Positions 1 to 64,000 of a DNA stretch of 64,000 bases are shown here, piece after piece. Each line of letters begins with the position of its first letter. Position 1 is the first letter of the stretch. Under the pieces are notes generated by a model, which saw nothing but the letters and a program-made list of their open reading frames with translations, did not search any database and had not been told where the DNA came from. Both the position numbers and the translations under genes were made by a program. Source of the DNA: Rhizobium tumorigenes (lineage in GTDB: Bacteria; Pseudomonadota; Alphaproteobacteria; Rhizobiales; Rhizobiaceae); assembly GCF_003240565.2 (NCBI RefSeq), contig NZ_CP117255.1, forward strand, positions 3,600,409 to 3,664,408. The letters run 5' to 3'.

Positions 1-1165
1 CTGTATTGCTGAAAATCAGCGGTACGTCGGGTGCCTGCCATCGTTGCGTCGCTAGCACGTCGCGGCGGTTGTCCACAGCCCGGTCCGTGGATGTTACCAG
101 GCTGTCGATGGCGGTATCCATCGACTGCCACGAAGGACCCGTGACCAGCAAAACCGGCCCACCGCTGCGGGGATCGTTGACGAAAGCCGCCATTGGCGCC
201 AGTTGCGCTGCCTGTGGCAGAGCTGGAAAGAGGGGCTGCAGTTCGCTTGCCGTCCCGACCAGGACCGTGAGCTTGCCCGGCGCCAAAGCCGGCAGGCCGG
301 CAGTCTGGAAGTTGAAGGACTGGTTGGGCATGCCGCTCAGCACCGAAAGGCCCTGCGCCAGTCGCATGAGCGGCTTCGTGGTGCCAGGCTGGGAAAGCCC
401 CGGCACGACGAAGTCGAATTCAGTCGCACCCTTTTCGTCGACGCCCACTGCCCTGACACCATCGGTACTCACCAGCCGCGCGGCGTCCGTGCCGCCAAAG
501 CTGAGATAAGTGCGGCTCGGGTCGATATCGGTCCAGAGTTCATAGGTCGAGGAGATGCTGCAGTCGGTCCGGTGGCGTTGCTGTGTCTCGAAACTCACCA
601 GGTTGGAGCCTGCCTGCAACAACCCGGCCGGTACGTCGAAGCTGAGCTCTTCCGGCTTTTCGGCAGAGCGTATGGGAGTCGATCCGACCGAACGGCTGTT
701 GATCAGCACAGTCAGTTGAGACGCCTCGGGCGCGACGACGATGGCGTTTTGATAGGCGAGGTTGAGCTTGACCGAGGCAGCCGCTTGCGCCGGCGTCAGG
801 TAGATCGACCATGTCTTCTTGTCGATTTCGCCGTTCAGGCCAAGATCTGAGGCCGGGACGAGAAAGCGCCGGAAGCGCTCTGTCGTGACAGGTTTGCCCG
901 CCGGAGTAGCACCTGCACTCTTTGGCGGAGCCGGGGCGACTGGTGTGGCTGGTGGCTTTGCGGTGGCCGGCACCGGTGTAAAGGGCGGTATTGGAGGCTG
1001 CGTAGCCGGCGCTGGTGCCGGGGCAGGCTGAACCGATGGGCTTGCGGGCGCTGCACCCTTCGGACGCTCGGGCGACATGTCGAAGGGCGTCGTCTGCGCA
1101 ATTGCAAACGGTGCTAGCCATGTTGTGGCGAGGGCGGCCGCAACCGCGATACGACCCGGCTTCAT
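1..1165 (-). CDS. bcsB: Cellulose synthase periplasmic subunit BcsB, 3' part outside window
   Basis: Periplasmic, membrane-anchored partner of BcsA that guides the nascent cellulose chain. Only the first 388 codons lie in the window; the frame is still open at the left edge. The product begins MKPGRIAVAAAL with a Sec signal peptide ending near AIAQ, then a Pro/Ala-rich linker of about 65 residues, then the start of a beta-rich carbohydrate-binding region containing FETQQRHRTDCSISSTYELW, a stretch typical of BcsB. The ATG overlaps the bcsA stop codon as ATGA (bases 1162-1165), so the two are translationally coupled. No frameshift is visible. Family members are usually about 750-850 residues, so roughly half is missing here only because the window ends. 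Confidence 0.9.
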   Translation of the reverse strand, partial: MKPGRIAVAAALATTWLAPFAIAQTTPFDMSPERPKGAAPASPSVQPAPAPAPATQPPIPPFTPVPATAKPPATPVAPAPPKSAGATPAGKPVTTERFRRFLVPASDLGLNGEIDKKTWSIYLTPAQAAASVKLNLAYQNAIVVAPEASQLTVLINSRSVGSTPIRSAEKPEELSFDVPAGLLQAGSNLVSFETQQRHRTDCSISSTYELWTDIDPSRTYLSFGGTDAARLVSTDGVRAVGVDEKGATEFDFVVPGLSQPGTTKPLMRLAQGLSVLSGMPNQSFNFQTAGLPALAPGKLTVLVGTASELQPLFPALPQAAQLAPMAAFVNDPRSGGPVLLVTGPSWQSMDTAIDSLVTSTDRAVDNRRDVLATQRWQAPDVPLIFSNT

Positions 1166-3354
1166 TGCGCGCCCGCCTTTACCGGCTGGATCTGCTCCTC
1201 GGGCTTGCCCCTGAAACTGCGGAAGAAATACACAAGCCCGCGGCTCGTTTGGTACGCCGATACACCGAGAAACCAGATCGTTCCCCTGATCAGCCCGGGA
1301 TTGCGGCGACGGGACAGCTGGAATTGCGTCCACTGGTCGGAGTTTGCAAAGATCAGGTCCGCGATCAAGCGGTGATCCAGCGCGCTTTGCGGATTGTAAA
1401 GGCAGCCGATCGCGGTGATTTCGCCGCTGGGCTGGGTGTTGCGCACAGTCACGATCAGTGTCTCTTCCTGGGCGCCGCTGTAGGGCCTGAACTTGATCGT
1501 CGCGCGGGTGTCCACTCCCAGCGGATCGAAGGTCTTGCTGAAAACGTGCAGCCTCGCACCATGGACGGATACGTCCTCGATAGAAGCCGGATACCAGCGC
1601 CCGTCGACGCCGAATTCGCACCGTCGGTTGACACGCACCCGCCGCGACGAAGACCGCTCGCCGCGCTCGGAGACGACGCCGAGAGCGCAGCCGGCCATGA
1701 TCAGGTTGAGCAAGGTCCAGCCGGCAACGACCAGCGTCACGTCTGCCTTGTAGGGCTCGGCGTAAAGGCGGTAGATCGCCATTCCGAAAGCTACCAGCAG
1801 AACCCCGAAGATGACGAAGAACGGTCGGCTGATTTCGGAAAGGCGCGCGACGGCAATGGATTCGTCCTTGGCTGTCACCTTGAATGTCGGCTTGCGCGGG
1901 TTGAGGATGACCGAGATAACCGCCGGCAGCAGATGCACTGTCTGCACATATTCATAAAGCTCGGAAATCCACGGCCAGCGGAAAGATCCGTAGAGATAGT
2001 TCTGCATCATCATGTTCACGACCATGTAGGCCAGCGAATAGGCCAGGAACTCGCCGCCCGACGAAGTGAAGATCTCGAGATTGAAGAACAGGTAGAACAG
2101 TGGCGCGAACAGGAACATCGTCCTTGGGAACGGGAAGAGCCAGAACAGCGTCGACGACATGTAGCAAAGCCGCTGCGGCAGGGAGAGCCCGCGCTTGAAG
2201 AGCGGGAAGCGGAAGCGGAGGATCTGCATCATGCCCTGCGCCCAGCGGCTGCGCTGGCCGATGAAGCTGGCAAAGGTCGCCGGCTGGAGCCCCGCGATCA
2301 GCGGCTTGTCGACATAGATGCTGTTCCAGCCTCGGGAGTGCAACTCGATCGCCGTCTCGCAGTCCTCGGTGATGCTCACGCCGCTGAACCCGTTGGTTTC
2401 AGCCAGAGCCTTGCGCCTAAGGACGGCAGCTGAGCCGCAGAAGAAAGAGGCATTCCACTTGTCGAGACCGCGCTGGATAATGCCGTAGAACATCTCGTTC
2501 TCGCTGGGCATATGGTCGAACGTCTGCAGATTGCGCTCGATCGGGTCAGGATTGAGAAAGAAATGCGGTGTCTGGCACAGGAAGAGCTTCGGATCGTCGT
2601 CGAAGTAGCCAACGGTTTCGAGCAGGAAGTCACGCGCCGGCGCGTGGTCGGCATCGAAAACGGCGATGAGCTCGCCGGTTGAGTGCTGCATGCCGTTGTT
2701 GAGATTGCCGGCTTTGGCATGCTCGTTGCGATCGCGGGTCATATAACGGACGCTGAGTTGTTCGCACAATTCCTGCAACTGGATGTGGCGGAGCGAGGCT
2801 GCCTGCGCATCGAGGATGTTGTTGGCATTGCGCTTCTGCAAGGTGCTGCCGTCGTCGAGCAGCCAGACGGTGACCTTTTCGGGCGGATAGTCCATGGCCT
2901 TGGCCGCCGCCAGCGTATTGCCGAGAAGCGCCGCATCCTCGTTATAGGTCGGCACGAAGACATCGACATGCGGAAACTTGCCTTCGGTGGCGGCACGAGA
3001 CGGTCGTGGCGGCAGCGGCATGGCAACGACAAACAGGCTGAGAGCCCCCATCATCACGCTGTACATTTCCGCGAGATAGACGAGGAAGCCCGGAATGAAG
3101 TTTTCAGGCTGGTTGATTGGCGGCAAGGTGCTGGTGGTTCGCCAGAAGACGTAGCGCAGGATGATCGAGCTTCCGAAGGCGAGCGCTACGAGGCGCCACT
3201 TTCCCTCGCCCTTGAACAGCTTGATCAGCGCCATGATGATGACCACCGTGACGCTGACGATCAATTGCGTCTGGAGGCTGATCGGCAGGGTAATGAGGGT
3301 AATTACGCATACCGCGACGATCATCCAGATCAGGATACTGGCGGCTTTGCGCAT
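1162..3354 (-). CDS. bcsA: Cellulose synthase catalytic subunit BcsA (UDP-forming)
   Basis: Inner-membrane GT2 synthase that polymerises glucose from UDP-glucose and extrudes the chain; activated by c-di-GMP. 730 residues. N-terminal membrane segments are followed by the GT2 domain: DVFVPTYNED (131-140), DD at 167-168, DAD at 234-236, TED at 329-331 and QRSRW at 367-371 are the expected substrate and catalytic motifs. More membrane helices follow at about 400-560, then a PilZ domain with the arginine cluster at 571-578 and DVSVHG at 594-599, which bind c-di-GMP. An AAGGA box sits 7 bases before the ATG. It lies between bcsN and bcsB on the same strand. All key residues are present, so it should be active and c-di-GMP responsive. 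Confidence 0.97.
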   Translation of the reverse strand: MRKAASILIWMIVAVCVITLITLPISLQTQLIVSVTVVIIMALIKLFKGEGKWRLVALAFGSSIILRYVFWRTTSTLPPINQPENFIPGFLVYLAEMYSVMMGALSLFVVAMPLPPRPSRAATEGKFPHVDVFVPTYNEDAALLGNTLAAAKAMDYPPEKVTVWLLDDGSTLQKRNANNILDAQAASLRHIQLQELCEQLSVRYMTRDRNEHAKAGNLNNGMQHSTGELIAVFDADHAPARDFLLETVGYFDDDPKLFLCQTPHFFLNPDPIERNLQTFDHMPSENEMFYGIIQRGLDKWNASFFCGSAAVLRRKALAETNGFSGVSITEDCETAIELHSRGWNSIYVDKPLIAGLQPATFASFIGQRSRWAQGMMQILRFRFPLFKRGLSLPQRLCYMSSTLFWLFPFPRTMFLFAPLFYLFFNLEIFTSSGGEFLAYSLAYMVVNMMMQNYLYGSFRWPWISELYEYVQTVHLLPAVISVILNPRKPTFKVTAKDESIAVARLSEISRPFFVIFGVLLVAFGMAIYRLYAEPYKADVTLVVAGWTLLNLIMAGCALGVVSERGERSSSRRVRVNRRCEFGVDGRWYPASIEDVSVHGARLHVFSKTFDPLGVDTRATIKFRPYSGAQEETLIVTVRNTQPSGEITAIGCLYNPQSALDHRLIADLIFANSDQWTQFQLSRRRNPGLIRGTIWFLGVSAYQTSRGLVYFFRSFRGKPEEQIQPVKAGAQ

Positions 3355-3484
3355 GGTTATTCCTTTACCTCAAGTCAACACTCAAGCACGACGCGATCAT
3401 GGCGACGACACCAAGCACCGTGACACCGGATGGTTGACAAACCGTTCATTCTACTCGTCTCTTGATCGATATAATCGCAAGACC

Positions 3485-4453
3485 TTAGTTAGGGGCAGGC
3501 ACAATGACCGCCGGAGCCGCTGTCGTGCTGCTTTTGTCGTGGCCGATCGGCGACGGAACGACCGGCCCCCTGGGCGCCGGCGCGGGTGCCTGCTGTTGCG
3601 CGACAGGACGCGGTGCTGCGCGCAGCTCTACCCTACGCGGGCTTTGCGGTGCGATGCCAGGTGATGCCGCCGGCAATTGGAAAGCGGCCGGTAACTGGCC
3701 GGCGCTCGTAGGCGATACCACCGGGTAGATCGGATTGCCGGTGCGGCCAAGCGTCGGATCGACCGGCGGAGCGCTGTCATACGGGTTCCAGCCGGGCGCC
3801 GGGAAAGTGCCTGTGATGGTGTAGCCATACATGACACGAAGCAGTTGTTCGGCGGGTGCATGGGTGTCGCAAAGTCGCAGCCGGACCTGCACGGTGCCGC
3901 GATTCTGGAAAGCACCACGAGCATTGTCGCTGGAGCGCACCTGCTGCCAGGCATAGAGGCAGGTGTCTCCCTGCGCACTTTTGCCCGTGGCATAGCCGAA
4001 CGGTCCGTAGTTGTTCTGGACGTAAATACCGGACCGAACCATCGCCACGCCAGGCAATGCACGACGCATGTCCCTGTCGACCGTGCTGTCGCGGATCGAG
4101 GCATAGCCCAGCCCCTTGCGATTGTCGTAGTCGAGACCAACCGGCCCGAAGAACGTCACCTGCAGGTCGTTCTGTCCCGAGGTTGCGGCCGAGGTAAACA
4201 GGTAGATGTCCTGCTGGACGGCGTTGTTGTAGGAGTGCTGCACGACGTTGACGATCGACGGACCACCCGGAGGTGGCAGCGCAAACGCCTTGTCGCTCGT
4301 CACCGTCTCCGCGGGACCGGGAACCCGGATACCATCCCTTGACGCGCAGCCGGACATAGCCAGCGCCGCCGTGAGCCACAACGCGCCATAGACACTTTTT
4401 GTCATGCGTGACGGCGCGACGTGCCGAATCAGAGAACGAGGGACCATGCGCAT
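3485..4453 (-). CDS. bcsN: Cellulose biosynthesis lipoprotein-like BcsN
   Basis: BcsN is found in alphaproteobacterial cellulose operons and its exact role is not settled. The protein has a hydrophobic leader ending AALAMSGC, a possible lipoprotein box, a conserved middle (about 60-225) and a Pro/Ala/Gln-rich C-terminal tail. It sits 130 bases upstream of bcsA on the same strand, as expected. The start is uncertain: the first ATG at 4453 gives 322 residues, but an ATG at 4405 (MTKSVYGALW) places the basic residues right before the hydrophobic core and makes a more normal signal peptide. Neither start has a clear Shine-Dalgarno sequence. Assignment rests on overall resemblance and position. 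Confidence 0.82.
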   Translation of the reverse strand: MRMVPRSLIRHVAPSRMTKSVYGALWLTAALAMSGCASRDGIRVPGPAETVTSDKAFALPPPGGPSIVNVVQHSYNNAVQQDIYLFTSAATSGQNDLQVTFFGPVGLDYDNRKGLGYASIRDSTVDRDMRRALPGVAMVRSGIYVQNNYGPFGYATGKSAQGDTCLYAWQQVRSSDNARGAFQNRGTVQVRLRLCDTHAPAEQLLRVMYGYTITGTFPAPGWNPYDSAPPVDPTLGRTGNPIYPVVSPTSAGQLPAAFQLPAASPGIAPQSPRRVELRAAPRPVAQQQAPAPAPRGPVVPSPIGHDKSSTTAAPAVIVPAPN

Positions 4454-4669
4454 GAAATAGCCAAATGCGCTACATAAGCAACATGAACATCGTTTTGCGG
4501 GTATTGGTGGATGCGCTGAAGGGCCCGGTCGAGAATGAAATCTTCTGCCGCGCGTGCCTTTCCGGCGGCAATTGACAAGCCAGCGTGGATGAAGAACATG
4601 CCCTCGGGATCGCGTGATGCCCGGGAGTGCGGCGCGCGATCAGAAAAAATCAGGGCAGGAGACGGTAAA

Positions 4670-5812
4670 ATGGCAGGCGATATCGGCATGTTCGAAGCGG
4701 GAAGCTTCATCGGGCGTATCTGGGATGCGGCCAAGGACGGTCCATCCGTTGTCGTTATCCGCGACGGCACTGTCTATGACGTCACGTCACGAGATATTCC
4801 GACCGTCTCTGCCCTTCTTGAAATGGACGATCCCGTCGCTTTTCTAAGCACGCAGGCAGGTGAAGCTGTCGGTAGCCTCGCGGCGCTGTTTTCGGCCGAC
4901 GCCAATTCGCCCCACACATTGCTGGCGCCGATCGACCTGCAGGCCGTCAAAGCCTGTGGCGTAACGTTTGCCCGCTCGATGCTGGAGAGGGTGATCGAGG
5001 AGCGCGCTGCCGGTAATCCGGATCTGGCGAACAGCATTCGCGGCCGCATCACCTCCATAATCGGCGACAGCCTTCGCAATCTGAAGGCGGGATCGCCGGA
5101 GGCCGCAAAGGTCAAGTTGGCGCTGATCGAGGATGGCGTCTGGTCGCAATATCTGGAAGTCGGCATCGGTCCTGATGCCGAGGTCTTTTCCAAGGCGCAG
5201 GTGCTTTCCTCCGTCGGTCACGGTGCCGATGTCGGCTTGCACCCCATTTCCAAATGGAACAACCCAGAGCCGGAAATCGTGCTGGTCGTCGATAGCCAGG
5301 GGCGCGTCAAGGGCGCAACGCTCGGCAACGACGTCAACCTGCGCGACGTCGAGGGCCGCTCTGCCCTGCTGCTCGGCAAGGCCAAGGATAACAATGCTTC
5401 CTGCTCGATCGGGCCGTTCGTCCGCCTGTTCGACGATACCTACTCCATCGACGACGTCCGCAACGCCGACCTCGATCTCACAATCGAGGGAGAGGACGGC
5501 TACGTGCTGCACGGCAAGAGTTCGATGAAGGAGATCAGCCGTGATCCGCTCGATCTCGTCTCCCAAACAATCGGGCGGCATCATCAGTATCCCGACGGAA
5601 TGGTGCTGTTCATGGGGACGCTTTTCGCGCCGGTCGAGGACCGAGACGTGCCGGGGCAGGGCTTTACGCACAAGATCGGCGATGTCGTCACGATTTCGAA
5701 CGACAAGCTGGGCGCACTTCGCAACCGCGTCATGCTGTCGACCGATTGCCCGCCCTGGACCTCGGGCATTACAAAGCTCATGCGCAATCTGGCTTCGAGG
5801 GGCCTGCTCTAG
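4670..5812 (+). CDS. Fumarylacetoacetate hydrolase (FAH) family protein
   Basis: Probable metal-dependent hydrolase, isomerase or dehydratase acting on a 2-oxo acid; the substrate cannot be read from sequence. The product is 380 residues from the chosen start. The C-terminal FAH fold is recognisable from the EPEIVLVVD segment (metal-binding glutamates), GNDVNLRDVEGRSALLLGKAKD, SCSIGPFV and the later FTHKIGDVVTI. It resembles the longer FAH proteins that include 2-keto-3-deoxy sugar acid dehydratases and hydroxymuconate-type isomerases. The start is taken as ATG 4670 because AGGAG lies 8 bases upstream (4657-4661); an in-frame ATG at 4535 would add 45 residues of unlikely sequence. It stands alone, between bcsN and convergent treY. 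Confidence 0.85.
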   Translation: MAGDIGMFEAGSFIGRIWDAAKDGPSVVVIRDGTVYDVTSRDIPTVSALLEMDDPVAFLSTQAGEAVGSLAALFSADANSPHTLLAPIDLQAVKACGVTFARSMLERVIEERAAGNPDLANSIRGRITSIIGDSLRNLKAGSPEAAKVKLALIEDGVWSQYLEVGIGPDAEVFSKAQVLSSVGHGADVGLHPISKWNNPEPEIVLVVDSQGRVKGATLGNDVNLRDVEGRSALLLGKAKDNNASCSIGPFVRLFDDTYSIDDVRNADLDLTIEGEDGYVLHGKSSMKEISRDPLDLVSQTIGRHHQYPDGMVLFMGTLFAPVEDRDVPGQGFTHKIGDVVTISNDKLGALRNRVMLSTDCPPWTSGITKLMRNLASRGLL

Positions 5813-5834
5813 GAAAGTCCCTCGCTCGTTGCAG

Positions 5835-8483
5835 CTATTCGGAGACGAGCAGCGCCACTGGTGAAGTGGCCAGCAGGGCTGCCAGTTTCAGCGGCTGGCC
5901 TGTCTCGTGGACCGTACCGTCCATGACATTTCGCACTCTGCCGACAGCGCGCTCGGGCAAGGCTATTGCACTGCCTCCCCAGTAATCGCCGCACGGCCAT
6001 TCGCCTTCGCCGAGTCCGTAAACCAGCCGAGGAGCAATGGCGACGACCATTTTGTTCTCGTGGCTGCGCAGGAATGCAATGGCGTTGTCGGCGCGTTCAC
6101 CGGTGACGGCCAATGGCTGATAATCGCCTTTGGCAAACAGCGTTGGCTCGGCGTTGCGGAGCGCAAGGCCCTTCTGGACGAGGCGCTGCTTGAAGAGTCC
6201 CCGGGCAAGCGCGCCCTCATCGCGTGTCTGGAGAGGCACGGCCAGGTCCTCACCCAGGCGTTTATAGTCTGGCAGGCGGCGATTGTCGGGATCGACGAGG
6301 CTGAGATCCAGTTGCTCGGCGCCCTGGTAAACGTCGGGTATCCCTAGAGCTGCCAACTTGATGAGCGTCTGTGTCAGGCCGTTAAATAGGCCCGCCCGCA
6401 CGAACGGCTGCAGTGTCTTGCGGAAGTCCTGCAGGAAAGCCGCATTGTCGCTCGCAAGCAGGTTAGCCGCGAAAGCCTTTACGGCGTCCTCGTAGGCACC
6501 ATCCTCCTCGCCCCAGTTGGTGCGCTGCTTGGCCTCGCGCAGCGCTTTCTCGACATAGGCAATGAAACGGTCGGGCAGGTCGGCCGGAGCAGGCGCTTCG
6601 AGCGCGAGGTCGGCCGGCCAGGCGCCGGCGAGCGCCTGGTAGAGCATCCATTCGACCCGTGGTTCCGGCGCGGCGCCACCCTGCAGGGAAGCGACGGTGG
6701 CTGCATTGATCTTGCGCCAGCGCTCCACGCCATCCAGCCATGCCTCCGGAGCTTCGGTAAGCGCATAGAGCCTCGCCCGCCCGTCCTCGCCGCGTTTCGT
6801 GTCATGTGTCGAGGTTGCGGAGAGGCCGGCCGGCTGCGTCTCCATCCGCTTGGCCATCTCATGGTGGAAGCGCTGGAGGCCGAATTCACTGGCGGCAGGT
6901 TCGCCGCCGACCTCGTTCAGGCCGATCAGACGGTTATATCGATAGAACATAGTGTCTTCGATAGACTTCGCCGTCAAAGGCCCCGTCAATTGCTGGAAGC
7001 GTCGTCGGAATTCGAGCGCATCCGCCTTGGCCTCCGGTGCCACATTGCCTTGAAATACCTTGTCGACGAAGGACAACGCGGCGTGGTCCGGCTTTTCGGA
7101 TGAGCCGCCCGCAGTTTCGACGATAGTGCTCCACATCGCGCCATCGGCCGCGTCGAGGGCGCCATCCGTCCCGTAGGTGCGATACACCGGGCAGGCGACA
7201 AGCACAGATACCAGCGCCTGTTCCAGTGCCGCTTGCTCGGGCACGTCGCCATTGATAGCTCCGACACTCAGAAGCAGCTGCAGCAAATTGTTGGTTTCAA
7301 CAGCGAAGTTTTTCCGGGCAAGCATCGCCTTGACAGCCAGCGCGCCCTCGGCAAATTCCGGCTCACCATCGGCAATTTCCCGATAGGTCTCGGTGATTGC
7401 CTTCATTCCGGACGTGTTCACCAGAACGTCGGGCAAGGTGGTGATAAATTCATAGCCTGTGGTTCCGGAGATCGGCCACGCCTCTGGCAGCGTCTCTCCT
7501 TCGGCGAGGATTTTCTCGACGACGATATAGGTATCCTCACCGACGGCACTTCGCAGACGCTCGAGATAGCCGGCCGGATCTGCCAGCCCGTCGATATGAT
7601 CCAGCCGCAGTCCATCGACTGCACCGCTGCGCACCAGTTCGAGTGTCAATCGATGTGCATCGTCGAAAACAGCCGGGTCTTCGACGCGCAAGCCTACAAG
7701 GCCAGTCACCTCGAAAAAGCGACGATAGCTGAGCTCGCGCGGTGCGTCCTTCCAATAGATCAGCCGCCAGGGCTGCTCATCCAGCACGGCCTGAAGCGAA
7801 GCCGGGTCGCTGAACTTTTGCTCGAGCGCCTTGTTTATGTCCGCCGTCTCGCCCGATACCATGTCCCGCATGCTCTGGCGAAATTCCGTCTCCCGCTGTG
7901 GATCTGCAGCAGACGCGAGAGTGCACATTGCGGCGACGACCGGGAGATCAAGTCGCGATAGGACGGCGGCATAGGTGCTCGGCGACAGCGGCAGCCGCTG
8001 CTCGTAGTAGGCAACAGTGAGCGTGCCGGCATCCGAGTCCACCGTCAGCTTCAGTTCGCCTGCCTCCAGCGCGTCCTGCAGCGGCTTGCCGAGGATTGGC
8101 AACGTCAGCTTACGGCGCCAGTCGATGTCGAAATGCTGGCTGAAAGGGCTCTCCTCACCCCACTCGACGACGCTGCGCCACCACGAATTTTCCAGCGAGG
8201 CGGCCATATGGTTCGGAACGATGTCGACCAGCAGGCCAATGTCGGCTTCCCGCAGTGCCTTCGATAACTTGTCGAACCCCTCGCGGCCGCCAATCGCGGG
8301 ATCGATCTCGTTGGTGTCGGTGACGTCGTAGCCGTGGGTGGAACCCTTGGTCGCGGTGAAGATCGGGGACGCGTAGAGATGGCTGATGCCCAATTGGCGG
8401 AGGTAAGGAACCATTTTCCGGGCATGGTCAAAAGTCATGCCGTCGCGAAACTGGATGCGGTAGGTAGAGTTGGGCAATGTCAT
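5835..8483 (-). CDS. treY: Malto-oligosyltrehalose synthase TreY
   Basis: Cytosolic GH13 enzyme that turns the reducing-end glucose of a maltodextrin into a trehalosyl unit, the first step of the TreY-TreZ trehalose pathway. 882 residues from ATG 8483 (MTLPNSTYRIQF); a GTG at 8561 would add 26 unlikely residues. GH13 motifs are visible: VDIVPNHMA (region I), GLRLDHIDGLADP with the nucleophile Asp near 295 (region II), and VVEKILAEGE with the acid Glu (region III). No treZ lies in the window; glgX, which supplies maltodextrins, is 23 kb away. A GGAAC-N17-GTT stress promoter lies about 135 bases upstream (8621-8645). Its length fits long rhizobial TreY proteins. Confidence 0.93.
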   Translation of the reverse strand: MTLPNSTYRIQFRDGMTFDHARKMVPYLRQLGISHLYASPIFTATKGSTHGYDVTDTNEIDPAIGGREGFDKLSKALREADIGLLVDIVPNHMAASLENSWWRSVVEWGEESPFSQHFDIDWRRKLTLPILGKPLQDALEAGELKLTVDSDAGTLTVAYYEQRLPLSPSTYAAVLSRLDLPVVAAMCTLASAADPQRETEFRQSMRDMVSGETADINKALEQKFSDPASLQAVLDEQPWRLIYWKDAPRELSYRRFFEVTGLVGLRVEDPAVFDDAHRLTLELVRSGAVDGLRLDHIDGLADPAGYLERLRSAVGEDTYIVVEKILAEGETLPEAWPISGTTGYEFITTLPDVLVNTSGMKAITETYREIADGEPEFAEGALAVKAMLARKNFAVETNNLLQLLLSVGAINGDVPEQAALEQALVSVLVACPVYRTYGTDGALDAADGAMWSTIVETAGGSSEKPDHAALSFVDKVFQGNVAPEAKADALEFRRRFQQLTGPLTAKSIEDTMFYRYNRLIGLNEVGGEPAASEFGLQRFHHEMAKRMETQPAGLSATSTHDTKRGEDGRARLYALTEAPEAWLDGVERWRKINAATVASLQGGAAPEPRVEWMLYQALAGAWPADLALEAPAPADLPDRFIAYVEKALREAKQRTNWGEEDGAYEDAVKAFAANLLASDNAAFLQDFRKTLQPFVRAGLFNGLTQTLIKLAALGIPDVYQGAEQLDLSLVDPDNRRLPDYKRLGEDLAVPLQTRDEGALARGLFKQRLVQKGLALRNAEPTLFAKGDYQPLAVTGERADNAIAFLRSHENKMVVAIAPRLVYGLGEGEWPCGDYWGGSAIALPERAVGRVRNVMDGTVHETGQPLKLAALLATSPVALLVSE

Positions 8484-8620
8484 GGGATACCTGGCAAATT
8501 GGGAAGGCCGTCGGGTGGCGTGGTCAGCAATTAAGTTCCTGGAGCCGATTTCAGGCCGCATGAAAACGAATTAACCGGCAACGCAATGCCCTTAGCCTCT
8601 CGGTGAAGCCTCGACCTGCA

Positions 8621-8645
8621 AACTTGCGGAAGCAAAATAAGTTCC
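8621..8645 (-). promoter_or_regulatory. Candidate EcfG/RpoE2 promoter of treY
   Basis: On the minus strand GGAAC (8645-8641) is followed after 17 bases by GTT (8623-8621). This is the -35/-10 pattern of the general stress sigma factor in Rhizobiales. Transcription would begin near 8613, giving a leader of about 130 bases before treY. Four other elements with identical spacing occur in this window. Confidence 0.6.
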
Positions 8646-8683
8646 GTCCACTGACGATGCGGGGTGGCGCAGGGCGCCTCTGC

Positions 8684-9157
8684 CTAGTGGGTCGGTGCCG
8701 GTTGCAATGCCGGCTGGCTGCGCGCTGCGGTCAGTTCTGCGGTGGTGTGGTTGAGGCGGTCGGCCAGCACTCTCATGATATCCACGGCCATTTCGGGGAA
8801 GTCGGAGAGCAGCTTGAGGAAGTGCTCTTTGCTGATCCGCAGTGCCTCGACATTCGAGGTGGCCTTTACGGTCGCAGTACGGGAGACGTCGCAGAGTATG
8901 GCGATTTCTCCGACAATCGAGTTGACGTCGACATCGGCCACCTTGATCTCACCGGTCGGCGTATCGACCAGGATATCGGCGGTTCCTGCCAGCACGACAT
9001 AGGCAGCGTCGCCGAGATCGCCCTGGTGGAAAAGTATCTGGCCAGCACGGTAGCTGACGCGATCGGAGGTGAAGGCGAGCAGTTTCAGCTTCGCCGGCGC
9101 AATGCGTGCGAAAATCGGCACTCGCCGCAACATTTCGACTTCATCTCTTAACAGCAT
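8684..9157 (-). CDS. Stand-alone cyclic nucleotide-binding domain protein
   Basis: 157 residues made almost entirely of one Crp/Fnr-type cyclic nucleotide-binding (cNMP) domain. The phosphate-binding cassette is seen as GEIAI (83-87) followed by RTA (93-95), preceded by the beta-barrel signature HQGDLGDAAYVVLAG (44-58). There is no DNA-binding helix-turn-helix; the C-terminus is a short helix and an Ala/Gln/Pro tail. It is therefore a sensor or regulatory subunit rather than a transcription factor. It begins 36 bases after the degenerate ABC exporter gene on the same strand and is probably co-transcribed with it, so it may gate that protein in response to cAMP or cGMP. That partnership is inferred from position only. 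Confidence 0.85.
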   Translation of the reverse strand: MLLRDEVEMLRRVPIFARIAPAKLKLLAFTSDRVSYRAGQILFHQGDLGDAAYVVLAGTADILVDTPTGEIKVADVDVNSIVGEIAILCDVSRTATVKATSNVEALRISKEHFLKLLSDFPEMAVDIMRVLADRLNHTTAELTAARSQPALQPAPTH

Positions 9158-9193
9158 GCGCGTTCAACCCCGGGATCACAGCCGCCAGATAGC

Positions 9194-11911
9194 CTATAAC
9201 GATAAAAGTTCTTTGAACATCCCGTCGTGCTGCAAAAGATCTTCGGTTGTGCCGCTTTCGGCCAGCGTGCCGCCCTGAAATACCAGGACGCGATGGAACT
9301 GCTCCGCCAGCGCAACATTCGACAGAACCCAGATGATTGCCGGGTTGTGGTCGCTGTTTTCAATGTCGCGTAGAACGGTGCGGACGATCTGGTCCTGGAT
9401 GCGATGGTCGAGTGCAACCAGCGGCCTGTTAAAGATCAGATAGTCTGCGCGCTTCAGCAGCGCGCGGGCAAGGTTCAGCTTCTGGCGCTGGACGTTGGTC
9501 AGGCGCTTGCCGCCGGAGCCGACGTCGAAATCGAGGCCGATTGCCAATACGCTGTCCTGCAGGCCGAGCCTGTCGAAAAGATCCCGCATGATCACATGGA
9601 TCTGCTCAGGCGCATCGGCCTGCTGGTGGGCGATGCGCCCAAACAGCACGTTGTCCATCAATGTGGCCGAAGCCGTGAAGCGCTCGGGATCGTAGCGTTC
9701 GATGACGGCGTTCAGATCGGCCGGGATATGCTTGTGAAACTCCGTACGTGCCTCGACGATCTTGTTCATCAACTGCTTGGTGAGCAGACCGAAGCGATGA
9801 CGCGGCTCGATGTAGGAGAAACTGAGACGAATGATCGATGCCCGCTCTTCGGGTGTCGCCGTCTCGAAGTTGCGGCCGCCCCGTTTCTGCAGCAGGGCCT
9901 GATAGTCGGGAATGTCGTCCGCCGTCATGAAGGTCAGTTGCTGGAAGAAGGGATGGTCCGGCGGCAGGTCGTTGAACAACTCGACGGTGTTCTCGGCGAT
10001 CTCGATGCCCATGTCGTAGAGTTCGCTATTCAGGCCGCTGTCCTGGAAGAGCTTGATGAAATAGGGATGGGCTGCAAGCTTCCTGTTGGTCATCAGCGGA
10101 CGCTTCAGCGTGCCGAACAGCAGGTTTTCACCTACCGTCGCCTGCGTATTGTAGGCGGTGAATTCGAACGGCACGACCAGCCCGTCGAGATCCTGCTCCT
10201 TCAGCCGTTCGATGAGGGCGTGGCGCAGTTCGACGATCCGTTCGGTCAGGTCCTTGTGCGTCTCTGTATCGACCGTGGAGCGCAGCGCCATGTCGAGAAT
10301 ATCCTGCGACATCAGCACCGAATCGAGCACCGGTCGGATGACGCTGTAAAGATCGTCCGGTCCGGTCGCCCCGGCAGATGTGTAGTCGACCCAGTCGCTG
10401 TCGAGGCTGAGAGACGGGTTGCCGGCTCGCTTGGCCTCCGAAATGGCCCACTTGTTGCGCACCGCCGCCTCGCCCTCATAGGTGACGGTCGTCAGCGGGG
10501 CATGCTTCAAGCCATAGAGAATGTTGTCGCGCAACGTTCCGTGGAAGAAGTAGGTGTCCGAGCCGGCATAGGCGATGCGTCGGCCCGTTACCGATTCGGG
10601 TAATTCCAGGATGTCGTGCCCATCGACCGTCACCTTGCCACTGTCCGGCCAGACCAGCCGTCCGAAGGCCTCCGCCAGATACTCGCCGCCACTGCCACTC
10701 TCGCCGACGATCGCCACGGTTTCGCCGGGCTGGATCTCGAGCGAGATATGGTCGAGAACACGGGCGCCGCTGTCGTCGCTGATTGTCAGGTTGGTGGCGA
10801 CAAGCGCATGCTCCAGCCGTGTCGGAGATTTGGGGTCCATGACCTGCACGCGCGGGTCGATCAGCCTGTCGACGCTGAATTGCTCGACCACCTGATTGTA
10901 TTTTACCTGCACATCCTGACGCGACTGGTCCCAGTCGATCAGTTCCTTGAGCGGTCCTGGCAGATCCTTGTAGGCGTTGATGACTGCCACCAGTTGGCCG
11001 ATGTCCAGGCGCCCCTGCAAGGCGAGAAACCCGCCGATCGAATAGAACAGGAACGGTGTAACCTGGGCCAGGAAGTTATTGATGAACTTGACCAGGAACT
11101 TCCACTGGTAAAGGTCATAGCGGATCGAGAAGATCAGCCCCAGCCGCGCGGCGATATCAGCCCTTTCGAAGTTGGAAGTGTCGTTGCCATGGATGGTGCC
11201 GATGCCATCGACTATCTCGCCAACGCGGCCGGAAAGCTCGCGCGCCGTCAGTTGGCGCTGGCGGCCAAGCTCCAGCAGTCGCTTGCGCATACGGGGAATA
11301 ATGATCGCCTGGACCGCGACGATGCTGGCAGCGATCATGCCGAGCCAGAAATTCTGCATGATGATGAAGATCAGCGCGGTGACCGCCTGGCCGCCGAGCA
11401 GCGCAGGCTGTACGAATGCGTCGCCGGTAAAGCCGCCGAGGGGCTCTACCTCGTCCTTGATCATCGTCGCGATTTCAGCAGCCTTGACGCGCTTGAAGTG
11501 CGAAGGCGGAAAACGCAGGACCCGATCGACGAGTTCGAAGCGGATGCGGCGCAGCATGCGCTCGCCAAGCCTGCCCTTGTAGGTATTGATGTAGAGTTTG
11601 AAGAGACCGTTCAGCACCACCAGCGCCAGAAAAACCAGGCTCAGCGCGATCAGCATCTCGAAACGGTCGAGCTTCAGGCCCTTGAACACCTCGATATGGC
11701 CAACGAAAGGGATGTCGTAGGCGATATGCATGAAGGACTGCGTGGCGCCTTCGCCCTCGAAGCCCTTGCCCTGGATCGGGCCGTTGACGATCTGCTTTGG
11801 CAGGTCGAAGGACAGGAAGTAAGGCACCATGGACGCGGCAACGACGAGCAGGATCCATATCTGCTCGAGGCGCGTGTTCGACCAGATATATTTGGCGAGG
11901 CTTTTTTCCAT
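9194..11911 (-). CDS. ABC exporter-like protein with degenerate, interrupted ATPase domain
   Basis: 905 residues. Residues 1-345 resemble an ABC exporter membrane domain (helices near 17-35, 86-108, 170-205, 275-310). A nucleotide-binding-domain-like region begins near 365, but its ATPase motifs are altered. The Walker A position reads GESGSGGEY (403-411), with Gly-Glu where Lys-Ser/Thr is required. The Q-loop Gln is Ser 451. The signature reads LTNVQRQK (804-811) instead of LSGGQRQR. Walker B ends FNRP (827-830), losing both acidic residues. The H-loop His is Asn 865. About 330 residues separate the Q-loop region from the signature, where one expects about 70. The frame is intact, so this looks like a maintained pseudo-ATPase rather than a decayed gene. 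A cNMP protein follows and three glycosyltransferases precede it on the same strand. Confidence 0.85.
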   Translation of the reverse strand: MEKSLAKYIWSNTRLEQIWILLVVAASMVPYFLSFDLPKQIVNGPIQGKGFEGEGATQSFMHIAYDIPFVGHIEVFKGLKLDRFEMLIALSLVFLALVVLNGLFKLYINTYKGRLGERMLRRIRFELVDRVLRFPPSHFKRVKAAEIATMIKDEVEPLGGFTGDAFVQPALLGGQAVTALIFIIMQNFWLGMIAASIVAVQAIIIPRMRKRLLELGRQRQLTARELSGRVGEIVDGIGTIHGNDTSNFERADIAARLGLIFSIRYDLYQWKFLVKFINNFLAQVTPFLFYSIGGFLALQGRLDIGQLVAVINAYKDLPGPLKELIDWDQSRQDVQVKYNQVVEQFSVDRLIDPRVQVMDPKSPTRLEHALVATNLTISDDSGARVLDHISLEIQPGETVAIVGESGSGGEYLAEAFGRLVWPDSGKVTVDGHDILELPESVTGRRIAYAGSDTYFFHGTLRDNILYGLKHAPLTTVTYEGEAAVRNKWAISEAKRAGNPSLSLDSDWVDYTSAGATGPDDLYSVIRPVLDSVLMSQDILDMALRSTVDTETHKDLTERIVELRHALIERLKEQDLDGLVVPFEFTAYNTQATVGENLLFGTLKRPLMTNRKLAAHPYFIKLFQDSGLNSELYDMGIEIAENTVELFNDLPPDHPFFQQLTFMTADDIPDYQALLQKRGGRNFETATPEERASIIRLSFSYIEPRHRFGLLTKQLMNKIVEARTEFHKHIPADLNAVIERYDPERFTASATLMDNVLFGRIAHQQADAPEQIHVIMRDLFDRLGLQDSVLAIGLDFDVGSGGKRLTNVQRQKLNLARALLKRADYLIFNRPLVALDHRIQDQIVRTVLRDIENSDHNPAIIWVLSNVALAEQFHRVLVFQGGTLAESGTTEDLLQHDGMFKELLSL

Positions 11912-12082
11912 TGCTTACCGCATGCTTCTAAATTCGGGGGTCGCCACGCTCGTCTTGCTCTCTCGCATGCCGCTTTTCCCTGTCGCTCGGAATGCGAAAT
12001 GCCATGGCGGCGATCCGTTCCGATTCCCCGCCTTCAAGCTTATATCACAACAGTCTGCAAAACGAGGTCAAAGCTGCAACGG

Positions 12083-13213
12083 TCAGGCGGCATCTTGAAC
12101 GATAACAGCCGTCTTTTCGGCGCCATCCAGGTCGATAGAATGCGAAGCCGGCTTTGGTTTCTGCAGTGCTGTTGCAACGGACTGCTCCAGCATCTCGGCC
12201 GTAAGCCCTGCCTCCGGCAAAGCCGTCGCCAGACCGAGCGCCTCCAGCCGTTCTGCGCGGACAGATTGCTCCGTTTCACCACCGGCGGTGAACGGTACGA
12301 GGATAGAGCGGCAGCCGGTGACCAGCAGGTCGCAGACCGTATTGTACCCCGCCTGCGAGATCGATAGCTCGGCCCCACGCAGCAGCGACGGGAAATCGCT
12401 GCGAAAACGAACCAGCTGTGTATTGGCTGGAGCTTCGTTCTGAAGGGCCATGAAGTCCGCCTCGGGCATGTTCGGCCCCGCGATCAGGCACCAGCGCCGC
12501 TCGGTCGCGACGCGTCTCGCCGCTTCGAGAGAGGCGCGGACGAGGTCGCGACCAACCGCGCCGCCGCCGGCAGACACAACGATATCGAAGACCTCGACCG
12601 GCTCCGGTGGCATCGCCGGTGCCACAAGTCCGGTGTAGCGTATCTTGCCGGCGATATCGGCGGCCAATGGAAACGTTTCCTCAAGACGTACGAAACGGGG
12701 ATCGCCATGGACCAGCACGCCGTCGAAATGTGCACTGAGCGTGGCAACGGTTTCAGCGTCGCGCCCCGCCTTCTTCTGCTGCTGAAGGATGTCGCGCACC
12801 GATGAGAAAAGCTTTGGCCGCGGCTTTGCAGTCTCGGCGGCATCAAGCAGCGGCAGCAATTCGAACCGCATTTGCCGACGACCGAACGGAAAGGCCTCTA
12901 TGATGACGACGTCCGGTCGCGTCGCATGAAAGGTCGCAAGCAGCCGGTCGCGGCGGTGGTCCAGGAATGCCTGGTCGACCGGCGTGCCATCCTTGTGGGC
13001 AAGTCCCGAAAATCCCGATGTCGCAGCCACCACCGGAGGCAGGGCAATTGATGTGACATCGTCACCCGGAAATCCAGCAACGGGCAAACCGCCGGTCACC
13101 AGCGTAACGCTGCAGCCGCGACGCGCGAGCGCATTCGCAATGCGGCTTGCACGGGCGAGATGGCCGATGCCGAGCAGATGTTGAACGTAGAAGAATACCT
13201 TTGGTCCGCTCAC
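12083..13213 (-). CDS. Glycosyltransferase, GT28/MurG-like fold (first of two)
   Basis: Predicted GT-B fold transferase; donor and acceptor unknown. The N-terminal YVQHLLGIGHLARASRIANAL has the glycine-rich loop and His of MurG-like enzymes. The C-terminal half has ISQAGYNTVCDLL and a later GGETEQSVRAERLEALGLA, the sugar-nucleotide-binding pattern. The start is taken as GTG 13213, which overlaps the preceding stop as GTGA and has GGAAG 8 bases upstream; an ATG at 13246 would overlap the previous gene by 37 bases. It is the third of three coupled glycosyltransferase genes and is followed after 171 bases by the ABC-like gene. It resembles the product at 14486-15700, suggesting an old duplication. 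Confidence 0.82.
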   Translation of the reverse strand: MSGPKVFFYVQHLLGIGHLARASRIANALARRGCSVTLVTGGLPVAGFPGDDVTSIALPPVVAATSGFSGLAHKDGTPVDQAFLDHRRDRLLATFHATRPDVVIIEAFPFGRRQMRFELLPLLDAAETAKPRPKLFSSVRDILQQQKKAGRDAETVATLSAHFDGVLVHGDPRFVRLEETFPLAADIAGKIRYTGLVAPAMPPEPVEVFDIVVSAGGGAVGRDLVRASLEAARRVATERRWCLIAGPNMPEADFMALQNEAPANTQLVRFRSDFPSLLRGAELSISQAGYNTVCDLLVTGCRSILVPFTAGGETEQSVRAERLEALGLATALPEAGLTAEMLEQSVATALQKPKPASHSIDLDGAEKTAVIVQDAA

Positions 13214-14493
13214 GCCGAATACTTCCGGTTGTCGTCTTTTTGCCATTCCTCTTCGAACAGCCGGCTGAGGTGTCGGATGCTGGAATGATAGTCGAAGTTC
13301 TCGCGCACCCGCCGCTCTGCGGCCAAACCCAGACGGTGGCGCAGGGCAGGGTCGCGGATTGCGGTTTCCAGGGCCCGTGCCAGGCCGGTTGGGTCTTCGG
13401 AAGAGACCAGCAGCCCATTCTCGCCGTCGATCAAAAGTTCCGGAACGCCGGAGACCCGCGTCGAGATGCAGGCGAGACGCTGGCTGGAGGCCTCGACCAG
13501 CACGTTCGGCAGCCCATCGCGGTCGCCGTCGGCAGCAACGCGGCAGGCAAGCGCGAACACATCGGCACGTCGATAGTGTGCCAGCACCTCTTCCTGCGCC
13601 ATCGCACCCTTCCAGATGATGCGGTCGGCAATGCCGAGACTGTCCGCCAATACCTTAAGGTCGGGCAACCGGTCGCCGCCGCCGATATGCTCGAAACGCC
13701 AGTGAAGCGTCTCCGGCAACAGCGCCAGCGCCCGCAGCAGCACGTCGTAGCCCTTTTTTTCGACGGCGCGGCCGACGCTGAGCAGCAACACCGGTGCAGC
13801 GGGATCGCTGCCGTTGCGGTCGGAATGGTCAACTTCCGGAGGGCTGAAACGGGCGAGGTCGAGGCCGTGGTAACTTAGGTGCACACGCTCCTTGAACGGG
13901 GTCAAAGTTCGCATGTGGTCAAAACCACTATGAGTGCAGGTCACGGCCCATCGTGCCTGTCCGAGCTTTTCGGTCAGTTCCCAGTCGGGCGATGTCCAGA
14001 TATCCTTGGCATGCGCCGAACAGGTCCAGGGGGTGCCGGTGAGAATGCTTGCATAGGCGGTTACGGAGGCGGGGGTGTGTATGAAGTGGGCATGTAGCCA
14101 CTCGGCTCCGTCAGGCCACTCATGCGCCAGCACCATGGCCTGGCCAAGGCGGCGAAATCGGTTGCGCGTCGGGTCACGCTTCAGGTCGGTCCAGAATTGG
14201 CGCAGCAGCGGCCGAAAGCCGGGTCGGCGCCTGACCGATAGCAGCGCCTTGACGACGCGCAACGGCTCCTCGTGCAGATATTCCGGCAGGTAGACGACAC
14301 GCGCCTTGATCTCGTCGTGGACCGGATGCCGCTTCTTGTCGGTGGGACGGCGCATCGAGATCAGCGTCAGGTCGAAACCGGCCTGTTCCAGCCCAAGCAG
14401 TTCCTGGGCGATAAACGTTTCCGACAGCCGGGGATAGCCCTTCAGGACGACCAGAATTTTCTTTCGGATAGTCAATGGCTGCGCTCTACTCAC
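13210..14493 (-). CDS. Glycosyltransferase family 4 protein
   Basis: Retaining GT-B glycosyltransferase. The sequence has KGYPRLSETFIAQELLGLEQAGF near the N-terminus, typical of exopolysaccharide GT4 enzymes, then LLLSVGRAVEKKGYDVLLRAL, WKGAMAQEEVLAHYRRADVF and GDRDGLPNVLVEASSQ, where the EX7E-type donor site is expected. The beginning is uncertain. GTG 14493 overlaps the previous stop codon and TTG 14475 lies directly before the conserved TIRKKILVVLKGYP; much longer starts run through the upstream gene. It is sandwiched between two MurG-like transferases with overlaps on both sides, so the three probably build one glycan. The glycan is not identifiable. Confidence 0.85.
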   Translation of the reverse strand: MSRAQPLTIRKKILVVLKGYPRLSETFIAQELLGLEQAGFDLTLISMRRPTDKKRHPVHDEIKARVVYLPEYLHEEPLRVVKALLSVRRRPGFRPLLRQFWTDLKRDPTRNRFRRLGQAMVLAHEWPDGAEWLHAHFIHTPASVTAYASILTGTPWTCSAHAKDIWTSPDWELTEKLGQARWAVTCTHSGFDHMRTLTPFKERVHLSYHGLDLARFSPPEVDHSDRNGSDPAAPVLLLSVGRAVEKKGYDVLLRALALLPETLHWRFEHIGGGDRLPDLKVLADSLGIADRIIWKGAMAQEEVLAHYRRADVFALACRVAADGDRDGLPNVLVEASSQRLACISTRVSGVPELLIDGENGLLVSSEDPTGLARALETAIRDPALRHRLGLAAERRVRENFDYHSSIRHLSRLFEEEWQKDDNRKYSA

Positions 14494-15700
14494 CGACGAC
14501 GGAAAGCGAGGGATAGCTCTCCCGCCCGTCGAGCCACTCGCCGACGATCTGCGAGATATTGACGAGACCCTCGAGCCGCATGTTTTTCTCGCCGCTCTTC
14601 GATGGAGGTGCACGATTGACCAGCTTCTTCAAGGCTGCCGATAACTGCAATGCGTCCTCGGACTCTTCTGGAAGCAGCATGTCGACCAGTCCCAGTGCAC
14701 TCGCCCGCTGGGCGCGGATCAGTTGTTCCTCGCGCGGTCGCGTCCGCGGGATGATAAGCGCCGGCTTGTCGAAAGACAGGATTTCGCAATAGGTGTTGTA
14801 GCCACCCATGGCGACCACGGCTGTCGCACCATCGATCAGTTCTTCCATGCGCTTGTCGAACTCGATCACCTCGAGACAACTGATCTTGTTGGCACGCTCG
14901 ACAAGTTCGGTCCGCTCACGGGCCGGCATGTAGGGTCCGAGCACGATCAGCGTCTTGTACTGCAGCGAGCGATCCTGTTCGTAGGCGTTGACGATATCTC
15001 GCACGAGATCCGCGCCATCGCCGCCGCCGCCTGTTGTCACCAGAATGTAGTCCTCATCCGGCACGTGCTCGGATTTCTTGCCTTGCGGAACGCTGCGCTG
15101 CAGGAAGCCGACAAAGTCCATTTTCCGTCGTACGCCGGCGGGAACGTCGAGGCCGAGAAGCGGATCATAGAAATCAGGCGGCCCATAGACCCACACCCGG
15201 TCATAATACTGGTCGATCTTCTCCAGCATGTTGCTCTTCTTCCACTCGGCATCAAGCAGATGTGGTGCATCCATCACATCGCGCATGCCGAGCACCAACG
15301 TCGTTCCGCGCGCCTTGAGATATTGCAGCGTGTCCTCGACTTCGCCCTTGAGACCGAGCGGTTCCTTGTCGACGATGAAGATGTCCGGCTGGAAATTTTC
15401 GGCCGTCTGGCGGATGATCGCCTGGCGCATCTTCAGCGTGTCTTTCAGGTCGACGTCGCCGGACATCGAGGTGTATTCGCCGTCCTTGAGTTTGATGACG
15501 CTCGGCACCTGAACGAAGTCGACGCGGGCACGGTAGTCGAATGCCCCGGCGATGGTTGCGCCGGAAATAATGAGGACATTCAGCCCGCGATAGTCGCCAA
15601 CCAGCGAATGTGCGATCGTCCGGCAGCGGCGCAGGTGTCCGAGCCCGAATGTGTCATGGCTGTACATGAGTATGCGTGCATCTTCAACGCGCCGTTTCAT
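14486..15700 (-). CDS. Glycosyltransferase, GT28/MurG-like fold (second)
   Basis: First gene of the glycosyltransferase operon, about 404 residues. The N-terminal ILMYSHDTFGLGHLRRCRTIAHSL and the C-terminal VVAMGGYNTYCEILSFDKPALIIPRTRPREEQLIRAQRA match predicted glycosyltransferases of the MurG-like (COG4671) type. Start ATG 15700 has GAGG 9 bases upstream; an upstream TTG at 15706 adds only two residues. The end overlaps the next gene's start by 8 bases if GTG 14493 is used. The paralogue at 12083-13213 shares the GLGHL and GYNT blocks. Donor sugar and acceptor cannot be told from sequence. Confidence 0.83.
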   Translation of the reverse strand: MKRRVEDARILMYSHDTFGLGHLRRCRTIAHSLVGDYRGLNVLIISGATIAGAFDYRARVDFVQVPSVIKLKDGEYTSMSGDVDLKDTLKMRQAIIRQTAENFQPDIFIVDKEPLGLKGEVEDTLQYLKARGTTLVLGMRDVMDAPHLLDAEWKKSNMLEKIDQYYDRVWVYGPPDFYDPLLGLDVPAGVRRKMDFVGFLQRSVPQGKKSEHVPDEDYILVTTGGGGDGADLVRDIVNAYEQDRSLQYKTLIVLGPYMPARERTELVERANKISCLEVIEFDKRMEELIDGATAVVAMGGYNTYCEILSFDKPALIIPRTRPREEQLIRAQRASALGLVDMLLPEESEDALQLSAALKKLVNRAPPSKSGEKNMRLEGLVNISQIVGEWLDGRESYPSLSVVGE

Positions 15701-15799
15701 GGGCAAAACCTCAAGTCCAAACGTCTTTCGCAGTTAGTTTGCAAGAGGGAGCCAATGCCGTCATGCGCGGCGCGCGCTGTTTCGCGTCCGCACCACACG

Positions 15800-16975
15800 C
15801 TATTTGTAGGGATCGGCAGCATCGCGCAAGCCATCTCCCAGAAAATTGAACGCAAGTATCACAAGAATTACTGGAATCATCGGGAACAGAAGCCAAGGAT
15901 AAAAGGCGATAACACTGACGCTTCGGGCCTCTGTCAGCAAGATACCCCAACTCGTGATGGGTGGTCGCAAACCAAGTCCCAGAAAGCTCAGCGCGGTTTC
16001 GCCGAGGATCATGCTCGGGATCGAAATCGTCGCGGTGGCGATCAGGTGCGACATGAAGCCTGGTACGAGATGCCGGCCGATGATGCGTCGCGATTTGGCG
16101 CCCATCAGCTGTGCCGCCAGCACATAATCCTCTTCGCGCAGCGACAGGAGTTTTGAGCGGACAGCGCGCGCAAGCCCGGTCCAGTCCAAAATGCCGAGAA
16201 TGATGGTGATCCCGAAGTAGACCAGGATCGGGCTCCAGGTCACCGGCATGATCGCCGCCAGCGCCATCCACAGCGGCAGGCTCGGTAGCGATTGCAGAAC
16301 TTCGATAACCCGCTGCACCAGGAGATCGAACCAGCCACCGTGATAACCGGCAAGTCCGCCGAGCACGATGCCGAGAATGAAGCTGATGGATATGCCGATC
16401 AGGCCGATGGTCAGCGAAATGCGTGCACCGTAGATGATCCGCGAGAACACGTCCCGCCCGAGCCTGTCTGTTCCCAGCAGATACATCTGCCCGCCCACAG
16501 CCGGGCAGACCAGATGGATGTTGGAGGGAATGGCGCCCCAGAAATTATAGGCATCCCCACGGCAGAGGAAGCGGATCGGCTGCACGTCGTCAGGCTTATC
16601 CGTATAGGACCTGCGCAACGTCTCGATATCGAGCGACATGCTGCGACCGTAGACGAAGGGCGCCACCAGCTTTCCGTCATGGAAGATGTGGACCGCCTGG
16701 GGCGGCGCATGGATGAAGTCGACATTGCGCGTGTGCAGGCCATAGGGCGCAATGAACTCGGCGGTGATAACGACGCCGTAGAGGAAAAGCAGGAATATGC
16801 CGGAGGCGACAGCCACCCGATGGCGCTTGAATTTCCACCACATAAGCTGCTTTTGCGACGCCATGTGATAGCGCGTCTGGCCGGCCGACATCGCCTCGAA
16901 CTGCATCGGGTCGAATGGTGCCGTCGAGACGTAATGCTGCATCGGCGCCCCGGGTTCTGGCAAGGATGAGGTCAA
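15800..16975 (-). CDS. ABC peptide-type importer permease, OppC/DppC/YejE family
   Basis: Inner-membrane permease of 391 residues, longer than usual because of a 100-residue segment between the first helix (about 54-75) and the transport domain. That segment should be periplasmic and contains a Cys pair (CRGD, HLVCPAVGG). The core has GTDRLGRDVFSRIIYGARISL, the OppC-family signature, and an EAA loop around LSLREEDYVLAAQLMGAKSRRIIGRH that docks the ATPase. The start overlaps the preceding permease stop by 4 bases. It is the last gene of a four-gene operon read ATPase, binding protein, OppB-like, OppC-like. The substrate is probably an oligopeptide or similar solute, but this is by family only. 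Confidence 0.9.
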   Translation of the reverse strand: MTSSLPEPGAPMQHYVSTAPFDPMQFEAMSAGQTRYHMASQKQLMWWKFKRHRVAVASGIFLLFLYGVVITAEFIAPYGLHTRNVDFIHAPPQAVHIFHDGKLVAPFVYGRSMSLDIETLRRSYTDKPDDVQPIRFLCRGDAYNFWGAIPSNIHLVCPAVGGQMYLLGTDRLGRDVFSRIIYGARISLTIGLIGISISFILGIVLGGLAGYHGGWFDLLVQRVIEVLQSLPSLPLWMALAAIMPVTWSPILVYFGITIILGILDWTGLARAVRSKLLSLREEDYVLAAQLMGAKSRRIIGRHLVPGFMSHLIATATISIPSMILGETALSFLGLGLRPPITSWGILLTEARSVSVIAFYPWLLFPMIPVILVILAFNFLGDGLRDAADPYK

Positions 16976-17970
16976 CGGATGCTCCTGCCCTGCAAGCGGA
17001 TACGGGGGTCGAGAAAGCCAAGGGCTATGTCGGAAATCAGCACGCCGATAACATTGAGTACGGCGAGGAACATCAGGAACGATCCGGCAAGATACATGTC
17101 CTGGCTCTGCAACGCCTTGATCAGCATAGGCCCGGTGGTCTCCAGCGACAGCACGATCGCTGTTATTTCAGCGCCTGAGATGATCGACGGCAGGATCGAA
17201 CCGATATCGGCGACGAAAAAGTTGAGGGCCATGCGCAGCGGGTATTTGATCAGCGCGCGCAGCGGGTGAAGACCCTTGGCCCGCGCGGTGATGACGTATT
17301 GCTTCTGCATCTCGTCAAGCAGGTTGGCGCGCAGCCTCCGGATCATGCCGGCGGTACCGGCCGTGCCGACGATGACGACGGGGATCCACAGATGCGAGAG
17401 GATGGAACTCGCCTTCTCCCAGCTCATCGGCTGGGACAGATATTTTTGATCCATAAGGTGGCCGATGGAGACGCCGAACCAGACATTGGCGAAATACATC
17501 AGGATGAGCGCCAGCATGAAGTTCGGAATGGCGATCCCGAGCAGCCCGAAAAACGTCAGGCTATAGTCGCTCCAGCTGTACTGATGGGTCGCCGAATAGA
17601 TGCCGATGGGAAACGCGATCAACCATGTCAGCAGGATGGTGGTGAACGACACGAGGATGGTCAGCCACAGTCGGTCGCCGACCACCTGCGATACCGGCAG
17701 CTGATATTCGAAGGAATAGCCGAAATTGCCGTGCAACATGCCGGCCACCCAATAGACGTACTGGACTGCCACCGGCTTATCCAGGCCGTATTCCTTGCGA
17801 AGCTCCTGTATTTCCTGAAGGTTGGCGGTCTCGCCCTGGGCTTGCAGTTCAGCGATCTGGCTTTCGAAGAAGTCGCCCGGTGGCAACTGGATGATGGTGA
17901 ACACCAGCATAGAGATGACTAGAAGCGTCGGAACCATGACGGCAATGCGCCAGACGATATATCTAAGCAC
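16972..17970 (-). CDS. ABC peptide-type importer permease, OppB/DppB/YejB family
   Basis: 332-residue inner-membrane permease beginning MLRYIVWRIAVMVPTLLVISMLVF, the standard OppB-type first helix. It has the periplasmic loop with LRKEYGLDKPVAVQYVYWVAGMLHGNFGYSFEY, and a cytoplasmic EAA loop around EMQKQYVITARAKGLHPLRALIKYPLRMALN. Six helices are predictable. It overlaps the binding-protein gene by 8 bases and the next permease by 4, so the operon is translated as a chain. It should form the heterodimeric pore with the product of 15800-16975. Confidence 0.92.
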   Translation of the reverse strand: MLRYIVWRIAVMVPTLLVISMLVFTIIQLPPGDFFESQIAELQAQGETANLQEIQELRKEYGLDKPVAVQYVYWVAGMLHGNFGYSFEYQLPVSQVVGDRLWLTILVSFTTILLTWLIAFPIGIYSATHQYSWSDYSLTFFGLLGIAIPNFMLALILMYFANVWFGVSIGHLMDQKYLSQPMSWEKASSILSHLWIPVVIVGTAGTAGMIRRLRANLLDEMQKQYVITARAKGLHPLRALIKYPLRMALNFFVADIGSILPSIISGAEITAIVLSLETTGPMLIKALQSQDMYLAGSFLMFLAVLNVIGVLISDIALGFLDPRIRLQGRSIR

Positions 17971-19882
17971 GGGGATGGTCCTCCGTCAGCCAGAAGGTAT
18001 CGGGCATGTAGATGCCGAGAAAGCATGTCGGGTCGAAGCCGTAGAGCGCCTTTTCAGGCACGTTCTGCAACCGCTTGGAGTGCAGGATGGGCTGCAGGGT
18101 GCCATTGATCAAGCCGATCGAAAAGACCTGCTCGGTATAGATCGCCAGCATTTTTTGCCAGATTTCCGTTCGTTCCTCGAACGACGCTGCGATACCCCAT
18201 TGTGCCAGGAGCTCGTTCAGCTGCGCAGCCTCGGGAACATCGGGGGCAACCCCTTGGCTGCCGCCGGACAGGTAATACATGCCCCAGAGCGGCCATTGAA
18301 GCTGGTCGTCCATCGTGGGGGCCAGTTCGCCGGGGTTCATGTCTGCGGTCGGTACGCCGTTATCCAGCCCGTACCAGATGGACATCATGATACGCCCGCC
18401 CATCGCGCGGCTGCGGAAGATGTCGCGCTGCGAGGAGCGGGTAAAGGCGGCAATGCCGATCTTCCGCCAGTGGTCGGTGACCAGCTCCATCACATCGGTG
18501 TCGAGCGAGCTTTCGCCCGCCGTCTCGACGGTGATTTCCATCGGCCGCCCGTCTGGCAGCAGGCGCAGGCCATCGGCGTTGCGCTTGTCGAGGCCAGCGG
18601 CGTCAAGCAGGGTGTTGGCCTGGGCCGGGTCGTGGTTCACCCACGCCTTGGCGTATTCCGGCTTGAAGAGCGGGCTTTCGGGCAGCACGGTGTCAGCGCT
18701 TTCGGCACCGAGGCCATAGAAAGCCGCCATGTTGATCTCATGGCGGTCGATCGCCATGGACAGCGCCCGGCGTACCCTGACGTCGCGGAAAACATCGCGC
18801 CAGACCTTGTCGGCGCAATTGAGATTTGGCAACAGCGCCACGCGGGAGCCGCGCGCCATTTTCCAGAGGTTTACCTTCACCGGGTAGCGCTTTTCGGCGT
18901 CTTTCAGGAACGCATAATCATCAAAATCGATGCCGGTCGCCTGCAGGTCGCTTTCGCCGGCACCGGTTTTGGCGGCTATGATCGACGACGAACTGACATT
19001 CAAAATGAAGCGGTCGATATAGGGAAGCTGCCGCCCGTTCTCGTCGACACGGTGGAAATACGGGTTGCGCTCGAAAACGAACTGCTCGGCCGGTGGTGCG
19101 GTGGTGTTGTGCCACGGGTCCAGCACCGGCAGGGCCGGATTTTCCGGACGGTATGCTCGACCCATCTTGATGTGCATCTCCTGCCACTTGCGCGCATGAT
19201 TTTCCTTCATGAGCGAAGACAGCCTGATCTCGTCCTGGTATTTCTTGTGGAACTGCTTGAGGTAGTGAGCGGGGCCGGCAAGCACCAGCGGCTGCGGGGC
19301 AGCGATGATCGGCAGGAAGTTGGGGTTCGGCTTGTCCCAGGAGTAACGCACCGTCAGGGAATCGATCACCTCGAACTTCGGCAGGCTGCCATGCGGCCTC
19401 AGTTCCAGAGCACCGCCGCCCGGAGTGAGCTGCTTGTTGAGGATGACGTCTTCCCACCAGTAGCGAAAATCGTCGACGGTGAACGGCGCGCCATCCGACC
19501 ATTTATGGCCGGGCCGGAGGTGGAAGGTGAAGACCCGGTCGTCTTCGATGTCGTAGGATTCGAGGATGTCCGGCTGCATCTGCAACTTCTGGTCATAGCC
19601 GATCAGTCGCGCATAGCCGTAGATCGTCATGAACCGGAGATCGCTCTGCCCGCCGATGATGGTCCGCACCGAGCCTCCATATTGGCCGGGCTGGCGCCCC
19701 ATCGCCTTTAGCTGGATGACCCTAGGGCGGTCCGGCAGGCGGTCGGCCATAGCTGGCATCTGGGCTGCATCGAGCCAAGGCCGAAGATATTCCGGCTCGA
19801 TATCGCGATCTGCAGCGCGCGCCGAAAACGCCGGCAGCATGGTCGATGCGATTGCACCAAGGAACGTCCGACGGGTTACCAC
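17963..19882 (-). CDS. ABC importer substrate-binding protein, family 5, Tat-type signal
   Basis: Periplasmic binding protein of 639 residues that would capture the solute for the adjacent permeases. It starts at GTG 19882, overlapping the ATPase stop by 7 bases. The N-terminus carries [11 protein letters not shown], a twin-arginine (Tat) pattern, followed by a hydrophobic stretch ending ARA. Family 5 features include FTFHLRPGHKWSDGAPFTVDDFRYWWED (about 112-140) and DVRVRRALSMAIDRHEIN. It is larger than the usual 500-550-residue peptide-binding proteins and is closer in size to YejA-type proteins. An export route by Tat would mean that it folds in the cytoplasm. The ligand is unknown. Confidence 0.9.
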   Translation of the reverse strand: MVTRRTFLGAIASTMLPAFSARAADRDIEPEYLRPWLDAAQMPAMADRLPDRPRVIQLKAMGRQPGQYGGSVRTIIGGQSDLRFMTIYGYARLIGYDQKLQMQPDILESYDIEDDRVFTFHLRPGHKWSDGAPFTVDDFRYWWEDVILNKQLTPGGGALELRPHGSLPKFEVIDSLTVRYSWDKPNPNFLPIIAAPQPLVLAGPAHYLKQFHKKYQDEIRLSSLMKENHARKWQEMHIKMGRAYRPENPALPVLDPWHNTTAPPAEQFVFERNPYFHRVDENGRQLPYIDRFILNVSSSSIIAAKTGAGESDLQATGIDFDDYAFLKDAEKRYPVKVNLWKMARGSRVALLPNLNCADKVWRDVFRDVRVRRALSMAIDRHEINMAAFYGLGAESADTVLPESPLFKPEYAKAWVNHDPAQANTLLDAAGLDKRNADGLRLLPDGRPMEITVETAGESSLDTDVMELVTDHWRKIGIAAFTRSSQRDIFRSRAMGGRIMMSIWYGLDNGVPTADMNPGELAPTMDDQLQWPLWGMYYLSGGSQGVAPDVPEAAQLNELLAQWGIAASFEERTEIWQKMLAIYTEQVFSIGLINGTLQPILHSKRLQNVPEKALYGFDPTCFLGIYMPDTFWLTEDHPRA

Positions 19883-21762
19883 GTGCGCAATTCCTGGATG
19901 TTGGCGTCGCGATGGGCGCGGACGAAATGGCCATCGCCGAGATCTGCGTAGGCAAGTTCCTCGCCTTCGGCCTCAGCGAAATTAGGCCCCCAGTCCCGCT
20001 TCGAACTCGGGCCGACTGCTTGCAGCCCGGCAAAATCCAGAGGACGGTCGAGGTCGGGGAAGGGGACAGCGGACAGCAGCGAACGGGTATAGGGATGCAC
20101 CGGATCGCGCAGGATGATGCCCCTGGGCGCAATCTCGACGATGCGTCCGCGATACATCACGGCAATGCGGTCGGCCATGTAATCGACGACGGCCAGATTG
20201 TGCGAGATGAATAGGTAGGTGAGCCCGAGTTCCTTCTGCAGGTCCTTCAGCAGGTTGAGAATCTGCGCCTGCACGGAAACATCGAGCGCCGAGACCGGCT
20301 CGTCCAGGATCAGCAGCTTCGGACCGAGTGCCAGTGCCCGGGCGATGCCGATACGCTGGCGCTGCCCGCCGGAAAAGCTGTGTGGATAGCGGCTGAGGTA
20401 GCGTTCGTCGAGGCCGATCGCGCGCATCAGCGCCGAGACTTTCTGCTTCCGGTCGGCGCTGTCGCCGCGACCGTGTATTTCCAGAGGCTCGCTGAGAATG
20501 TTGCGCACGGTCATGCGCGGCGAAAGCGACGAAACCGGATCCTGGAACACCATCTGGATGTTGGTGCGCATTTCCATCAGTTCGTCGCCGCTCACGGACA
20601 GCACGTCGACGTCGCCGTGGCCGTCGTTGAAAACGACAGTACCGCTGTCCGGCTGCACGGCGCGCATCAATATCTTGCTGACGGTGGTCTTGCCGCAGCC
20701 GCTTTCGCCGACCAGTCCGAGGCACTCGCCGCGACGAATGTCGAAGCTGACATTGTCGACAGCACGCATCTCGGAACCGCTACCCCTGTCGAAAAGGCCG
20801 CGTTTCTTGGTCTTGTAGGTCTTGGCAAGATTGCGCACCGTCAGCAGCACTTCCGGCCCTGCGGGCTCGCTCTTGCGCTTTGAGGAGAATGTATCGATGT
20901 TGACAGGCACGTCGCGCAGTGATTTCAACCGCTCGCCGGGCTTCATGTCGAAATGCGGTACGGCAGACATCAGCCCCTTCAGATAGGGATGTTGCGGGTT
21001 CCTGAAGATTGTCTCCACGGGACCGGCCTCCATCACCTCGCCGTGGTAAATGACTACAACCTCGTCGGCCATGTTTGCGACCACGCCGAGATCGTGGGTG
21101 ATCAGCAGCATCGCCATCTGCATCTTGCTCTGCAGATCGCGCAGCAGGGTAAGGATTTGTGCCTGGATGGTCACATCGAGGGCCGTCGTCGGCTCGTCTG
21201 CGATCAGCAGCGCCGGGCTGCAGATCAGCGCCATGGCGATCATTGCGCGCTGGCGCATGCCGCCGGAAAGCTCGAACGGATACATGTTGAAGGTGCGCTT
21301 TGGATCCTGAAAGCCCACCAGCTCCAGCATTTCTTCGGTCTTGCGGCGCTGCTCTTCTTTGGTCGCAGTGCTGTGGATGCGAAGCGCTTCGCTGATCTGG
21401 TTGCCGACAGTGTGAAGCGGCGACAACGACGTCATCGGCTCCTGAAAAATGGTCGCCATCCTCCCGCCACGCAGCGCCCGCATGGGAGCACTGTCGCGAG
21501 ACAGGCTCAAAATGTCGGTGGTGAGGCCGTTTTTTGGGTCGGTGAACAAGATGCTGCCGGAGGCTGTAGCAGGCGTGGGCAAAATGCCCATGATTGCCTG
21601 GCTTATGATCGACTTTCCGGATCCGGATTCGCCCACCAAGGCGGTCACCTTGCCCGGCAAGATCCGGAGGCTGGCGCCTTTGACGACGGACAGCCTATCG
21701 CCATAGAGCGAAAAGGACACGTCGAGATTTTCGATACGCAGCAAGTCCGTCTCAGGCGCCAT
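19876..21762 (-). CDS. ABC importer ATPase with two fused nucleotide-binding domains (DppD-DppF/YejF type)
   Basis: 628 residues containing two complete ATPase domains that energise the importer. Domain 1 has Walker A GESGSGKS, signature [10 protein letters not shown], Walker [13 protein letters not shown] and H-loop THD. Domain 2 has [35 protein letters not shown] and SHN. Each ends in the peptide-transporter tail motif [12 protein letters not shown] or [12 protein letters not shown]. Start ATG 21762 ([13 protein letters not shown]) begins right at the domain; a GTG at 21807 would add 15 residues. It is the first gene of the operon. Fusion of the two ATPases and the presence of a large binding protein both recall the YejABEF system, although the gene order differs. 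Confidence 0.92.
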
Positions 21763-21916
21763 GCAAAAAGAATTTCCCCGTATCACCTGTGACCCGCGCC
21801 GGCACACTAACGTAGGCTATAACGGGTGTCCAGTTAGCCGGTTCCAGTCTCCTGACAGAAATCTGGTTCGTCTTCAGATACCTATCGGAATGGCGCGAAG
21901 GAGCTTATGCTTGGCT

Positions 21917-23257
21917 CTACTGGACGATTTTTCCGGGTTGCCGCCGGATATCCTGTTTCTTGGCGTCACGATGCAGAAGAATGACTTGCTCTGCCTCGGA
22001 TAACCCGTCCGTCGCGGCATCGTAGAAAACATCTTGATCACCCTGCGATGTAACGACAGGCTTCGGATGAAGTACAGTCAGTTTCTGGCCTACGCCGCGA
22101 AGCTTTTCTTCGCCAAGCGTTACCCAATCGCCGCCGCTATAGCCAACGAATGCCTTGCTGGCGACCACTTCGCGGGAATACTTCTTGGTCAGCGACTGCA
22201 GTCGTTGTACTTCGTTGACGGCAGAGCCGAACGCGGAGAACGTCAGCCGGTCCCTGAGGCCGACATTGCCGAACATAACATTGCCGACATGCAAGCCGAT
22301 GCCATAGCGGATCGGGTTTAGCTTTCGAGACAGGCGATCTTCGTTCAGTTGCGCGACACGCATCTGCGCCTGCGCGACCGCAGCAAGCGCTGCCCGGCAG
22401 GCAACCTTGGACGGGTCCCTGTGCCTGTCGCAGGGATACACCGCCAGAAATCCGTCCCCGAGGAAACTCATGATTTCGCCGCCGTTCCGATTGAACGGCG
22501 CGGCTATCGCGTCGAAGAACGCGTTCAGCGTGTCGATATACGCCTGGCGCCCCTCTTTCTCGGCAAATACCGTCGATTGACGCATGTCTCCCATCACCAA
22601 AGCCGCACGAATGGTCTCGCCGTCGCCGCGCCGGATCTGGCCGTTCAGCACGCGTCTGCCCGCATCGCCTCCGAGATAGGTGGTCAGCATATTGTTGGCG
22701 AGCTTGCCGAGCACCGCCATCTTGGCTGCCAGCGCCAGATGGTTTTGCATCCGCAGCAGGGCGCCGATCATCTCTTCGCTGAAGCCGCTGGCGCCGTCCG
22801 TTGCCCACGAACCCATCATGCCTTGCGCCGAGCCGTCGCCGAACGTCTGCACGAAGGCTATGTAGTCGGTAACTTTCTCCTTGCGGAGTTCCTCGAATAT
22901 CGGGAAGTCGAGCGGCCCGTCGCCGTCGATGCGGCGGCGCATGTAGTCGAGATTGCTGGTCAGCAGATGGTAATAGGGGCTTTGCAGGAACCGCTCCGGC
23001 TTTTCGCCGGAATGGCGATAGCCTTCGATCGTCAGCCCGCTTGCGCGACGCCAGGTGAAGCCCAGCGCATCGTAAAGTGGATGCAGCATCGAAAACGTCA
23101 GATGCACACGGGCAATCGGCAGGCCGGATGCGGAAATACGGTCGCAGAAACCGCGCACGACGTTCTCGAGGTTTTCACCCGTCAGCGCCGCTTGCGTCAG
23201 CCACTCCGCCACCTTGTCGAGAAAAATGTCGGAGACGCTGGAAAAGGAGTTCGTCAT
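21917..23257 (-). CDS. Class III adenylate/guanylate cyclase, soluble
   Basis: Nucleotide cyclase of 446 residues from ATG 23257. The N-terminal 200 residues are a sensor-like domain of the type common in rhizobial cyclases, with no membrane segment. The cyclase domain shows both metal-binding Asp residues (MGDMRQST, D224; SFLGDGFLAVY, D268) and the transition-state Asn and Arg (NEVQR, N348 and R352). The substrate-specifying Lys expected four residues before the second Asp is Ser 264, and the position before VN that is usually Asp or Thr is Ser. The core machinery is present, but base preference or activity may be atypical. A DUF3095 gene lies just upstream on the same strand. Confidence 0.86.
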   Translation of the reverse strand: MTNSFSSVSDIFLDKVAEWLTQAALTGENLENVVRGFCDRISASGLPIARVHLTFSMLHPLYDALGFTWRRASGLTIEGYRHSGEKPERFLQSPYYHLLTSNLDYMRRRIDGDGPLDFPIFEELRKEKVTDYIAFVQTFGDGSAQGMMGSWATDGASGFSEEMIGALLRMQNHLALAAKMAVLGKLANNMLTTYLGGDAGRRVLNGQIRRGDGETIRAALVMGDMRQSTVFAEKEGRQAYIDTLNAFFDAIAAPFNRNGGEIMSFLGDGFLAVYPCDRHRDPSKVACRAALAAVAQAQMRVAQLNEDRLSRKLNPIRYGIGLHVGNVMFGNVGLRDRLTFSAFGSAVNEVQRLQSLTKKYSREVVASKAFVGYSGGDWVTLGEEKLRGVGQKLTVLHPKPVVTSQGDQDVFYDAATDGLSEAEQVILLHRDAKKQDIRRQPGKIVQ

Positions 23258-23424
23258 GCAACCGGTTCTCTGGATTGGCGTCAGCTGCCCAGTCGGAAGG
23301 CGCAACTGCTACCCAGGCAGATAAGAACATTTCAGAGTGAGGCAATGGGCATGGCAACGTCCGTCGCGTAAAACGCAGTTCCACCGGACGAACAGCGTCA
23401 GGCCGGGCCCGGTGCGAGAGCCGA

Positions 23425-24606
23425 CTAGCCTCCAGCTGGCATCTCAGCCCCAGACTGCTGCTTGGCACGAAGATCCGCGGCAGCCATTGCGTAGCCGCCA
23501 TTGGCGCCATCGATGAAATGCATGTGGTCGCGCGACAGGGGCGTTGGCACGAAGCAGGTCATCAGGGCCGAGGCCTGCCGGTGCAATCCGTAGCGGCATA
23601 TGCCCGCGGCTTCCGCTTCCTTCAGGATTTGCCCCAGTCGTGCGAGGCGGTCGGCATCGAGGTCGATCGTCATTTTCAGGCCGTCGTCGAATTTCCGGAA
23701 GTCGGAATTGGCCGCGACGTCCTGCTTGTAACGGCGTGCATTGAAGGACCCGAGTGTCAGCCGAAGCTTATGCAGGGCGATGGTCAGGCTGATTTGTGCG
23801 GCGATGGCAAGTTTGCGGCGCAATATCCGTCCGTCCAAGGCGGTCGCGCGCGCTTCGTCCGCTACCCCGCCAAGCGCGAGACCGAGGTTGGGGCCGTCGA
23901 CGGGCACCGGATGGCCGTCGCGACCTTGCTCGGCGACGATCGCAATGATGCCAGCCACAAGGCTCTGGAACTCCCGGCCATGGCCGCGCGCATCCGGCAC
24001 CGCGATGACGGAGACGATTTCCCCGTTGCGCGCCTCGATCGGGTTCCAGCGACAGGAGAGACCTGTAAGGTCCGGACGCATCTGGGTCTGGTCGGCTTCG
24101 ACACCGTAGTTACCGGTCTTCATCTGCGCCTCGGCCCAAGTGGTGCCGCCGCCGGCAAACATGGCGTATGAGACGAAATCCGTTGGGCTGAAGCGCGCCA
24201 CCCTAACGTCCATTCCCTGTGCCCTGATGTCGGCCATCGGCACGAGCGCGCATCGCAGGCTCAGGTGCAGGTCGGCGGCCACGAAGGACTGCACAGAGGC
24301 CAGCGCCTGGCGTGTGCGCTCGAGGCCGGCAGACGGAATGGCAATGCACGCCCCGTCTCCGCCGAAGACGAAAGGATAGTCGGCGCGTCCGAGTGCGTTG
24401 AGAACGGCGGAGATAACGCTGGCACCGGCCATGTTGACGGCCTTGTAGCGACCGGCTGCAATCGCTTCCGTCGAAGAAACGATATCGGCCAGCGCCAAGT
24501 ACCAGTCGTCGGGTAGGGGACTATAGTTGCCGTCGTCCGTCACCCCTTCGAAACGGGTGAAAACCGGCAGGGCACTGAAGAACGCATCATGTGTCAAATC
24601 GTCCAT
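23425..24606 (-). CDS. DUF3095 protein, nucleotide-cyclase-like fold
   Basis: 393-residue soluble protein of unknown function that matches the DUF3095 family as I know it. It has two stretches resembling class III cyclase metal sites: LALADIVSSTEAI with Asp 41, and YPFVFGGDGACIAIP with GGDG at 82-85. This suggests a cyclase or GGDEF-like fold that binds a nucleotide, though the later Asn and Arg motifs are not recognisable. The gene lies 168 bases upstream of a cyclase gene on the same strand and may act with it. Start ATG 24606 (MDDLTHDAFFSALP) is the only reasonable choice. Confidence 0.8.
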   Translation of the reverse strand: MDDLTHDAFFSALPVFTRFEGVTDDGNYSPLPDDWYLALADIVSSTEAIAAGRYKAVNMAGASVISAVLNALGRADYPFVFGGDGACIAIPSAGLERTRQALASVQSFVAADLHLSLRCALVPMADIRAQGMDVRVARFSPTDFVSYAMFAGGGTTWAEAQMKTGNYGVEADQTQMRPDLTGLSCRWNPIEARNGEIVSVIAVPDARGHGREFQSLVAGIIAIVAEQGRDGHPVPVDGPNLGLALGGVADEARATALDGRILRRKLAIAAQISLTIALHKLRLTLGSFNARRYKQDVAANSDFRKFDDGLKMTIDLDADRLARLGQILKEAEAAGICRYGLHRQASALMTCFVPTPLSRDHMHFIDGANGGYAMAAADLRAKQQSGAEMPAGG

Positions 24607-24762
24607 AATCCATCCCTACCATATCCCTTTATGTTGAACGAGTGCAGTGACGGATGAGTTGCACGCGGCGCGACAGATCGAAAACGCAGTTGCCCTGTCG
24701 ACGGGGCCTTCCTGACCTGCTAGGCGGACGAACCCAATTGCCAATCCTGGAAATTCCCGACC

Positions 24763-25242
24763 ATGAGCCGCCTTGACAGCTTCATTCGACGCCTGAGCGC
24801 CCAGCGCGATATCCTCGATCATCTTACCAGAGATATCGCCGCTCTCGAAGGCCCGATCCTCGAATTGGGATTGGGCAACGGGCGCACCTTCGATCACCTG
24901 AGGGAGCGTTTCCCGGGTCGTCGCATCATTGCCTTCGACCGCGCCGCCAACGCCTCCGCCCATTCGATGCCGGCGCCGGAAGATCTGGTGCTCGGCGAAA
25001 TCCAGCAGACGGCCCAGGCATTTCTCGGTGTCGATGCGGCACTCGCCCATGCCGATATCGGTACCGGCTACCCAGACCGGGACGAGATCACGCTGCGTTG
25101 GCTGCCGCAGTTGATGGCCGGTGTGTTGAGGTCCGGTGGCGTGGCAGCCAGCGGCCTGCCGCTTGTCCACGCCGAACTGCAGCCGCTTCCGCTGCCGGAC
25201 GGCATTCATGAGGATCGCTATTTCATCTATCGCCGCAGATAA
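24763..25242 (+). CDS. Class I SAM-dependent methyltransferase
   Basis: Small methyltransferase of 159 residues, acceptor unknown. The SAM-binding motif I is GPILELGLGNGRTFDHLRERF (about 30-50), followed by RIIAFDRA, the acidic strand-2 end, and DAALAHADIGTG further on. It lacks extra domains. It converges with the FkbM-type gene, their stop codons being only 3 bases apart, leaving no room for a terminator. No clear ribosome binding site is present before the ATG, so the start is chosen on protein grounds. Confidence 0.8.
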   Translation: MSRLDSFIRRLSAQRDILDHLTRDIAALEGPILELGLGNGRTFDHLRERFPGRRIIAFDRAANASAHSMPAPEDLVLGEIQQTAQAFLGVDAALAHADIGTGYPDRDEITLRWLPQLMAGVLRSGGVAASGLPLVHAELQPLPLPDGIHEDRYFIYRRR

Positions 25243-25245
25243 GCC

Positions 25246-26124
25246 TCAGCCGTAAAAGAGCACGTCGAACTGTTCGCCGGTAACCGGCAGCTCATCGACC
25301 TGCATGTCGATCTGCCGGTCTTCGCTGAAGACGATGCAGGTCTGGTAGAAGCCGGCCAGCTGCCGCTTGAATTCTGCAGCCTGCTCCGGCCCGTAGAATG
25401 CTGGCGTGAACTCCATGTAGAGCGGCACGCGACGGGCCATCAGCGCGTGCATCGAGCGACACGCCACGGGCTCGTAGCCCTCGATATCCATCCAGATCAG
25501 CCCGACCTGACTAACCGCCACGCCGGCCTCTTCGAGAATCTGCGCCACCGGCTTGACCGGCACCGAGATTTTCAAGGACCCGCCGGCCTTGCTCAGGGCG
25601 CTGCTTTTGCCATGGTTGCTGTGGTGCTGGAAGAATTCGAGGTTGCCCGTACGATCCCCTGCGGCGCAATTGACAAGCGTGACGCGTTCGTCGAGCTGGT
25701 TCTGCCTGATATTGCAGCTGAGCAGCCTGACATTGCGCGGGTCCGGCTCGACCGTCACGATCCGGCGATAGGCCTGGCTCAGGGCAAAATAGATGGTCTG
25801 CGTGCCGATATTTCCGCCCAGCTCGAGCAGCACATCGCCGCGGCGCTGCAATCCGCGTTCGCGCAATACAGCCAGCAGGCGGTCGACATGGTCGCGCTCG
25901 AAATGTCCCTTCCGGAACACCTTGCGACCGATATAGTCCGATGGCGAAACGCTCATGATGTGATCGCCGCAGTCTACCGTCAGCGTCAAAACCCGCGGCC
26001 CTATCCCGCCGATCAGCAGCTTGCGGCCGAACGGCATGTCGAATATGCGCGTCGCCAGACGGTCGCGCAGCTTGCGCAGGCGTCGCTTGTAGTTTTTGCT
26101 TATCCAAAGGAGAGGGCTCATCAT
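25246..26124 (-). CDS. FkbM-family methyltransferase
   Basis: Predicted SAM-dependent O-methyltransferase of the FkbM type, often acting on sugars or lipids of surface glycans. 292 residues from ATG 26124; a second ATG at 26121 directly follows, with GGGAAGG just upstream. Features: DVLLELGGNIGTQTIYFALS (motif I), IVTVEPDPRNVRLLSCNIRQNQ (motif II), VTLVNCAAGDRTGNLEF and later VGLIWMDIEGYEPVACRSM, which is the FkbM signature. The ORF can be extended upstream into the cyaC gene, but that part is not protein-like. It starts 25 bases after the end of cyaC on the same strand and may be co-transcribed. Confidence 0.85.
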   Translation of the reverse strand: MMSPLLWISKNYKRRLRKLRDRLATRIFDMPFGRKLLIGGIGPRVLTLTVDCGDHIMSVSPSDYIGRKVFRKGHFERDHVDRLLAVLRERGLQRRGDVLLELGGNIGTQTIYFALSQAYRRIVTVEPDPRNVRLLSCNIRQNQLDERVTLVNCAAGDRTGNLEFFQHHSNHGKSSALSKAGGSLKISVPVKPVAQILEEAGVAVSQVGLIWMDIEGYEPVACRSMHALMARRVPLYMEFTPAFYGPEQAAEFKRQLAGFYQTCIVFSEDRQIDMQVDELPVTGEQFDVLFYG

Positions 26125-26149
26125 TGCCTTCCCTACACCGGCCGCCGGC

Positions 26150-27796
26150 TCATGCAAAGCGGCGGCTCTCGCTCTTCGGCACGATATAAACCTGCAGAGG
26201 CTGCGCGCGACCTCGCACGGCGATCTCGCGGCTCTCGATGCCCGCAGTGTCGACGCCGGAGAGCAGCGCGACCGGCTCCGAGAATACAAGCGCGGTCTCG
26301 AACTCCTTCGCAGCGCTCTCGAGCCTGCTTGCGACGTTGACCGTATCGCCGATTGCCGTCAGCGCCTTCACGTTGCCATAGCCCATCGATCCGACAACGG
26401 CTCTCCCGGTGTGGATGCCGATGGCGATCTGCAGGGGCTTGGAGAGTTCATCCGCCAGTTCCGCCGCCAGCTTGTCGATCTCGACGACAATCGCAGCCGC
26501 AGCCTTCAGCGCCTGCCGGCAGGCAACTTCCGGCGTAGTACCAAGCCCGAACAGCGCCATCACGCCATCGCCGATGAACTTGTCGATACGGCCGCCTTGC
26601 TCCTCGATGACGCGCCCGACAATGGAGAAATAGCGGTTGAGCAGGAACACGATGTCGAACGGCAGGCGCGATTCGGTGAGCGTTGTGAAATGGCGGATGT
26701 CGCAGAATAAAACGACGATCTCGCGCTCCCGGCCCGGGCTTGCCGCCTGGCTGAAGGTGGGAATGGCCGTCTCGGCGAGAGGCACCAGCATCGGCACGAC
26801 GGTGACGTTATGGGGCGGGCGCAGCTGGCAGGCGAGCCTGACCTCAGGTGCGGCACCAATCCTGGTCAGGGTTTTCTGCTCAAGGGAATCAGGCGGCGGC
26901 AGGTTTTTGCCACCTTCGATCACCTGGACGCGGCAGGTCGAACATTGCCCCTTGCCGCCACAGATCGAATAATGCGGAATGCCCCCGAGGCGACTGGCTT
27001 CGAGCACGGTAAAGCCACGCGGAACCTCGATGGTCTCTCCGCCGGGATAGCGAATGGTAATCTGGTGCGCCCGCTCGCTCCACCGACGTCTGGCCCGCAG
27101 CAGGAACAGTCCAACGATCGAGACAGCAAGGATTCCGTAGAGCGCTAAGCGGTATGGGACAAGCGCCTCCGACACGCCGCGGGGTGCTGGGCCTGCGACG
27201 CTCGCAGCCTCCCTGGCTCCATAGTAGCCGCCTGGATAGCCATTGGGGACTTCATGGGCGATCTGGTAGGCGATATTGCGGCCCATCGCCGCAAACCCCA
27301 GCAAACCCAGCACTGGCAGTAGGATGGCAAACGCAAGCAGCGCAGGTGCGAGGCGGCTATACCATGAGCGATATCGCAGCCAGAAATGCAGCCCGATGCA
27401 TCCATGCACCCAGACGACGACCAGCGCGATTGCCTGTCGCGCGCCGACATAGGGCGAGTTGACCCAAAGCGACCGTACAGTTGAGTGGTAGGTGTCGGCA
27501 AAGCCGTAGAGACTGTAGACGACCCGGGTGGCGACAACGTGGTCGATCAGTAGCAGCGGCACCAGCAACCCGGTGATAATCTGGAATGCCTCGCCGATAG
27601 GCATCCGGAGCGTCCTGCGGAGATACAGCGCCCGGAACACCAGAAGGACATGGATGACGACCGCACCGTAGAAAAGGCCGGTGCCGATGGGATTGCGCCA
27701 TATCAGCAGGAAGATGAGGCGACCTTTTTCCGCGGCATGGACTGAAATCAGCCCGAGCGCATGGTTGCTGATATGCATCAGCACGAACAGGAACAC
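26150..27796 (-). CDS. cyaC: CyaC-type redox-regulated adenylate cyclase with haem-binding membrane anchor and 2Fe-2S domain
   Basis: Makes cAMP under redox control. Three parts are visible. Residues 1-235 form a six-helix membrane anchor with spaced histidines (H8, H12, H49, H86, H131, H137), the pattern of dihaem succinate-dehydrogenase anchors. Residues 245-340 form a plant-type ferredoxin domain with C279, C285, C288 and C323. The C-terminal class III cyclase has Asp 366, Lys 406 and Asp 410 plus TAIGDTVNVASRLE, all catalytic residues present. This matches Sinorhizobium meliloti CyaC, described as a quinone-responsive dihaem adenylate cyclase. The start is doubtful: GTG 27796 truncates the first helix, and coding-like sequence continues in frame upstream to a stop at 27893, offering only CTG, ATT or ATC starts. 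Confidence 0.88.
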   Translation of the reverse strand: MFLFVLMHISNHALGLISVHAAEKGRLIFLLIWRNPIGTGLFYGAVVIHVLLVFRALYLRRTLRMPIGEAFQIITGLLVPLLLIDHVVATRVVYSLYGFADTYHSTVRSLWVNSPYVGARQAIALVVVWVHGCIGLHFWLRYRSWYSRLAPALLAFAILLPVLGLLGFAAMGRNIAYQIAHEVPNGYPGGYYGAREAASVAGPAPRGVSEALVPYRLALYGILAVSIVGLFLLRARRRWSERAHQITIRYPGGETIEVPRGFTVLEASRLGGIPHYSICGGKGQCSTCRVQVIEGGKNLPPPDSLEQKTLTRIGAAPEVRLACQLRPPHNVTVVPMLVPLAETAIPTFSQAASPGREREIVVLFCDIRHFTTLTESRLPFDIVFLLNRYFSIVGRVIEEQGGRIDKFIGDGVMALFGLGTTPEVACRQALKAAAAIVVEIDKLAAELADELSKPLQIAIGIHTGRAVVGSMGYGNVKALTAIGDTVNVASRLESAAKEFETALVFSEPVALLSGVDTAGIESREIAVRGRAQPLQVYIVPKSESRRFA

Positions 27797-28105
27797 GACC
27801 AGACCCGAGCCCAGTCTGGCTCTCCGGATGGATCGGTCGGAAAGCAGGGTATGTCGCGCCGCTATGGTTTCAATCCGCCTCTGGATGGCTGTTCACAAAT
27901 GCGCTCGGATAGGCTAACCAAAACCGGCCATGAATATCGACATGCCAGATTTGTCTATGGTTTATCTAGCGAATAACCGGCAAGCTGTCGAGGATCACCC
28001 CGCAATACAAGGTTGCTTCACCCTGTCGTTCACGAAGGCTTTATGGGTTTTCCACGCCGTTCGACGGCAACGCGACCGGGGAAACGCCAACAAACCGGCG
28101 ATGCC
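27797..28105. other. Intergenic region between cyaC and divergent glycosyltransferase
   Basis: About 310 bases between two divergently read genes. The first 95 bases next to cyaC are open in the cyaC frame and look like the true N-terminal coding sequence (encoding LGSGLVV before FLFVLM). The rest must hold promoters for both genes, but I see no convincing -35/-10 pair, GGAAC element or terminator. Confidence 0.5.
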
Positions 28106-29200
28106 ATGAAAATTGCCTTCTATGCGCCGCTAAAATCGCCCCACCATGCCGTCCCCTCTGGCGACCGCCTGATGGCAAGGCAGTTGATCGCAGCGCTCGA
28201 AATGGCAGGCCACAGCGTCGAGGTTGTATCCGAACTGCGCAGCTTCACGGCAACTCCGGATCCTGATTTGCGCGCGCAAATGACGACAAGGGCAGGCGAG
28301 GAGATCGCGCGCCTGCTGGCAATGCCGACGTCTACCAGGCCAGAGCTCTGGTTCACCTACCACCCTTATTACAAGACGCCGGACCAGATCGGTCCGACCG
28401 TCGCACGTGTGTTCGGTATCCCCTATGTCACCGCCGAAGCCTCCTATTCCGGGCGTCGGGATAAACAGGGCTGGCGCGAAAACCAGTGCTTGGTTGCCGA
28501 TGCCGTACGACAGGCCGCCGTCAACTTTTGCTTCACCGAGCGCGACCGGCGGGGGCTGATGGAAGCCATCCCTGAGGGTGTTTACGCTCATCTCCCGCCG
28601 TTCATCGACCCCGCGCTGTTTCAGGCGCCTGCGGAAAAGGCGCCGCGCCGGCTGATAACTGTCGCGATGATGCGCGATGGCGACAAACTCGACAGCTACG
28701 CGATGCTGGCGCGCTCTCTCGATTTGATTCGCGAGAAAGACTGGACGCTGACGATCATTGGCGATGGCCCCAAACGTCCGGACGTCGAGGCAATGTTCGA
28801 AACGTTCGGAGACCGGCGCATCGATTGGCTCGGCCAGAAAAGCCCCGACGAACTCGCCGTCGAGCTTTCGCGCGGTGGCGTCTATGTCTGGCCGGGGTGC
28901 GGCGAGGCCTATGGTCTCGCCTATCTCGAAGCCCAGGCAGCTGGCCTTCCCGTCGTTGCCCAGGCAACGGCCGGTGTTCCGGAAGTCGTCGTGAACGGCA
29001 AAACGGGCATCCTGGCGCCGGATGGCGATTTAGAGGCATTTGGGGCAGCGATTGCCGAGCTTCTCGACAATCCCCAGCGCAGTCGGGAGACGGGGGGCGC
29101 CGCGCGTCAATTCATTTTTGCCGAACGGTCGCTGGAGGCTGCATCGATGCGGCTGGACGCGCTTTTGCAGCAGCATCTGGGAGAACGATATGCGCGATGA
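28106..29200 (+). CDS. Glycosyltransferase family 4 protein
   Basis: 364-residue retaining GT-B glycosyltransferase. Start ATG 28106 (MKIAFYAPLKSPHH) begins at the first beta-strand; longer forms are not protein-like. The C-terminal half has LTIIGDGPKRPDVEAMF, VYVWPGCGEAYGLAYLEAQAAGLPVVAQATAGVPEVV, with the GEAYGLAYLEA donor-binding pattern (EX7E-like). It overlaps the following deacetylase gene by 11 bases, so the two are co-translated and probably modify the same glycan or glycolipid. The substrate is not identifiable. Confidence 0.87.
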   Translation: MKIAFYAPLKSPHHAVPSGDRLMARQLIAALEMAGHSVEVVSELRSFTATPDPDLRAQMTTRAGEEIARLLAMPTSTRPELWFTYHPYYKTPDQIGPTVARVFGIPYVTAEASYSGRRDKQGWRENQCLVADAVRQAAVNFCFTERDRRGLMEAIPEGVYAHLPPFIDPALFQAPAEKAPRRLITVAMMRDGDKLDSYAMLARSLDLIREKDWTLTIIGDGPKRPDVEAMFETFGDRRIDWLGQKSPDELAVELSRGGVYVWPGCGEAYGLAYLEAQAAGLPVVAQATAGVPEVVVNGKTGILAPDGDLEAFGAAIAELLDNPQRSRETGGAARQFIFAERSLEAASMRLDALLQQHLGERYAR

Positions 29201-29933
29201 GCGGCACTGGAAAAAATTGGGCAACGTGCTCGAGAGGCTGTCCGACGCCAATCGCGGCGTTCGGCTCTGGCTGCGCGATGACGATGCTATCGAACCGACG
29301 CCCGCCCTCGAGCGCCTGCTGGACATGACAAGGCATGCCTCGGTGCCGATAAGCCTTGCCGTCATCCCCACCTTCACCGGCCAGCCGCTAGCAGACAGGT
29401 TGGAGGGCGAGACCCACGCCGCCGTGACCGTTCACGGCTGGGCCCACGAAAACCATGCCGGCAGCGGTGGCAAGAAGTGCGAACTGGGGTCGGATCGCCC
29501 GCCCGCCGTGGTGCTTGGGGAGCTCGGTGACGGTTTGGCCAAACTCCGAGCGCTCCATGCCACCCGGCTCGATCCAGTGCTCGTCCCGCCATGGAACCGG
29601 ATCGACAAGACACTGCTGCCCGAACTAAAGCCCCTCGGATTTCGCGCCGCATCCGTCTATGGCAAGGCAGACATCGCCAGCCCTATCGAATTGATCAATA
29701 CCCATGTCGACATCATGGATTGGTCAGCAGGCATATGCCGCCCGCATTCCGCACTCGTGGATCTACTAGTCGCCGAACTCGAACGTCGCATGGATGGCAG
29801 CGACGAGCCGATCGGAATTCTGACCCATCATCTCGTGCACGACGAAGCCTGTTGGGATTTCATGGAAAAGCTGTTCGAAGTTACAGCTACAAGCGACGCG
29901 CGCTGGCATCCGCTGCGCGATCTATTGGATTAA
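29190..29933 (+). CDS. Polysaccharide deacetylase-like protein
   Basis: 247 residues from ATG 29190, which has GGGAG 6 bases upstream and lies inside the end of the glycosyltransferase gene. It resembles the NodB/polysaccharide deacetylase fold: RLWLRDDDAIEP supplies the catalytic and metal-binding Asp pair near residue 24, VTVHGWAHENH supplies the His motif, and VPPWNRID is the substrate-groove PPW element. No signal peptide is visible, so it should be cytoplasmic and act on a soluble or lipid-linked precursor, consistent with coupling to the glycosyltransferase. The stop codon shares the bases TTAA with the convergent gene's stop. Confidence 0.8.
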   Translation: MRDERHWKKLGNVLERLSDANRGVRLWLRDDDAIEPTPALERLLDMTRHASVPISLAVIPTFTGQPLADRLEGETHAAVTVHGWAHENHAGSGGKKCELGSDRPPAVVLGELGDGLAKLRALHATRLDPVLVPPWNRIDKTLLPELKPLGFRAASVYGKADIASPIELINTHVDIMDWSAGICRPHSALVDLLVAELERRMDGSDEPIGILTHHLVHDEACWDFMEKLFEVTATSDARWHPLRDLLD

Positions 29934-30760
29934 ACAGCCACCGTCTGGCCATCGAAAGCGGCAAATGCGCCGGGCAGCCGTTCGCGAGCTTTTGCCTGCA
30001 TGGCGTCCAGTTCATCGTCCGTACGCGATGGAGCGTGATGAAAGAGGGCCATGCGCTCGACACCGGCCATCTTTGCGAGCTTGACGCCTTCTTCCCAGGT
30101 CGAATGGCCGAACCCGCGATATTTCGTCATTTCCGGTTCGGTATAGGTCGTGTCGTAGACCACCAGATCGGCTCCCTGCATCAGGGCCAGAGCCGCTTCG
30201 TTGATCTGGTCGTCACGGTGCTCGGTGTCGTAGACAAGGGCGATGACCCGGCCGGCCCATTCTATGCGGTAGCCGACGGCACCGCCTGGATGATTGAGCA
30301 GCGCGGTGTGGATGACGATCCCTGCATGGGGCTCGATCACATCGCCGGGTTTGAAATCGCGAAAGCCGAGTGTCGCCCGGCAGATATCAGGCTCGACTGG
30401 AAACCATGGCGGCCGCATGAACTGGTCGATCATGCCTCTCGTGGTCGTTTTGCCGGCGAGATGTCCCGACCACAGGTTTACGGTGACGTTCGGATTGTAG
30501 ATGGGCTCAAAGAACGGCAGGCCGATAATGTGGTCGTAGTGGGAATGGGTGAAAAACAGGTCGATGTCCGTGACACCGCCTTGGCGCAACGCAGCCGACG
30601 CTTCGCGCACGCCTGTTCCAGCGTCGAACAGCAGATGCCTGTCGCCAAATTTGATTTCGATGCAGGACGTGTTGCCGCCGTAACGCTCGAATTCCGGGCC
30701 GGAAACCGGGATACTTCCCCGGACGCCCCAGAATTTGAGTTCAAGCAGATCGCTTTTCAT
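29930..30760 (-). CDS. Metallo-beta-lactamase-fold hydrolase
   Basis: Predicted cytoplasmic metallohydrolase of 276 residues. Motifs: ELKFWGVRGSIPVSGPEFERYGGNTSCIEI near the N-terminus, LLFDAGTG, the metal site HSHYDH (HxHxDH), LNHPGGAVGYRIE, and YDTEH and FHHAPSRTDDEL toward the end. The GVRGS...GGNTSC pattern is shared with phosphoribosyl-cyclic-phosphodiesterase-like and RNase Z-like members, but the substrate cannot be assigned. Start ATG 30760 (MKSDLLELKFWG) fits the family; an upstream in-frame start at 30871 adds 37 unlikely residues. It is divergent from glgX. Confidence 0.85.
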   Translation of the reverse strand: MKSDLLELKFWGVRGSIPVSGPEFERYGGNTSCIEIKFGDRHLLFDAGTGVREASAALRQGGVTDIDLFFTHSHYDHIIGLPFFEPIYNPNVTVNLWSGHLAGKTTTRGMIDQFMRPPWFPVEPDICRATLGFRDFKPGDVIEPHAGIVIHTALLNHPGGAVGYRIEWAGRVIALVYDTEHRDDQINEAALALMQGADLVVYDTTYTEPEMTKYRGFGHSTWEEGVKLAKMAGVERMALFHHAPSRTDDELDAMQAKARERLPGAFAAFDGQTVAV

Positions 30761-30877
30761 GCTCGTTTTTATACCAATTCCCCATTGCCGACAACGTAAC
30801 CACACTTTTTCCTTCATGCGAAGCCAGCAATTTCCATAAAAGTTCCCTGCAGGCGAAAACCAAATCACCAAAGACCC

Positions 30878-30896
30878 GGCGTCGACCTTCGACGCC
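30878..30896. repeat. Perfect inverted repeat, 8-bp arms
   Basis: The arms GGCGTCGA (30878-30885) and TCGACGCC (30889-30896) flank a 3-base loop. No T-run follows on either strand, so it is not a standard terminator. It lies 33 bases before the glgX stress promoter, in a position suitable for a regulator binding site or a transcript-end hairpin. Confidence 0.6.
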
Positions 30897-30928
30897 CACG
30901 CTTAACGACAGCTTTGTGCGATTTCACG

Positions 30929-30953
30929 GGAACCTAAGCATCGTCTTAACGTT
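30929..30953 (+). promoter_or_regulatory. Candidate EcfG/RpoE2 promoter of glgX
   Basis: GGAAC at 30929-30933, a 16-base spacer, then CGTT at 30950-30953: an exact match to the general stress promoter consensus of Rhizobiales. It reads toward glgX, leaving a leader of about 155 bases. It is the best of the five such elements found. Confidence 0.72.
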
Positions 30954-31115
30954 TCAATTCTCGGCATCATAACGCCTGCCGATCCAGAAATTTTGCAAAC
31001 GGTGCATCATCTCCTTGTCGATATTCCATCGCATAATGCCATGGCGCCTGTGCTCGACAACGCGATGGGCGCGTTCGCCTGATCTGACAACCAACCCAAG
31101 AACGGACATATCCTT

Positions 31116-33281
31116 ATGAGTTTTTCATTCTCGGAACTGGACTTTATGAAGCCGGAACTCGGCGCCGAATACACCGGCGCCGGAACGCATTTTGCGGTGT
31201 TTTCGGCCAATGCCGAGAAGATTGAACTTTGCCTCTACACGGAAGACGGCAAGACAGAGACAGCCCGCATGGCTCTACCAAAGCGCGAAGGCGATATCTG
31301 GTCGGGATACATCGCAGGCCTCGGTCCGGGCACAGTCTACGGCTATCGCGCGCACGGCCCCTATGATCCCGCCAACGGTCATCGCTTCAACCCTAACAAG
31401 CTTCTTCTTGATCCCTACGCCAAGCAGATCATCGGCGAAATCAAGTGGGATGATGCGCTCTACGGATATACGATTGGCGCAGAGGACGGCGATCTCTCGT
31501 TCGATGAGCGCGACAGCGGTCCGTTCATGGTCAAGGGCGTTGTTCAGGATCCGGATTTCGATTGGGACGGGGATAAGGCAATCCGCCGCCCCTGGACCGA
31601 AACCGTCATCTACGAAGCCCATGTCCGCGGGATGACGATGACCCACCCGGACGTTCCCGACGACCTGCGCGGCACCTTTCTCGGCATGTGCAGCGATCCA
31701 ATCATCGAGCACCTGACCAAGCTTGGCATCTCCGCCATTGAGCTCCTGCCTATCCAGTCCTTTGTCGATGACCGGTACCTGGAGGAAAAGAATCTCCGCA
31801 ACTACTGGGGCTACCAGACGCTCGGCTTCTTCGCGCCGATGAACCGCTTCATGTCGAGCAACAAGATCACCGAAATCAAGACGATGGTGCGAAAGTTCCA
31901 CGCTGCCGGCATCGAAGTGATCATGGACGTCGTCTACAATCATACTGCCGAGGGTTCCGAACGTGGACCGACAATGAGCTTCAGGGGGCTGGACAACCAG
32001 AGCTACTATCGCCTGTCGCCGGACGATCAGCGCCACACCTTCGATACCACAGGCACCGGCAATACCCTCAACGTGTCGCATCCGATGGTGCTGCGTATGG
32101 TGCTCGACAGCCTTCGTTATTGGGTCGGCGTTATGCACATCGACGGTTTCCGCTTCGATCTGGCGAGCACGCTCGGCCGCGAGGAAATGGATTTCGACCG
32201 CCAGGGCGGCTTTTTCGACGCCATTCGCCAGGATCCGGTCCTGGCCGGCGTCAAGCTGATTGCCGAGCCGTGGGACATCGGCGAGGGCGGTTATCAGGTT
32301 GGCGGCTTTCCCTATCCCTTCCGCGAATGGAACGATAAGTTCCGCGACACCGTCCGGACCTACTGGACAGGCGAGGGCGGCCAGATTTCAAAGCTTGCCA
32401 CGCGTCTCGCTGGCTCGGCACGGCAGTTCAACCACTCAGATCGTGGCGCCACCACGTCTATTAATCTGCTGAGCGCCCATGACGGCTTCACATTGATGGA
32501 CACCGTGTCCTTCAACGAGAAGCACAATGAGGCCAACGGCGAAAACAATAATGACGGCCATTCCGACAATCACTCGGACAACATGGGCGTGGAAGGCGCG
32601 ACAGACGATCCGGAGATCAACGCTGCCCGGGCCCGTCGCCGTCGCAACATGATCATGACGCTGATGCTGAGCCAGGGCGTGCCGATGATTGTCGGCGGCG
32701 ATGAAGTCGGCAACAGTCAGGGAGGCAACAACAACGCCTATTGCCAGGACAACGAGATCGGCTGGACGGACTGGAACGGCCTGAAAGATCCCTTCCTTGA
32801 ATTCTGCCAGAAAGCAGTCGCCTTCAGGAAGGCTCATCCCGTCCTTCGCCAGGAGCGCTTTCTGACCGGCGACACGTCGGAAGACGGTCGCGCTGAGATC
32901 GCCTGGTTCAAGCCCGACGGCAACCAGATGGACGACGGCGCCTGGGATGATGGCGAATTGCGAGTCTTGGGCGTCTACATCGGCAAGAGTGTTCACGCCA
33001 CGGACAGCGAAGTCCTCGACGACCTGTTCATGGTGTTCAACGCCGGCGGCGACAGTGAATTCCATCTTCCTGAATTGGGAGAAGGTGAAAAATGGTGCCG
33101 CGTTGTAGACACTGGCACGGAAGAAACCTTCACAACTCATGAGGTCGAAAACACGGTTGTCGTCTACGCCGCCAGTGTCGCGGTATTCGCACCGAAAGCC
33201 GATGAGCCAGATCAGCCGAAGACTGCCGAGCGCAAGCGTTGGTTCCACTTTGGTCGTCAGGCTCAACCCGACAGGAAATAG
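31116..33281 (+). CDS. glgX: Glycogen debranching enzyme GlgX
   Basis: GH13 isoamylase-type enzyme that removes alpha-1,6 branches from phosphorylase-limited glycogen, releasing maltodextrins. 721 residues. An N-terminal CBM48-like domain (THFAVFSANAEKIELCLY) is followed by the catalytic barrel: DVVYNH (271-276), FRFDLAS with nucleophile Asp 348, AEPWD with acid Glu 384, and SAHDG with Asp 456. All catalytic residues are present. The released maltodextrins are substrates for TreY, encoded at 5835-8483. Its promoter carries the stress element at 30929-30953. Topoisomerase IB follows after 12 bases and is likely in the same transcript. The C-terminus (SVAVFAPKADEPDQPKTAERKR) has a short charged extension. 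Confidence 0.95.
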   Translation: MSFSFSELDFMKPELGAEYTGAGTHFAVFSANAEKIELCLYTEDGKTETARMALPKREGDIWSGYIAGLGPGTVYGYRAHGPYDPANGHRFNPNKLLLDPYAKQIIGEIKWDDALYGYTIGAEDGDLSFDERDSGPFMVKGVVQDPDFDWDGDKAIRRPWTETVIYEAHVRGMTMTHPDVPDDLRGTFLGMCSDPIIEHLTKLGISAIELLPIQSFVDDRYLEEKNLRNYWGYQTLGFFAPMNRFMSSNKITEIKTMVRKFHAAGIEVIMDVVYNHTAEGSERGPTMSFRGLDNQSYYRLSPDDQRHTFDTTGTGNTLNVSHPMVLRMVLDSLRYWVGVMHIDGFRFDLASTLGREEMDFDRQGGFFDAIRQDPVLAGVKLIAEPWDIGEGGYQVGGFPYPFREWNDKFRDTVRTYWTGEGGQISKLATRLAGSARQFNHSDRGATTSINLLSAHDGFTLMDTVSFNEKHNEANGENNNDGHSDNHSDNMGVEGATDDPEINAARARRRRNMIMTLMLSQGVPMIVGGDEVGNSQGGNNNAYCQDNEIGWTDWNGLKDPFLEFCQKAVAFRKAHPVLRQERFLTGDTSEDGRAEIAWFKPDGNQMDDGAWDDGELRVLGVYIGKSVHATDSEVLDDLFMVFNAGGDSEFHLPELGEGEKWCRVVDTGTEETFTTHEVENTVVVYAASVAVFAPKADEPDQPKTAERKRWFHFGRQAQPDRK

Positions 33282-33293
33282 CAGGCAGCTTCG

Positions 33294-34328
33294 ATGAGCG
33301 AAATATCGATCACAGATCTTGGTCTTGTGTATGTGAACGACAGCGAACCTGGTATTCGCCGCCATCGAAGAGGCACAGGCTTTTCCTACAAGCTACCGGA
33401 CGGCAGCGTGCTCAACGACGCGGTCCATCGCAAGCGGATCGCGTCGCTCGGTCTTCCGCCCGCCTATGACAATGTCTGGATCTGCCTGCAGGAAAACGGC
33501 CACCTGCAGGCAACCGGCATGGACGCGCGCGGACGCAAGCAATACCGCTATCACAAGGAGTGGCAGTCGCACCGGAGCGTGGAGAAATTCCACCAGCTTA
33601 TCGAGTTCGGTCAGGCGTTGCCGAAAATGCGCCGCGCCGTTCTGCGTCACCTCGATGGTGGTATGGATGACATCCATGGCGTCCTGGCCGCGTTGGCCAC
33701 GTTGCTGGACGAGGCGCACCTGCGCGTTGGCAACCAGAGCTATGCGCGCGAAAACGGTACCTATGGCGCCACCACCCTGCTGAAACGCCATCTTAAACTC
33801 AATGGCGGGCGTATCGAGCTTCGGTTCATCGCCAAGGGTGGCAAGAGGGTGCAGCGGAGCCTGAAACATCCGCGTCTGCAAAGGATGCTGGAAGAGATTG
33901 CCGATCTTCCCGGTCGCCAGCTGTTTGCCTGGAAAGACGAACACGGATTGCTGCGGCCGGTGGATTCGGGCCGCCTCAATCTCTACCTCGGGGAAATCTC
34001 CGGCCTTTCAGTCTCGGCAAAGACGTTTCGAACCTGGGGCGGCTCGCTCGCCGCCTTCACTTCCGCCCGCAACGCGCTGGAAAAAGGCATACGGCCGACG
34101 GTCAAGGAAATGTCCGAAGCATCGGCCGAGGTGCTTCACAACACGCCGGCAATTTCGCGTTCGAGCTACATACATCCTTCGATCATTGCGCTTGCAGACA
34201 AGCAGCATTCCCTCGACGAAGAGGTCTTTGCGCCCCTCGTCGAACCGCTGCGCGGTCTTCGGGCTGACGAAAACCGATTGCTCGATTTTCTGATCAGGCG
34301 CAGTGAACAGAGCAGTCCATCTGCATAG
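33294..34328 (+). CDS. DNA topoisomerase IB (poxvirus-like)
   Basis: Type IB topoisomerase that relaxes supercoils through a 3'-phosphotyrosyl intermediate. 344 residues. The N-terminal region GIRRHRRGTGFSYKLPDGS and IASLGLPPAYDNVWICLQENGHLQATGMDARGRKQYRYH is typical of bacterial TopIB. Catalytic residues lie in LRVGNQSYARENGTYGATTLLKRH (Arg, His/Lys region), KTFRTWGGSLAAF, and SRSSYIHPSII, with the nucleophile at Tyr 292. It is 12 bases after glgX and 72 bases before the small-protein/Ku operon. Bacterial TopIB is not essential and is patchily distributed; its placement beside Ku suggests a role in DNA damage or desiccation survival, an inference from context. Confidence 0.93.
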   Translation: MSEISITDLGLVYVNDSEPGIRRHRRGTGFSYKLPDGSVLNDAVHRKRIASLGLPPAYDNVWICLQENGHLQATGMDARGRKQYRYHKEWQSHRSVEKFHQLIEFGQALPKMRRAVLRHLDGGMDDIHGVLAALATLLDEAHLRVGNQSYARENGTYGATTLLKRHLKLNGGRIELRFIAKGGKRVQRSLKHPRLQRMLEEIADLPGRQLFAWKDEHGLLRPVDSGRLNLYLGEISGLSVSAKTFRTWGGSLAAFTSARNALEKGIRPTVKEMSEASAEVLHNTPAISRSSYIHPSIIALADKQHSLDEEVFAPLVEPLRGLRADENRLLDFLIRRSEQSSPSA

Positions 34329-34344
34329 TTAGGCCTCGGCTCCA

Positions 34345-34369
34345 GGAACCATTTGCCCCTGCAGCAGTT
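34345..34369 (+). promoter_or_regulatory. Candidate EcfG/RpoE2 promoter of the small-protein/Ku operon
   Basis: GGAAC at 34345-34349, 17 bases, then GTT at 34367-34369. It lies between topoisomerase IB and the 83-residue ORF; transcription would start about 25 bases before the ATG at 34401. This would place a Ku gene in the general stress regulon. Confidence 0.6.
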
Positions 34370-34400
34370 GCAACCGGAACGATGCTTTATGGAGGTGGGG

Positions 34401-34652
34401 ATGACGAGCGTGCAAGATACCAAGGCCTCCAGGCAGTCGGATCCCCGCGACCGTCTTATCGTTGCACTCTACGCGCAGCTGAAGGCAGAACGTGAAACCC
34501 GCGAGGCGCTTGAATGGCTCATCCATAACGGCACCTTGTCGAGCGAGGTACTTGAGGCGGTCGCGGGCGACGCTGTGCCCGCTGTCAGCAGTGATGAACT
34601 GGCTGCCGTCGAAAAGATCGTCGCTTTAGACAACCGTCGTCGTGGGCACTGA
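34401..34652 (+). CDS. Small protein of unknown function upstream of ku
   Basis: 83 residues beginning MTSVQDTKASRQ. The start has GGAGG 5-9 bases upstream. The product is soluble, mostly helical and charged, with RDRLIVALYAQLKAERETREALEWLIHNGTLS as its core; this could be a short coiled coil. I recognise no family. It ends two bases before the ku ATG, so it is almost certainly co-transcribed and perhaps translationally coupled with it. The candidate stress promoter at 34345-34369 serves both. A link to end joining is guilt by association only. Confidence 0.7.
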   Translation: MTSVQDTKASRQSDPRDRLIVALYAQLKAERETREALEWLIHNGTLSSEVLEAVAGDAVPAVSSDELAAVEKIVALDNRRRGH

Positions 34653-34654
34653 TC

Positions 34655-35488
34655 ATGACAGCACGAGCAAGCTGGAAGGGGCAGTTGACCATCGGCGCAC
34701 TAAGTTGCTCGGTAGGGCTCTACACTGCAGTATCGTCCTCCGAACGTCTTTCATTCCACATCATCAATCGCAAGACGGGCAATCGCGTCGAGCGCCAGTT
34801 CGTCGACAGCGAGACCGGCAAGCCCGTGGAACGCGACGATCAGGTCAAAGGCTACCTGCTGGACGATGGTGAGTACCTCGTCATGGAAGGCGACGAGCTT
34901 GCCTCGATAGTCCCCGAAAGCGACAAGGTCCTGTCGATCGAAAGCTTTATCGCCTGGGACGAGATCGACCGGCTCTATTTCGACCGACCCTATTTCCTGA
35001 TGCCGGTCGGCGACGATGATCGCGAGGTCCTGGCGCTGGTGATCGAAGCGATGAACCGGGAAAAAGTTGCCGCTCTCGCCCACGCTGTTCTTTTCCGTCG
35101 GTACCGGACGTTGCTGGTCCGACCCTATGAAAAGGGTCTCGTCGCCACAATGCTCAATTTCGACTACGAGGTCCGTTCCGAGGCCGATGCCTTCGAGGAT
35201 ATACCCGAGCTCGAGGTGACAGGCGAAATGCTGGAGTTGGCAAGCCATATCATCGATACCAAGAAGGGCACCTTCGACGCCTCGGCCTTTGACGACCGAT
35301 ATGAGGAGGCATTGGTGGAACTGGTCAAGGCGAAGGTGGAGGGCAAGCCTCTGCCGAAGAAGCGGCCGGTGAAGGAAGAAAAGGTCGTCGACCTTATGCA
35401 GGCCTTGCGCGAGAGCGCGGGCATGGTAAAGCCGAAGCGCGTGACAAAGACAAAGAAGACACCGGTGCAGGCAAAGAAAGCCGGCTAA
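34655..35488 (+). CDS. ku: Ku protein, non-homologous end joining (first copy)
   Basis: DNA-end-binding ring protein that recruits LigD for double-strand break repair. 277 residues, normal for bacterial Ku. Recognisable features are the N-terminal ARASWKGQLTIGALSCSVGLYTA, RKTGNRVERQFVDSETGKPV, DDGEYLVMEGDEL and the C-terminal Ku core ending EEKVVDLMQAL, then a Lys-rich tail (KPKRVTKTKKTPVQAKKAG) that probably contacts DNA. It converges with a second Ku gene 16 bases away. No ligD lies in this window. Rhizobia usually have several Ku genes, and a convergent pair under stress control fits the stress-induced Ku3/Ku4 pair reported in Sinorhizobium meliloti, but I cannot number these copies. Confidence 0.94.
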   Translation: MTARASWKGQLTIGALSCSVGLYTAVSSSERLSFHIINRKTGNRVERQFVDSETGKPVERDDQVKGYLLDDGEYLVMEGDELASIVPESDKVLSIESFIAWDEIDRLYFDRPYFLMPVGDDDREVLALVIEAMNREKVAALAHAVLFRRYRTLLVRPYEKGLVATMLNFDYEVRSEADAFEDIPELEVTGEMLELASHIIDTKKGTFDASAFDDRYEEALVELVKAKVEGKPLPKKRPVKEEKVVDLMQALRESAGMVKPKRVTKTKKTPVQAKKAG

Positions 35489-35504
35489 CCAGTTCGTGAC
35501 CGCG

Positions 35505-36311
35505 CTATTTCCCCTTGGTCTTCTGGTTGGCTTCAATGCTCTTCTTCAGCGCATCCATGATATTGATGACATTGCCCGATGTGGCGGGAGCTTCTTTGCG
35601 AGCAGCTGCCGGCTTCTTGCTGCGCCCCTTCTTTTTGGCCATGATCAAAGCTGCGAGCTTGTCCTGAACAGGATCCAGCGTCAGCTCGGCAGACCAATCC
35701 ACCTTGCGTTTTTCTATCAACGTCTTCATCAGGGCCAGCGCTTCTGCTTCCGGCTTTTCTGCCACCGCAAAGGATTTTTCCGGCTCACGTACCTCGTCGC
35801 CGTAGCGCAACGTCCAAAGGATGATGCCGTTGCCGCTAGGCTCCAGCAACACCGCGCGTTCGCGCCTGTTCAACACCAGTCGCGCGATCCCGACCACGCC
35901 GCTTGCCTTCATGGCCTCCCGAATGACGCAGAAGGCTTCCATGCCCACCTTGTCCTCAGGCGCCAGGAAATGTGGAGCGTCGTAATAGATCCAGTCGATG
36001 GAATTCTTCGGCACGAACGTGTCGATACTGATCGCGCGATTGCTTTCCAGGGCGACCGCCTCGATCTCCTCGTCCTCGAGGAAGACGTAATCGTCATCGC
36101 CGCGCTCGTATCCCTTGACCTGCTGATCGTCGGTGACGGGCTTTCCGGTCCCGGAATCGATATAGTGACTTTCCAGCCGGTTTCCGCTTTTCCGATTGAT
36201 CACATTGAAGCGAATCTTGGCGTTGTCCGTTGTCGCCGGCGTCAGCGATACCTGGCAGGTCACCAGCGAGAGCTTCAAGTACCCCTTCCAGTATCTAGGC
36301 TGCTTTGCCAA
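35505..36311 (-). CDS. ku: Ku protein, non-homologous end joining (second copy)
   Basis: 268 residues, a divergent paralogue of the convergent Ku. Shared blocks are YWKGYLKLSLVTCQVSLTPA, NRKSGNRLESHYIDSGTGKPV, DDDYVFLEDEEIEAV, and the end GNVINIMDALKKSIE preceded by a basic stretch KKKGRSKKPAAARKEAP. The start codon is TTG at 36311, with GAGGAG 8 bases upstream, which is a strong ribosome site. It begins 23 bases after a glutathione-transferase-like gene on the same strand and is probably read from that gene's promoter, so this copy may be regulated differently from its neighbour, whose operon has its own stress promoter. Sequence differences suggest the two could form a heterodimer. Confidence 0.93.
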   Translation of the reverse strand: MAKQPRYWKGYLKLSLVTCQVSLTPATTDNAKIRFNVINRKSGNRLESHYIDSGTGKPVTDDQQVKGYERGDDDYVFLEDEEIEAVALESNRAISIDTFVPKNSIDWIYYDAPHFLAPEDKVGMEAFCVIREAMKASGVVGIARLVLNRRERAVLLEPSGNGIILWTLRYGDEVREPEKSFAVAEKPEAEALALMKTLIEKRKVDWSAELTLDPVQDKLAALIMAKKKGRSKKPAAARKEAPATSGNVINIMDALKKSIEANQKTKGK

Positions 36312-36334
36312 AGTCTGTCTCCTCGTCTTTGCGA

Positions 36335-37066
36335 CTACGTGACGTCCTGATCCAATTCAGGATAGTGCCTGAATATGCCATCTTCGTTGAATGGGAGGCG
36401 CCTCTCGGATTGCAGGTAACGCGCAATGTTCGGTCTCTTTGCGACGGCGTCGCGAAGCGCGATCAGTGAAGGATATCGAGGTGCATAGTCTTTCATGGCG
36501 CGCGGAAACGCATAAGTCAGTCCTTCAACGACCTGAAACAGCGATAGGTCCACATAGCTCAGCGATGGCCCGACACTGTATGAGGGGCCGGATGTGTTCG
36601 CATTCAGGATACGCTCGAAATAGTCGAGGTACTTCGGAATGCGTTCCTGGATGAAGGCTTCAGCGCGCAGCTTTGCCGCCTCCTTCTGATCCTCGTAATA
36701 TTTCGATGTGGAAAGAGGATGGTGTGTATCGTGTACCTCTGACACAAGGTCCGTAATCGTCGACTGCAGGCCGTTGGCGACAAAACGTTGCGTATCGCCC
36801 ACAGGCGCCAGCCCGAGCTTCGGCCCAAGATAGAGCAAGATATTGGCAACATGCGATATGAAGAGCTCTCCATCCTTCAGAAAGGGCGGTGAGAATGGGA
36901 TAAGGGGACGCTTTTCGCGCTTCATAATTTCCAGCATGACACTTGTTCCCCCGCCGGAACTTTCGCGAGCAACATCGATGTATTCAGCGCCGGCTTCTTC
37001 CAGCGCAAGGCGCACGAACTCGCCACGGCCCTGTAGTCCGTCCCAGTAATATAATTCGTAGGTCAT
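36335..37066 (-). CDS. Glutathione S-transferase family protein
   Basis: 243-residue GST-fold protein. The N-terminal thioredoxin-like domain begins MTYELYYWDGLQGRGEFVRLALEEAGAEY and includes PFSPPFLKDGELFISHVANILLYL (the cis-Pro and Ser glutathione-contact region); the helical domain contains GPSLSYVDLSLFQVVEGL with the conserved Asp near the N-capping box. A catalytic Tyr or Ser may be Tyr 6/7. It resembles the pi/sigma-like bacterial GSTs. Start ATG 37066 fits the fold. It is followed after 23 bases by a Ku gene, so they likely share a transcript; the functional link, if any, may be oxidative stress. Confidence 0.85.
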   Translation of the reverse strand: MTYELYYWDGLQGRGEFVRLALEEAGAEYIDVARESSGGGTSVMLEIMKREKRPLIPFSPPFLKDGELFISHVANILLYLGPKLGLAPVGDTQRFVANGLQSTITDLVSEVHDTHHPLSTSKYYEDQKEAAKLRAEAFIQERIPKYLDYFERILNANTSGPSYSVGPSLSYVDLSLFQVVEGLTYAFPRAMKDYAPRYPSLIALRDAVAKRPNIARYLQSERRLPFNEDGIFRHYPELDQDVT

Positions 37067-37174
37067 CGGTTTGATTTCACCATTGCGTAGTCGAGTTTGC
37101 TGCCGCAAGCCATCGAACCCCGCTGACAGACTGCCGCTGAGCGGATGACCGTATGATTTTTGGAGAGGTCGGTG

Positions 37175-37441
37175 CTACGCCTTCGCGGAAGCATCCTTCT
37201 TGGTCGACCGCTTGGGCGAAAGGGCCGCCACCGGTGTTTCCGCAGCAACTTTGGGCGCCTTTGGAGCGTTAGTCTTTGCTTTCGGCTTCACAGCAAGGCC
37301 ATGTGGCGCCGTTGTCTCCATGACGGCCCGCTCCTTGGTCGCCTGTTCCCAGTGGAGGGAATCTCGCCCTGTTGGATAGCCTTCCTCCTCCCAGAGTGCG
37401 TATGCGCGTTTCATGATCCATTCGTCTCGGGATTCCGTCAT
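37175..37441 (-). CDS. DUF2934 protein (first copy)
   Basis: 88 residues from ATG 37441, which has GGAG 7 bases upstream. The N-terminal half is the DUF2934 motif: DEWIMKRAYALWEEEGYPTGRDSLHWEQA. The rest is a Lys/Ala/Pro-rich tail (KPKAKTNAPKAPKVAAET and a basic end), suggesting nucleic-acid or envelope contact. The function is unknown. A GGAAC-N17-GTT element lies directly upstream (37472-37496), and the other DUF2934 gene in the window (57348-57614) has the same element, supporting a role in the general stress response. Confidence 0.82.
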   Translation of the reverse strand: MTESRDEWIMKRAYALWEEEGYPTGRDSLHWEQATKERAVMETTAPHGLAVKPKAKTNAPKAPKVAAETPVAALSPKRSTKKDASAKA

Positions 37442-37471
37442 CGCTCGTCTCCATAGCAGCTTGGGAAGTCT

Positions 37472-37496
37472 AACTTCTCGGGAAATGCAAAGTTCC
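37472..37496 (-). promoter_or_regulatory. Candidate EcfG/RpoE2 promoter of DUF2934 gene
   Basis: On the minus strand GGAAC (37496-37492), 17 bases, then GTT (37474-37472). Transcription would begin about 25 bases upstream of the ATG at 37441. Spacing is identical to the element before the second DUF2934 gene. Confidence 0.65.
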
Positions 37497-37730
37497 AGCT
37501 CCGCTGTCACATCGGTTTTTTATCGGATTACAGCGCCGGGACGCCGCCGCCGAAACTGGGGCAAAAGTGGGACCAGGAGACATCCGCTCGTCGCGGACAT
37601 CAGATCGCATCGGCATTGCCGCAAAATCAATATGAGCCGGCAATGTTGCTTCTTCAATTCAAAAACGTGATCCCTCGTTTTTTGCAGTGCAAAACCACCT
37701 CTCTCCGCACCGCTCCTCCCAAGCCTCCGA

Positions 37731-37758
37731 TTGCGCACAATCCCGGCACCGTTATAGT
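37731..37758 (+). promoter_or_regulatory. Possible sigma-70 promoter of cls-like gene
   Basis: TTGCGC (37731-37736), 16-base spacer, TATAGT (37753-37758). The expected start point, about 7 bases downstream, coincides with the ATG at 37765, and no ribosome binding site is visible, so the mRNA could be leaderless. Confidence 0.4.
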
Positions 37759-37764
37759 CGCCCG

Positions 37765-39228
37765 ATGTTCAGTCTTATCATTACCTATTGGCCCCATATC
37801 CTCCTTGTGCTGTCGGTTGCCATGGGTGCAACTGCGGCTATTCATGCCGCTATGACGAAGGAAGATGTGCGTGCCGCCATCGGATGGGTCGCTCTCATCG
37901 TCCTGTCTCCCATCGTCGGTGCGCTTCTATACGCGGTCGCGGGCATCAACCGCATCCGGCGGGCGGCGCTGACGTCCCAGCGAGACATGCTTTTCAGGCA
38001 GGAAACGCGCAGTGAACTGGCAATCTTCGAAGCCGATAGCGACGCGCTGCGGATTGCCTATGGGCAGCGTTTTGGCGCGATGAAGGTGCTGGGAGATCGC
38101 GTCACCCGCCATCCCATGACCAGTGGCAATTCCATCAAGATGCTGGAGGGCGGCGATGTCGCCTACCCGGCGATGCTGGAGGAAATCAATGCCGCGGAGC
38201 GTAGCATCGTCCTCGAAACCTACATTTTCGATCGCGATCCCATCGGGCTGAGGATTGCCGATGCGCTGATTGCTGCTGTCCGGCGCGGGATCACGGTCCG
38301 CGTGCTGATCGACGCCGTCGGTGCCCGCTATTCGGTGCCGAGCATCATGGGCCACCTGAAGGAGGGTGGGGTTACCGTCGACGTCTTCAACGGCAATGTC
38401 ATCATTGGCCTCCGGCTGCCCTATGCAAACCTTAGAACCCACCGCAAGATCCTGATCGTCGACGGGCGCGTAGCGTTGACCGGCGGTATGAACATCCGGA
38501 AGGGCTTCACGACAGAATTTGCCGGCGAACAGGCCGCCCACGATGCGCATTTCCGCGTCACCGGTCCGGCCGTCGCAGACCTGTTCCACACCGCTTCCGA
38601 AGACTGGCGTTTTGCCACAGGGGAAATCCTGCAGGGCGATGAATGGCGAATGGCAGAGCAGCAGAGGGATCCGGATGCACCGATCCTGATGCGCATCGTT
38701 TCATCGGGTCCAGACCGTAGCCTCGAGACAAACCACAAGATGCTGATTGGAGCCTTTTCGGTCGCCCGCAGCTCGATCCTGATCATGTCACCCTACTTTC
38801 TGCCGGATCGCGAATTGATCAGCGCCCTGATCACGGCGGCGAGACGCGGCGTCACTGTCGATATCGTCGTTCCTGCGGCCAATAATCTGGTGCTTGTCGA
38901 CCGTGCAATGACCGCGCAGTTCGATCAGATGCTGAAGAACTACTGCCGTATCTGGCGCGCGAAAGGCGCTTTCAATCATTCGAAGCTGCTGTCGATCGAC
39001 GATGTCTGGGCCTATGTCGGTTCGTCCAATCTGGATCCTCGCTCGATGCGGCTGAACTTCGAGGTCGATATGGAGGTCATCGACCGGGGTTTTGCGAAGA
39101 AGATCGGCGATCACATCCGCGAAGTCCTGTCGACTGCGGAGCAGGTCGAGCAGCATGCATTGCGCAAGAGACCGTTCCTGGTGCGGCTGCTGGAAAAGGT
39201 TCTGTGGCTCGGATCACCTTTTCTTTAG
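37765..39228 (+). CDS. Cardiolipin synthase-like phospholipase D family protein
   Basis: Predicted inner-membrane cardiolipin synthase that transfers a phosphatidyl group between two phosphatidylglycerols. 487 residues: two N-terminal helices (about 3-25 and 36-58, PLD nuclease N-terminal type) and two PLD catalytic motifs, HRKILIVDGRVALTGGMN and NHSKLLSIDDVWAYVGSSNLD, each with HxKxxxxD. The second is preceded by PYFLPDRELISALI, typical of Cls. Start ATG 37765 begins the first helix; the longer frame from 37687 is not membrane-like. An endonuclease/phosphatase-fold gene follows after 93 bases and may be co-transcribed. Rhizobia often have more than one Cls, so its share of cardiolipin synthesis is unknown. 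Confidence 0.88.
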   Translation: MFSLIITYWPHILLVLSVAMGATAAIHAAMTKEDVRAAIGWVALIVLSPIVGALLYAVAGINRIRRAALTSQRDMLFRQETRSELAIFEADSDALRIAYGQRFGAMKVLGDRVTRHPMTSGNSIKMLEGGDVAYPAMLEEINAAERSIVLETYIFDRDPIGLRIADALIAAVRRGITVRVLIDAVGARYSVPSIMGHLKEGGVTVDVFNGNVIIGLRLPYANLRTHRKILIVDGRVALTGGMNIRKGFTTEFAGEQAAHDAHFRVTGPAVADLFHTASEDWRFATGEILQGDEWRMAEQQRDPDAPILMRIVSSGPDRSLETNHKMLIGAFSVARSSILIMSPYFLPDRELISALITAARRGVTVDIVVPAANNLVLVDRAMTAQFDQMLKNYCRIWRAKGAFNHSKLLSIDDVWAYVGSSNLDPRSMRLNFEVDMEVIDRGFAKKIGDHIREVLSTAEQVEQHALRKRPFLVRLLEKVLWLGSPFL

Positions 39229-39321
39229 CGCTAAACGGGCATTGGGGACTGGCAGTCGCGTCGGCCGGCCCTATAGTCGGCAGAAGCGACATCGCGGTTG
39301 CCTGCAAGCTGGTCGAGTGAA

Positions 39322-40149
39322 ATGCATACCAAGAACCACCAAAGCCTGCGTCGAAGCATTTTGCATTCCATCCGGAACCGGAAGATCCATCGCGCGCACG
39401 CCCATGCGACCGACCATGAACGCATGCCAGGCACTGTGATTGCCTCCTACAATGTTCATAAATGCGTCGGATCGGATCGACGCTTCGATCCTGATCGTAT
39501 TCTGCGGGTCATCCAGGAAATCGATGCCGACATCATGGCTTTGCAGGAGGCCGACAGCCGGTTCGGCGAACGCACCGGCCTGCTCGATCTTTCCAGGCTC
39601 GAGCGTGAGACAGGGTTGGTCGCCGTGCCGGTCGAAGGGGTCGCGAAGGCCCATGGTTGGCATGGCAATGTCGTGCTGTTCAAGCAGGGAAAGGTCCGCG
39701 ACGTCCATCAGATCAAGCTGCCAGGCCTCGAGCCCCGGGGTGCGCTGGTAGCGGAGATCGAGCTGTCGAACGGCAGTGCCCTGCGCATCATAGCCGCCCA
39801 TTTCGGCCTATTGCGTCGCTCGCGCGCGCAGCAGGCGCGTGTCCTCGTCGATATCATGACCAGGGACGATGAAACGCCGACCATTCTGCTCGGCGATCTC
39901 AACGAATGGCGCCTGGGCAACCGCTCATCGCTACACACGTTTCACGCGGCGTTCGGTCCTCAGCCGGCTGCGGTACCGAGCTTCCCCGCCAATATGCCGA
40001 TCCTTGCGCTTGATCGCATGATCGCTAACAAGAGCGGCCTTATCTCGGCAATAGAGGTCCATAACACCCCTTTGGCGCGCATGGCCTCCGACCATCTGCC
40101 CATCAAGACGACGTTGGTGGCAGAGCCGATAGCCGCAGCAAGCGTCTGA
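39322..40149 (+). CDS. Endonuclease/exonuclease/phosphatase family protein
   Basis: EEP-fold metallohydrolase of 275 residues. Motifs: VIASYNVHKCVGSD (Asn), DIMALQEADSRFG (metal Glu), TILLGDLNEW (Asp/Asn pair), and MASDHLPIKT (terminal catalytic Asp-His). The N-terminal 34 residues are Arg/His-rich and unconserved-looking; an internal ATG at 39424 (MPGTVIASYNVHK) would start exactly at the domain, so the true start is uncertain. The substrate may be nucleic acid or a phospholipid head group; being next to a phospholipase-D-type cardiolipin synthase favours membrane lipid metabolism, as seen for similar gene pairs, but this is inference. Confidence 0.8.
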   Translation: MHTKNHQSLRRSILHSIRNRKIHRAHAHATDHERMPGTVIASYNVHKCVGSDRRFDPDRILRVIQEIDADIMALQEADSRFGERTGLLDLSRLERETGLVAVPVEGVAKAHGWHGNVVLFKQGKVRDVHQIKLPGLEPRGALVAEIELSNGSALRIIAAHFGLLRRSRAQQARVLVDIMTRDDETPTILLGDLNEWRLGNRSSLHTFHAAFGPQPAAVPSFPANMPILALDRMIANKSGLISAIEVHNTPLARMASDHLPIKTTLVAEPIAAASV

Positions 40150-40158
40150 TCGCCGGCG

Positions 40159-41205
40159 TCAAACCTTATCGCGAAACAGTTTCCACCGTGTTGGCCTGAA
40201 GGCAATCCTGCTCCGGTCGAGCTCGCCGACTTTTTCCGGCGGCAGCTCGATCTCGACCCGAGGATGATCGGCGCCGATATCGATTTCGATATGACGCGTG
40301 CCGGCAACGCGCCGGCTTGCGGTCAGCAGCCCCGCTATGCAGCCGCCGCATCCATCGCGCAGTTCGACGTCGTGAGGCCGAAAGTAGAGATTGGCCGGAC
40401 CGTCGGGCTCGCCTGCGGCCGTCAGTCCGAGCGGGCGATCCTCGAACCAGATCTCGCCATCGGTCACCTGCACCTTCAGGCAGTTCGACTGGCCGATGAA
40501 CCCAAAGACGAAAGGCGAATTCGGGGTGTCGTAGATATCGTCGGGCGTGCCGATCTGCTCGATGGCGCCCTGGCTCATGACGACGACCCGGTCCGCAAGC
40601 TCGAGTGCCTCGTCCTGGTCGTGGGTCACGAAGACGGTCGTGTGGCCCGTCCGGTCGTGAATTTCCCGGAGCCATTTGCGCAGATCCTTGCGCACCTGCG
40701 CATCGAGAGCCCCGAAGGGCTCGTCGAGCAGAAGCACGTTGGGCTCGACGGCCATGGCGCGGGCGAGCGCCACGCGCTGCCGCTGGCCGCCGGACAGCTG
40801 TGCTGGATAGCGTTTTTCGAGGCCGGAAAGCTGAACCAGATCGAGCAGTTCGAGCGCCCGCCGACGGATCTCCGATCGCGCCGGGCGGCGCGCCGAGGGA
40901 CGCACCTTGAGTCCGAATGAAATATTGTCGAGCACCGTCATGTGGCGGAACAGCGCATAGTGCTGGAAGACGAAGCCGATATTGCGCTGCTGCACGGTCT
41001 TCATCGAGGCGTCTTCGTTGCCGAAATAGATCTCGCCTTCCGTCGGCGTCTCCAACCCGGCGATCAGCCGCAGCAAGGTCGTCTTGCCGGAGCCGGAGGG
41101 CCCGAGCAGCGCAATCAGCTCGCCGGAGCGGATGTCCAGCGTGACGTCGTGCAGGGCCGGAAAGCGGCCGAAATCCTTGCGGATGTTTAGAACGCGAACT
41201 TCCAT
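40159..41205 (-). CDS. cysA: Sulfate/thiosulfate importer ATPase CysA
   Basis: Cytoplasmic ATPase energising sulfate uptake. 348 residues: Walker A GPSGSGKTT, Q-loop VFQHYALFRHMTV, signature LSGGQRQRVALARAM, Walker B VLLLDEPFGALD and H-loop THD are all intact. The FRHMTV after the Q-loop and the C-terminal TOBE-like domain (about 240-348, with FRPHDVEL and FRPTRWKLF) are typical of CysA. It is the last gene of sbp-cysT-cysW-cysA on the minus strand, 9 bases after cysW. Confidence 0.95.
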   Translation of the reverse strand: MEVRVLNIRKDFGRFPALHDVTLDIRSGELIALLGPSGSGKTTLLRLIAGLETPTEGEIYFGNEDASMKTVQQRNIGFVFQHYALFRHMTVLDNISFGLKVRPSARRPARSEIRRRALELLDLVQLSGLEKRYPAQLSGGQRQRVALARAMAVEPNVLLLDEPFGALDAQVRKDLRKWLREIHDRTGHTTVFVTHDQDEALELADRVVVMSQGAIEQIGTPDDIYDTPNSPFVFGFIGQSNCLKVQVTDGEIWFEDRPLGLTAAGEPDGPANLYFRPHDVELRDGCGGCIAGLLTASRRVAGTRHIEIDIGADHPRVEIELPPEKVGELDRSRIAFRPTRWKLFRDKV

Positions 41206-41214
41206 CAGTCTTCC

Positions 41215-42087
41215 TTAGTGACGCCGGCTCGCAGCGATTTCCTCGCTGAAGCGCATTTCCAGCAACGTCTTGAGAATAAGCGTCACCAGGGCGAGCAGCG
41301 CAAGCAGCGTTGCCACGGCGAAAGCGCCGGAGAAATTGTAGTCGTTATAGAGGATCTCGATCTGCAGCGGCATTGTGTTGGTCTCGCCGCGGATATGACC
41401 TGACACCACCGAGACTGCGCCGAATTCGCCCATGGCGCGGGCGTTGCAGAGCAGCACGCCGTAGAGCAGTCCCCATTTGATATTGGGCAGCGTCACGTAC
41501 CAGAAGGTCTGGAAGCCGCTGGCACCGAGCGAAAGGGCGGCCTCTTCATCGGCCGTGCCCTGTTCCTGCATCAGCGGGATCAGTTCGCGGGCGACAAACG
41601 GAAAGGTCACGAACATCGTTGCCAGCACGAGCCCCGGCACCGCGAAAAGGATCTTGATATTGTTTGCCTCAAGCCATGGGCCGAGCAGGCTGTTGGAGCC
41701 GAAGAGCAATACGAAGACCAATCCGGCGATGACCGGGGATACCGAGAAGGGCAGGTCGATGAGCGTCGTCAGGAACGCCTTGCCCTTGAATTCGAACTTT
41801 GCGATCGCCCAGGCCGCACCCACGCCGAAAACCAGATTGAGCGGCACGCTGATGGCCGCGACAATAAGCGTCAGCTTGATGGCGGAAAATGTCTCCTCGT
41901 CCTGCAGCGCCTCGAAAAATGCACCAGCGCCCTTGCGAAACGCTTCGACGAAAACGGCGGCCATCGGTAGCAGCAGGATCAGCGCCAAGAAAACCAGCGA
42001 GATTGCGATGAGCGTCCAGCGCGCGAACCGGCTCTCGGTGACGGCGGAGGTCACCTGATGAGGAGGCACTATTGGATCATGCGCCAT
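41215..42087 (-). CDS. cysW: Sulfate importer permease CysW
   Basis: Inner-membrane permease of 290 residues with six predictable helices. CysW-type sequence: AVFVEAFRKGAGAFFEALQDEETFSAIKLT, DLPFSVSPVIAGLVFVLLFG, and the EAA loop around LIPLMQEQGTADEEAALSLGASGFQTFWYVTLPNIKWGLLYG. It overlaps cysT by 11 bases and precedes cysA by 9, so the operon is translationally linked. It pairs with CysT to make the pore. Confidence 0.94.
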   Translation of the reverse strand: MAHDPIVPPHQVTSAVTESRFARWTLIAISLVFLALILLLPMAAVFVEAFRKGAGAFFEALQDEETFSAIKLTLIVAAISVPLNLVFGVGAAWAIAKFEFKGKAFLTTLIDLPFSVSPVIAGLVFVLLFGSNSLLGPWLEANNIKILFAVPGLVLATMFVTFPFVARELIPLMQEQGTADEEAALSLGASGFQTFWYVTLPNIKWGLLYGVLLCNARAMGEFGAVSVVSGHIRGETNTMPLQIEILYNDYNFSGAFAVATLLALLALVTLILKTLLEMRFSEEIAASRRH

Positions 42088-42934
42088 AGCCGTACCTCCG
42101 CCTGCTCCAGGTCTGGATGAGGTTGATCACCAGCAGCATCACGAAGGAAATGATCAGCATGATCGCGGCGATACCCGTCGCTGCGGCATAATTATATTCC
42201 TCGAGCCGGATGACGATCAGCAACGGTGCAATTTCCGACACGTAGGGCAGGTTGCCGGCGATGAAGATCACAGATCCATACTCCCCGACCGCGCGTGCAA
42301 AGGAAAGCGCGAAGCCGGTGAGCACGGCAGGAGCCAGCCCCGGCAGCAGCACCCGCGTGATGGTCTGGAAGCGGTTAGCGCCGAGCGTTGCTGCAGCCTC
42401 TTCGACCTCGCGGTCGATTTCTTCCATGATCGGCTGTACCGTGCGCACCACGAAGGGCAGGCCGACGAAAATCAGCGCGATCACCACGCCAACAGGCGTG
42501 AAGGCGACCTTGATGCCGAGCGGCGAGAGAAACTGGCCGATCCAGCCATTCGGCGAATAGAGTGTGGTCAGCGCGATACCGGCGACGGCCGTCGGCAGCG
42601 CGAAGGGCAGGTCAACGACGGCATCGATGATCCGCTTTCCGGGGAAATTGTAGCGGACCAGCACCCAGGCCAGAATGACGCCGAAAATTGCATTGACGAC
42701 AGCAGCGACCAGGGCGCCGCCAAAGCTCATTCGCAACGCCGCGAGAACCCGAGGGTCTGACGCTATCGACCAGAATGCTCCCCAGCCGAGCGAACTCGTC
42801 TTCAGCAGCAGGCCTGAAATCGGAATGAGAACGATGAGGATAAGCCATATCAAGGTAAAACCGAGCGCCATTCCGAATCCTGGAATGACGCTCGGTTGCC
42901 TGAATTGCCACCGCCTACGGGTTGGTGCCTGCAT
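42077..42934 (-). CDS. cysT: Sulfate importer permease CysT (CysU)
   Basis: 285-residue permease. Features: helix GFTLIWLILIVLIPISGLLL, DLPFALPTAVAGIALTTLYSPNGWIG, and EAA loop EEIDREVEEAAATLGANRFQTITRVLLPGLAPAVLTGFALSFARAVGEYGSV, which is highly typical of CysT. It starts 6 bases after the binding-protein gene and overlaps cysW by 11 bases. All helices are present; no anomaly. Confidence 0.95.
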   Translation of the reverse strand: MQAPTRRRWQFRQPSVIPGFGMALGFTLIWLILIVLIPISGLLLKTSSLGWGAFWSIASDPRVLAALRMSFGGALVAAVVNAIFGVILAWVLVRYNFPGKRIIDAVVDLPFALPTAVAGIALTTLYSPNGWIGQFLSPLGIKVAFTPVGVVIALIFVGLPFVVRTVQPIMEEIDREVEEAAATLGANRFQTITRVLLPGLAPAVLTGFALSFARAVGEYGSVIFIAGNLPYVSEIAPLLIVIRLEEYNYAAATGIAAIMLIISFVMLLVINLIQTWSRRRYGYGA

Positions 42935-42940
42935 CTAGTC

Positions 42941-43969
42941 CTACTGTCCCGGCTTGTAGATCTTGTCGAAGATGCCACCATCCGCGAAGAATTTAGGCTG
43001 CGCCACCTTCCATCCGCCAAAATCGTCGATCGAGGCGAGCTTGAGGTTAGGGAAGCGGGCAATGTCTTTCGGGTCGGCGGCCGCAGGCTTGATCGGACGG
43101 TAATAATGCCCAGCCGCAATCTTTTGTCCATCGTCCGAATAGAGATAGTTTAGATAAGCCTCGGCAAGCTTCCGCGTGCCCTTCTTGTCGACATTGCCAT
43201 CGACAACGGCAACCGGCGGATCGGCCCGGATCGATATCGAAGGTGTGACGATCTCGAACTTGTCCGGCCCGAGTTCCTCAAGCGACAGGTAGGCTTCGTT
43301 TTCCCAGGCCAGCAGGACGTCGCCAAGGCCGCGTTGCACGAATGTCGTCGTCGCGCCACGGGCGCCGCTGTCGAGAACCGGCACATGCTTCAGGAGCTTC
43401 GAGAGGTATTCCTCCGCCTTGGCATCATCGCCGCCATTGGCTTCTTTTGCCCAGGCATAGGCCGCAAGAATGTTCCAGCGCGCGCCACCCGAGGTCTTCG
43501 GATTTGGAGTGATTACCTGGACGCCGTCCTTGATGAGGTCGGGCCAGTCCTTGATAGCCTTGGGGTTGCCCTTGCGCACGAGGAAGACAATCGTCGAGGT
43601 GTAGGGCACGCTCTTGTTGGGAAACTTAGTGTTCCAGTCCGCCGGGATCTTGTTGGTCGCCTTGGAGATCGCATCGATATCGCCTTCGAGCGCCAGCGTT
43701 ACAACATCTGCGTTCAGCCCGTCGATCACGGAGCGAGCCTGGGCGCCGGAACCACCATGCGAAGCCTTGAGCTCGACGGTCTCTCCGGTATCCTTTTTCC
43801 ACTTGGCAGCGAAGGCAGCGTTGAAATCCTTGTAAAGTTCGCGTGTCGGGTCGTAGGACACGTTGAGCAGCGTCTGTTCGGCTGCAAACACGGATGCCAG
43901 TCCGGGGAGCGAAAAGCTGCCGATCAGCACTGCGGTGGCAAGAAGTCTGGATAGCCGTAGCGTCTGCAT
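42941..43969 (-). CDS. Periplasmic sulfate-binding protein
   Basis: Binding protein that delivers sulfate or thiosulfate to CysTWA. 342 residues from ATG 43969, with GGAGG 6 bases upstream; a GTG two codons earlier is less likely. A Sec signal peptide ends near SVFAAEQ. The mature protein has [48 protein letters not shown] (anion-binding loop) and [20 protein letters not shown], the standard Sbp/CysP pattern. Sequence alone does not decide between the Sbp and CysP forms. First gene of the operon. Confidence 0.94.
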
Positions 43970-44165
43970 GAACACCTCCCTGATTGTGCATCAACTCTAC
44001 CAATCTGGTCGTATAATGTAACGGCGATTGTTCCCGCGACGCCCGCCAACGTGGAATTTCATCCCATAGACTCGCGAAAAATGAAATCACATTGCTGAGC
44101 GAAGCAGCGTGGCCCTGCAATTGCCGCAGAGGCCGGATCTCATCGCTCGTCAATCATGATTTAAG

Positions 44166-44194
44166 CTGACATTGCCGGTCCCTTTGCGTTAATT
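44166..44194 (+). promoter_or_regulatory. Possible sigma-70 promoter of nucleotide-sugar dehydrogenase
   Basis: CTGACA (44166-44171), 17-base spacer, TTAATT (44189-44194), leading to a start near 44201 and a short leader containing GAGGA before the GTG at 44221. Both hexamers deviate from consensus by two positions or fewer. Confidence 0.4.
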
Positions 44195-44220
44195 GCTCGA
44201 AATGCCTGAGGAATAAATTC

Positions 44221-45500
<1,280 letters not shown>

Positions 45501-45504
<4 letters not shown>

Positions 45505-46427
45505 CCTGGGAAAGACTGCACCGTCAGCGCCAGACCCTGTTCGCATGAAAATGGCGGTGTCCAGCCGGCAACGCGGCGGGTCTCGCCGGTATCGACTTGC
45601 AGCGAACCCAGCAGCCGTCTCGCCGCCGGACCCTTGCCCAGCATTGCCGCAGCCGCTTCGATGAGGCGGGGTGGCACGGGCAGCAGCCAGGCCTTGCGAC
45701 CCATCGCGCCGGAAATGCCGGCGATCAACTGCCCGATGGAAAGATCCTCGCCGTCGCTGACGAGAAATGTGCGGTTGGTGGCGTTCGGGTGAGCGACGCA
45801 GAGGATGATGAAATCCGTCAGGTTACCGACAAACAGCAGCGACCTTCTGTTGGAGATGAGGCCGAAGGGCAGGGGCAGGCCGCGCCGCGCAAGGCGCATC
45901 AGGCTCGCGAAATTGGCTTTGACACCCGGGCCGTAGATGAGGGGCGGACGGATCACGACGATGTCCATCCCCGTCTGCCTGCCGAGGTCAAACAGCGCCT
46001 GTTCTGCCTCCCATTTCGAAAGTCCGTAGGGATCCCCGGGCTCCGGTACGTCTGCCGCGGTGAACGGACGGTCCGGGGCCGTCTCCTCGCCGTTCACCTT
46101 GATCGAACTTATGAAAATGAAACGTCGGGCGCCTGCCGCTGCGGCTTGGCGTGCCAGATTGAGCGTGGCGTCGACATTCGCGGCACGAAACGCAGCCAGC
46201 GGATCTGCCGCCGTATCATCCATGACATGCACGCGTGCGGCAAGATGAACCACGCAATCGACGCCGACCAGCGCTTGCGTCCAGTCCGTGCGGGAGTCGA
46301 TCACGCCCACCGGATGAAATCCTGACGTAGGCAGACGACTGGCCGGACGAAAGGCAATCCCGCGCGCCGTAAGGTCCGCACAGAGCGCTGTGCCAACGAA
46401 CCCGGTTGCCCCGGTCACCAATATCAT
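45501..46427 (-). CDS. NAD-dependent epimerase/dehydratase, UDP-sugar 4-epimerase-like
   Basis: Short-chain extended dehydrogenase of 308 residues acting on a nucleotide sugar. It begins MILVTGATGFVGTAL (NAD loop GxxGxxG), then HLAARVHVMDD, FISSIKVNGEE (Ser) and YGLSKWEAE (catalytic YxxxK). The pattern AARVHVM...SSIKVNGE is common in epimerases or reductases that sit next to bacterial sugar transferases and may make the first sugar of the repeat unit. It lies between the dehydrogenase (convergent) and the sugar transferase (divergent). The exact reaction (4-epimerase or 4-keto reductase) cannot be decided here. Confidence 0.85.
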
Positions 46428-46618
46428 GCGCCGGCCCCTCTGGTAGTTTCAAGCATTCGATCATTCCGCATTTCTGTCTGCTATTAGCGGCATCCGCACT
46501 CAGACGATAGACATCGGGATGCGATCCGAAACCGGGAAACAGGGTGCAAGCGACAATCTGATTGTGAAATCGCCCCGGATATGAGATTCACGCCGAAATT
46601 TCTCTCCGGCAGTTCCAG

Positions 46619-47194
46619 ATGTTGTACCCCGTCGCCAAACGCAGTTTCGACCTGCTCGCAGCCCTTGCGGCAGCGATCCTGTTCTCGATTCCGATCCTGG
46701 TCGTGGCAATCTGTGTCCGTGCAACCTCGAAGGGGCCGGTGCTGTACTGGTCCGATCGGGTAGGCCGGGACAATCGCATTTTCCGGATGCCGAAATTTCG
46801 TAGCATGCGAGTCGATACGCCAGCCGTTGCGACCCATCTGCTTTCCGACCCGAAACGCTACCTGACGCCGATCGGCTCCTTCCTGCGCCGCTCCAGCCTC
46901 GACGAGTTGCCGCAGCTCTGGTGCATCCTCAAGGGTGAGATGAGCCTTGTCGGGCCGCGTCCAGCCCTCTTCAACCAGCAGGACCTGATCGAGCTTCGTA
47001 CTGCCAGCGGCGTCCACTCTCTGGTGCCGGGCCTGACCGGCTGGGCCCAGATCAACGGCCGCGACGAGCTGCCCATTCCCGACAAGGTAAGGCTCGACGC
47101 CGAGTATCTGAAGCGTCGATCCTTCGCGTTCGATCTATGGATCATTCTCCTCACCGCCATGAAGGTGCTGGGGCGGGATGGCGTAGCGCATTGA
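46619..47194 (+). CDS. Undecaprenyl-phosphate sugar phosphotransferase, short PglC-like form
   Basis: Initiating phosphoglycosyl transferase that puts the first sugar-phosphate onto undecaprenyl phosphate. 191 residues: one N-terminal hydrophobic hairpin (about 8-33) then the catalytic core with FRMPKFRSMRVDT, IGSFLRRSSLDELPQLWCILKGEMSLVGPRPAL and PGLTGWAQINGRDELP. Asp-Glu in SLDELPQ is the catalytic dyad. It lacks the four extra helices of WbaP-type enzymes. With the epimerase and dehydrogenase nearby it defines a lipid-linked glycan pathway; no dedicated flippase or polymerase gene is in view apart from the ligase-like gene that follows. Confidence 0.92.
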   Translation: MLYPVAKRSFDLLAALAAAILFSIPILVVAICVRATSKGPVLYWSDRVGRDNRIFRMPKFRSMRVDTPAVATHLLSDPKRYLTPIGSFLRRSSLDELPQLWCILKGEMSLVGPRPALFNQQDLIELRTASGVHSLVPGLTGWAQINGRDELPIPDKVRLDAEYLKRRSFAFDLWIILLTAMKVLGRDGVAH

Positions 47195-47380
47195 GCCGAG
47201 TGCGATCTTCTTGCCATGACGGCGTGAATTTCGAGCCCTGCTGCAGCTGAAACCCCGATCCCCTCTTTACAGCCAGCCGGCACCTCGGGATAAGCGTCAG
47301 GAGATTGTCCGGTCGGACACCCGAAGACCTCGGTGAGGCCGAGGTCAATGCCTAGTTACCTATCGGAGCGGTCAAGGGAT

Positions 47381-48718
47381 ATGATGACTACGTCGCCTGC
47401 AGCGAAGCCGAACTCCCTTTTGACGATTGTCATCAGCATCGCCTGGCTTTTCGCCGCCTCCGCGGTGTTCGTTGAAACGGATGCCTATCGCTATGCATCT
47501 GCAGTTCTCGCCATCATTGCCCTGGTCCATTTCCTGAAGATGCCGAACCGGCCCGCCACCAACTGGCTCGGCTGGCTGTGCATGGCATGGGGCGTCTATG
47601 TCGCCGTCCGCTTCCTCCGCTTCTACATCATGACGCATCCGCACGAAAGCGGCGCATCCGAGTGGCTTTATGCCTTCCCGTTTTTCTTCCCGATCCTGGG
47701 TGTTGCCTTTTCGATGACGGAAGGGCGGATCGAGCGCATCGTCGCAGCGTTTTTCGCGATCGCCCTAGTGATGCTCGCGACCACCACCGGATACGTGCGG
47801 ATATTTGCCGGCGAAACGGTCAAGCCCCTGATCATGAACAACCAGATCCACGGGGCGGTCGCCTGCGGACTTATCCTATTGTCGACCTATTTCTGGTGGC
47901 TTCACTACCTTTCCAACAACGATGCAAAGCCGCTCCTGCGCCGATTTGGCCTTGTCGTCGCACCTATTGTGATGGTCCTCTGTCTCATCGCTATCTATGG
48001 CGCAAAGTCCAAGGGCGTCTGGTTGGCGCTGACCCTGACGTTGCCGATCGCCGGATTATTGTCCCTGACATATCTGTGCCTGCGTACCGGGCTGATCACC
48101 ATTGTCGCCGCATCCCTCCTGCTCGGTTGCGGTGCCTATGCCGTACGCCACAATCTCAACAAGACGGCCGGGCCGACTGTCGATGCGGCGATTTCCATGC
48201 TTGAAGGCTTTCACGCGCGTCGCGACTTCAACGGGGTCGTGCTCGGAACGATCGATTCACCGACCACACCTGTCTCGATGGATGAGCGTTTGCAACTCTG
48301 GTACGACGCCGGCGAACTCATTTCCTCGGCGCCGTTGTTCGGCTGGGGAAGTAAGTGGGTCGACCAGTTGAATGCCGCGCGCTATCCGAATGTCAGGTAC
48401 ACGCTGTTCCACAACGGCTATCTCGAAATCCTGGTGCGTTTCGGTATCTTCGGCGCGGTCTTCATGTCTGTCATCCTCGGCGCGCTGTTCGTTTCGGTGT
48501 TTCGCGCCTTTCGTGCCGGCGTCATCCCGCGCGCCGCCTTCCACGTCTACACGGTCGGCCTTTTCTTCTTCGCCCTGACGCTGCTCAGCAACTCGAACAA
48601 CAGACTGGCGATCGGCGAAAGCCTGGCCCTCCTGAGTTCGGCCTTTGCCTGCTGGTGCAACATGCGCACCGCGCACGATTACGACACATTACGGGAGCAG
48701 CCCGGCGCGATAGGCTGA
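47381..48718 (+). CDS. O-antigen ligase/polymerase-like membrane protein
   Basis: Polytopic inner-membrane protein of 445 residues with about 10-12 hydrophobic helices. The large periplasmic loop (about 265-345) and the following FHNGYLEILVRFGIFGAVFMSVILGALF match the Wzy_C/O-antigen ligase (RfaL/ExoQ-like) family, the His in FHNGYLE being the catalytic-type residue. Role: polymerising or ligating lipid-linked glycan on the periplasmic side. ATG 47381 and 47384 are adjacent starts; AAGGG just upstream suits the second. It follows the sugar transferase on the same strand after a 186-base gap that has no other recognised feature. Confidence 0.85.
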   Translation: MMTTSPAAKPNSLLTIVISIAWLFAASAVFVETDAYRYASAVLAIIALVHFLKMPNRPATNWLGWLCMAWGVYVAVRFLRFYIMTHPHESGASEWLYAFPFFFPILGVAFSMTEGRIERIVAAFFAIALVMLATTTGYVRIFAGETVKPLIMNNQIHGAVACGLILLSTYFWWLHYLSNNDAKPLLRRFGLVVAPIVMVLCLIAIYGAKSKGVWLALTLTLPIAGLLSLTYLCLRTGLITIVAASLLLGCGAYAVRHNLNKTAGPTVDAAISMLEGFHARRDFNGVVLGTIDSPTTPVSMDERLQLWYDAGELISSAPLFGWGSKWVDQLNAARYPNVRYTLFHNGYLEILVRFGIFGAVFMSVILGALFVSVFRAFRAGVIPRAAFHVYTVGLFFFALTLLSNSNNRLAIGESLALLSSAFACWCNMRTAHDYDTLREQPGAIG

Positions 48719-48921
48719 AAGCTCGGTGCGCCGGCAAATGAGCGTCGCTGTCGGCACGCGAATATTCGAAAACTCTGCCGTTTGCTTAAAAGGGCAACCG
48801 CTCGTTTAATCAAAATGCAATTGTTACCCGTCATGGTAAGAGCGTCCAGGCGCCGCCATCCGCCTGTCAACGTTCGGGTCATTCGCTGGCAACGCAGCCG
48901 CCTCGGCCGGCAGGAGTTTTG

Positions 48922-49401
48922 ATGAACATCGTCCACAAGCAATCGCATTCGAGCGGCGATACCCTCGAAATCCTCTCCTTCCACCTCAATGGCCAGGAAT
49001 TTTGCGTACGCACGACCGCCATTCGCGAGATCCGCGGCTGGGATGCCGCAACGCCGATCCCCCATTCGCCGGCTGAGGTCATGGGCGTGATGAACTTGCG
49101 CGGCACGGTGATCCCGATCATCGACCTGTCGCTCAAGCTCGGCATGAAAAGCACCGTGCCGACCGAGCGCAGTGCCATCGTGGTCGCTGAAATTAACGAA
49201 ACATCGATGGGCCTGATCGTCGATAGCGTATCCGATATCCTCACCATCGATGCCGGCCTGCTGCAACCGGTTCCCGACATGAACGTCCCCGGCGGCACGA
49301 GCTATTCCGATGGCATCATTGCTCAGGATAGCGGCATGATCTGCTTTCTCAATCTTGAGCGGATGTTCGAAGCATCCGGACTGGAAAACCTCGCCGCCTG
49401 A
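48922..49401 (+). CDS. cheW: CheW-like chemotaxis coupling protein (orphan)
   Basis: Adaptor that links chemoreceptors to CheA. 159 residues, full-length CheW domain: LEILSFHLNGQEFCVRTTAIREIRGWDAATPIPHSPAEVMGVMNLRGTVIPIIDLS, then GLIVDSVSDIL. ATG 48922 has AGGAG 5 bases upstream; a TTG immediately before is not needed. No che operon is nearby, so this is an orphan CheW, perhaps serving a receptor encoded elsewhere. A cold-shock gene follows. Confidence 0.9.
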   Translation: MNIVHKQSHSSGDTLEILSFHLNGQEFCVRTTAIREIRGWDAATPIPHSPAEVMGVMNLRGTVIPIIDLSLKLGMKSTVPTERSAIVVAEINETSMGLIVDSVSDILTIDAGLLQPVPDMNVPGGTSYSDGIIAQDSGMICFLNLERMFEASGLENLAA

Positions 49402-49424
49402 ACCAGTGGCTGACGACATTTGTG

Positions 49425-49486
49425 TTCGGTGACGTGCCCTGGTTGTCCCGGCTGATAGCCGACAGGTTGACATCAGGGCCACCGAA
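49425..49486. repeat. Long imperfect inverted repeat with nested hairpin, overlapping cspA promoter
   Basis: TTCGGTG (49425-49431) and GCCCTG (49436-49441) pair with CAGGGC (49474-49479) and CACCGAA (49480-49486): 13 base pairs with a 4-base bulge. The 32-base loop contains a second hairpin, CGGCT-GAT-AGCCG (49449-49461). No T-run follows. The right arm lies within the spacer of the cspA promoter at 49467-49495. It may end cheW transcription or be an operator. Confidence 0.6.
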
Positions 49487-49495
49487 CCCTATCTA
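49467..49495 (+). promoter_or_regulatory. Sigma-70 promoter of cold-shock gene
   Basis: TTGACA (49467-49472), 17-base spacer, TATCTA (49490-49495). The transcript would start near 49502 and have an untranslated leader of about 135 bases before the cold-shock ATG at 49637, the kind of long leader typical of cspA-type mRNAs. Confidence 0.65.
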
Positions 49496-49636
49496 AAGCT
49501 TGTCGATATTGCTTGTCTGACTTTTGTTATTGCGCGCATCTTGCGTGCCCTGGACGAACTTCCTTTCAAAATCGGGACTTCACCTCGCGGCGCTTTTTGC
49601 GCAGCGATCCTTCAAATTGCATGAAAGGGTTTCGTC

Positions 49637-49846
49637 ATGGCCACTGGCACAGTTAAATGGTTTAATTCCACAAAGGGCTTCGGCTTCATTCAGCCTGACA
49701 ACGGCGATGCCGATGTTTTCGTTCACATCTCGGCCGTCGAACGCGCTGGCATGCGCGAAATCGTCGAAGGCCAGAAGCTCTCCTACGAGCTTGAGCGCGA
49801 CAACAAGTCGGGCAAGATGTCCGCCGCTCAGCTTCAGGCTGCTTAA
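49637..49846 (+). CDS. Cold-shock protein, CspA family
   Basis: 69-residue single cold-shock domain that binds single-stranded RNA and DNA and melts mRNA structure. [34 protein letters not shown] contains RNP1 (KGFGFI) and RNP2 (VFVHI). Ribosome site AAAGGG lies 8 bases before the ATG. It has its own promoter (49467-49495), a long leader and a strong terminator (49901-49927), so it is monocistronic. It is one of several Csp genes to be expected in rhizobia; which one responds to cold is not readable. Confidence 0.95.
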
Positions 49847-49900
49847 AGGTCTTTCTGTCCCGGCAGCGGCAACGTAGTTGGGGCATGAACACCATCGGAA

Positions 49901-49927
49901 GGTCAGGCAATATGCCTGGCCTTTTTT
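49901..49927 (+). terminator. Rho-independent terminator after cold-shock gene
   Basis: Nine-base-pair stem (49901-49909 with 49913-49921, one G-T pair), 3-base loop, followed by TTTTTT at 49922-49927. It lies 55 bases after the stop codon. Confidence 0.85.
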
Positions 49928-50072
49928 GGTTGCAGTCGGTCTTCTCGCTGCAGGCAAACCCCTTCGTGTCCAGGCATCTCGAGCCGACACGCGCCAGCCT
50001 CCCGATCTAACCAAACAATCTGTACCGGCAACTTCATCCAAAAAGGGTGACGATTGCGGCATTGGAGATATC

Positions 50073-50315
50073 ATGCGCCCTACACGATGGAGCGAAATCG
50101 TCACGCTGACGGTCAAGCCAGGCGAACTCATAACCCTCAAGAACCCTGCCGAGGCGCTCGAGTTCCTGGACGGCCCATGGCCGGGCAGCCCCGGCCCACG
50201 CCATGCTGCCGCGCGCCGTTTTTGCCGGGCTGCTCTTGCTGGCAACAAGGATTCGGAAGATGCCCGCAAGGTCTTTGTCGAGGCAGCCCAGGAGGCCAAC
50301 CTCAAGCCTCGCTGA
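50073..50315 (+). CDS. DUF982 protein
   Basis: 80 residues from ATG 50073, which has GGAG 5 bases upstream; a longer frame from 49878 crosses the cspA terminator and is rejected. The pattern PTRWSEIVTLTVKPGELITLKNPAEALEFLDGPWP, AAARRFCRAAL and DARKVFVEAAQEANL matches DUF982, a small-protein family abundant in Rhizobiales, with no known function. It stands alone between the cold-shock gene and macA. Confidence 0.82.
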   Translation: MRPTRWSEIVTLTVKPGELITLKNPAEALEFLDGPWPGSPGPRHAAARRFCRAALAGNKDSEDARKVFVEAAQEANLKPR

Positions 50316-50512
50316 TTTCCCAGCCATATCCAGCGGATCGTCGCATGAAACATGCGGCAATCCTTTAAAAAATACCAGTCCAGACACTTTTGGAAATATT
50401 CGGAAAAACGCCGTTCGCCGATGGATGTTATGTCCGGCGCAATGGAGAGTTTGATGATCCGATTGCTGCAGCCTGCCTGTCCCGGCTTTGACGTTGACAG
50501 GGAAAATTCCTG

Positions 50513-51724
50513 ATGCGCCGTGCACTTTTATTCGTGCTCCTGCCGCTGCTGGTCGTCGCTGCGGTAGTCTTCGTATTTCGCGGCCGGCTGTTTGCGGCCG
50601 ACGGACCGTCTTTCATCGCGGCAGCCGTCACGCGCGGCGATGTCGAGGAGACAGTTCTCGCCTCTGGCACCTTCAAGCCGGCTCAGATGGTAGCCGTCGG
50701 CGCGCAGGTTTCCGGCCGCATCACCGCCCTCAACGTCAAGCTTGGTGATACGGTCCAGAAAGGTGCGCTGGTTGCCGAGATCGATTCCGTCACCCAGAGA
50801 AACGAACTTCGCACGGCGCAGGCCTCCCTTGCCAACGTCAAGGCGCAGCGCGACGAGAGCGAAGCTGATCTCGAAAACGCCGAGATAACCCTTGCGCGCC
50901 AGCAAGCGATATTTGCCAAGCAGGCCGGTCCTAAGTCGGACCTCGACAGCGCCGTAGCAACCGTCAAGAAAACGACCGCCGAGATCGCAGCTCTCGATGC
51001 CCAGATAACCTCTGCCCAAGTCGCCGTCGAGACAGCAGAGGCCAACCTTGCCTATACCCATATCACCGCGCCGATGGATGGCACCGTTCTGGCGATCGTC
51101 AATCAGCAGGGCCAGACAGTCAACGCTGCACAGTCGGCTCCGACCATTGTCATTCTCGGCCAATTGCAGACGATGACGGTGCGGGCCGAAATTTCGGAGG
51201 CCGATGTTGTCAAGGTCAAGGTCGGCCAGGCGATCGACTTTACCATCCTCGGCGATCCCGGAACGATCCACCGTACCGTGTTGCAATCTATAGAGCCGGC
51301 TCCTGAATCGATCACCAGCGACAGCAGCATCAGTTCGTCGAGCACGTCGTCGAGTTCGTCCACCAGTTCGTCGACATCGACCTCTGCGATCTACTACAAC
51401 GGCATCTTCGATGTTCCCAATCCCGACGGCCGCTTCCGGACCTATATGTCCGCCGAGGTTCACATCGTGCTGGGCTCGGCGCGCGGCGTCCTCACGATAG
51501 CTTCGGCAGCCTTGGGCGCCATGGGCGCGGATGGCCAGTACGATGTGCAGGTCGCTGCCGCCGACAATTCGACGTCGATGCGCAAGGTGAAGATAGGTCT
51601 CAACAACAACGTTAGCGCTGAGGTCCAGTCCGGGCTTTCGGAGGGCGAGCGGGTCGTCGTCGGCGAGAGAAGTGCCACCCAGGCGACGACGAAAATGGGC
51701 GGGCCGCCACCGATGGGACTTTAG
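50513..51724 (+). CDS. macA: MacA-type periplasmic adaptor (membrane fusion protein)
   Basis: Periplasmic adaptor joining the MacB pump to an outer-membrane channel. 403 residues: N-terminal membrane anchor (4-22), lipoyl halves (VGAQVSGRITALNVKLGDTVQKGALVAEIDS and later ITAPMDGTVLAIVNQQGQTV), an alpha-hairpin of about 80 residues, then beta-barrel and membrane-proximal domains. A Ser/Thr-only stretch lies at about 263-284, inside the beta-barrel region before YYNGIFDVPNPDGRFRTYM. macB starts 3 bases after the stop. The exported substrate (macrolide, peptide, siderophore or lipid) is not predictable. No outer-membrane factor gene is adjacent. Confidence 0.92.
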   Translation: MRRALLFVLLPLLVVAAVVFVFRGRLFAADGPSFIAAAVTRGDVEETVLASGTFKPAQMVAVGAQVSGRITALNVKLGDTVQKGALVAEIDSVTQRNELRTAQASLANVKAQRDESEADLENAEITLARQQAIFAKQAGPKSDLDSAVATVKKTTAEIAALDAQITSAQVAVETAEANLAYTHITAPMDGTVLAIVNQQGQTVNAAQSAPTIVILGQLQTMTVRAEISEADVVKVKVGQAIDFTILGDPGTIHRTVLQSIEPAPESITSDSSISSSSTSSSSSTSSSTSTSAIYYNGIFDVPNPDGRFRTYMSAEVHIVLGSARGVLTIASAALGAMGADGQYDVQVAAADNSTSMRKVKIGLNNNVSAEVQSGLSEGERVVVGERSATQATTKMGGPPPMGL

Positions 51725-51727
51725 GCC

Positions 51728-53689
51728 ATGGGCAAGCCAATCATCCGGCTAACCGATCTCAGGCGTGACTACCTTTCGGGCGACAGCACGATCAGCGTGC
51801 TCAAGGAGATCAACCTGTCGATCGAAGAGGGCGAGATGATCGCCATCGTCGGTCCCTCGGGATCCGGCAAGTCGACGCTGATGAACATTCTGGGGCTGCT
51901 CGACAGGCCGACGTCGGGGACATATGCCGTCGCCGGCCAATCGACGCAAACGCTCGACAGCGACGCTCTGTCGAAGCTGCGCCGCGAGCATTTCGGGTTT
52001 ATCTTCCAGCGCTATCACCTGCTGTCCGAACTGACGGCCCTCGGCAATGTCGAAGTCCCGGCCATCTACGCCGGCCAGTCGTCCGCCCGCAGCATCCGCG
52101 CGCGGGAACTGCTTGTGCGGCTTGGTCTTGGAGATCGTCTCGGTCACAGGCCCGGCCAGCTTTCCGGCGGCCAGCAGCAGCGTGTCTCTATAGCCCGGGC
52201 GTTGATGAACAACGGCAACGTCATCCTCGCCGACGAGCCCACCGGAGCGCTCGACAGGCAGAGCGGCGAAGATGTCCTGCGCATTCTCAACGAGTTGAAT
52301 GCCGAAGACCATACGGTCATCATCGTCACCCATGATATGTCAGTCGCGGCCCACGCCAATCGCATCATCGAAATTTCCGACGGCTGCATCGTCGCCGATC
52401 GTCCTTCGGAGAAGGCCGCATTGCCGACCGGCCCTGTATCCGCGATGGCGAGACCTGCGCCGCAATCCGGCCCGGGCTGGCGGGCTGGCCTCGCCAGTCT
52501 GCGCGAAGCCTTCATCATGGCGATCCTGGCGCTTAAGGCGCACCGTCTGCGGACTTTCCTGACTATGCTCGGCATCATCATCGGCATTGCCTCGGTCGTC
52601 TGCGTCGTCGCTCTGGGGCAGGGAACGCAGCAGAAGGTGCTGTCCAATATCAGTGGCCTCGGCACCAACACGCTGGAGATATTTCCGGGCAAGGGTTTTG
52701 GCGATCCCCGCGCAGGCCGCATCAAGACTTTGGTGGTCTCGGATGCCAACGCGTTGAAGCAGTTGAGCTATGTTGCAGCGGTGACGCCCACGGTTTCGAC
52801 CAGCACCACCGTTCGGTTCGGCGCCAAGGAGGCCAATGCCCTGGTGAACGGCGTCGGCGACCAATATTTTGTAGCCAAGGGCTCGAAGCTGACGAAAGGC
52901 CGGTTCTTCGATGACAGGGATGTGCGGGACATCACCCAGAACGCCGTCATCGACCAGAATACCGCATCATCGCTGTTCGAAAATACCGGGCTCGATCCGG
53001 TAGGCCAGATCATACTGGTCGGCAAGACGCCGATCCGCGTCATCGGCGTCATTGCCATGCAGCAGGGCGGGTTCGGCTCCAGCGACAACCTGTCGGTCTA
53101 TCTGCCCTATACCAGCGTCCAGGCGCGCTTCCTTGGCGACATGTCGCTGCGCAGCATCACCGTGCGGGTGGCTGACGATGCATCAAGCTCGGTTGCCGAG
53201 GATGCCATCACGCAATTTCTGAAACGTCGCCACGCGGCGCAGGACTTCTCCATTCTGAACACGGACGACATCCGCAAGACGATCACCGCCACGGCCGAAA
53301 CCCTGACGCTGCTGGTTGCGGCCATCGCCGTCATTTCCCTGCTCGTCGGCGGTATAGGGGTGATGAATATCATGTTGGTGTCGGTGTCCGAGCGGGTGGG
53401 TGAAATCGGCGTGCGGATGGCCGTCGGCGCCCGGCGCAAGGATATTCTCCAGCAATTCCTGATCGAAGCCGTGATCGTCTGTGCGCTCGGCGGCGCAATA
53501 GGCATTGCCACAGCCATGGCCTTCGGCGCGGTTTTCAATGCGATCAGTACCAATTTCTCGCTGATCTATTCCGATGGCTCGATCGTGCTGGCGCTCGGCT
53601 TTTCGTGCCTGATCGGCGTGGTGTTCGGCTTCATGCCGGCGCGTAACGCCTCGCTGCTGGATCCTGTCGCGGCGCTGGCGCGCGATTGA
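51728..53689 (+). CDS. macB: MacB-type ABC export protein
   Basis: Inner-membrane mechanotransmission-type ABC protein of 653 residues. The N-terminal ATPase has GPSGSGKSTLMN, Q-loop FIFQRYHLL, LSGGQQQRVSIARAL, VILADEPTGALD and THD, all intact. Helix 1 lies near 272-300 (FLTMLGIIIGIASVVCVVAL), then the large periplasmic domain (about 300-520) and three C-terminal helices with GVMNIMLVSVSERVGEIGVRMAVGAR, the FtsX-like signature. It forms an operon with macA. Confidence 0.95.
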   Translation: MGKPIIRLTDLRRDYLSGDSTISVLKEINLSIEEGEMIAIVGPSGSGKSTLMNILGLLDRPTSGTYAVAGQSTQTLDSDALSKLRREHFGFIFQRYHLLSELTALGNVEVPAIYAGQSSARSIRARELLVRLGLGDRLGHRPGQLSGGQQQRVSIARALMNNGNVILADEPTGALDRQSGEDVLRILNELNAEDHTVIIVTHDMSVAAHANRIIEISDGCIVADRPSEKAALPTGPVSAMARPAPQSGPGWRAGLASLREAFIMAILALKAHRLRTFLTMLGIIIGIASVVCVVALGQGTQQKVLSNISGLGTNTLEIFPGKGFGDPRAGRIKTLVVSDANALKQLSYVAAVTPTVSTSTTVRFGAKEANALVNGVGDQYFVAKGSKLTKGRFFDDRDVRDITQNAVIDQNTASSLFENTGLDPVGQIILVGKTPIRVIGVIAMQQGGFGSSDNLSVYLPYTSVQARFLGDMSLRSITVRVADDASSSVAEDAITQFLKRRHAAQDFSILNTDDIRKTITATAETLTLLVAAIAVISLLVGGIGVMNIMLVSVSERVGEIGVRMAVGARRKDILQQFLIEAVIVCALGGAIGIATAMAFGAVFNAISTNFSLIYSDGSIVLALGFSCLIGVVFGFMPARNASLLDPVAALARD

Positions 53690-54077
53690 GCGGACGTGTC
53701 CGTGGCTTTCAAGGGAAAAAGCCAGCTTCGCCAAGATGTGGGGCATGGTGACGAAGCTGGCCGATCGATGCTAATCAGGAAGCAGCGAACAACCAAAATT
53801 TACAGCACTGCGCGGCAGAAACATTTCCAAGCGTTGCTGAAAGAAGGTCATTCTGCGGAAATTGGTGTCTCAATATGCCGGCCTTTTTGAATGGTGACCC
53901 GACATGCGTGCATGACACGGTCTCGACGAAATCCGGGCATTGATTTCATTGACTAATAGCCAATCTGCGACTGCCGCGTCTAAAGCGCGGTGTAAAAAGA
54001 GCCAAAACGGGCCGTTTACCACCGCTTAATTGAACGCGCGCGAACGTGATGTCTCAATTCATCACGGGGGTAGCATC
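53690..54077. other. Intergenic region after macB
   Basis: 388 bases between macB and the Ser-rich protein gene. A 64-codon frame beginning at GTG 53696 is present but has no ribosome site or protein-like character, and I do not call it. No terminator, GGAAC element or clear sigma-70 promoter was found. A promoter for the following gene is expected in the AT-richer part around 53935-54020. Confidence 0.4.
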
Positions 54078-54554
54078 ATGGTCAGCGCAGTCTCAAGCTC
54101 CACAGTCTCGCTTTTTACAGCATCGACGACGTCATCGTCGTCTTCGTCCTCGTCCTCGTCTACGGGCGCCAGCGACGAGACGACCATCAAGGCCCAGATC
54201 GCGGCCAAGAAAGCGGAGCTAGCCGATACAAAGGATGCCGACGATGCCAAGACGTTGAAAGCGGATATCGCGACATTGCAGGCAAAGCTCGACAAGATCG
54301 AGGCCGCATCAACCGCAAGCGCGCAGTCCGGCACGGCTGCTGGCGGCAAATCTGGCGGCACACAGTCATCCGCCACTGCGGGTCCGGCTCAATCTGGTGC
54401 GTCCACCAAGGCAGCACCGTCCGATAGTGCAACGGCAAATAGCACCAGCGCGGACGACGAGGCATCATCGCCGATGTCCGGCGAAAGCGACCGCATCGGC
54501 ACCACCAACTTCACCGCCGATACAAGCTTCGGCCAGCGCACAGCCTACGTCTGA
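54078..54554 (+). CDS. Ser/Ala-rich protein with short coiled coil, FlxA-like
   Basis: 158 residues from ATG 54078, with GGGGGT about 7 bases upstream. The N-terminus is a Ser/Thr run (about 7-34). Residues 38-80 form a heptad-like helix, ETTIKAQIAAKKAELADTKD and LKADIATLQAKLDKIEAAS. The last 75 residues are low-complexity Ala/Ser/Gly/Thr, ending TSFGQRTAYV. No signal peptide or membrane segment is visible. The layout recalls FlxA-like proteins, but similarity is weak. The Ser run is encoded mostly by TCN codons in a tandem pattern that could be replication-slippage prone. It converges with a sensor kinase gene 27 bases away. Function unknown. Confidence 0.7.
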   Translation: MVSAVSSSTVSLFTASTTSSSSSSSSSSTGASDETTIKAQIAAKKAELADTKDADDAKTLKADIATLQAKLDKIEAASTASAQSGTAAGGKSGGTQSSATAGPAQSGASTKAAPSDSATANSTSADDEASSPMSGESDRIGTTNFTADTSFGQRTAYV

Positions 54555-54581
54555 GATGGCAGTGTGTGGGGGCAGCGGCCC

Positions 54582-55853
54582 CTAGGACTGCGCCTCCTGT
54601 AAGACGGCCGCCTTGAATGTGACCACCTGAGCAAGGCCGCCTGTGGTTCTGTTGCGAACCGCAATCTCGCCATCGAAGCGGGAGATGATTTCCTTGGCGA
54701 TTGCCATCCCGAGCCCTGCGCCAGGGAAGGATTTCTGCCGGGCGATGTCGATCCGGAAGAACGGCTCGAACACCTGGCTCAGTCGCTCCTCGGGAATGCC
54801 CGAGCCCGTGTCGTTGATCTCGACCTTGGCAATGCCATTGGTCTCGGTCACGGAAACGGTGGCGGATTCACCGTGGGTAGCAGCATTGATCAGCAGGTTT
54901 CTCAGCGCCCGCGTCAGGGCCAGCGGCCCGACACGCACAATCGTCTGCTCTGTCGTTGCCACCGAGACATCCATGCCGATTGCCGTCAGTTCGTCGACGA
55001 TATCCGTGACGACAAGATCCAGTCTGATATCCTGCAGGCTGTCGTGATTGACCTCTTCCCGCACCAGGCCGATCGCGCTGTCGGCGATCTGGTCGAGTTC
55101 CTCCAGGTCGGAAAGCCATTTCCGGCGCTCGCTGTCGTCAGCGATGAACTCGGCACGCAAGCGCATACGGGTCATCGGCGTTCTGAGGTCATGGCCGGCT
55201 GCAGCGACCAGCCGCATGCGGCTTTCCGTGGCGCTCTTGACCTTGGCCGACAACCGGTTCAGCACCTGCGCCGTCACGCGGATTTCGCCAGGCCCTGTTT
55301 CCGGCACATGCGGCAGCGTTCCATCGGGGCCGATCTCGCCCAGCACCTTCTCCAGCAGGCGCAGCGGCTTGATGATTTTCGAGGCGGCGACGATGGAGAT
55401 AACGACGCTGCCGGCGACGATGAGGCTGAGCCAGCCGATGAGAATTTTCCAGCCGCCGGGCGGCGGGCCGAAATTCGGCATCGGCACCAGCAGCCATTTT
55501 CCGCTGGCAAGCTTGATCGATGCCGTTGTGCCGGCTGTCTCGTCCTGCCTGGTGACGAAGGCTTCCAGCGGCTCGCCGGTACGGCTCAGTCCTTCCGTCA
55601 GGAAATTGGAAAAGCGCTCGTCGCGCTCACCTACGGCAGGTTCATCAGAGATCACCATGCCGCGGGATGCCGCTTCGTCAGCGTTGTGCTCGGCGACATT
55701 GGCAAGCCAGTGCATCTGCCGCGCCACGGGGTCCATGGTCTCCTCAGGCCTGGGCCCACGCATGACAAGCGCTGCGGCCAGCGACGAGGTGATGACGACC
55801 AGCACGATGGCGGTCACCAGCAGCAGTGCAAGGCGCGTACCGAGCGATTTCAT
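54582..55853 (-). CDS. Two-component sensor histidine kinase, HisKA type
   Basis: 423-residue membrane kinase. Helix 1 at about 9-31, a periplasmic domain of about 105 residues, helix 2 at about 137-158, then HAMP (IIKPLRLLEKVLGEIG), the HisKA box AAAGHDLRTPMTRMRLRAEF with phosphoacceptor His 221, and an HATPase domain with NLLINAATHG (N box), DTGSGIPEERLSQVFEPFFR (G1/F) and GAGLGMAIAKEI (G2). The start ATG 55853 overlaps the regulator stop as ATGA. The stimulus is unknown; the periplasmic domain has no recognised fold. macAB and the Ser-rich gene nearby are possible targets. Confidence 0.93.
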   Translation of the reverse strand: MKSLGTRLALLLVTAIVLVVITSSLAAALVMRGPRPEETMDPVARQMHWLANVAEHNADEAASRGMVISDEPAVGERDERFSNFLTEGLSRTGEPLEAFVTRQDETAGTTASIKLASGKWLLVPMPNFGPPPGGWKILIGWLSLIVAGSVVISIVAASKIIKPLRLLEKVLGEIGPDGTLPHVPETGPGEIRVTAQVLNRLSAKVKSATESRMRLVAAAGHDLRTPMTRMRLRAEFIADDSERRKWLSDLEELDQIADSAIGLVREEVNHDSLQDIRLDLVVTDIVDELTAIGMDVSVATTEQTIVRVGPLALTRALRNLLINAATHGESATVSVTETNGIAKVEINDTGSGIPEERLSQVFEPFFRIDIARQKSFPGAGLGMAIAKEIISRFDGEIAVRNRTTGGLAQVVTFKAAVLQEAQS

Positions 55854-56581
55854 GCCTCGCCCTTTACGGCCGTCACCGGAACGACGAGCTGGTAGCCGCC
55901 GTTGCGGATGGTTCGGAAAATCGGAATCTCCGGTGTCTCGCCGAGTTTGCGCCTGAGGCGGCTCATCAGAACGTCGATCGACCGGTCGGCCGGATCGCGG
56001 TCGCGGCCCTGGGTGACATCGAGCAGCTGGTCTCGTGACAGGAGGCGCCCGGAACGCTCGAGGAATGCCTTCAGCAGGTCGAACTCGGCCCCGGTCAGGC
56101 CGATGATCTCGCCGGTGTCCCGGGTCACACGCCGCAGCTGCGGATCGAGCTTCATGCCTGCGAACTCGTAACTCTGGCGCTGGGGCTCGGTTTCTGCTTC
56201 GTCGTTGGAGCGGCGCAGCACGGCGCGGATGCGGGCGGCCAGCTCGCGTGGATTGAAAGGCTTGCCGAGATAGTCGTCGGCACCAATCTCCAGGCCGAGA
56301 ATCCGGTCGATATCTTCCTTCAGCGCCGTCAGCAGGATTACCGGCACCCGCGGCCTTCGGCCCCAGAGATCGCGGCAAAGGTCGAGCCCGGAGCCATCCG
56401 GTAGCATGACGTCGAGAACCAGCAGATCGGGGGTGCGGCGGCTCATCGCCTCGTTACAGCCGCGCAGATCGCCGGCCGTCGATACCCTGAGCCCCTGCTC
56501 TTCGAGATAACGGCTGAGCAGCGTCCGGATTTCGTGGTCGTCGTCGACGATGAGGATGTCGGGGGGGGCATTGTTGTTCAT
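55850..56581 (-). CDS. Response regulator, OmpR/PhoB family
   Basis: 243-residue DNA-binding regulator partnered with the coupled kinase. Receiver domain: acidic pocket VDDDHE, phospho-acceptor Asp 57 in LLVLDVMLPDGSG, switch Thr in LLTAL, and Lys in LGKPFNPREL. The winged helix at about 140-235 has GAEFDLLKAFLERSGRLLSRDQLL and DRSIDVLMSRLRRKLGE, then the YQLV wing. It is the first gene of the pair. No binding site could be identified by eye. Confidence 0.94.
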   Translation of the reverse strand: MNNNAPPDILIVDDDHEIRTLLSRYLEEQGLRVSTAGDLRGCNEAMSRRTPDLLVLDVMLPDGSGLDLCRDLWGRRPRVPVILLTALKEDIDRILGLEIGADDYLGKPFNPRELAARIRAVLRRSNDEAETEPQRQSYEFAGMKLDPQLRRVTRDTGEIIGLTGAEFDLLKAFLERSGRLLSRDQLLDVTQGRDRDPADRSIDVLMSRLRRKLGETPEIPIFRTIRNGGYQLVVPVTAVKGEA

Positions 56582-56784
56582 GATTAAAAATCCAGTTCAG
56601 CAAAGCTTTATACAAACCGGGCGGCATGAGAAGGGCATCGACCGCTGCCGCCAGCCAGAAAATAGCCCGGACGGCCAGGTTCACAAAAAATCCTTTTGCG
56701 AGAAAAGTTCAGACATCTAGGGAAAGGTGCCGTTCACACGCCATGGTTAGCGTCTGCACCATAGAAGCGAATCAAGGAGCGGAA

Positions 56785-57222
56785 ATGCGCCATTCCCACG
56801 ATCTTTCAGACACGTCACTTGGCCATGTCAGCCATGTTCCCAATGGCGACGCCGATCTCGTTGACCTCTGCTCCCGGATCCGGACGGCAAGCGGCTCCTC
56901 TGCCAGGGAGTTGCCGGCGTTGGTGCTACGTTATCTGGCAAGCAGCCTGCATAGGATCGAAATCGACATCTATGTCGAGGAGTGCCTGCCGATGGTTTGC
57001 GACGCATCCCATGCCTTCGTTGGCGCGATGGGTACGTTCAGCCCGCGCAAAGCCGATGACAGCCTCGTGGAGCAGAGCCGTATGCGCCTGATAGAGTCTC
57101 TCGAGACGCTGGCCGACGAGATCAGGCTTTGCAAGATCCGCATGGCACCTTTTTCGCACATCGGGCGGCGGCCGATTGGCCAGCAGGACCTGGAAAACGG
57201 GTCTCTGGCCTCGGCAAGGTAG
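56785..57222 (+). CDS. Hypothetical protein, 145 residues
   Basis: Not recognised. ATG 56785 has AAGGAG 5 bases upstream (56774-56779), which decides the start against longer forms. The protein is soluble, with Cys residues near 33, 77, 81 and 118, a helix-rich middle (ELPALVLRYLASSLHRIEIDIYVEECLPMV) and MRLIESLETLADEIRLCKIRMAPF later. It is divergent from the response regulator and precedes a DUF2934 gene by 125 bases. A T-run directly after the stop codon may be part of a weak terminator. Confidence 0.65.
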   Translation: MRHSHDLSDTSLGHVSHVPNGDADLVDLCSRIRTASGSSARELPALVLRYLASSLHRIEIDIYVEECLPMVCDASHAFVGAMGTFSPRKADDSLVEQSRMRLIESLETLADEIRLCKIRMAPFSHIGRRPIGQQDLENGSLASAR

Positions 57223-57284
57223 TTTTTTATATCGCTGGTTGATGATCTCCGACTCGCATATCCGATGTTAAAACCGGTGATCCG

Positions 57285-57309
57285 GGAACTTCTTCCTGTC
57301 CTTTTGGTT
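57285..57309 (+). promoter_or_regulatory. Candidate EcfG/RpoE2 promoter of second DUF2934 gene
   Basis: GGAAC at 57285-57289, 17 bases, then GTT at 57307-57309 (GGTT at 57306-57309). Transcription would begin about 30 bases before the ATG at 57348, directly ahead of a strong AAGGAGG ribosome site. Confidence 0.62.
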
Positions 57310-57347
57310 TATCGCTGCCGAAAGGCAGTTTTTGCCAAAAGGAGGAA

Positions 57348-57614
57348 ATGACTATGCAAGACGACCGCGAACAGCAGATCAGGGACCGCGCGTACAGCAT
57401 CTGGGAAGAGCAGGGACGCCCCCAGGGTGAAGACATGCGCCACTGGCTGCAGGCCTGGCAGGAGATTTCGAACGCAGATATCCCAGCGGAAGATGCCAAC
57501 GCAATGACGCTTCCCGATAGCGCCGAAGCTACCGTCAAAAAGCCAGCGGCCGCCAGTGCCCGCCGTGGCAACGGCGCCACGCCACCCAAATCCAATCGCA
57601 AGAAAAAGTCCTGA
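57348..57614 (+). CDS. DUF2934 protein (second copy)
   Basis: 88 residues. AAGGAGG (57338-57344) precedes two possible in-frame ATG codons, 57348 and 57354. The DUF2934 motif is REQQIRDRAYSIWEEQGRPQGEDMRHWLQA, followed by an acidic linker and a basic tail (ARRGNGATPPKSNRKKKS). Same length, same architecture and same promoter type as the gene at 37175-37441, with which it shares the AYxxWEExG and HW blocks. Function unknown; likely a general-stress protein. Confidence 0.84.
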   Translation: MTMQDDREQQIRDRAYSIWEEQGRPQGEDMRHWLQAWQEISNADIPAEDANAMTLPDSAEATVKKPAAASARRGNGATPPKSNRKKKS

Positions 57615-57725
57615 ACAGGCGGCGATGAGGGCTCCAGCGCCGCCGCGCCATGCGATTGAGATGCCGGCCAATATTATGTGGAGCCGGCTAACAATCTATC
57701 CTCGCGCCTTCAATTACACCCGCTC

Positions 57726-58403
57726 CTATAGCGACTTGACGGCTATCCAGATCATGTGGCGGGCGCCTCCGCGCTTGCCGTTCGCCCGAATGGCGACCTC
57801 TTCCGCAGAAAAACGTGCATCGCGCAGCCGTTTGGTAAAGCGCGTATCGGGGCCCGAGGACCAGACTGCCAGTAAACCTCCCGGGCGCAGGGCGTCACGG
57901 GCGGCAAGCAGTCCCTTTCGATCATATAACCCATCATTGGCCGCGTGCGTTAGTCCGTCCGGGCCGTTGTCGACATCGAGCAGGATGGCATCATAGCTCT
58001 CGCGGCCGCTCTGGATAGCGGCAGCCACGTCGCCCTCGTGGATCGCAACGCGTGGATCGACGAGGCTTCCGGAGAAAATCTCTGCCATCGGGCCGCGTGC
58101 CCAGGCGACCACGGCCGGCACAAGCTCCGCCACGGTCACCCTGGCATCGCTGCTGATCGCAGCCAATGCCGCCCGCAATGTGAACCCCATGCCGAGCCCG
58201 CCGATCAACAGGTGGGGCGACGGTCGATCGGCAATCCTCTCGCAGGCAAGCGTTGCCAAGGCTTCTTCGGAGCCGCTGAGCCTGCTGTTCATCAACTCGT
58301 TGCTGCCGAGCATGATCGAGAACTCGCGGCCTCGTTGCTTCAGCCGCAGTTCGCCGCCACCGTTGGGGATGGATGCGGTATCAAGCAGGGTCCATGGGAT
58401 CAC
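57726..58403 (-). CDS. Spermidine-synthase-like methyltransferase-fold protein
   Basis: 225 residues with the spermidine synthase/SAM-methyltransferase Rossmann fold: PHLLIGGLGMGFTLRAALAAI (nucleotide loop), VTVAELVPAVVAWARG (acidic strand end), and YDAILLDVDNGPDGLTHAANDGLYD, where spermidine synthases have the Asp that binds the amine. It lacks the N-terminal beta domain and the usual gatekeeper YDVI..D pattern is relaxed, so it may not make polyamine. It is upstream-adjacent to nothing obviously related; ubiB begins its end 93 bases away on the same strand. Confidence 0.75.
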   Translation of the reverse strand: MIPWTLLDTASIPNGGGELRLKQRGREFSIMLGSNELMNSRLSGSEEALATLACERIADRPSPHLLIGGLGMGFTLRAALAAISSDARVTVAELVPAVVAWARGPMAEIFSGSLVDPRVAIHEGDVAAAIQSGRESYDAILLDVDNGPDGLTHAANDGLYDRKGLLAARDALRPGGLLAVWSSGPDTRFTKRLRDARFSAEEVAIRANGKRGGARHMIWIAVKSL

Positions 58404-58496
58404 GGGGCGGCTCTTTGATGTTGGTTACGGTGGTGGTCATCTCCGGTGGCTGGACGCGCTGCCGGGCACTGGCGATACAGTTGCTCAGCCACGCTT

Positions 58497-60071
58497 CTAG
58501 CTCAGTTTCCAGGCGATATAGATCAGCGTCAGAGCGATCAGCCAGAGCGCCAGGCGACCAGACCGCGTGTGGCGGGCCTCGGCCTTGCCGATCGCCTCGG
58601 CGGTCTCGTTGTCGAAGCGCAATCCGTTCTGGCTCATGGCCAGCAGCTGGCGGTGAAACAACTCGGTCTTGGCGGCGATTTCGGGCACGGCCTCGGCCAG
58701 TTTGACGCCGGCCTTCAAGGCATCCTGCAGGTCGCCGATAATGCGTTTCGGACCGAGATTGTTGCGGATCCATTCGCCGACGACGGGCTCCGACGCCTTC
58801 CACATGTTGAAGCGCGGATTGAGCATGCGGGAGACGCCCTCGACCACGACCATGGTCTTCTGCAGCATAACCAGTTCGGGTCGCGTTTCCATGTCGAACA
58901 GTTCCGTCACCTCGAAAAGCAGGGTCAGCAGCTTGCCCATCGAGATCGTTTCCGCCGGCTGGCCATGTATAGGCTCGCCGATGGCGCGGATCGCCTGGGC
59001 AAAACTCTCCGTGTTGTGGTGGGCCGGCACGTAGCCCGCCTCGAAATGCACTTCGGCGACACGCAGGTAATCGCGGGTGATGAAGCCGTAGAGGATTTCG
59101 GCGAGGAACCGGCGTTCCTTCTTGCCCAGACGGCCAACGATGCCCATGTCGACAGCGACGATAATGCCCTGCGGATCGACAAAAAGATTGCCCGGATGCA
59201 TGTCGGCATGGAAAAAGCCGTCGCGCAGCGTGTGGCGCAGGAACGACTGGATAAGCGTGTCTGCAAGGCGGTTGAGATCATGTCCGGAAGCGCGCAGCGC
59301 ATCGACATCGGACATCTTGACGCCGTCGATCCATTCCATGGTGATGACGTCGCGACCGGTGCGCTCCCAATCGACCTTCGGTACGCGGAAGCCTTCGTCG
59401 CCTGCTGTGTTCTCTGCAATTTCCGACAGTGCCGAGGCTTCCAGCCGGAGGTCCATCTCGACCCTGGTTGTCTGCTCCAGTGCCTTCGTCACTTCGACAG
59501 GGCGCAGCCGCCGGCTTGAGGGGACGAACCGTTCCTGTAAGCCTGCCACCAGATACATGACGGCGATGTCGTTGGCGAAGCGCTGGCGTACGCCCGGCCG
59601 GATGACCTTGATTGCCACTTTCCGCAAGCCATCGGCCGTCCTCACCTCGGCCGGATGCACCTGCGCGATCGAGGCCGCGGCAATCGGTTCGCCGACGCTA
59701 GCATAGAGATCGTCGAGCGACCGGCCGAGCGAGCCTTCGATATTGGCCTTGGCAGCAGCCATCGGGAAGAACGCCATGCTGTCCTGCAACTGGGAGAGAT
59801 CATTGGCAAATTCGATACCGACAACATCCGGCCGCGTAGCAAGGAACTGGCCGATCTTCGCGTAGGAGGGTCCGAGCCGCTCGACCGCCTTCGACAGCCT
59901 GTCGCTGCGCGCCTTGGTTTTCGAGCGGCGGCGGGCAAATAGCGCCACGAAGGACTTGGCGAGGCTGACCGATGGCGGCAAGCCTTCGGAGGGCAAGGCC
60001 TCGACAACGCCTTCCCGCACCAGGACCCAGCCAACCCGGATCAGGCCAAAATATCCGCCGAAAGAGCTCAT
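58497..60071 (-). CDS. ubiB: Ubiquinone biosynthesis kinase-like protein UbiB
   Basis: Membrane-associated atypical (ABC1/ADCK) kinase-like ATPase needed for ubiquinone synthesis. 524 residues from ATG 60071. The signature KxGQ is seen in LGPSYAKIGQFLATRPD, with the Ala-rich loop EPIAAASIAQVHPAEV, the kinase Lys in VAIKVIRPGV, FFHADMHPGNLF (catalytic loop) and VAVDMGIVGRL (in place of the DFG). Two hydrophobic C-terminal helices end in LALWLIALTLIYIAWKLS. It follows ubiE by 64 bases on the same strand, forming the usual ubiE-ubiB operon. An in-frame start at 60173 would run back into ubiE and is not used. Confidence 0.96.
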   Translation of the reverse strand: MSSFGGYFGLIRVGWVLVREGVVEALPSEGLPPSVSLAKSFVALFARRRSKTKARSDRLSKAVERLGPSYAKIGQFLATRPDVVGIEFANDLSQLQDSMAFFPMAAAKANIEGSLGRSLDDLYASVGEPIAAASIAQVHPAEVRTADGLRKVAIKVIRPGVRQRFANDIAVMYLVAGLQERFVPSSRRLRPVEVTKALEQTTRVEMDLRLEASALSEIAENTAGDEGFRVPKVDWERTGRDVITMEWIDGVKMSDVDALRASGHDLNRLADTLIQSFLRHTLRDGFFHADMHPGNLFVDPQGIIVAVDMGIVGRLGKKERRFLAEILYGFITRDYLRVAEVHFEAGYVPAHHNTESFAQAIRAIGEPIHGQPAETISMGKLLTLLFEVTELFDMETRPELVMLQKTMVVVEGVSRMLNPRFNMWKASEPVVGEWIRNNLGPKRIIGDLQDALKAGVKLAEAVPEIAAKTELFHRQLLAMSQNGLRFDNETAEAIGKAEARHTRSGRLALWLIALTLIYIAWKLS

Positions 60072-60135
60072 GCTGTTGTTTCTCTGTCTGCTGCGCCGGG
60101 CAGCGCAGGCTTCTGGACCTCTGTCCGCCCCATCC

Positions 60136-60912
60136 CTAGAGCTTCCAGCCGGAATGCAGTGCCGCAATGCCACCGGTGTAGTTGGTAAAGGTGACGCGAC
60201 CGAAGCCGGCCTGGCGGATCATCGTTGCAAAGTCCTGCTGGTTGGGAAACTTGCGGATCGACTCTACCAGATACTGATAGGGCTCGGCTTCGCCGGTTAT
60301 GGCCTTTCCAAAGCGCGGAATGGCGTTGAACGACCATGCGTCGTAAACCTTGTCGAGCAAAGGCAGGTCGACCTCGGAAAATTCCAGCACCAGCAACCGG
60401 CCGCCGCGCTTCAACACCCGATGGGCTTCCTTCAACGCCACGTCGATGCGCGGCACGTTTCTGATGCCGAAGGCGATCGTATAGGCGTCAAAGCTGTTGT
60501 CCTCGAACGGCAGGTCCTCGGCGTTGGCTTCGACGAAAGTCAGGTTTTCCGAAATCTTCTTCTTTTCGGCGCGGTCGGCGCCGACCGCCAGCATCGAGCC
60601 ATTGATGTCGAGCACGGTTGCATGGGCCAGCTTGCCGGATGCCTCGACGATGCGGAAGGCGATGTCCCCTGTCCCGCCGGCAACATCGAGCACCTTGTAG
60701 GACGGGTCCTTGCGCGGATGAAGGGCTGAGATCATGGCGTCTTTCCACGCGCGGTGCAGGCCCATAGACATCACATCGTTCATGACGTCGTAGCGTTTGG
60801 CCACCTTGTGAAACACGTCGTTGACGAGGGCCTGCTTCTCGCCTTCGGCCACGTCGCGAAATCCGTAGGATGTCTCCATGCCGCCATCGGCGGCGGTGCG
60901 GCTCTTTGCCAT
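60136..60912 (-). CDS. ubiE: Demethylubiquinone/demethylmenaquinone C-methyltransferase UbiE
   Basis: SAM-dependent C-methyltransferase of ubiquinone synthesis, 258 residues. ATG 60912 has GGGAG 7 bases upstream; a GTG one codon earlier is ignored. Signature stretches: [36 protein letters not shown] (motif I), [25 protein letters not shown] and [26 protein letters not shown], a near-perfect UbiE pattern. Divergent from mutM, as in other Rhizobiaceae. Confidence 0.97.
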
Positions 60913-61086
60913 CACTCAACTCCCTTGTCTAAATCGCCGCCGGCTGTGGCGAAAATGTTGGTGCCACGCTATCTGACTGGCTGATGCCACGCACGTTGTC
61001 GTTGGTTTAGAACATGGCCGCTGGAAAGCAAAGCGCATTTGGTCGCGGTCCCTGCTGCTGCCGGTCACACCTGAAGATGGATTGTC

Positions 61087-61977
61087 ATGCCCGAATTACC
61101 AGAGGTCGAAACCGTGCGGCGTGGTCTTGCCCCGGCGATGGAAGGGGCAGTGATAGAGCGGCTGGAGCTGCGCCGGGGCGACCTGCGCTTTCCGTTTCCG
61201 CTAGAATTTGCAGCATCCGTAGCGGGCCAGCGGATCGCATCCCTCTCGCGCCGCGCCAAGTATCTGTTGATCGATCTAGACAACGGCATGACCGTCGTCG
61301 CCCATCTCGGCATGTCAGGTTCGTTTCGCATCGAGGCTGGGGAGGCGGCCGTCACGCCCGGCGACTTTCACCACCCGCGCTCCAAGAACGAGCTTCACGA
61401 TCACGTCATTTTCCATCTGGCGCGCGATGGCGAGGCCATGCGTGTCGTCTACAACGATCCACGTCGTTTCGGGTTCATGGATATCGTCGCCCGCGCAGAG
61501 ATGGCTGCGCACCCTTTTTTCCGCGATCTCGGTCCCGAGCCGACGGGCAATGCGCTGAGCCCGGAGGGCCTGGCAAAGCGGTTTTCCGGCAAGGCACAGC
61601 CGCTGAAAGGCGCGCTGCTCGACCAGAAAACGATTGCCGGCCTCGGCAATATCTATGTCTGCGAAGCTCTCTGGCGGGCCCACCTGTCGCCTTTGCGGGC
61701 CAGCGGCACATTGTCGACCAAGACTGGCAAGCCGCGCGAGACGCTGGTGCGGCTGGTGGCCTGCATACGCGACGTCATCGCCGATGCGATCGCTGCCGGA
61801 GGGTCGTCGCTGCGCGATCATATCCAGACGGACGGTTCGCTCGGCTATTTCCAGCATTCCTTTTCCGTCTACGACCGGGAAGGCGAGGCTTGCCGGACAG
61901 AGGGCTGCGGCGGTACGGTCGGCCGAATAGTCCAGGCCGGCCGCTCGACCTTCTTTTGTGCCACCTGCCAGAAATGA
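61087..61977 (+). CDS. mutM: Formamidopyrimidine-DNA glycosylase MutM (Fpg)
   Basis: Base-excision enzyme removing 8-oxoguanine and FapyG, with AP-lyase activity. 296 residues. The N-terminal [13 protein letters not shown] provides catalytic Pro 2 and Glu 3; Lys in [25 protein letters not shown] is the DNA-contact Lys; the H2TH region has [20 protein letters not shown]; the C-terminal zinc finger has four Cys in CRTEGCGG and FFCATCQK. All residues are present. Enoyl-CoA hydratase follows after 15 bases and may be co-transcribed. Confidence 0.97.
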
Positions 61978-61992
61978 TGCGAGGAGATGTCG

Positions 61993-62766
61993 ATGGCCTA
62001 TGAAACCCTGATCATCGAAACCCACGATGCCGTCGGTCTGATCCGGCTCAATCGCCCGCAGGCGCTGAACGCACTGAATTCGACCATGCTCTCGGAGTTG
62101 AGGACGGCCTATGCGGCTTTCCACACGGACGACGCCATCGGTGCCATCGTCCTTACAGGCTCGGACAAGGCCTTCGCCGCCGGCGCCGATATCAAGGAGA
62201 TGCAGTCACTGGATTTCGTCGATGTCTACAAGACCGACTTCCTTGGCGGCTGGGACGAGATCGCCAAGGCACGCAAGCCGGTAATCGCTGCCGTCGGTGG
62301 TTTTGCGCTGGGTGGAGGCTGCGAGCTCGCAATGATGTGCGATTTCATCATCGCCGCCGAGACGGCAAAGTTCGGCCAGCCCGAGATCACGCTCGGGATC
62401 ATCCCCGGCATGGGAGGCTCACAGCGCCTGACGCGGGCCGTCGGCAAGGCCAAGGCCATGGACATGGTGTTGACCGGACGGATGATGGATGCGACTGAGG
62501 CCGAAAGGTCTGGGCTGGTTGCGCGGATCGTCCCGGCTGAGGCGCTCCTGGACGAAGCGCTCAAAGCCGCTGGGAAGATTGCCTCACATTCGAGACTGTC
62601 CGTGCTGATGGCCAAGGAGGCTGTCGGCCGCGCGTTGGAAACGACACTCGAGGAAGGACTTCACTTCGAGCGTCGCCTTTTCCAGAGCCTCTTTGCCACC
62701 GATGATCAGAAGGAAGGCATGGCGGCTTTCGTCGCCAAGCGTAAGCCAATCTTCAAAAACCGCTGA
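61993..62766 (+). CDS. Enoyl-CoA hydratase
   Basis: Crotonase-fold enzyme hydrating trans-2-enoyl-CoA in fatty acid oxidation. 257 residues from ATG 61993 ([12 protein letters not shown]), chosen because AGGAG ends 6 bases upstream; the ATG at 61987 is too close to it. Oxyanion-hole motifs: [13 protein letters not shown] and [17 protein letters not shown]; catalytic Glu residues in the [11 protein letters not shown] and [16 protein letters not shown] regions (both conserved). In this chromosomal context it is often named fadB1 or echA. Sits between mutM and rpsT. Confidence 0.94.
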
Positions 62767-62820
62767 TGCTAAAAGCGCCGGTGGAAAACGCGCTGCTGAT
62801 TGGTTTTTGGCGAAACCGCG

Positions 62821-62849
62821 TTGACGGACCTCCGCTTTAAGGCTATATG
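62821..62849 (+). promoter_or_regulatory. Sigma-70 promoter of rpsT
   Basis: TTGACG (62821-62826), exactly 17 bases, TATATG (62844-62849). The start would be near 62856, giving an rpsT leader of about 115 bases. This is the best housekeeping promoter in the window. S20 is known to control its own translation in other bacteria, which such a leader could allow. Confidence 0.75.
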
Positions 62850-62970
62850 CCCGCCACAGTTTGGAAAGCCTATGTGGTTTTCCGCGATTGCTCCCGCATT
62901 GCTGGATGACAGGACCACACGGTTCGGCACGACGGTGACGGGACTTTGTTCGAATTCTAGAGAGGCATAC

Positions 62971-63246
62971 ATGGCCAATACAAGCTCGGCAAAAAAGGCG
63001 ACCCGCAAGATCGCTCGCCGCACAGACGTAAACAAGGCGCGCCGCTCGCGCGTTCGTACTTTCGTTCGCCAGATCGAAGAGGCAATTGCTTCCGGTGACG
63101 TGGCTCTGGCAACTGCAGCCTTCAAGGCTGTTGAGCCAGAACTGGCACGCGCTGCCAGCAAGGGTGTGGTACCGGCCAACACGGCAGCACGCAAAGTCTC
63201 GCGTCTTGCCAAGCGCGTTAAAGCTCTGTCGGCTCCTGCCGCTTAA
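62971..63246 (+). CDS. rpsT: 30S ribosomal protein S20
   Basis: 91-residue basic helical protein that binds 16S r[42 protein letters not shown] and the end [17 protein letters not shown] are standard S20. AGAGG lies 5-6 bases upstream of ATG 62971; a longer frame from 62800 runs through the promoter and is not real. It has its own promoter and terminator. In Rhizobiaceae dnaA follows rpsT. Confidence 0.98.
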
Positions 63247-63277
63247 ATTACAGTAGCGTTAGCAGCGTCAAGCTCCA

Positions 63278-63302
63278 AGCCCGGCCCTTAGCCGGGCTTT
63301 TT
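63278..63302 (+). terminator. Rho-independent terminator of rpsT
   Basis: Eight-base-pair GC-rich stem AGCCCGGC/GCCGGGCT (63278-63285 with 63291-63298), 5-base loop, then a T-run ending at 63302. It lies 31 bases after the stop codon. Confidence 0.92.
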
Positions 63303-64000
63303 GGATTCGGAATTTTTCCACCGCCTGATGACGGCAGCATGTCTGATTAATGTCTTTCTTGTGACACGAAAAGAAGTTGTAAATCAGAGGCTTGGCTCAA
63401 TTGGATAAGGTGAATTGCGGCTTTTTCTGTCAAATTCAGCCGCTCATTGAGTCAAGAACTTTATTATTTTTTTTGATTTCGGACGTGTCGAATTTGCATC
63501 AGAGGCGAATCCCCTTGATTCAAAAGCGATTCTTTTTTGACAGGGGCGTGACAGCCAAAATTGGCTCCCGGAGTCAATGGCAAACCCTCCGGCAAGCGCA
63601 AAAATGCCCGTTGATCTTGGCAGCCGATCCTGCCTAAATGATTTCCAACAAGGGGCACGGCTTAATCCAAAACGGCTTTGGCGAACGCTGCCAGTTCAGG
63701 CAGGGTGGATAGGTTTGTTTCTTGTGACGGAGCGTTAGTTTCCGTTTTTTCATAAAGTTGACGCGTTCGGACAAGATGACAGCAATGTCTCCTGAAGGCC
63801 GACGTGTGTCCTGATGGCCCGGTCAATATGCCAGATTGTCAGGAGCTGCGACAAGATTGAACAGCCACTCTGGCGGGTCGGTCGGTAAGCGAGGACCGAG
63901 AGACTGCGCTTGGGCGAGAGGATCGAGACGGGGGCCGCTTGAATGCGGTGTTCGTCATAGGTGTTTTGCTGGCTCCATGGGGAGCTGTGGAGAATAACCG
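63303..64000. promoter_or_regulatory. Non-coding region upstream of the expected dnaA gene
   Basis: About 700 bases with no protein-like frame; the longest open frames are under 85 codons and AT-rich. The gene order up to rpsT predicts dnaA on the plus strand just past the right edge. Six GANTC sites occur between 63304 and 63575 and none afterwards. An AT-rich stretch lies at about 63455-63480. I found no exact DnaA box (TTATNCACA) and no CtrA half-site pair. A TTGACG at 63758 lacks a convincing -10 partner. Confidence 0.55.
63304..63575. repeat. Cluster of six GANTC (CcrM methylation) sites
   Basis: GANTC occurs at 63304, 63449, 63507, 63517, 63528 and 63571, six times in 272 bases against about one per 256 expected. 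Three of them lie within 26 bases (63507-63532). GANTC is the target of the cell-cycle methyltransferase CcrM in alphaproteobacteria. Confidence 0.7.

Follow-up and report, generated by a model that had tools for sequence, protein, structure and literature searches.

An alphaproteobacterial ABC-exporter-fold protein with a degenerate, conserved ATP site and an adjacent CNB-domain protein

Introduction

ATP hydrolysis is the defining feature of ABC exporters. CFTR and SUR have roles other than pumping, and the known exporters with one degenerate site keep one working site. The described proteins closest to the one reported here are the type IV, ABCB-like exporters MsbA, TmrAB, TM287/288, PCAT1 and SUR2B. 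Exporters with one degenerate site (PMC7756269), such as CFTR and SUR, resemble it in that catalytic residues were lost and the fold was kept, but they differ from it in that its presumed homodimer should have no active site left. Another point of comparison is HetC from Nostoc, an active PCAT (PMC10986499). HetC joins an exporter fold to an N-terminal cyclic-nucleotide-binding (CNB) domain that is needed for its function, and it has a peptidase as well as an ATPase residue that is essential in vivo. The Kd of its N-terminal part for ppGpp was 59 uM, and no significant protection was seen with cAMP (PMC10986499); on this example, a CNB domain therefore need not bind a cyclic nucleotide.

Here, we analyzed a stretch of 64,000 nucleotides from Rhizobium tumorigenes (contig NZ_CP117255.1), hereafter called the window. 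It encodes an exporter-like protein of 905 amino acids which, in contrast to type IV exporters, lacks the residues of the ATP site and has an insert of about 263 amino acids containing repeats, as well as a CNB partner. The fold and the domains themselves are already known, and what is new is their state and the combination of the parts. We know of no characterized ABC exporter homologue with this combination of features, and a search of the open-access literature, locus tags included, found nothing on this ATPase-dead exporter family.

Results

The protein and its transmembrane domain were delimited as follows.

9194 to 11911, minus strand: predicted ATPase-dead ABC-exporter-like protein, 905 aa (ORF, PF00664, PF00005, AlphaFold2)
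10877 to 11911, minus strand: transmembrane domain (TMD), residues 1-345 (region-wise conservation; dN/dS 0.02-0.05)

The reading frame starts with ATG and continues for 905 codons without a stop. We found both an ABC_membrane domain (PF00664, 64 bits; cut-off 28) and an ABC_tran domain (PF00005, 55.4 bits; cut-off 25) in the protein, and the AlphaFold2 model (pLDDT 83.1, pTM 0.78) showed the TMD-NBD architecture of type IV exporters. As modeled, the protein thus has a type IV ABC-exporter fold. Its score against the MsbA family (TIGR02203) was 186.2 bits, under the NCBIfam cut-off of 602, and Pfam gave no match to a C39 peptidase domain; the combination of a C39 peptidase with an active ATPase that is seen in HetC was not found here. 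The TMD is the most conserved region of the family and contains invariant charged residues in its core. In public records, the protein and many of its relatives are named ABC transporter ATP-binding protein. Two long frames on the plus strand, 9404-10603 (399 aa) and 10616-12367 (583 aa), lie opposite the gene and are probably shadows of the coding strand.

The motifs of the ATP site were then located in the translation.

10679 to 10705, minus strand: degenerate Walker A GESGSGGEY, residues 403-411 (translation, 121-protein alignment)
10559 to 10561, minus strand: Q-loop position, Ser451 (translation, alignment)
9479 to 9502, minus strand: degenerate signature LTNVQRQK, residues 804-811 (translation, alignment)
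9425 to 9430, minus strand: end of Walker B, Asn828-Arg829 (translation, alignment)
9407 to 9409, minus strand: retained D-loop Asp835 (121/121 close proteins)
9317 to 9322, minus strand: H-loop position Ser864, followed by Asn865, the residue chosen in the preliminary description (ungapped alignment)

The motif set of an ATP-hydrolyzing ABC transporter is replaced by G409, E410, S451, LTNVQ, N828-R829 and S864, with Gly409 at the Lys position and Glu410 at the Ser/Thr position of Walker A. The substitutions that a preliminary description of this DNA had listed for Walker A, the Q-loop, the signature and Walker B are all present in the translation. That description had also placed the lost H-loop His at Asn865. 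The loss stands, but since IWVLSNVA aligns without gaps to IWVLHRAD of relatives that keep the His, the position is that of Ser864. Moreover, its statement that every motif is substituted does not hold for the D-loop Asp835 and the signature Gln808, both kept in 121/121 close proteins.

This close set consists of the query and the best 120 of 5911 protein matches. Within it, the canonical residue was found in 0/121 proteins at positions 409, 410, 451, 807, 828, 829 and 864 and in 2/121 at position 806. Positions E410, N828, R829 and N865 each carry one residue in 120/121. The finding named in advance as one that would overturn the preliminary reading, a canonical Walker A and B in close homologues, occurred in 0/121. 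Asp379 was present at the A-loop in all 121 proteins, and the A-loop aromatic residue appears to be lost in them, although the alignment is less certain there. For nine pairs of closely related Rhizobium genes, dN/dS ranged from 0.02 to 0.18 across four regions (TMD, 0.02-0.05; NBD parts and insert, 0.03-0.18), the ratios being rough for the more distant pairs, in which dS is about 1 or higher and near saturation. The frame is thus intact, as had been claimed, and under purifying selection. Chance, decay and sequencing error can be dismissed, because the substitutions are fixed in the close proteins and dN/dS is low. Judged from these alignments, the ATP site is dead and maintained, and the protein should not hydrolyze ATP by the usual route. 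Both the motif counts and the dN/dS values agree in this respect with the proposal of a maintained protein without usual ATP hydrolysis.

The degenerate NBD is interrupted by a long insert, in and around which a segment of the domain is repeated.

9677 to 10471, minus strand: insert of about 263 aa within the NBD, residues 481-745 (length in the 154-member set)
10511 to 10576, minus strand: copy 1 (native) of the Q-loop/helical-subdomain start, residues 446-467 (profile comparison)
10001 to 10192, minus strand: copy 2, residues 574-637 (hhalign)
9530 to 9718, minus strand: copy 3, residues 732-794, running into the signature (profile comparison)

The insert measured 263 aa in 116 of 154 nonredundant family members and 258 to 266 aa in 33 more that were tabulated. 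The repeated stretch starts at the Q-loop, and copy 1 ends with TLRDNILYG in the 905-aa protein. Comparison of within-family profiles with hhalign gave E-values of 1.4e-14 for copies 2 and 3, 6.9e-7 for copies 1 and 2, and 2.9e-6 for copies 1 and 3. N596 of copy 2, N754 and G758 of copy 3, and the insert residues N498, W507, R563 and R722 ranked within the top 70 positions of the protein by conservation. The positions of Walker A, the Q-loop, LSGGQ, Walker B and the H-loop were all outside these 70.

A further component, absent from the preliminary description, begins downstream of the ABC gene, 36 bp past its stop codon.

8684 to 9157, minus strand: separate CNB protein, 157 aa, cassette GEIAILCDVSRTATV intact (PF00027, E 9.8e-20)

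Among 178 loci with a family member, the CNB domain was fused C-terminally in 16, encoded adjacently in 151 and encoded adjacently with overlapping frames in 7. It was therefore fused or adjacent in 174/178 loci, the stretch ending first in the other 4; the CNB profile was built on part of this set of loci, which also includes loci that overlap each other. In two sets without mutual overlap, we observed the CNB domain in 80/80 named loci (adjacent in 78 and with overlapping frames in 2) and in 20/20 distant loci (adjacent in 14, fused in 5 and overlapping in 1). The Glu and Arg of the phosphate cassette of CNB domains hold the cyclic phosphate. These residues, Glu84 and Arg93, were present in 81/81 separate copies; in the fused copies (n=7), the Arg was found in 7 and the acidic residue was Glu in 4 and Asp in 3. 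This gene content, an adjacent or fused CNB domain with an intact cassette, is that of a CNB-regulated membrane protein with predicted ligand binding, and its presence in 174/178 loci supports the part of the preliminary description that spoke of regulation. In some relatives of about 1170 to 1210 aa (P0154, P0164, P0204, P0216 and P0236), the CNB domain is followed by a degenerate domain of the GGDEF type. Such a C-terminal domain was found in 5/6 longer relatives that were scanned, and a simple pattern for the GGDEF-like motif matched 0 of 56 relatives longer than 1140 aa.

Within Pseudomonadota, the phylum that was searched, the gene belongs to a broad alphaproteobacterial family. At E <= 1e-60, matches were obtained in 94/297 genomes sampled from the order Rhizobiales and in 21/299 sampled across Pseudomonadota, all 21 in Alphaproteobacteria. 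When a more canonical relative served as the query, 29/398 genomes of the phylum matched at E <= 1e-50, and the sole match outside Alphaproteobacteria (G403) was a protein lacking the NBD. The family set comprised 420 members, reduced to 154 at 80% identity, after proteins no longer than 800 aa or scoring no more than 250 bits had been dropped. In these 154 nonredundant members, the canonical residue was retained at Lys409 in 86, Ser/Thr410 in 38, Gln451 in 44, Asp828 in 21 and Glu829 in 71. Only distant relatives retain parts of the ATP site: the best member had 6 of 8 scored features, and the complete set occurred in 0/154. The most complete member, L149_1, has GKT, LSGAQ, LDEA and the His and has lost the Q-loop Gln; its frame is overlapped by a long frame on the opposite strand. 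A FastTree phylogeny of the TMD columns placed the 154 members in one group relative to two canonical exporters that come from a single genome, with long branches to these exporters and many weak forks. The minimum number of changes on this tree was 13 for Lys, 24 for Ser/Thr, 15 for Gln, 13 for Asp, 17 for Glu and 11 for His. We infer from these sequences that the ancestor was active and that its ATP site was eroded stepwise and repeatedly.

The search with the more canonical relative also returned four short relatives whose sequence ends behind the TMD. With one of these as the query, a protein search gave 307 proteins at E <= 1e-3; since it admits lengths of 0.55 to 1.75 times the query, full-length family members cannot appear in it. 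The query and the best 120 of these 307 proteins were 323 to 521 aa long and contained neither the G-x4-GK[ST] pattern nor LSGGQ, and precomputed annotation listed no PF00005 domain in the best 120. Of 52 near-invariant TMD positions of the family, 86% were kept in the NBD-less proteins (41 sequences sampled from the 121), compared with 99% in a family sample and 18% in the two canonical exporters. The NBD-less relatives thus belong to the same TMD clade as the window protein, but have no NBD. They form one side of a tree branch with a support of 73, compatible with either loss of the NBD or an earlier split. Positions dropped by this clade include F134, K337 and F345, in the first coupling loop or near the NBD linker, and also V98 and L127, for which we see no connection with the NBD interface.

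The genes around the NBD-less relatives differ from those in the window. Of the three of these four loci that were annotated with Pfam, the L190 locus encodes a multicopper oxidase and CopB, the L191 locus a multicopper oxidase, CopB and PCuAC, and the L193 locus a cytochrome c' rather than copper proteins. None of the four NBD-less loci contains a gene matching the Opp ATPase of the window. We observed 82 matching plasmid records at E <= 1e-60, which may include full-length family members. In 6/6 plasmid regions taken from the top 30, covering six genera, copper oxidase or resistance genes adjoin the NBD-less gene; the Thalassospira plasmid among them shares its arrangement of genes with L192, the fourth of the NBD-less loci, and could be an identical record. 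No adjacent CNB gene is listed in these six regions. A gene with a CNB domain lies about 5 kb upstream in one region, and in another an ABC gene resembling RbbA lies on the opposite strand at a distance of 4 kb. The NBD-less relatives (L190 5531-6730, L191 6540-7781, L206-L211) are often annotated "ABC transporter ATP-binding protein," and some are annotated "transmembrane domain-containing protein." By sequence comparison, this clade suggests that the transmembrane part can act without ATP.

On the other side of the ABC gene, the window contains the following genes.

12083 to 13246, minus strand: GT28-type glycosyltransferase (Pfam; homologue in 64/80 loci)
13210 to 14613, minus strand: GT4-type (Glycos_transf_1) glycosyltransferase, longest ORF, start may be internal (64/80 loci)
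14486 to 15706, minus strand: second GT28-type glycosyltransferase, longest ORF (64/80 loci)
15800 to 21807, minus strand: Opp-type importer (OppC, OppB, SBP5, double-NBD OppDF), a frequent neighbor
21917 to 23305, minus strand: class III nucleotidyl cyclase (PF00211, Pfam)
23425 to 24606, minus strand: DUF3095 protein (near the ABC gene in 18/80 loci)
26150 to 27796, minus strand: membrane, 2Fe-2S ferredoxin and class III adenylate cyclase protein (best solved match CyaB 3r5g, E 1.3e-24)

The two GT28-type genes and the GT4-type gene were neighbors in 64/80 named and 14/20 distant loci, in the same operon or divergent, and were absent from 16/80 and 6/20 neighborhoods, respectively. Matches above 60 bits to the importer were found in the 80 loci for OppB and OppC (52), SBP5 (57) and OppDF (73), counts that include some matches to other ABC genes. 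Downstream of the ABC gene, 1162-4453 and 5835-8561, both on the minus strand, hold the cellulose synthase CelA, BcsN and the malto-oligosyltrehalose synthase TreY, each found within 10 kb of the ABC gene in just 1/80 loci.

Class III cyclases lie within 20 kb of the ABC gene far more often than chance predicts. In the genome of the window, 5 cyclase loci match PF00211 at E <= 1e-4, 2 of them within 20 kb of the gene. In 12 genomes from 9 genera, a sample selected after part of its result had been seen, 16/97 cyclase matches lay within 20 kb, versus 0.8 expected; they were spread over 8/12 genomes, three of these eight from a single genus, and 4/12 had none. The count was repeated with all unused genomes of the order that had a match and at most 10 contigs (11 genomes, 8 genera). 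Here, 11/95 cyclase matches lay within 20 kb, versus 0.9 expected (P 1.4e-6 under random placement, with kinship ignored), in 7/11 genomes. In 30/80 named loci, a gene homologous to the two cyclases of the window scored >100 bits and lay within 10 kb. The ferredoxin-cyclase aligns with CyaB across the catalytic region and is a possible redox-controlled cyclase. In the other cyclase, the positions that normally select adenine look altered (SFLGDG, AFGSAVN). The DUF3095 protein contains the stretches DIVSST and FGGDGA, which resemble metal-binding parts of class III cyclases; we found no mention of DUF3095 in the open-access literature. Beside it, 24616-25209 on the minus strand is an ORF of 197 aa without a Pfam match and is possibly not a gene.

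Discussion

The best reading of this locus is that the ABC-like protein acts without ATP and under cyclic-nucleotide control, as a gate for or regulator of a glycan or glycolipid step, with ligand, cargo and transport all presumed. The gene product probably serves as a gate or regulator under the control of a signal, and not as a pump, and we would give an even chance to the view that a protein of exporter fold gave up ATP hydrolysis and came under the control of its CNB partner. In such a mechanism, the 905-aa protein would dimerize like other half-exporters, and the CNB protein would bind a cyclic nucleotide from the neighboring cyclases and dock on the pseudo-NBD, the repeats being the likely dock. 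Docking would shift the coupling loops so that the transmembrane part opens or closes, and this part may pass or present an anionic glycan or glycolipid from the adjacent glycosyltransferases without ATP. A more specific version, in which the NBD is a ligand-receiving lever, a cAMP/cGMP subunit opens a glycan or glycolipid gate, and the cousins in copper operons are the same gate minus the lever, is advanced tentatively, as a minority possibility. HetC speaks against cyclic-nucleotide control, since the CNB domain of that active exporter took ppGpp and not cAMP (PMC10986499). The preferred reading is also weakened by the lack of a cyclase within 20 kb in 4/12 and 4/11 genomes and by the presence of homologues of the two window cyclases within 10 kb in only 30/80 loci. 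That the NBD-less clade also dropped V98 and L127, away from any apparent NBD contact, counts against it as well. A single common cargo is doubtful, because the glycosyltransferases are missing from some neighborhoods (16/80 and 6/20) and the NBD-less clade occurs in copper operons.

Alternatively, the TMD might be a mere anchor, with the pseudo-NBD and the CNB protein holding or switching the glycosyltransferases as a receptor or scaffold without transport. The conserved glycosyltransferase neighbors (64/80 and 14/20 loci) and the additional degenerate GGDEF-type domain of some relatives are consistent with this, and the high conservation of W507, R563, N596, R722 and N754, among the top 70 positions, fits a binding platform. 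However, the transmembrane core with its invariant charged residues is the most conserved part of the protein, and the NBD-less clade retains this core in a different gene setting; we consider such a scaffold possible but improbable. A slow or unusual ATPase or a nucleotide sensor, in which Glu410, Asn828 and Arg829 form a modified nucleotide- or metal-binding site, seems unlikely. Each of these residues is fixed in 120/121 close proteins (query and best 120 of 5911), and among distant members the Lys of Walker A survives in 86/154 and the Glu of Walker B in 71/154, but the lineage of the window protein has lost Lys, Gln, Glu and His altogether, and the motifs changed repeatedly across the wider family (11 to 24 minimum changes on the TMD tree).

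The preliminary description had also suggested a heterodimer, with this protein as one half and an active partner elsewhere as the other; we found no support for this near the gene. Both Walker motifs are gone, which counts against a silent half because known degenerate exporter halves retain an ATP-binding Walker A. The search of the genome showed no second family member (next match, 79 versus 2033 bits), and at most 2/100 loci (L132, perhaps L177) have another exporter close by, the 11 further nearby ABC matches in these 100 loci being genes that match the double-NBD Opp ATPase. Even with 107 further ABC-type matches in the genome, and with degenerate sites being common among heterodimeric exporters (PMC7756269), we regard this explanation as very unlikely. 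That the protein is an ordinary ABC exporter that was misread, as its public annotation would imply, is hardly credible in view of the motif counts and of the MsbA score of 186 against a cut-off of 602.

The question of how pumps become gates or receptors is usually posed for CFTR and SUR. The relatives described here, with nearly canonical, dead and absent NBDs, offer a natural series for asking it. On the practical side, many public records label these proteins ATP-binding transporters. A family with a dead engine, a sensor partner and an engine-less branch would show the exporter TMD fold working beyond pumping.
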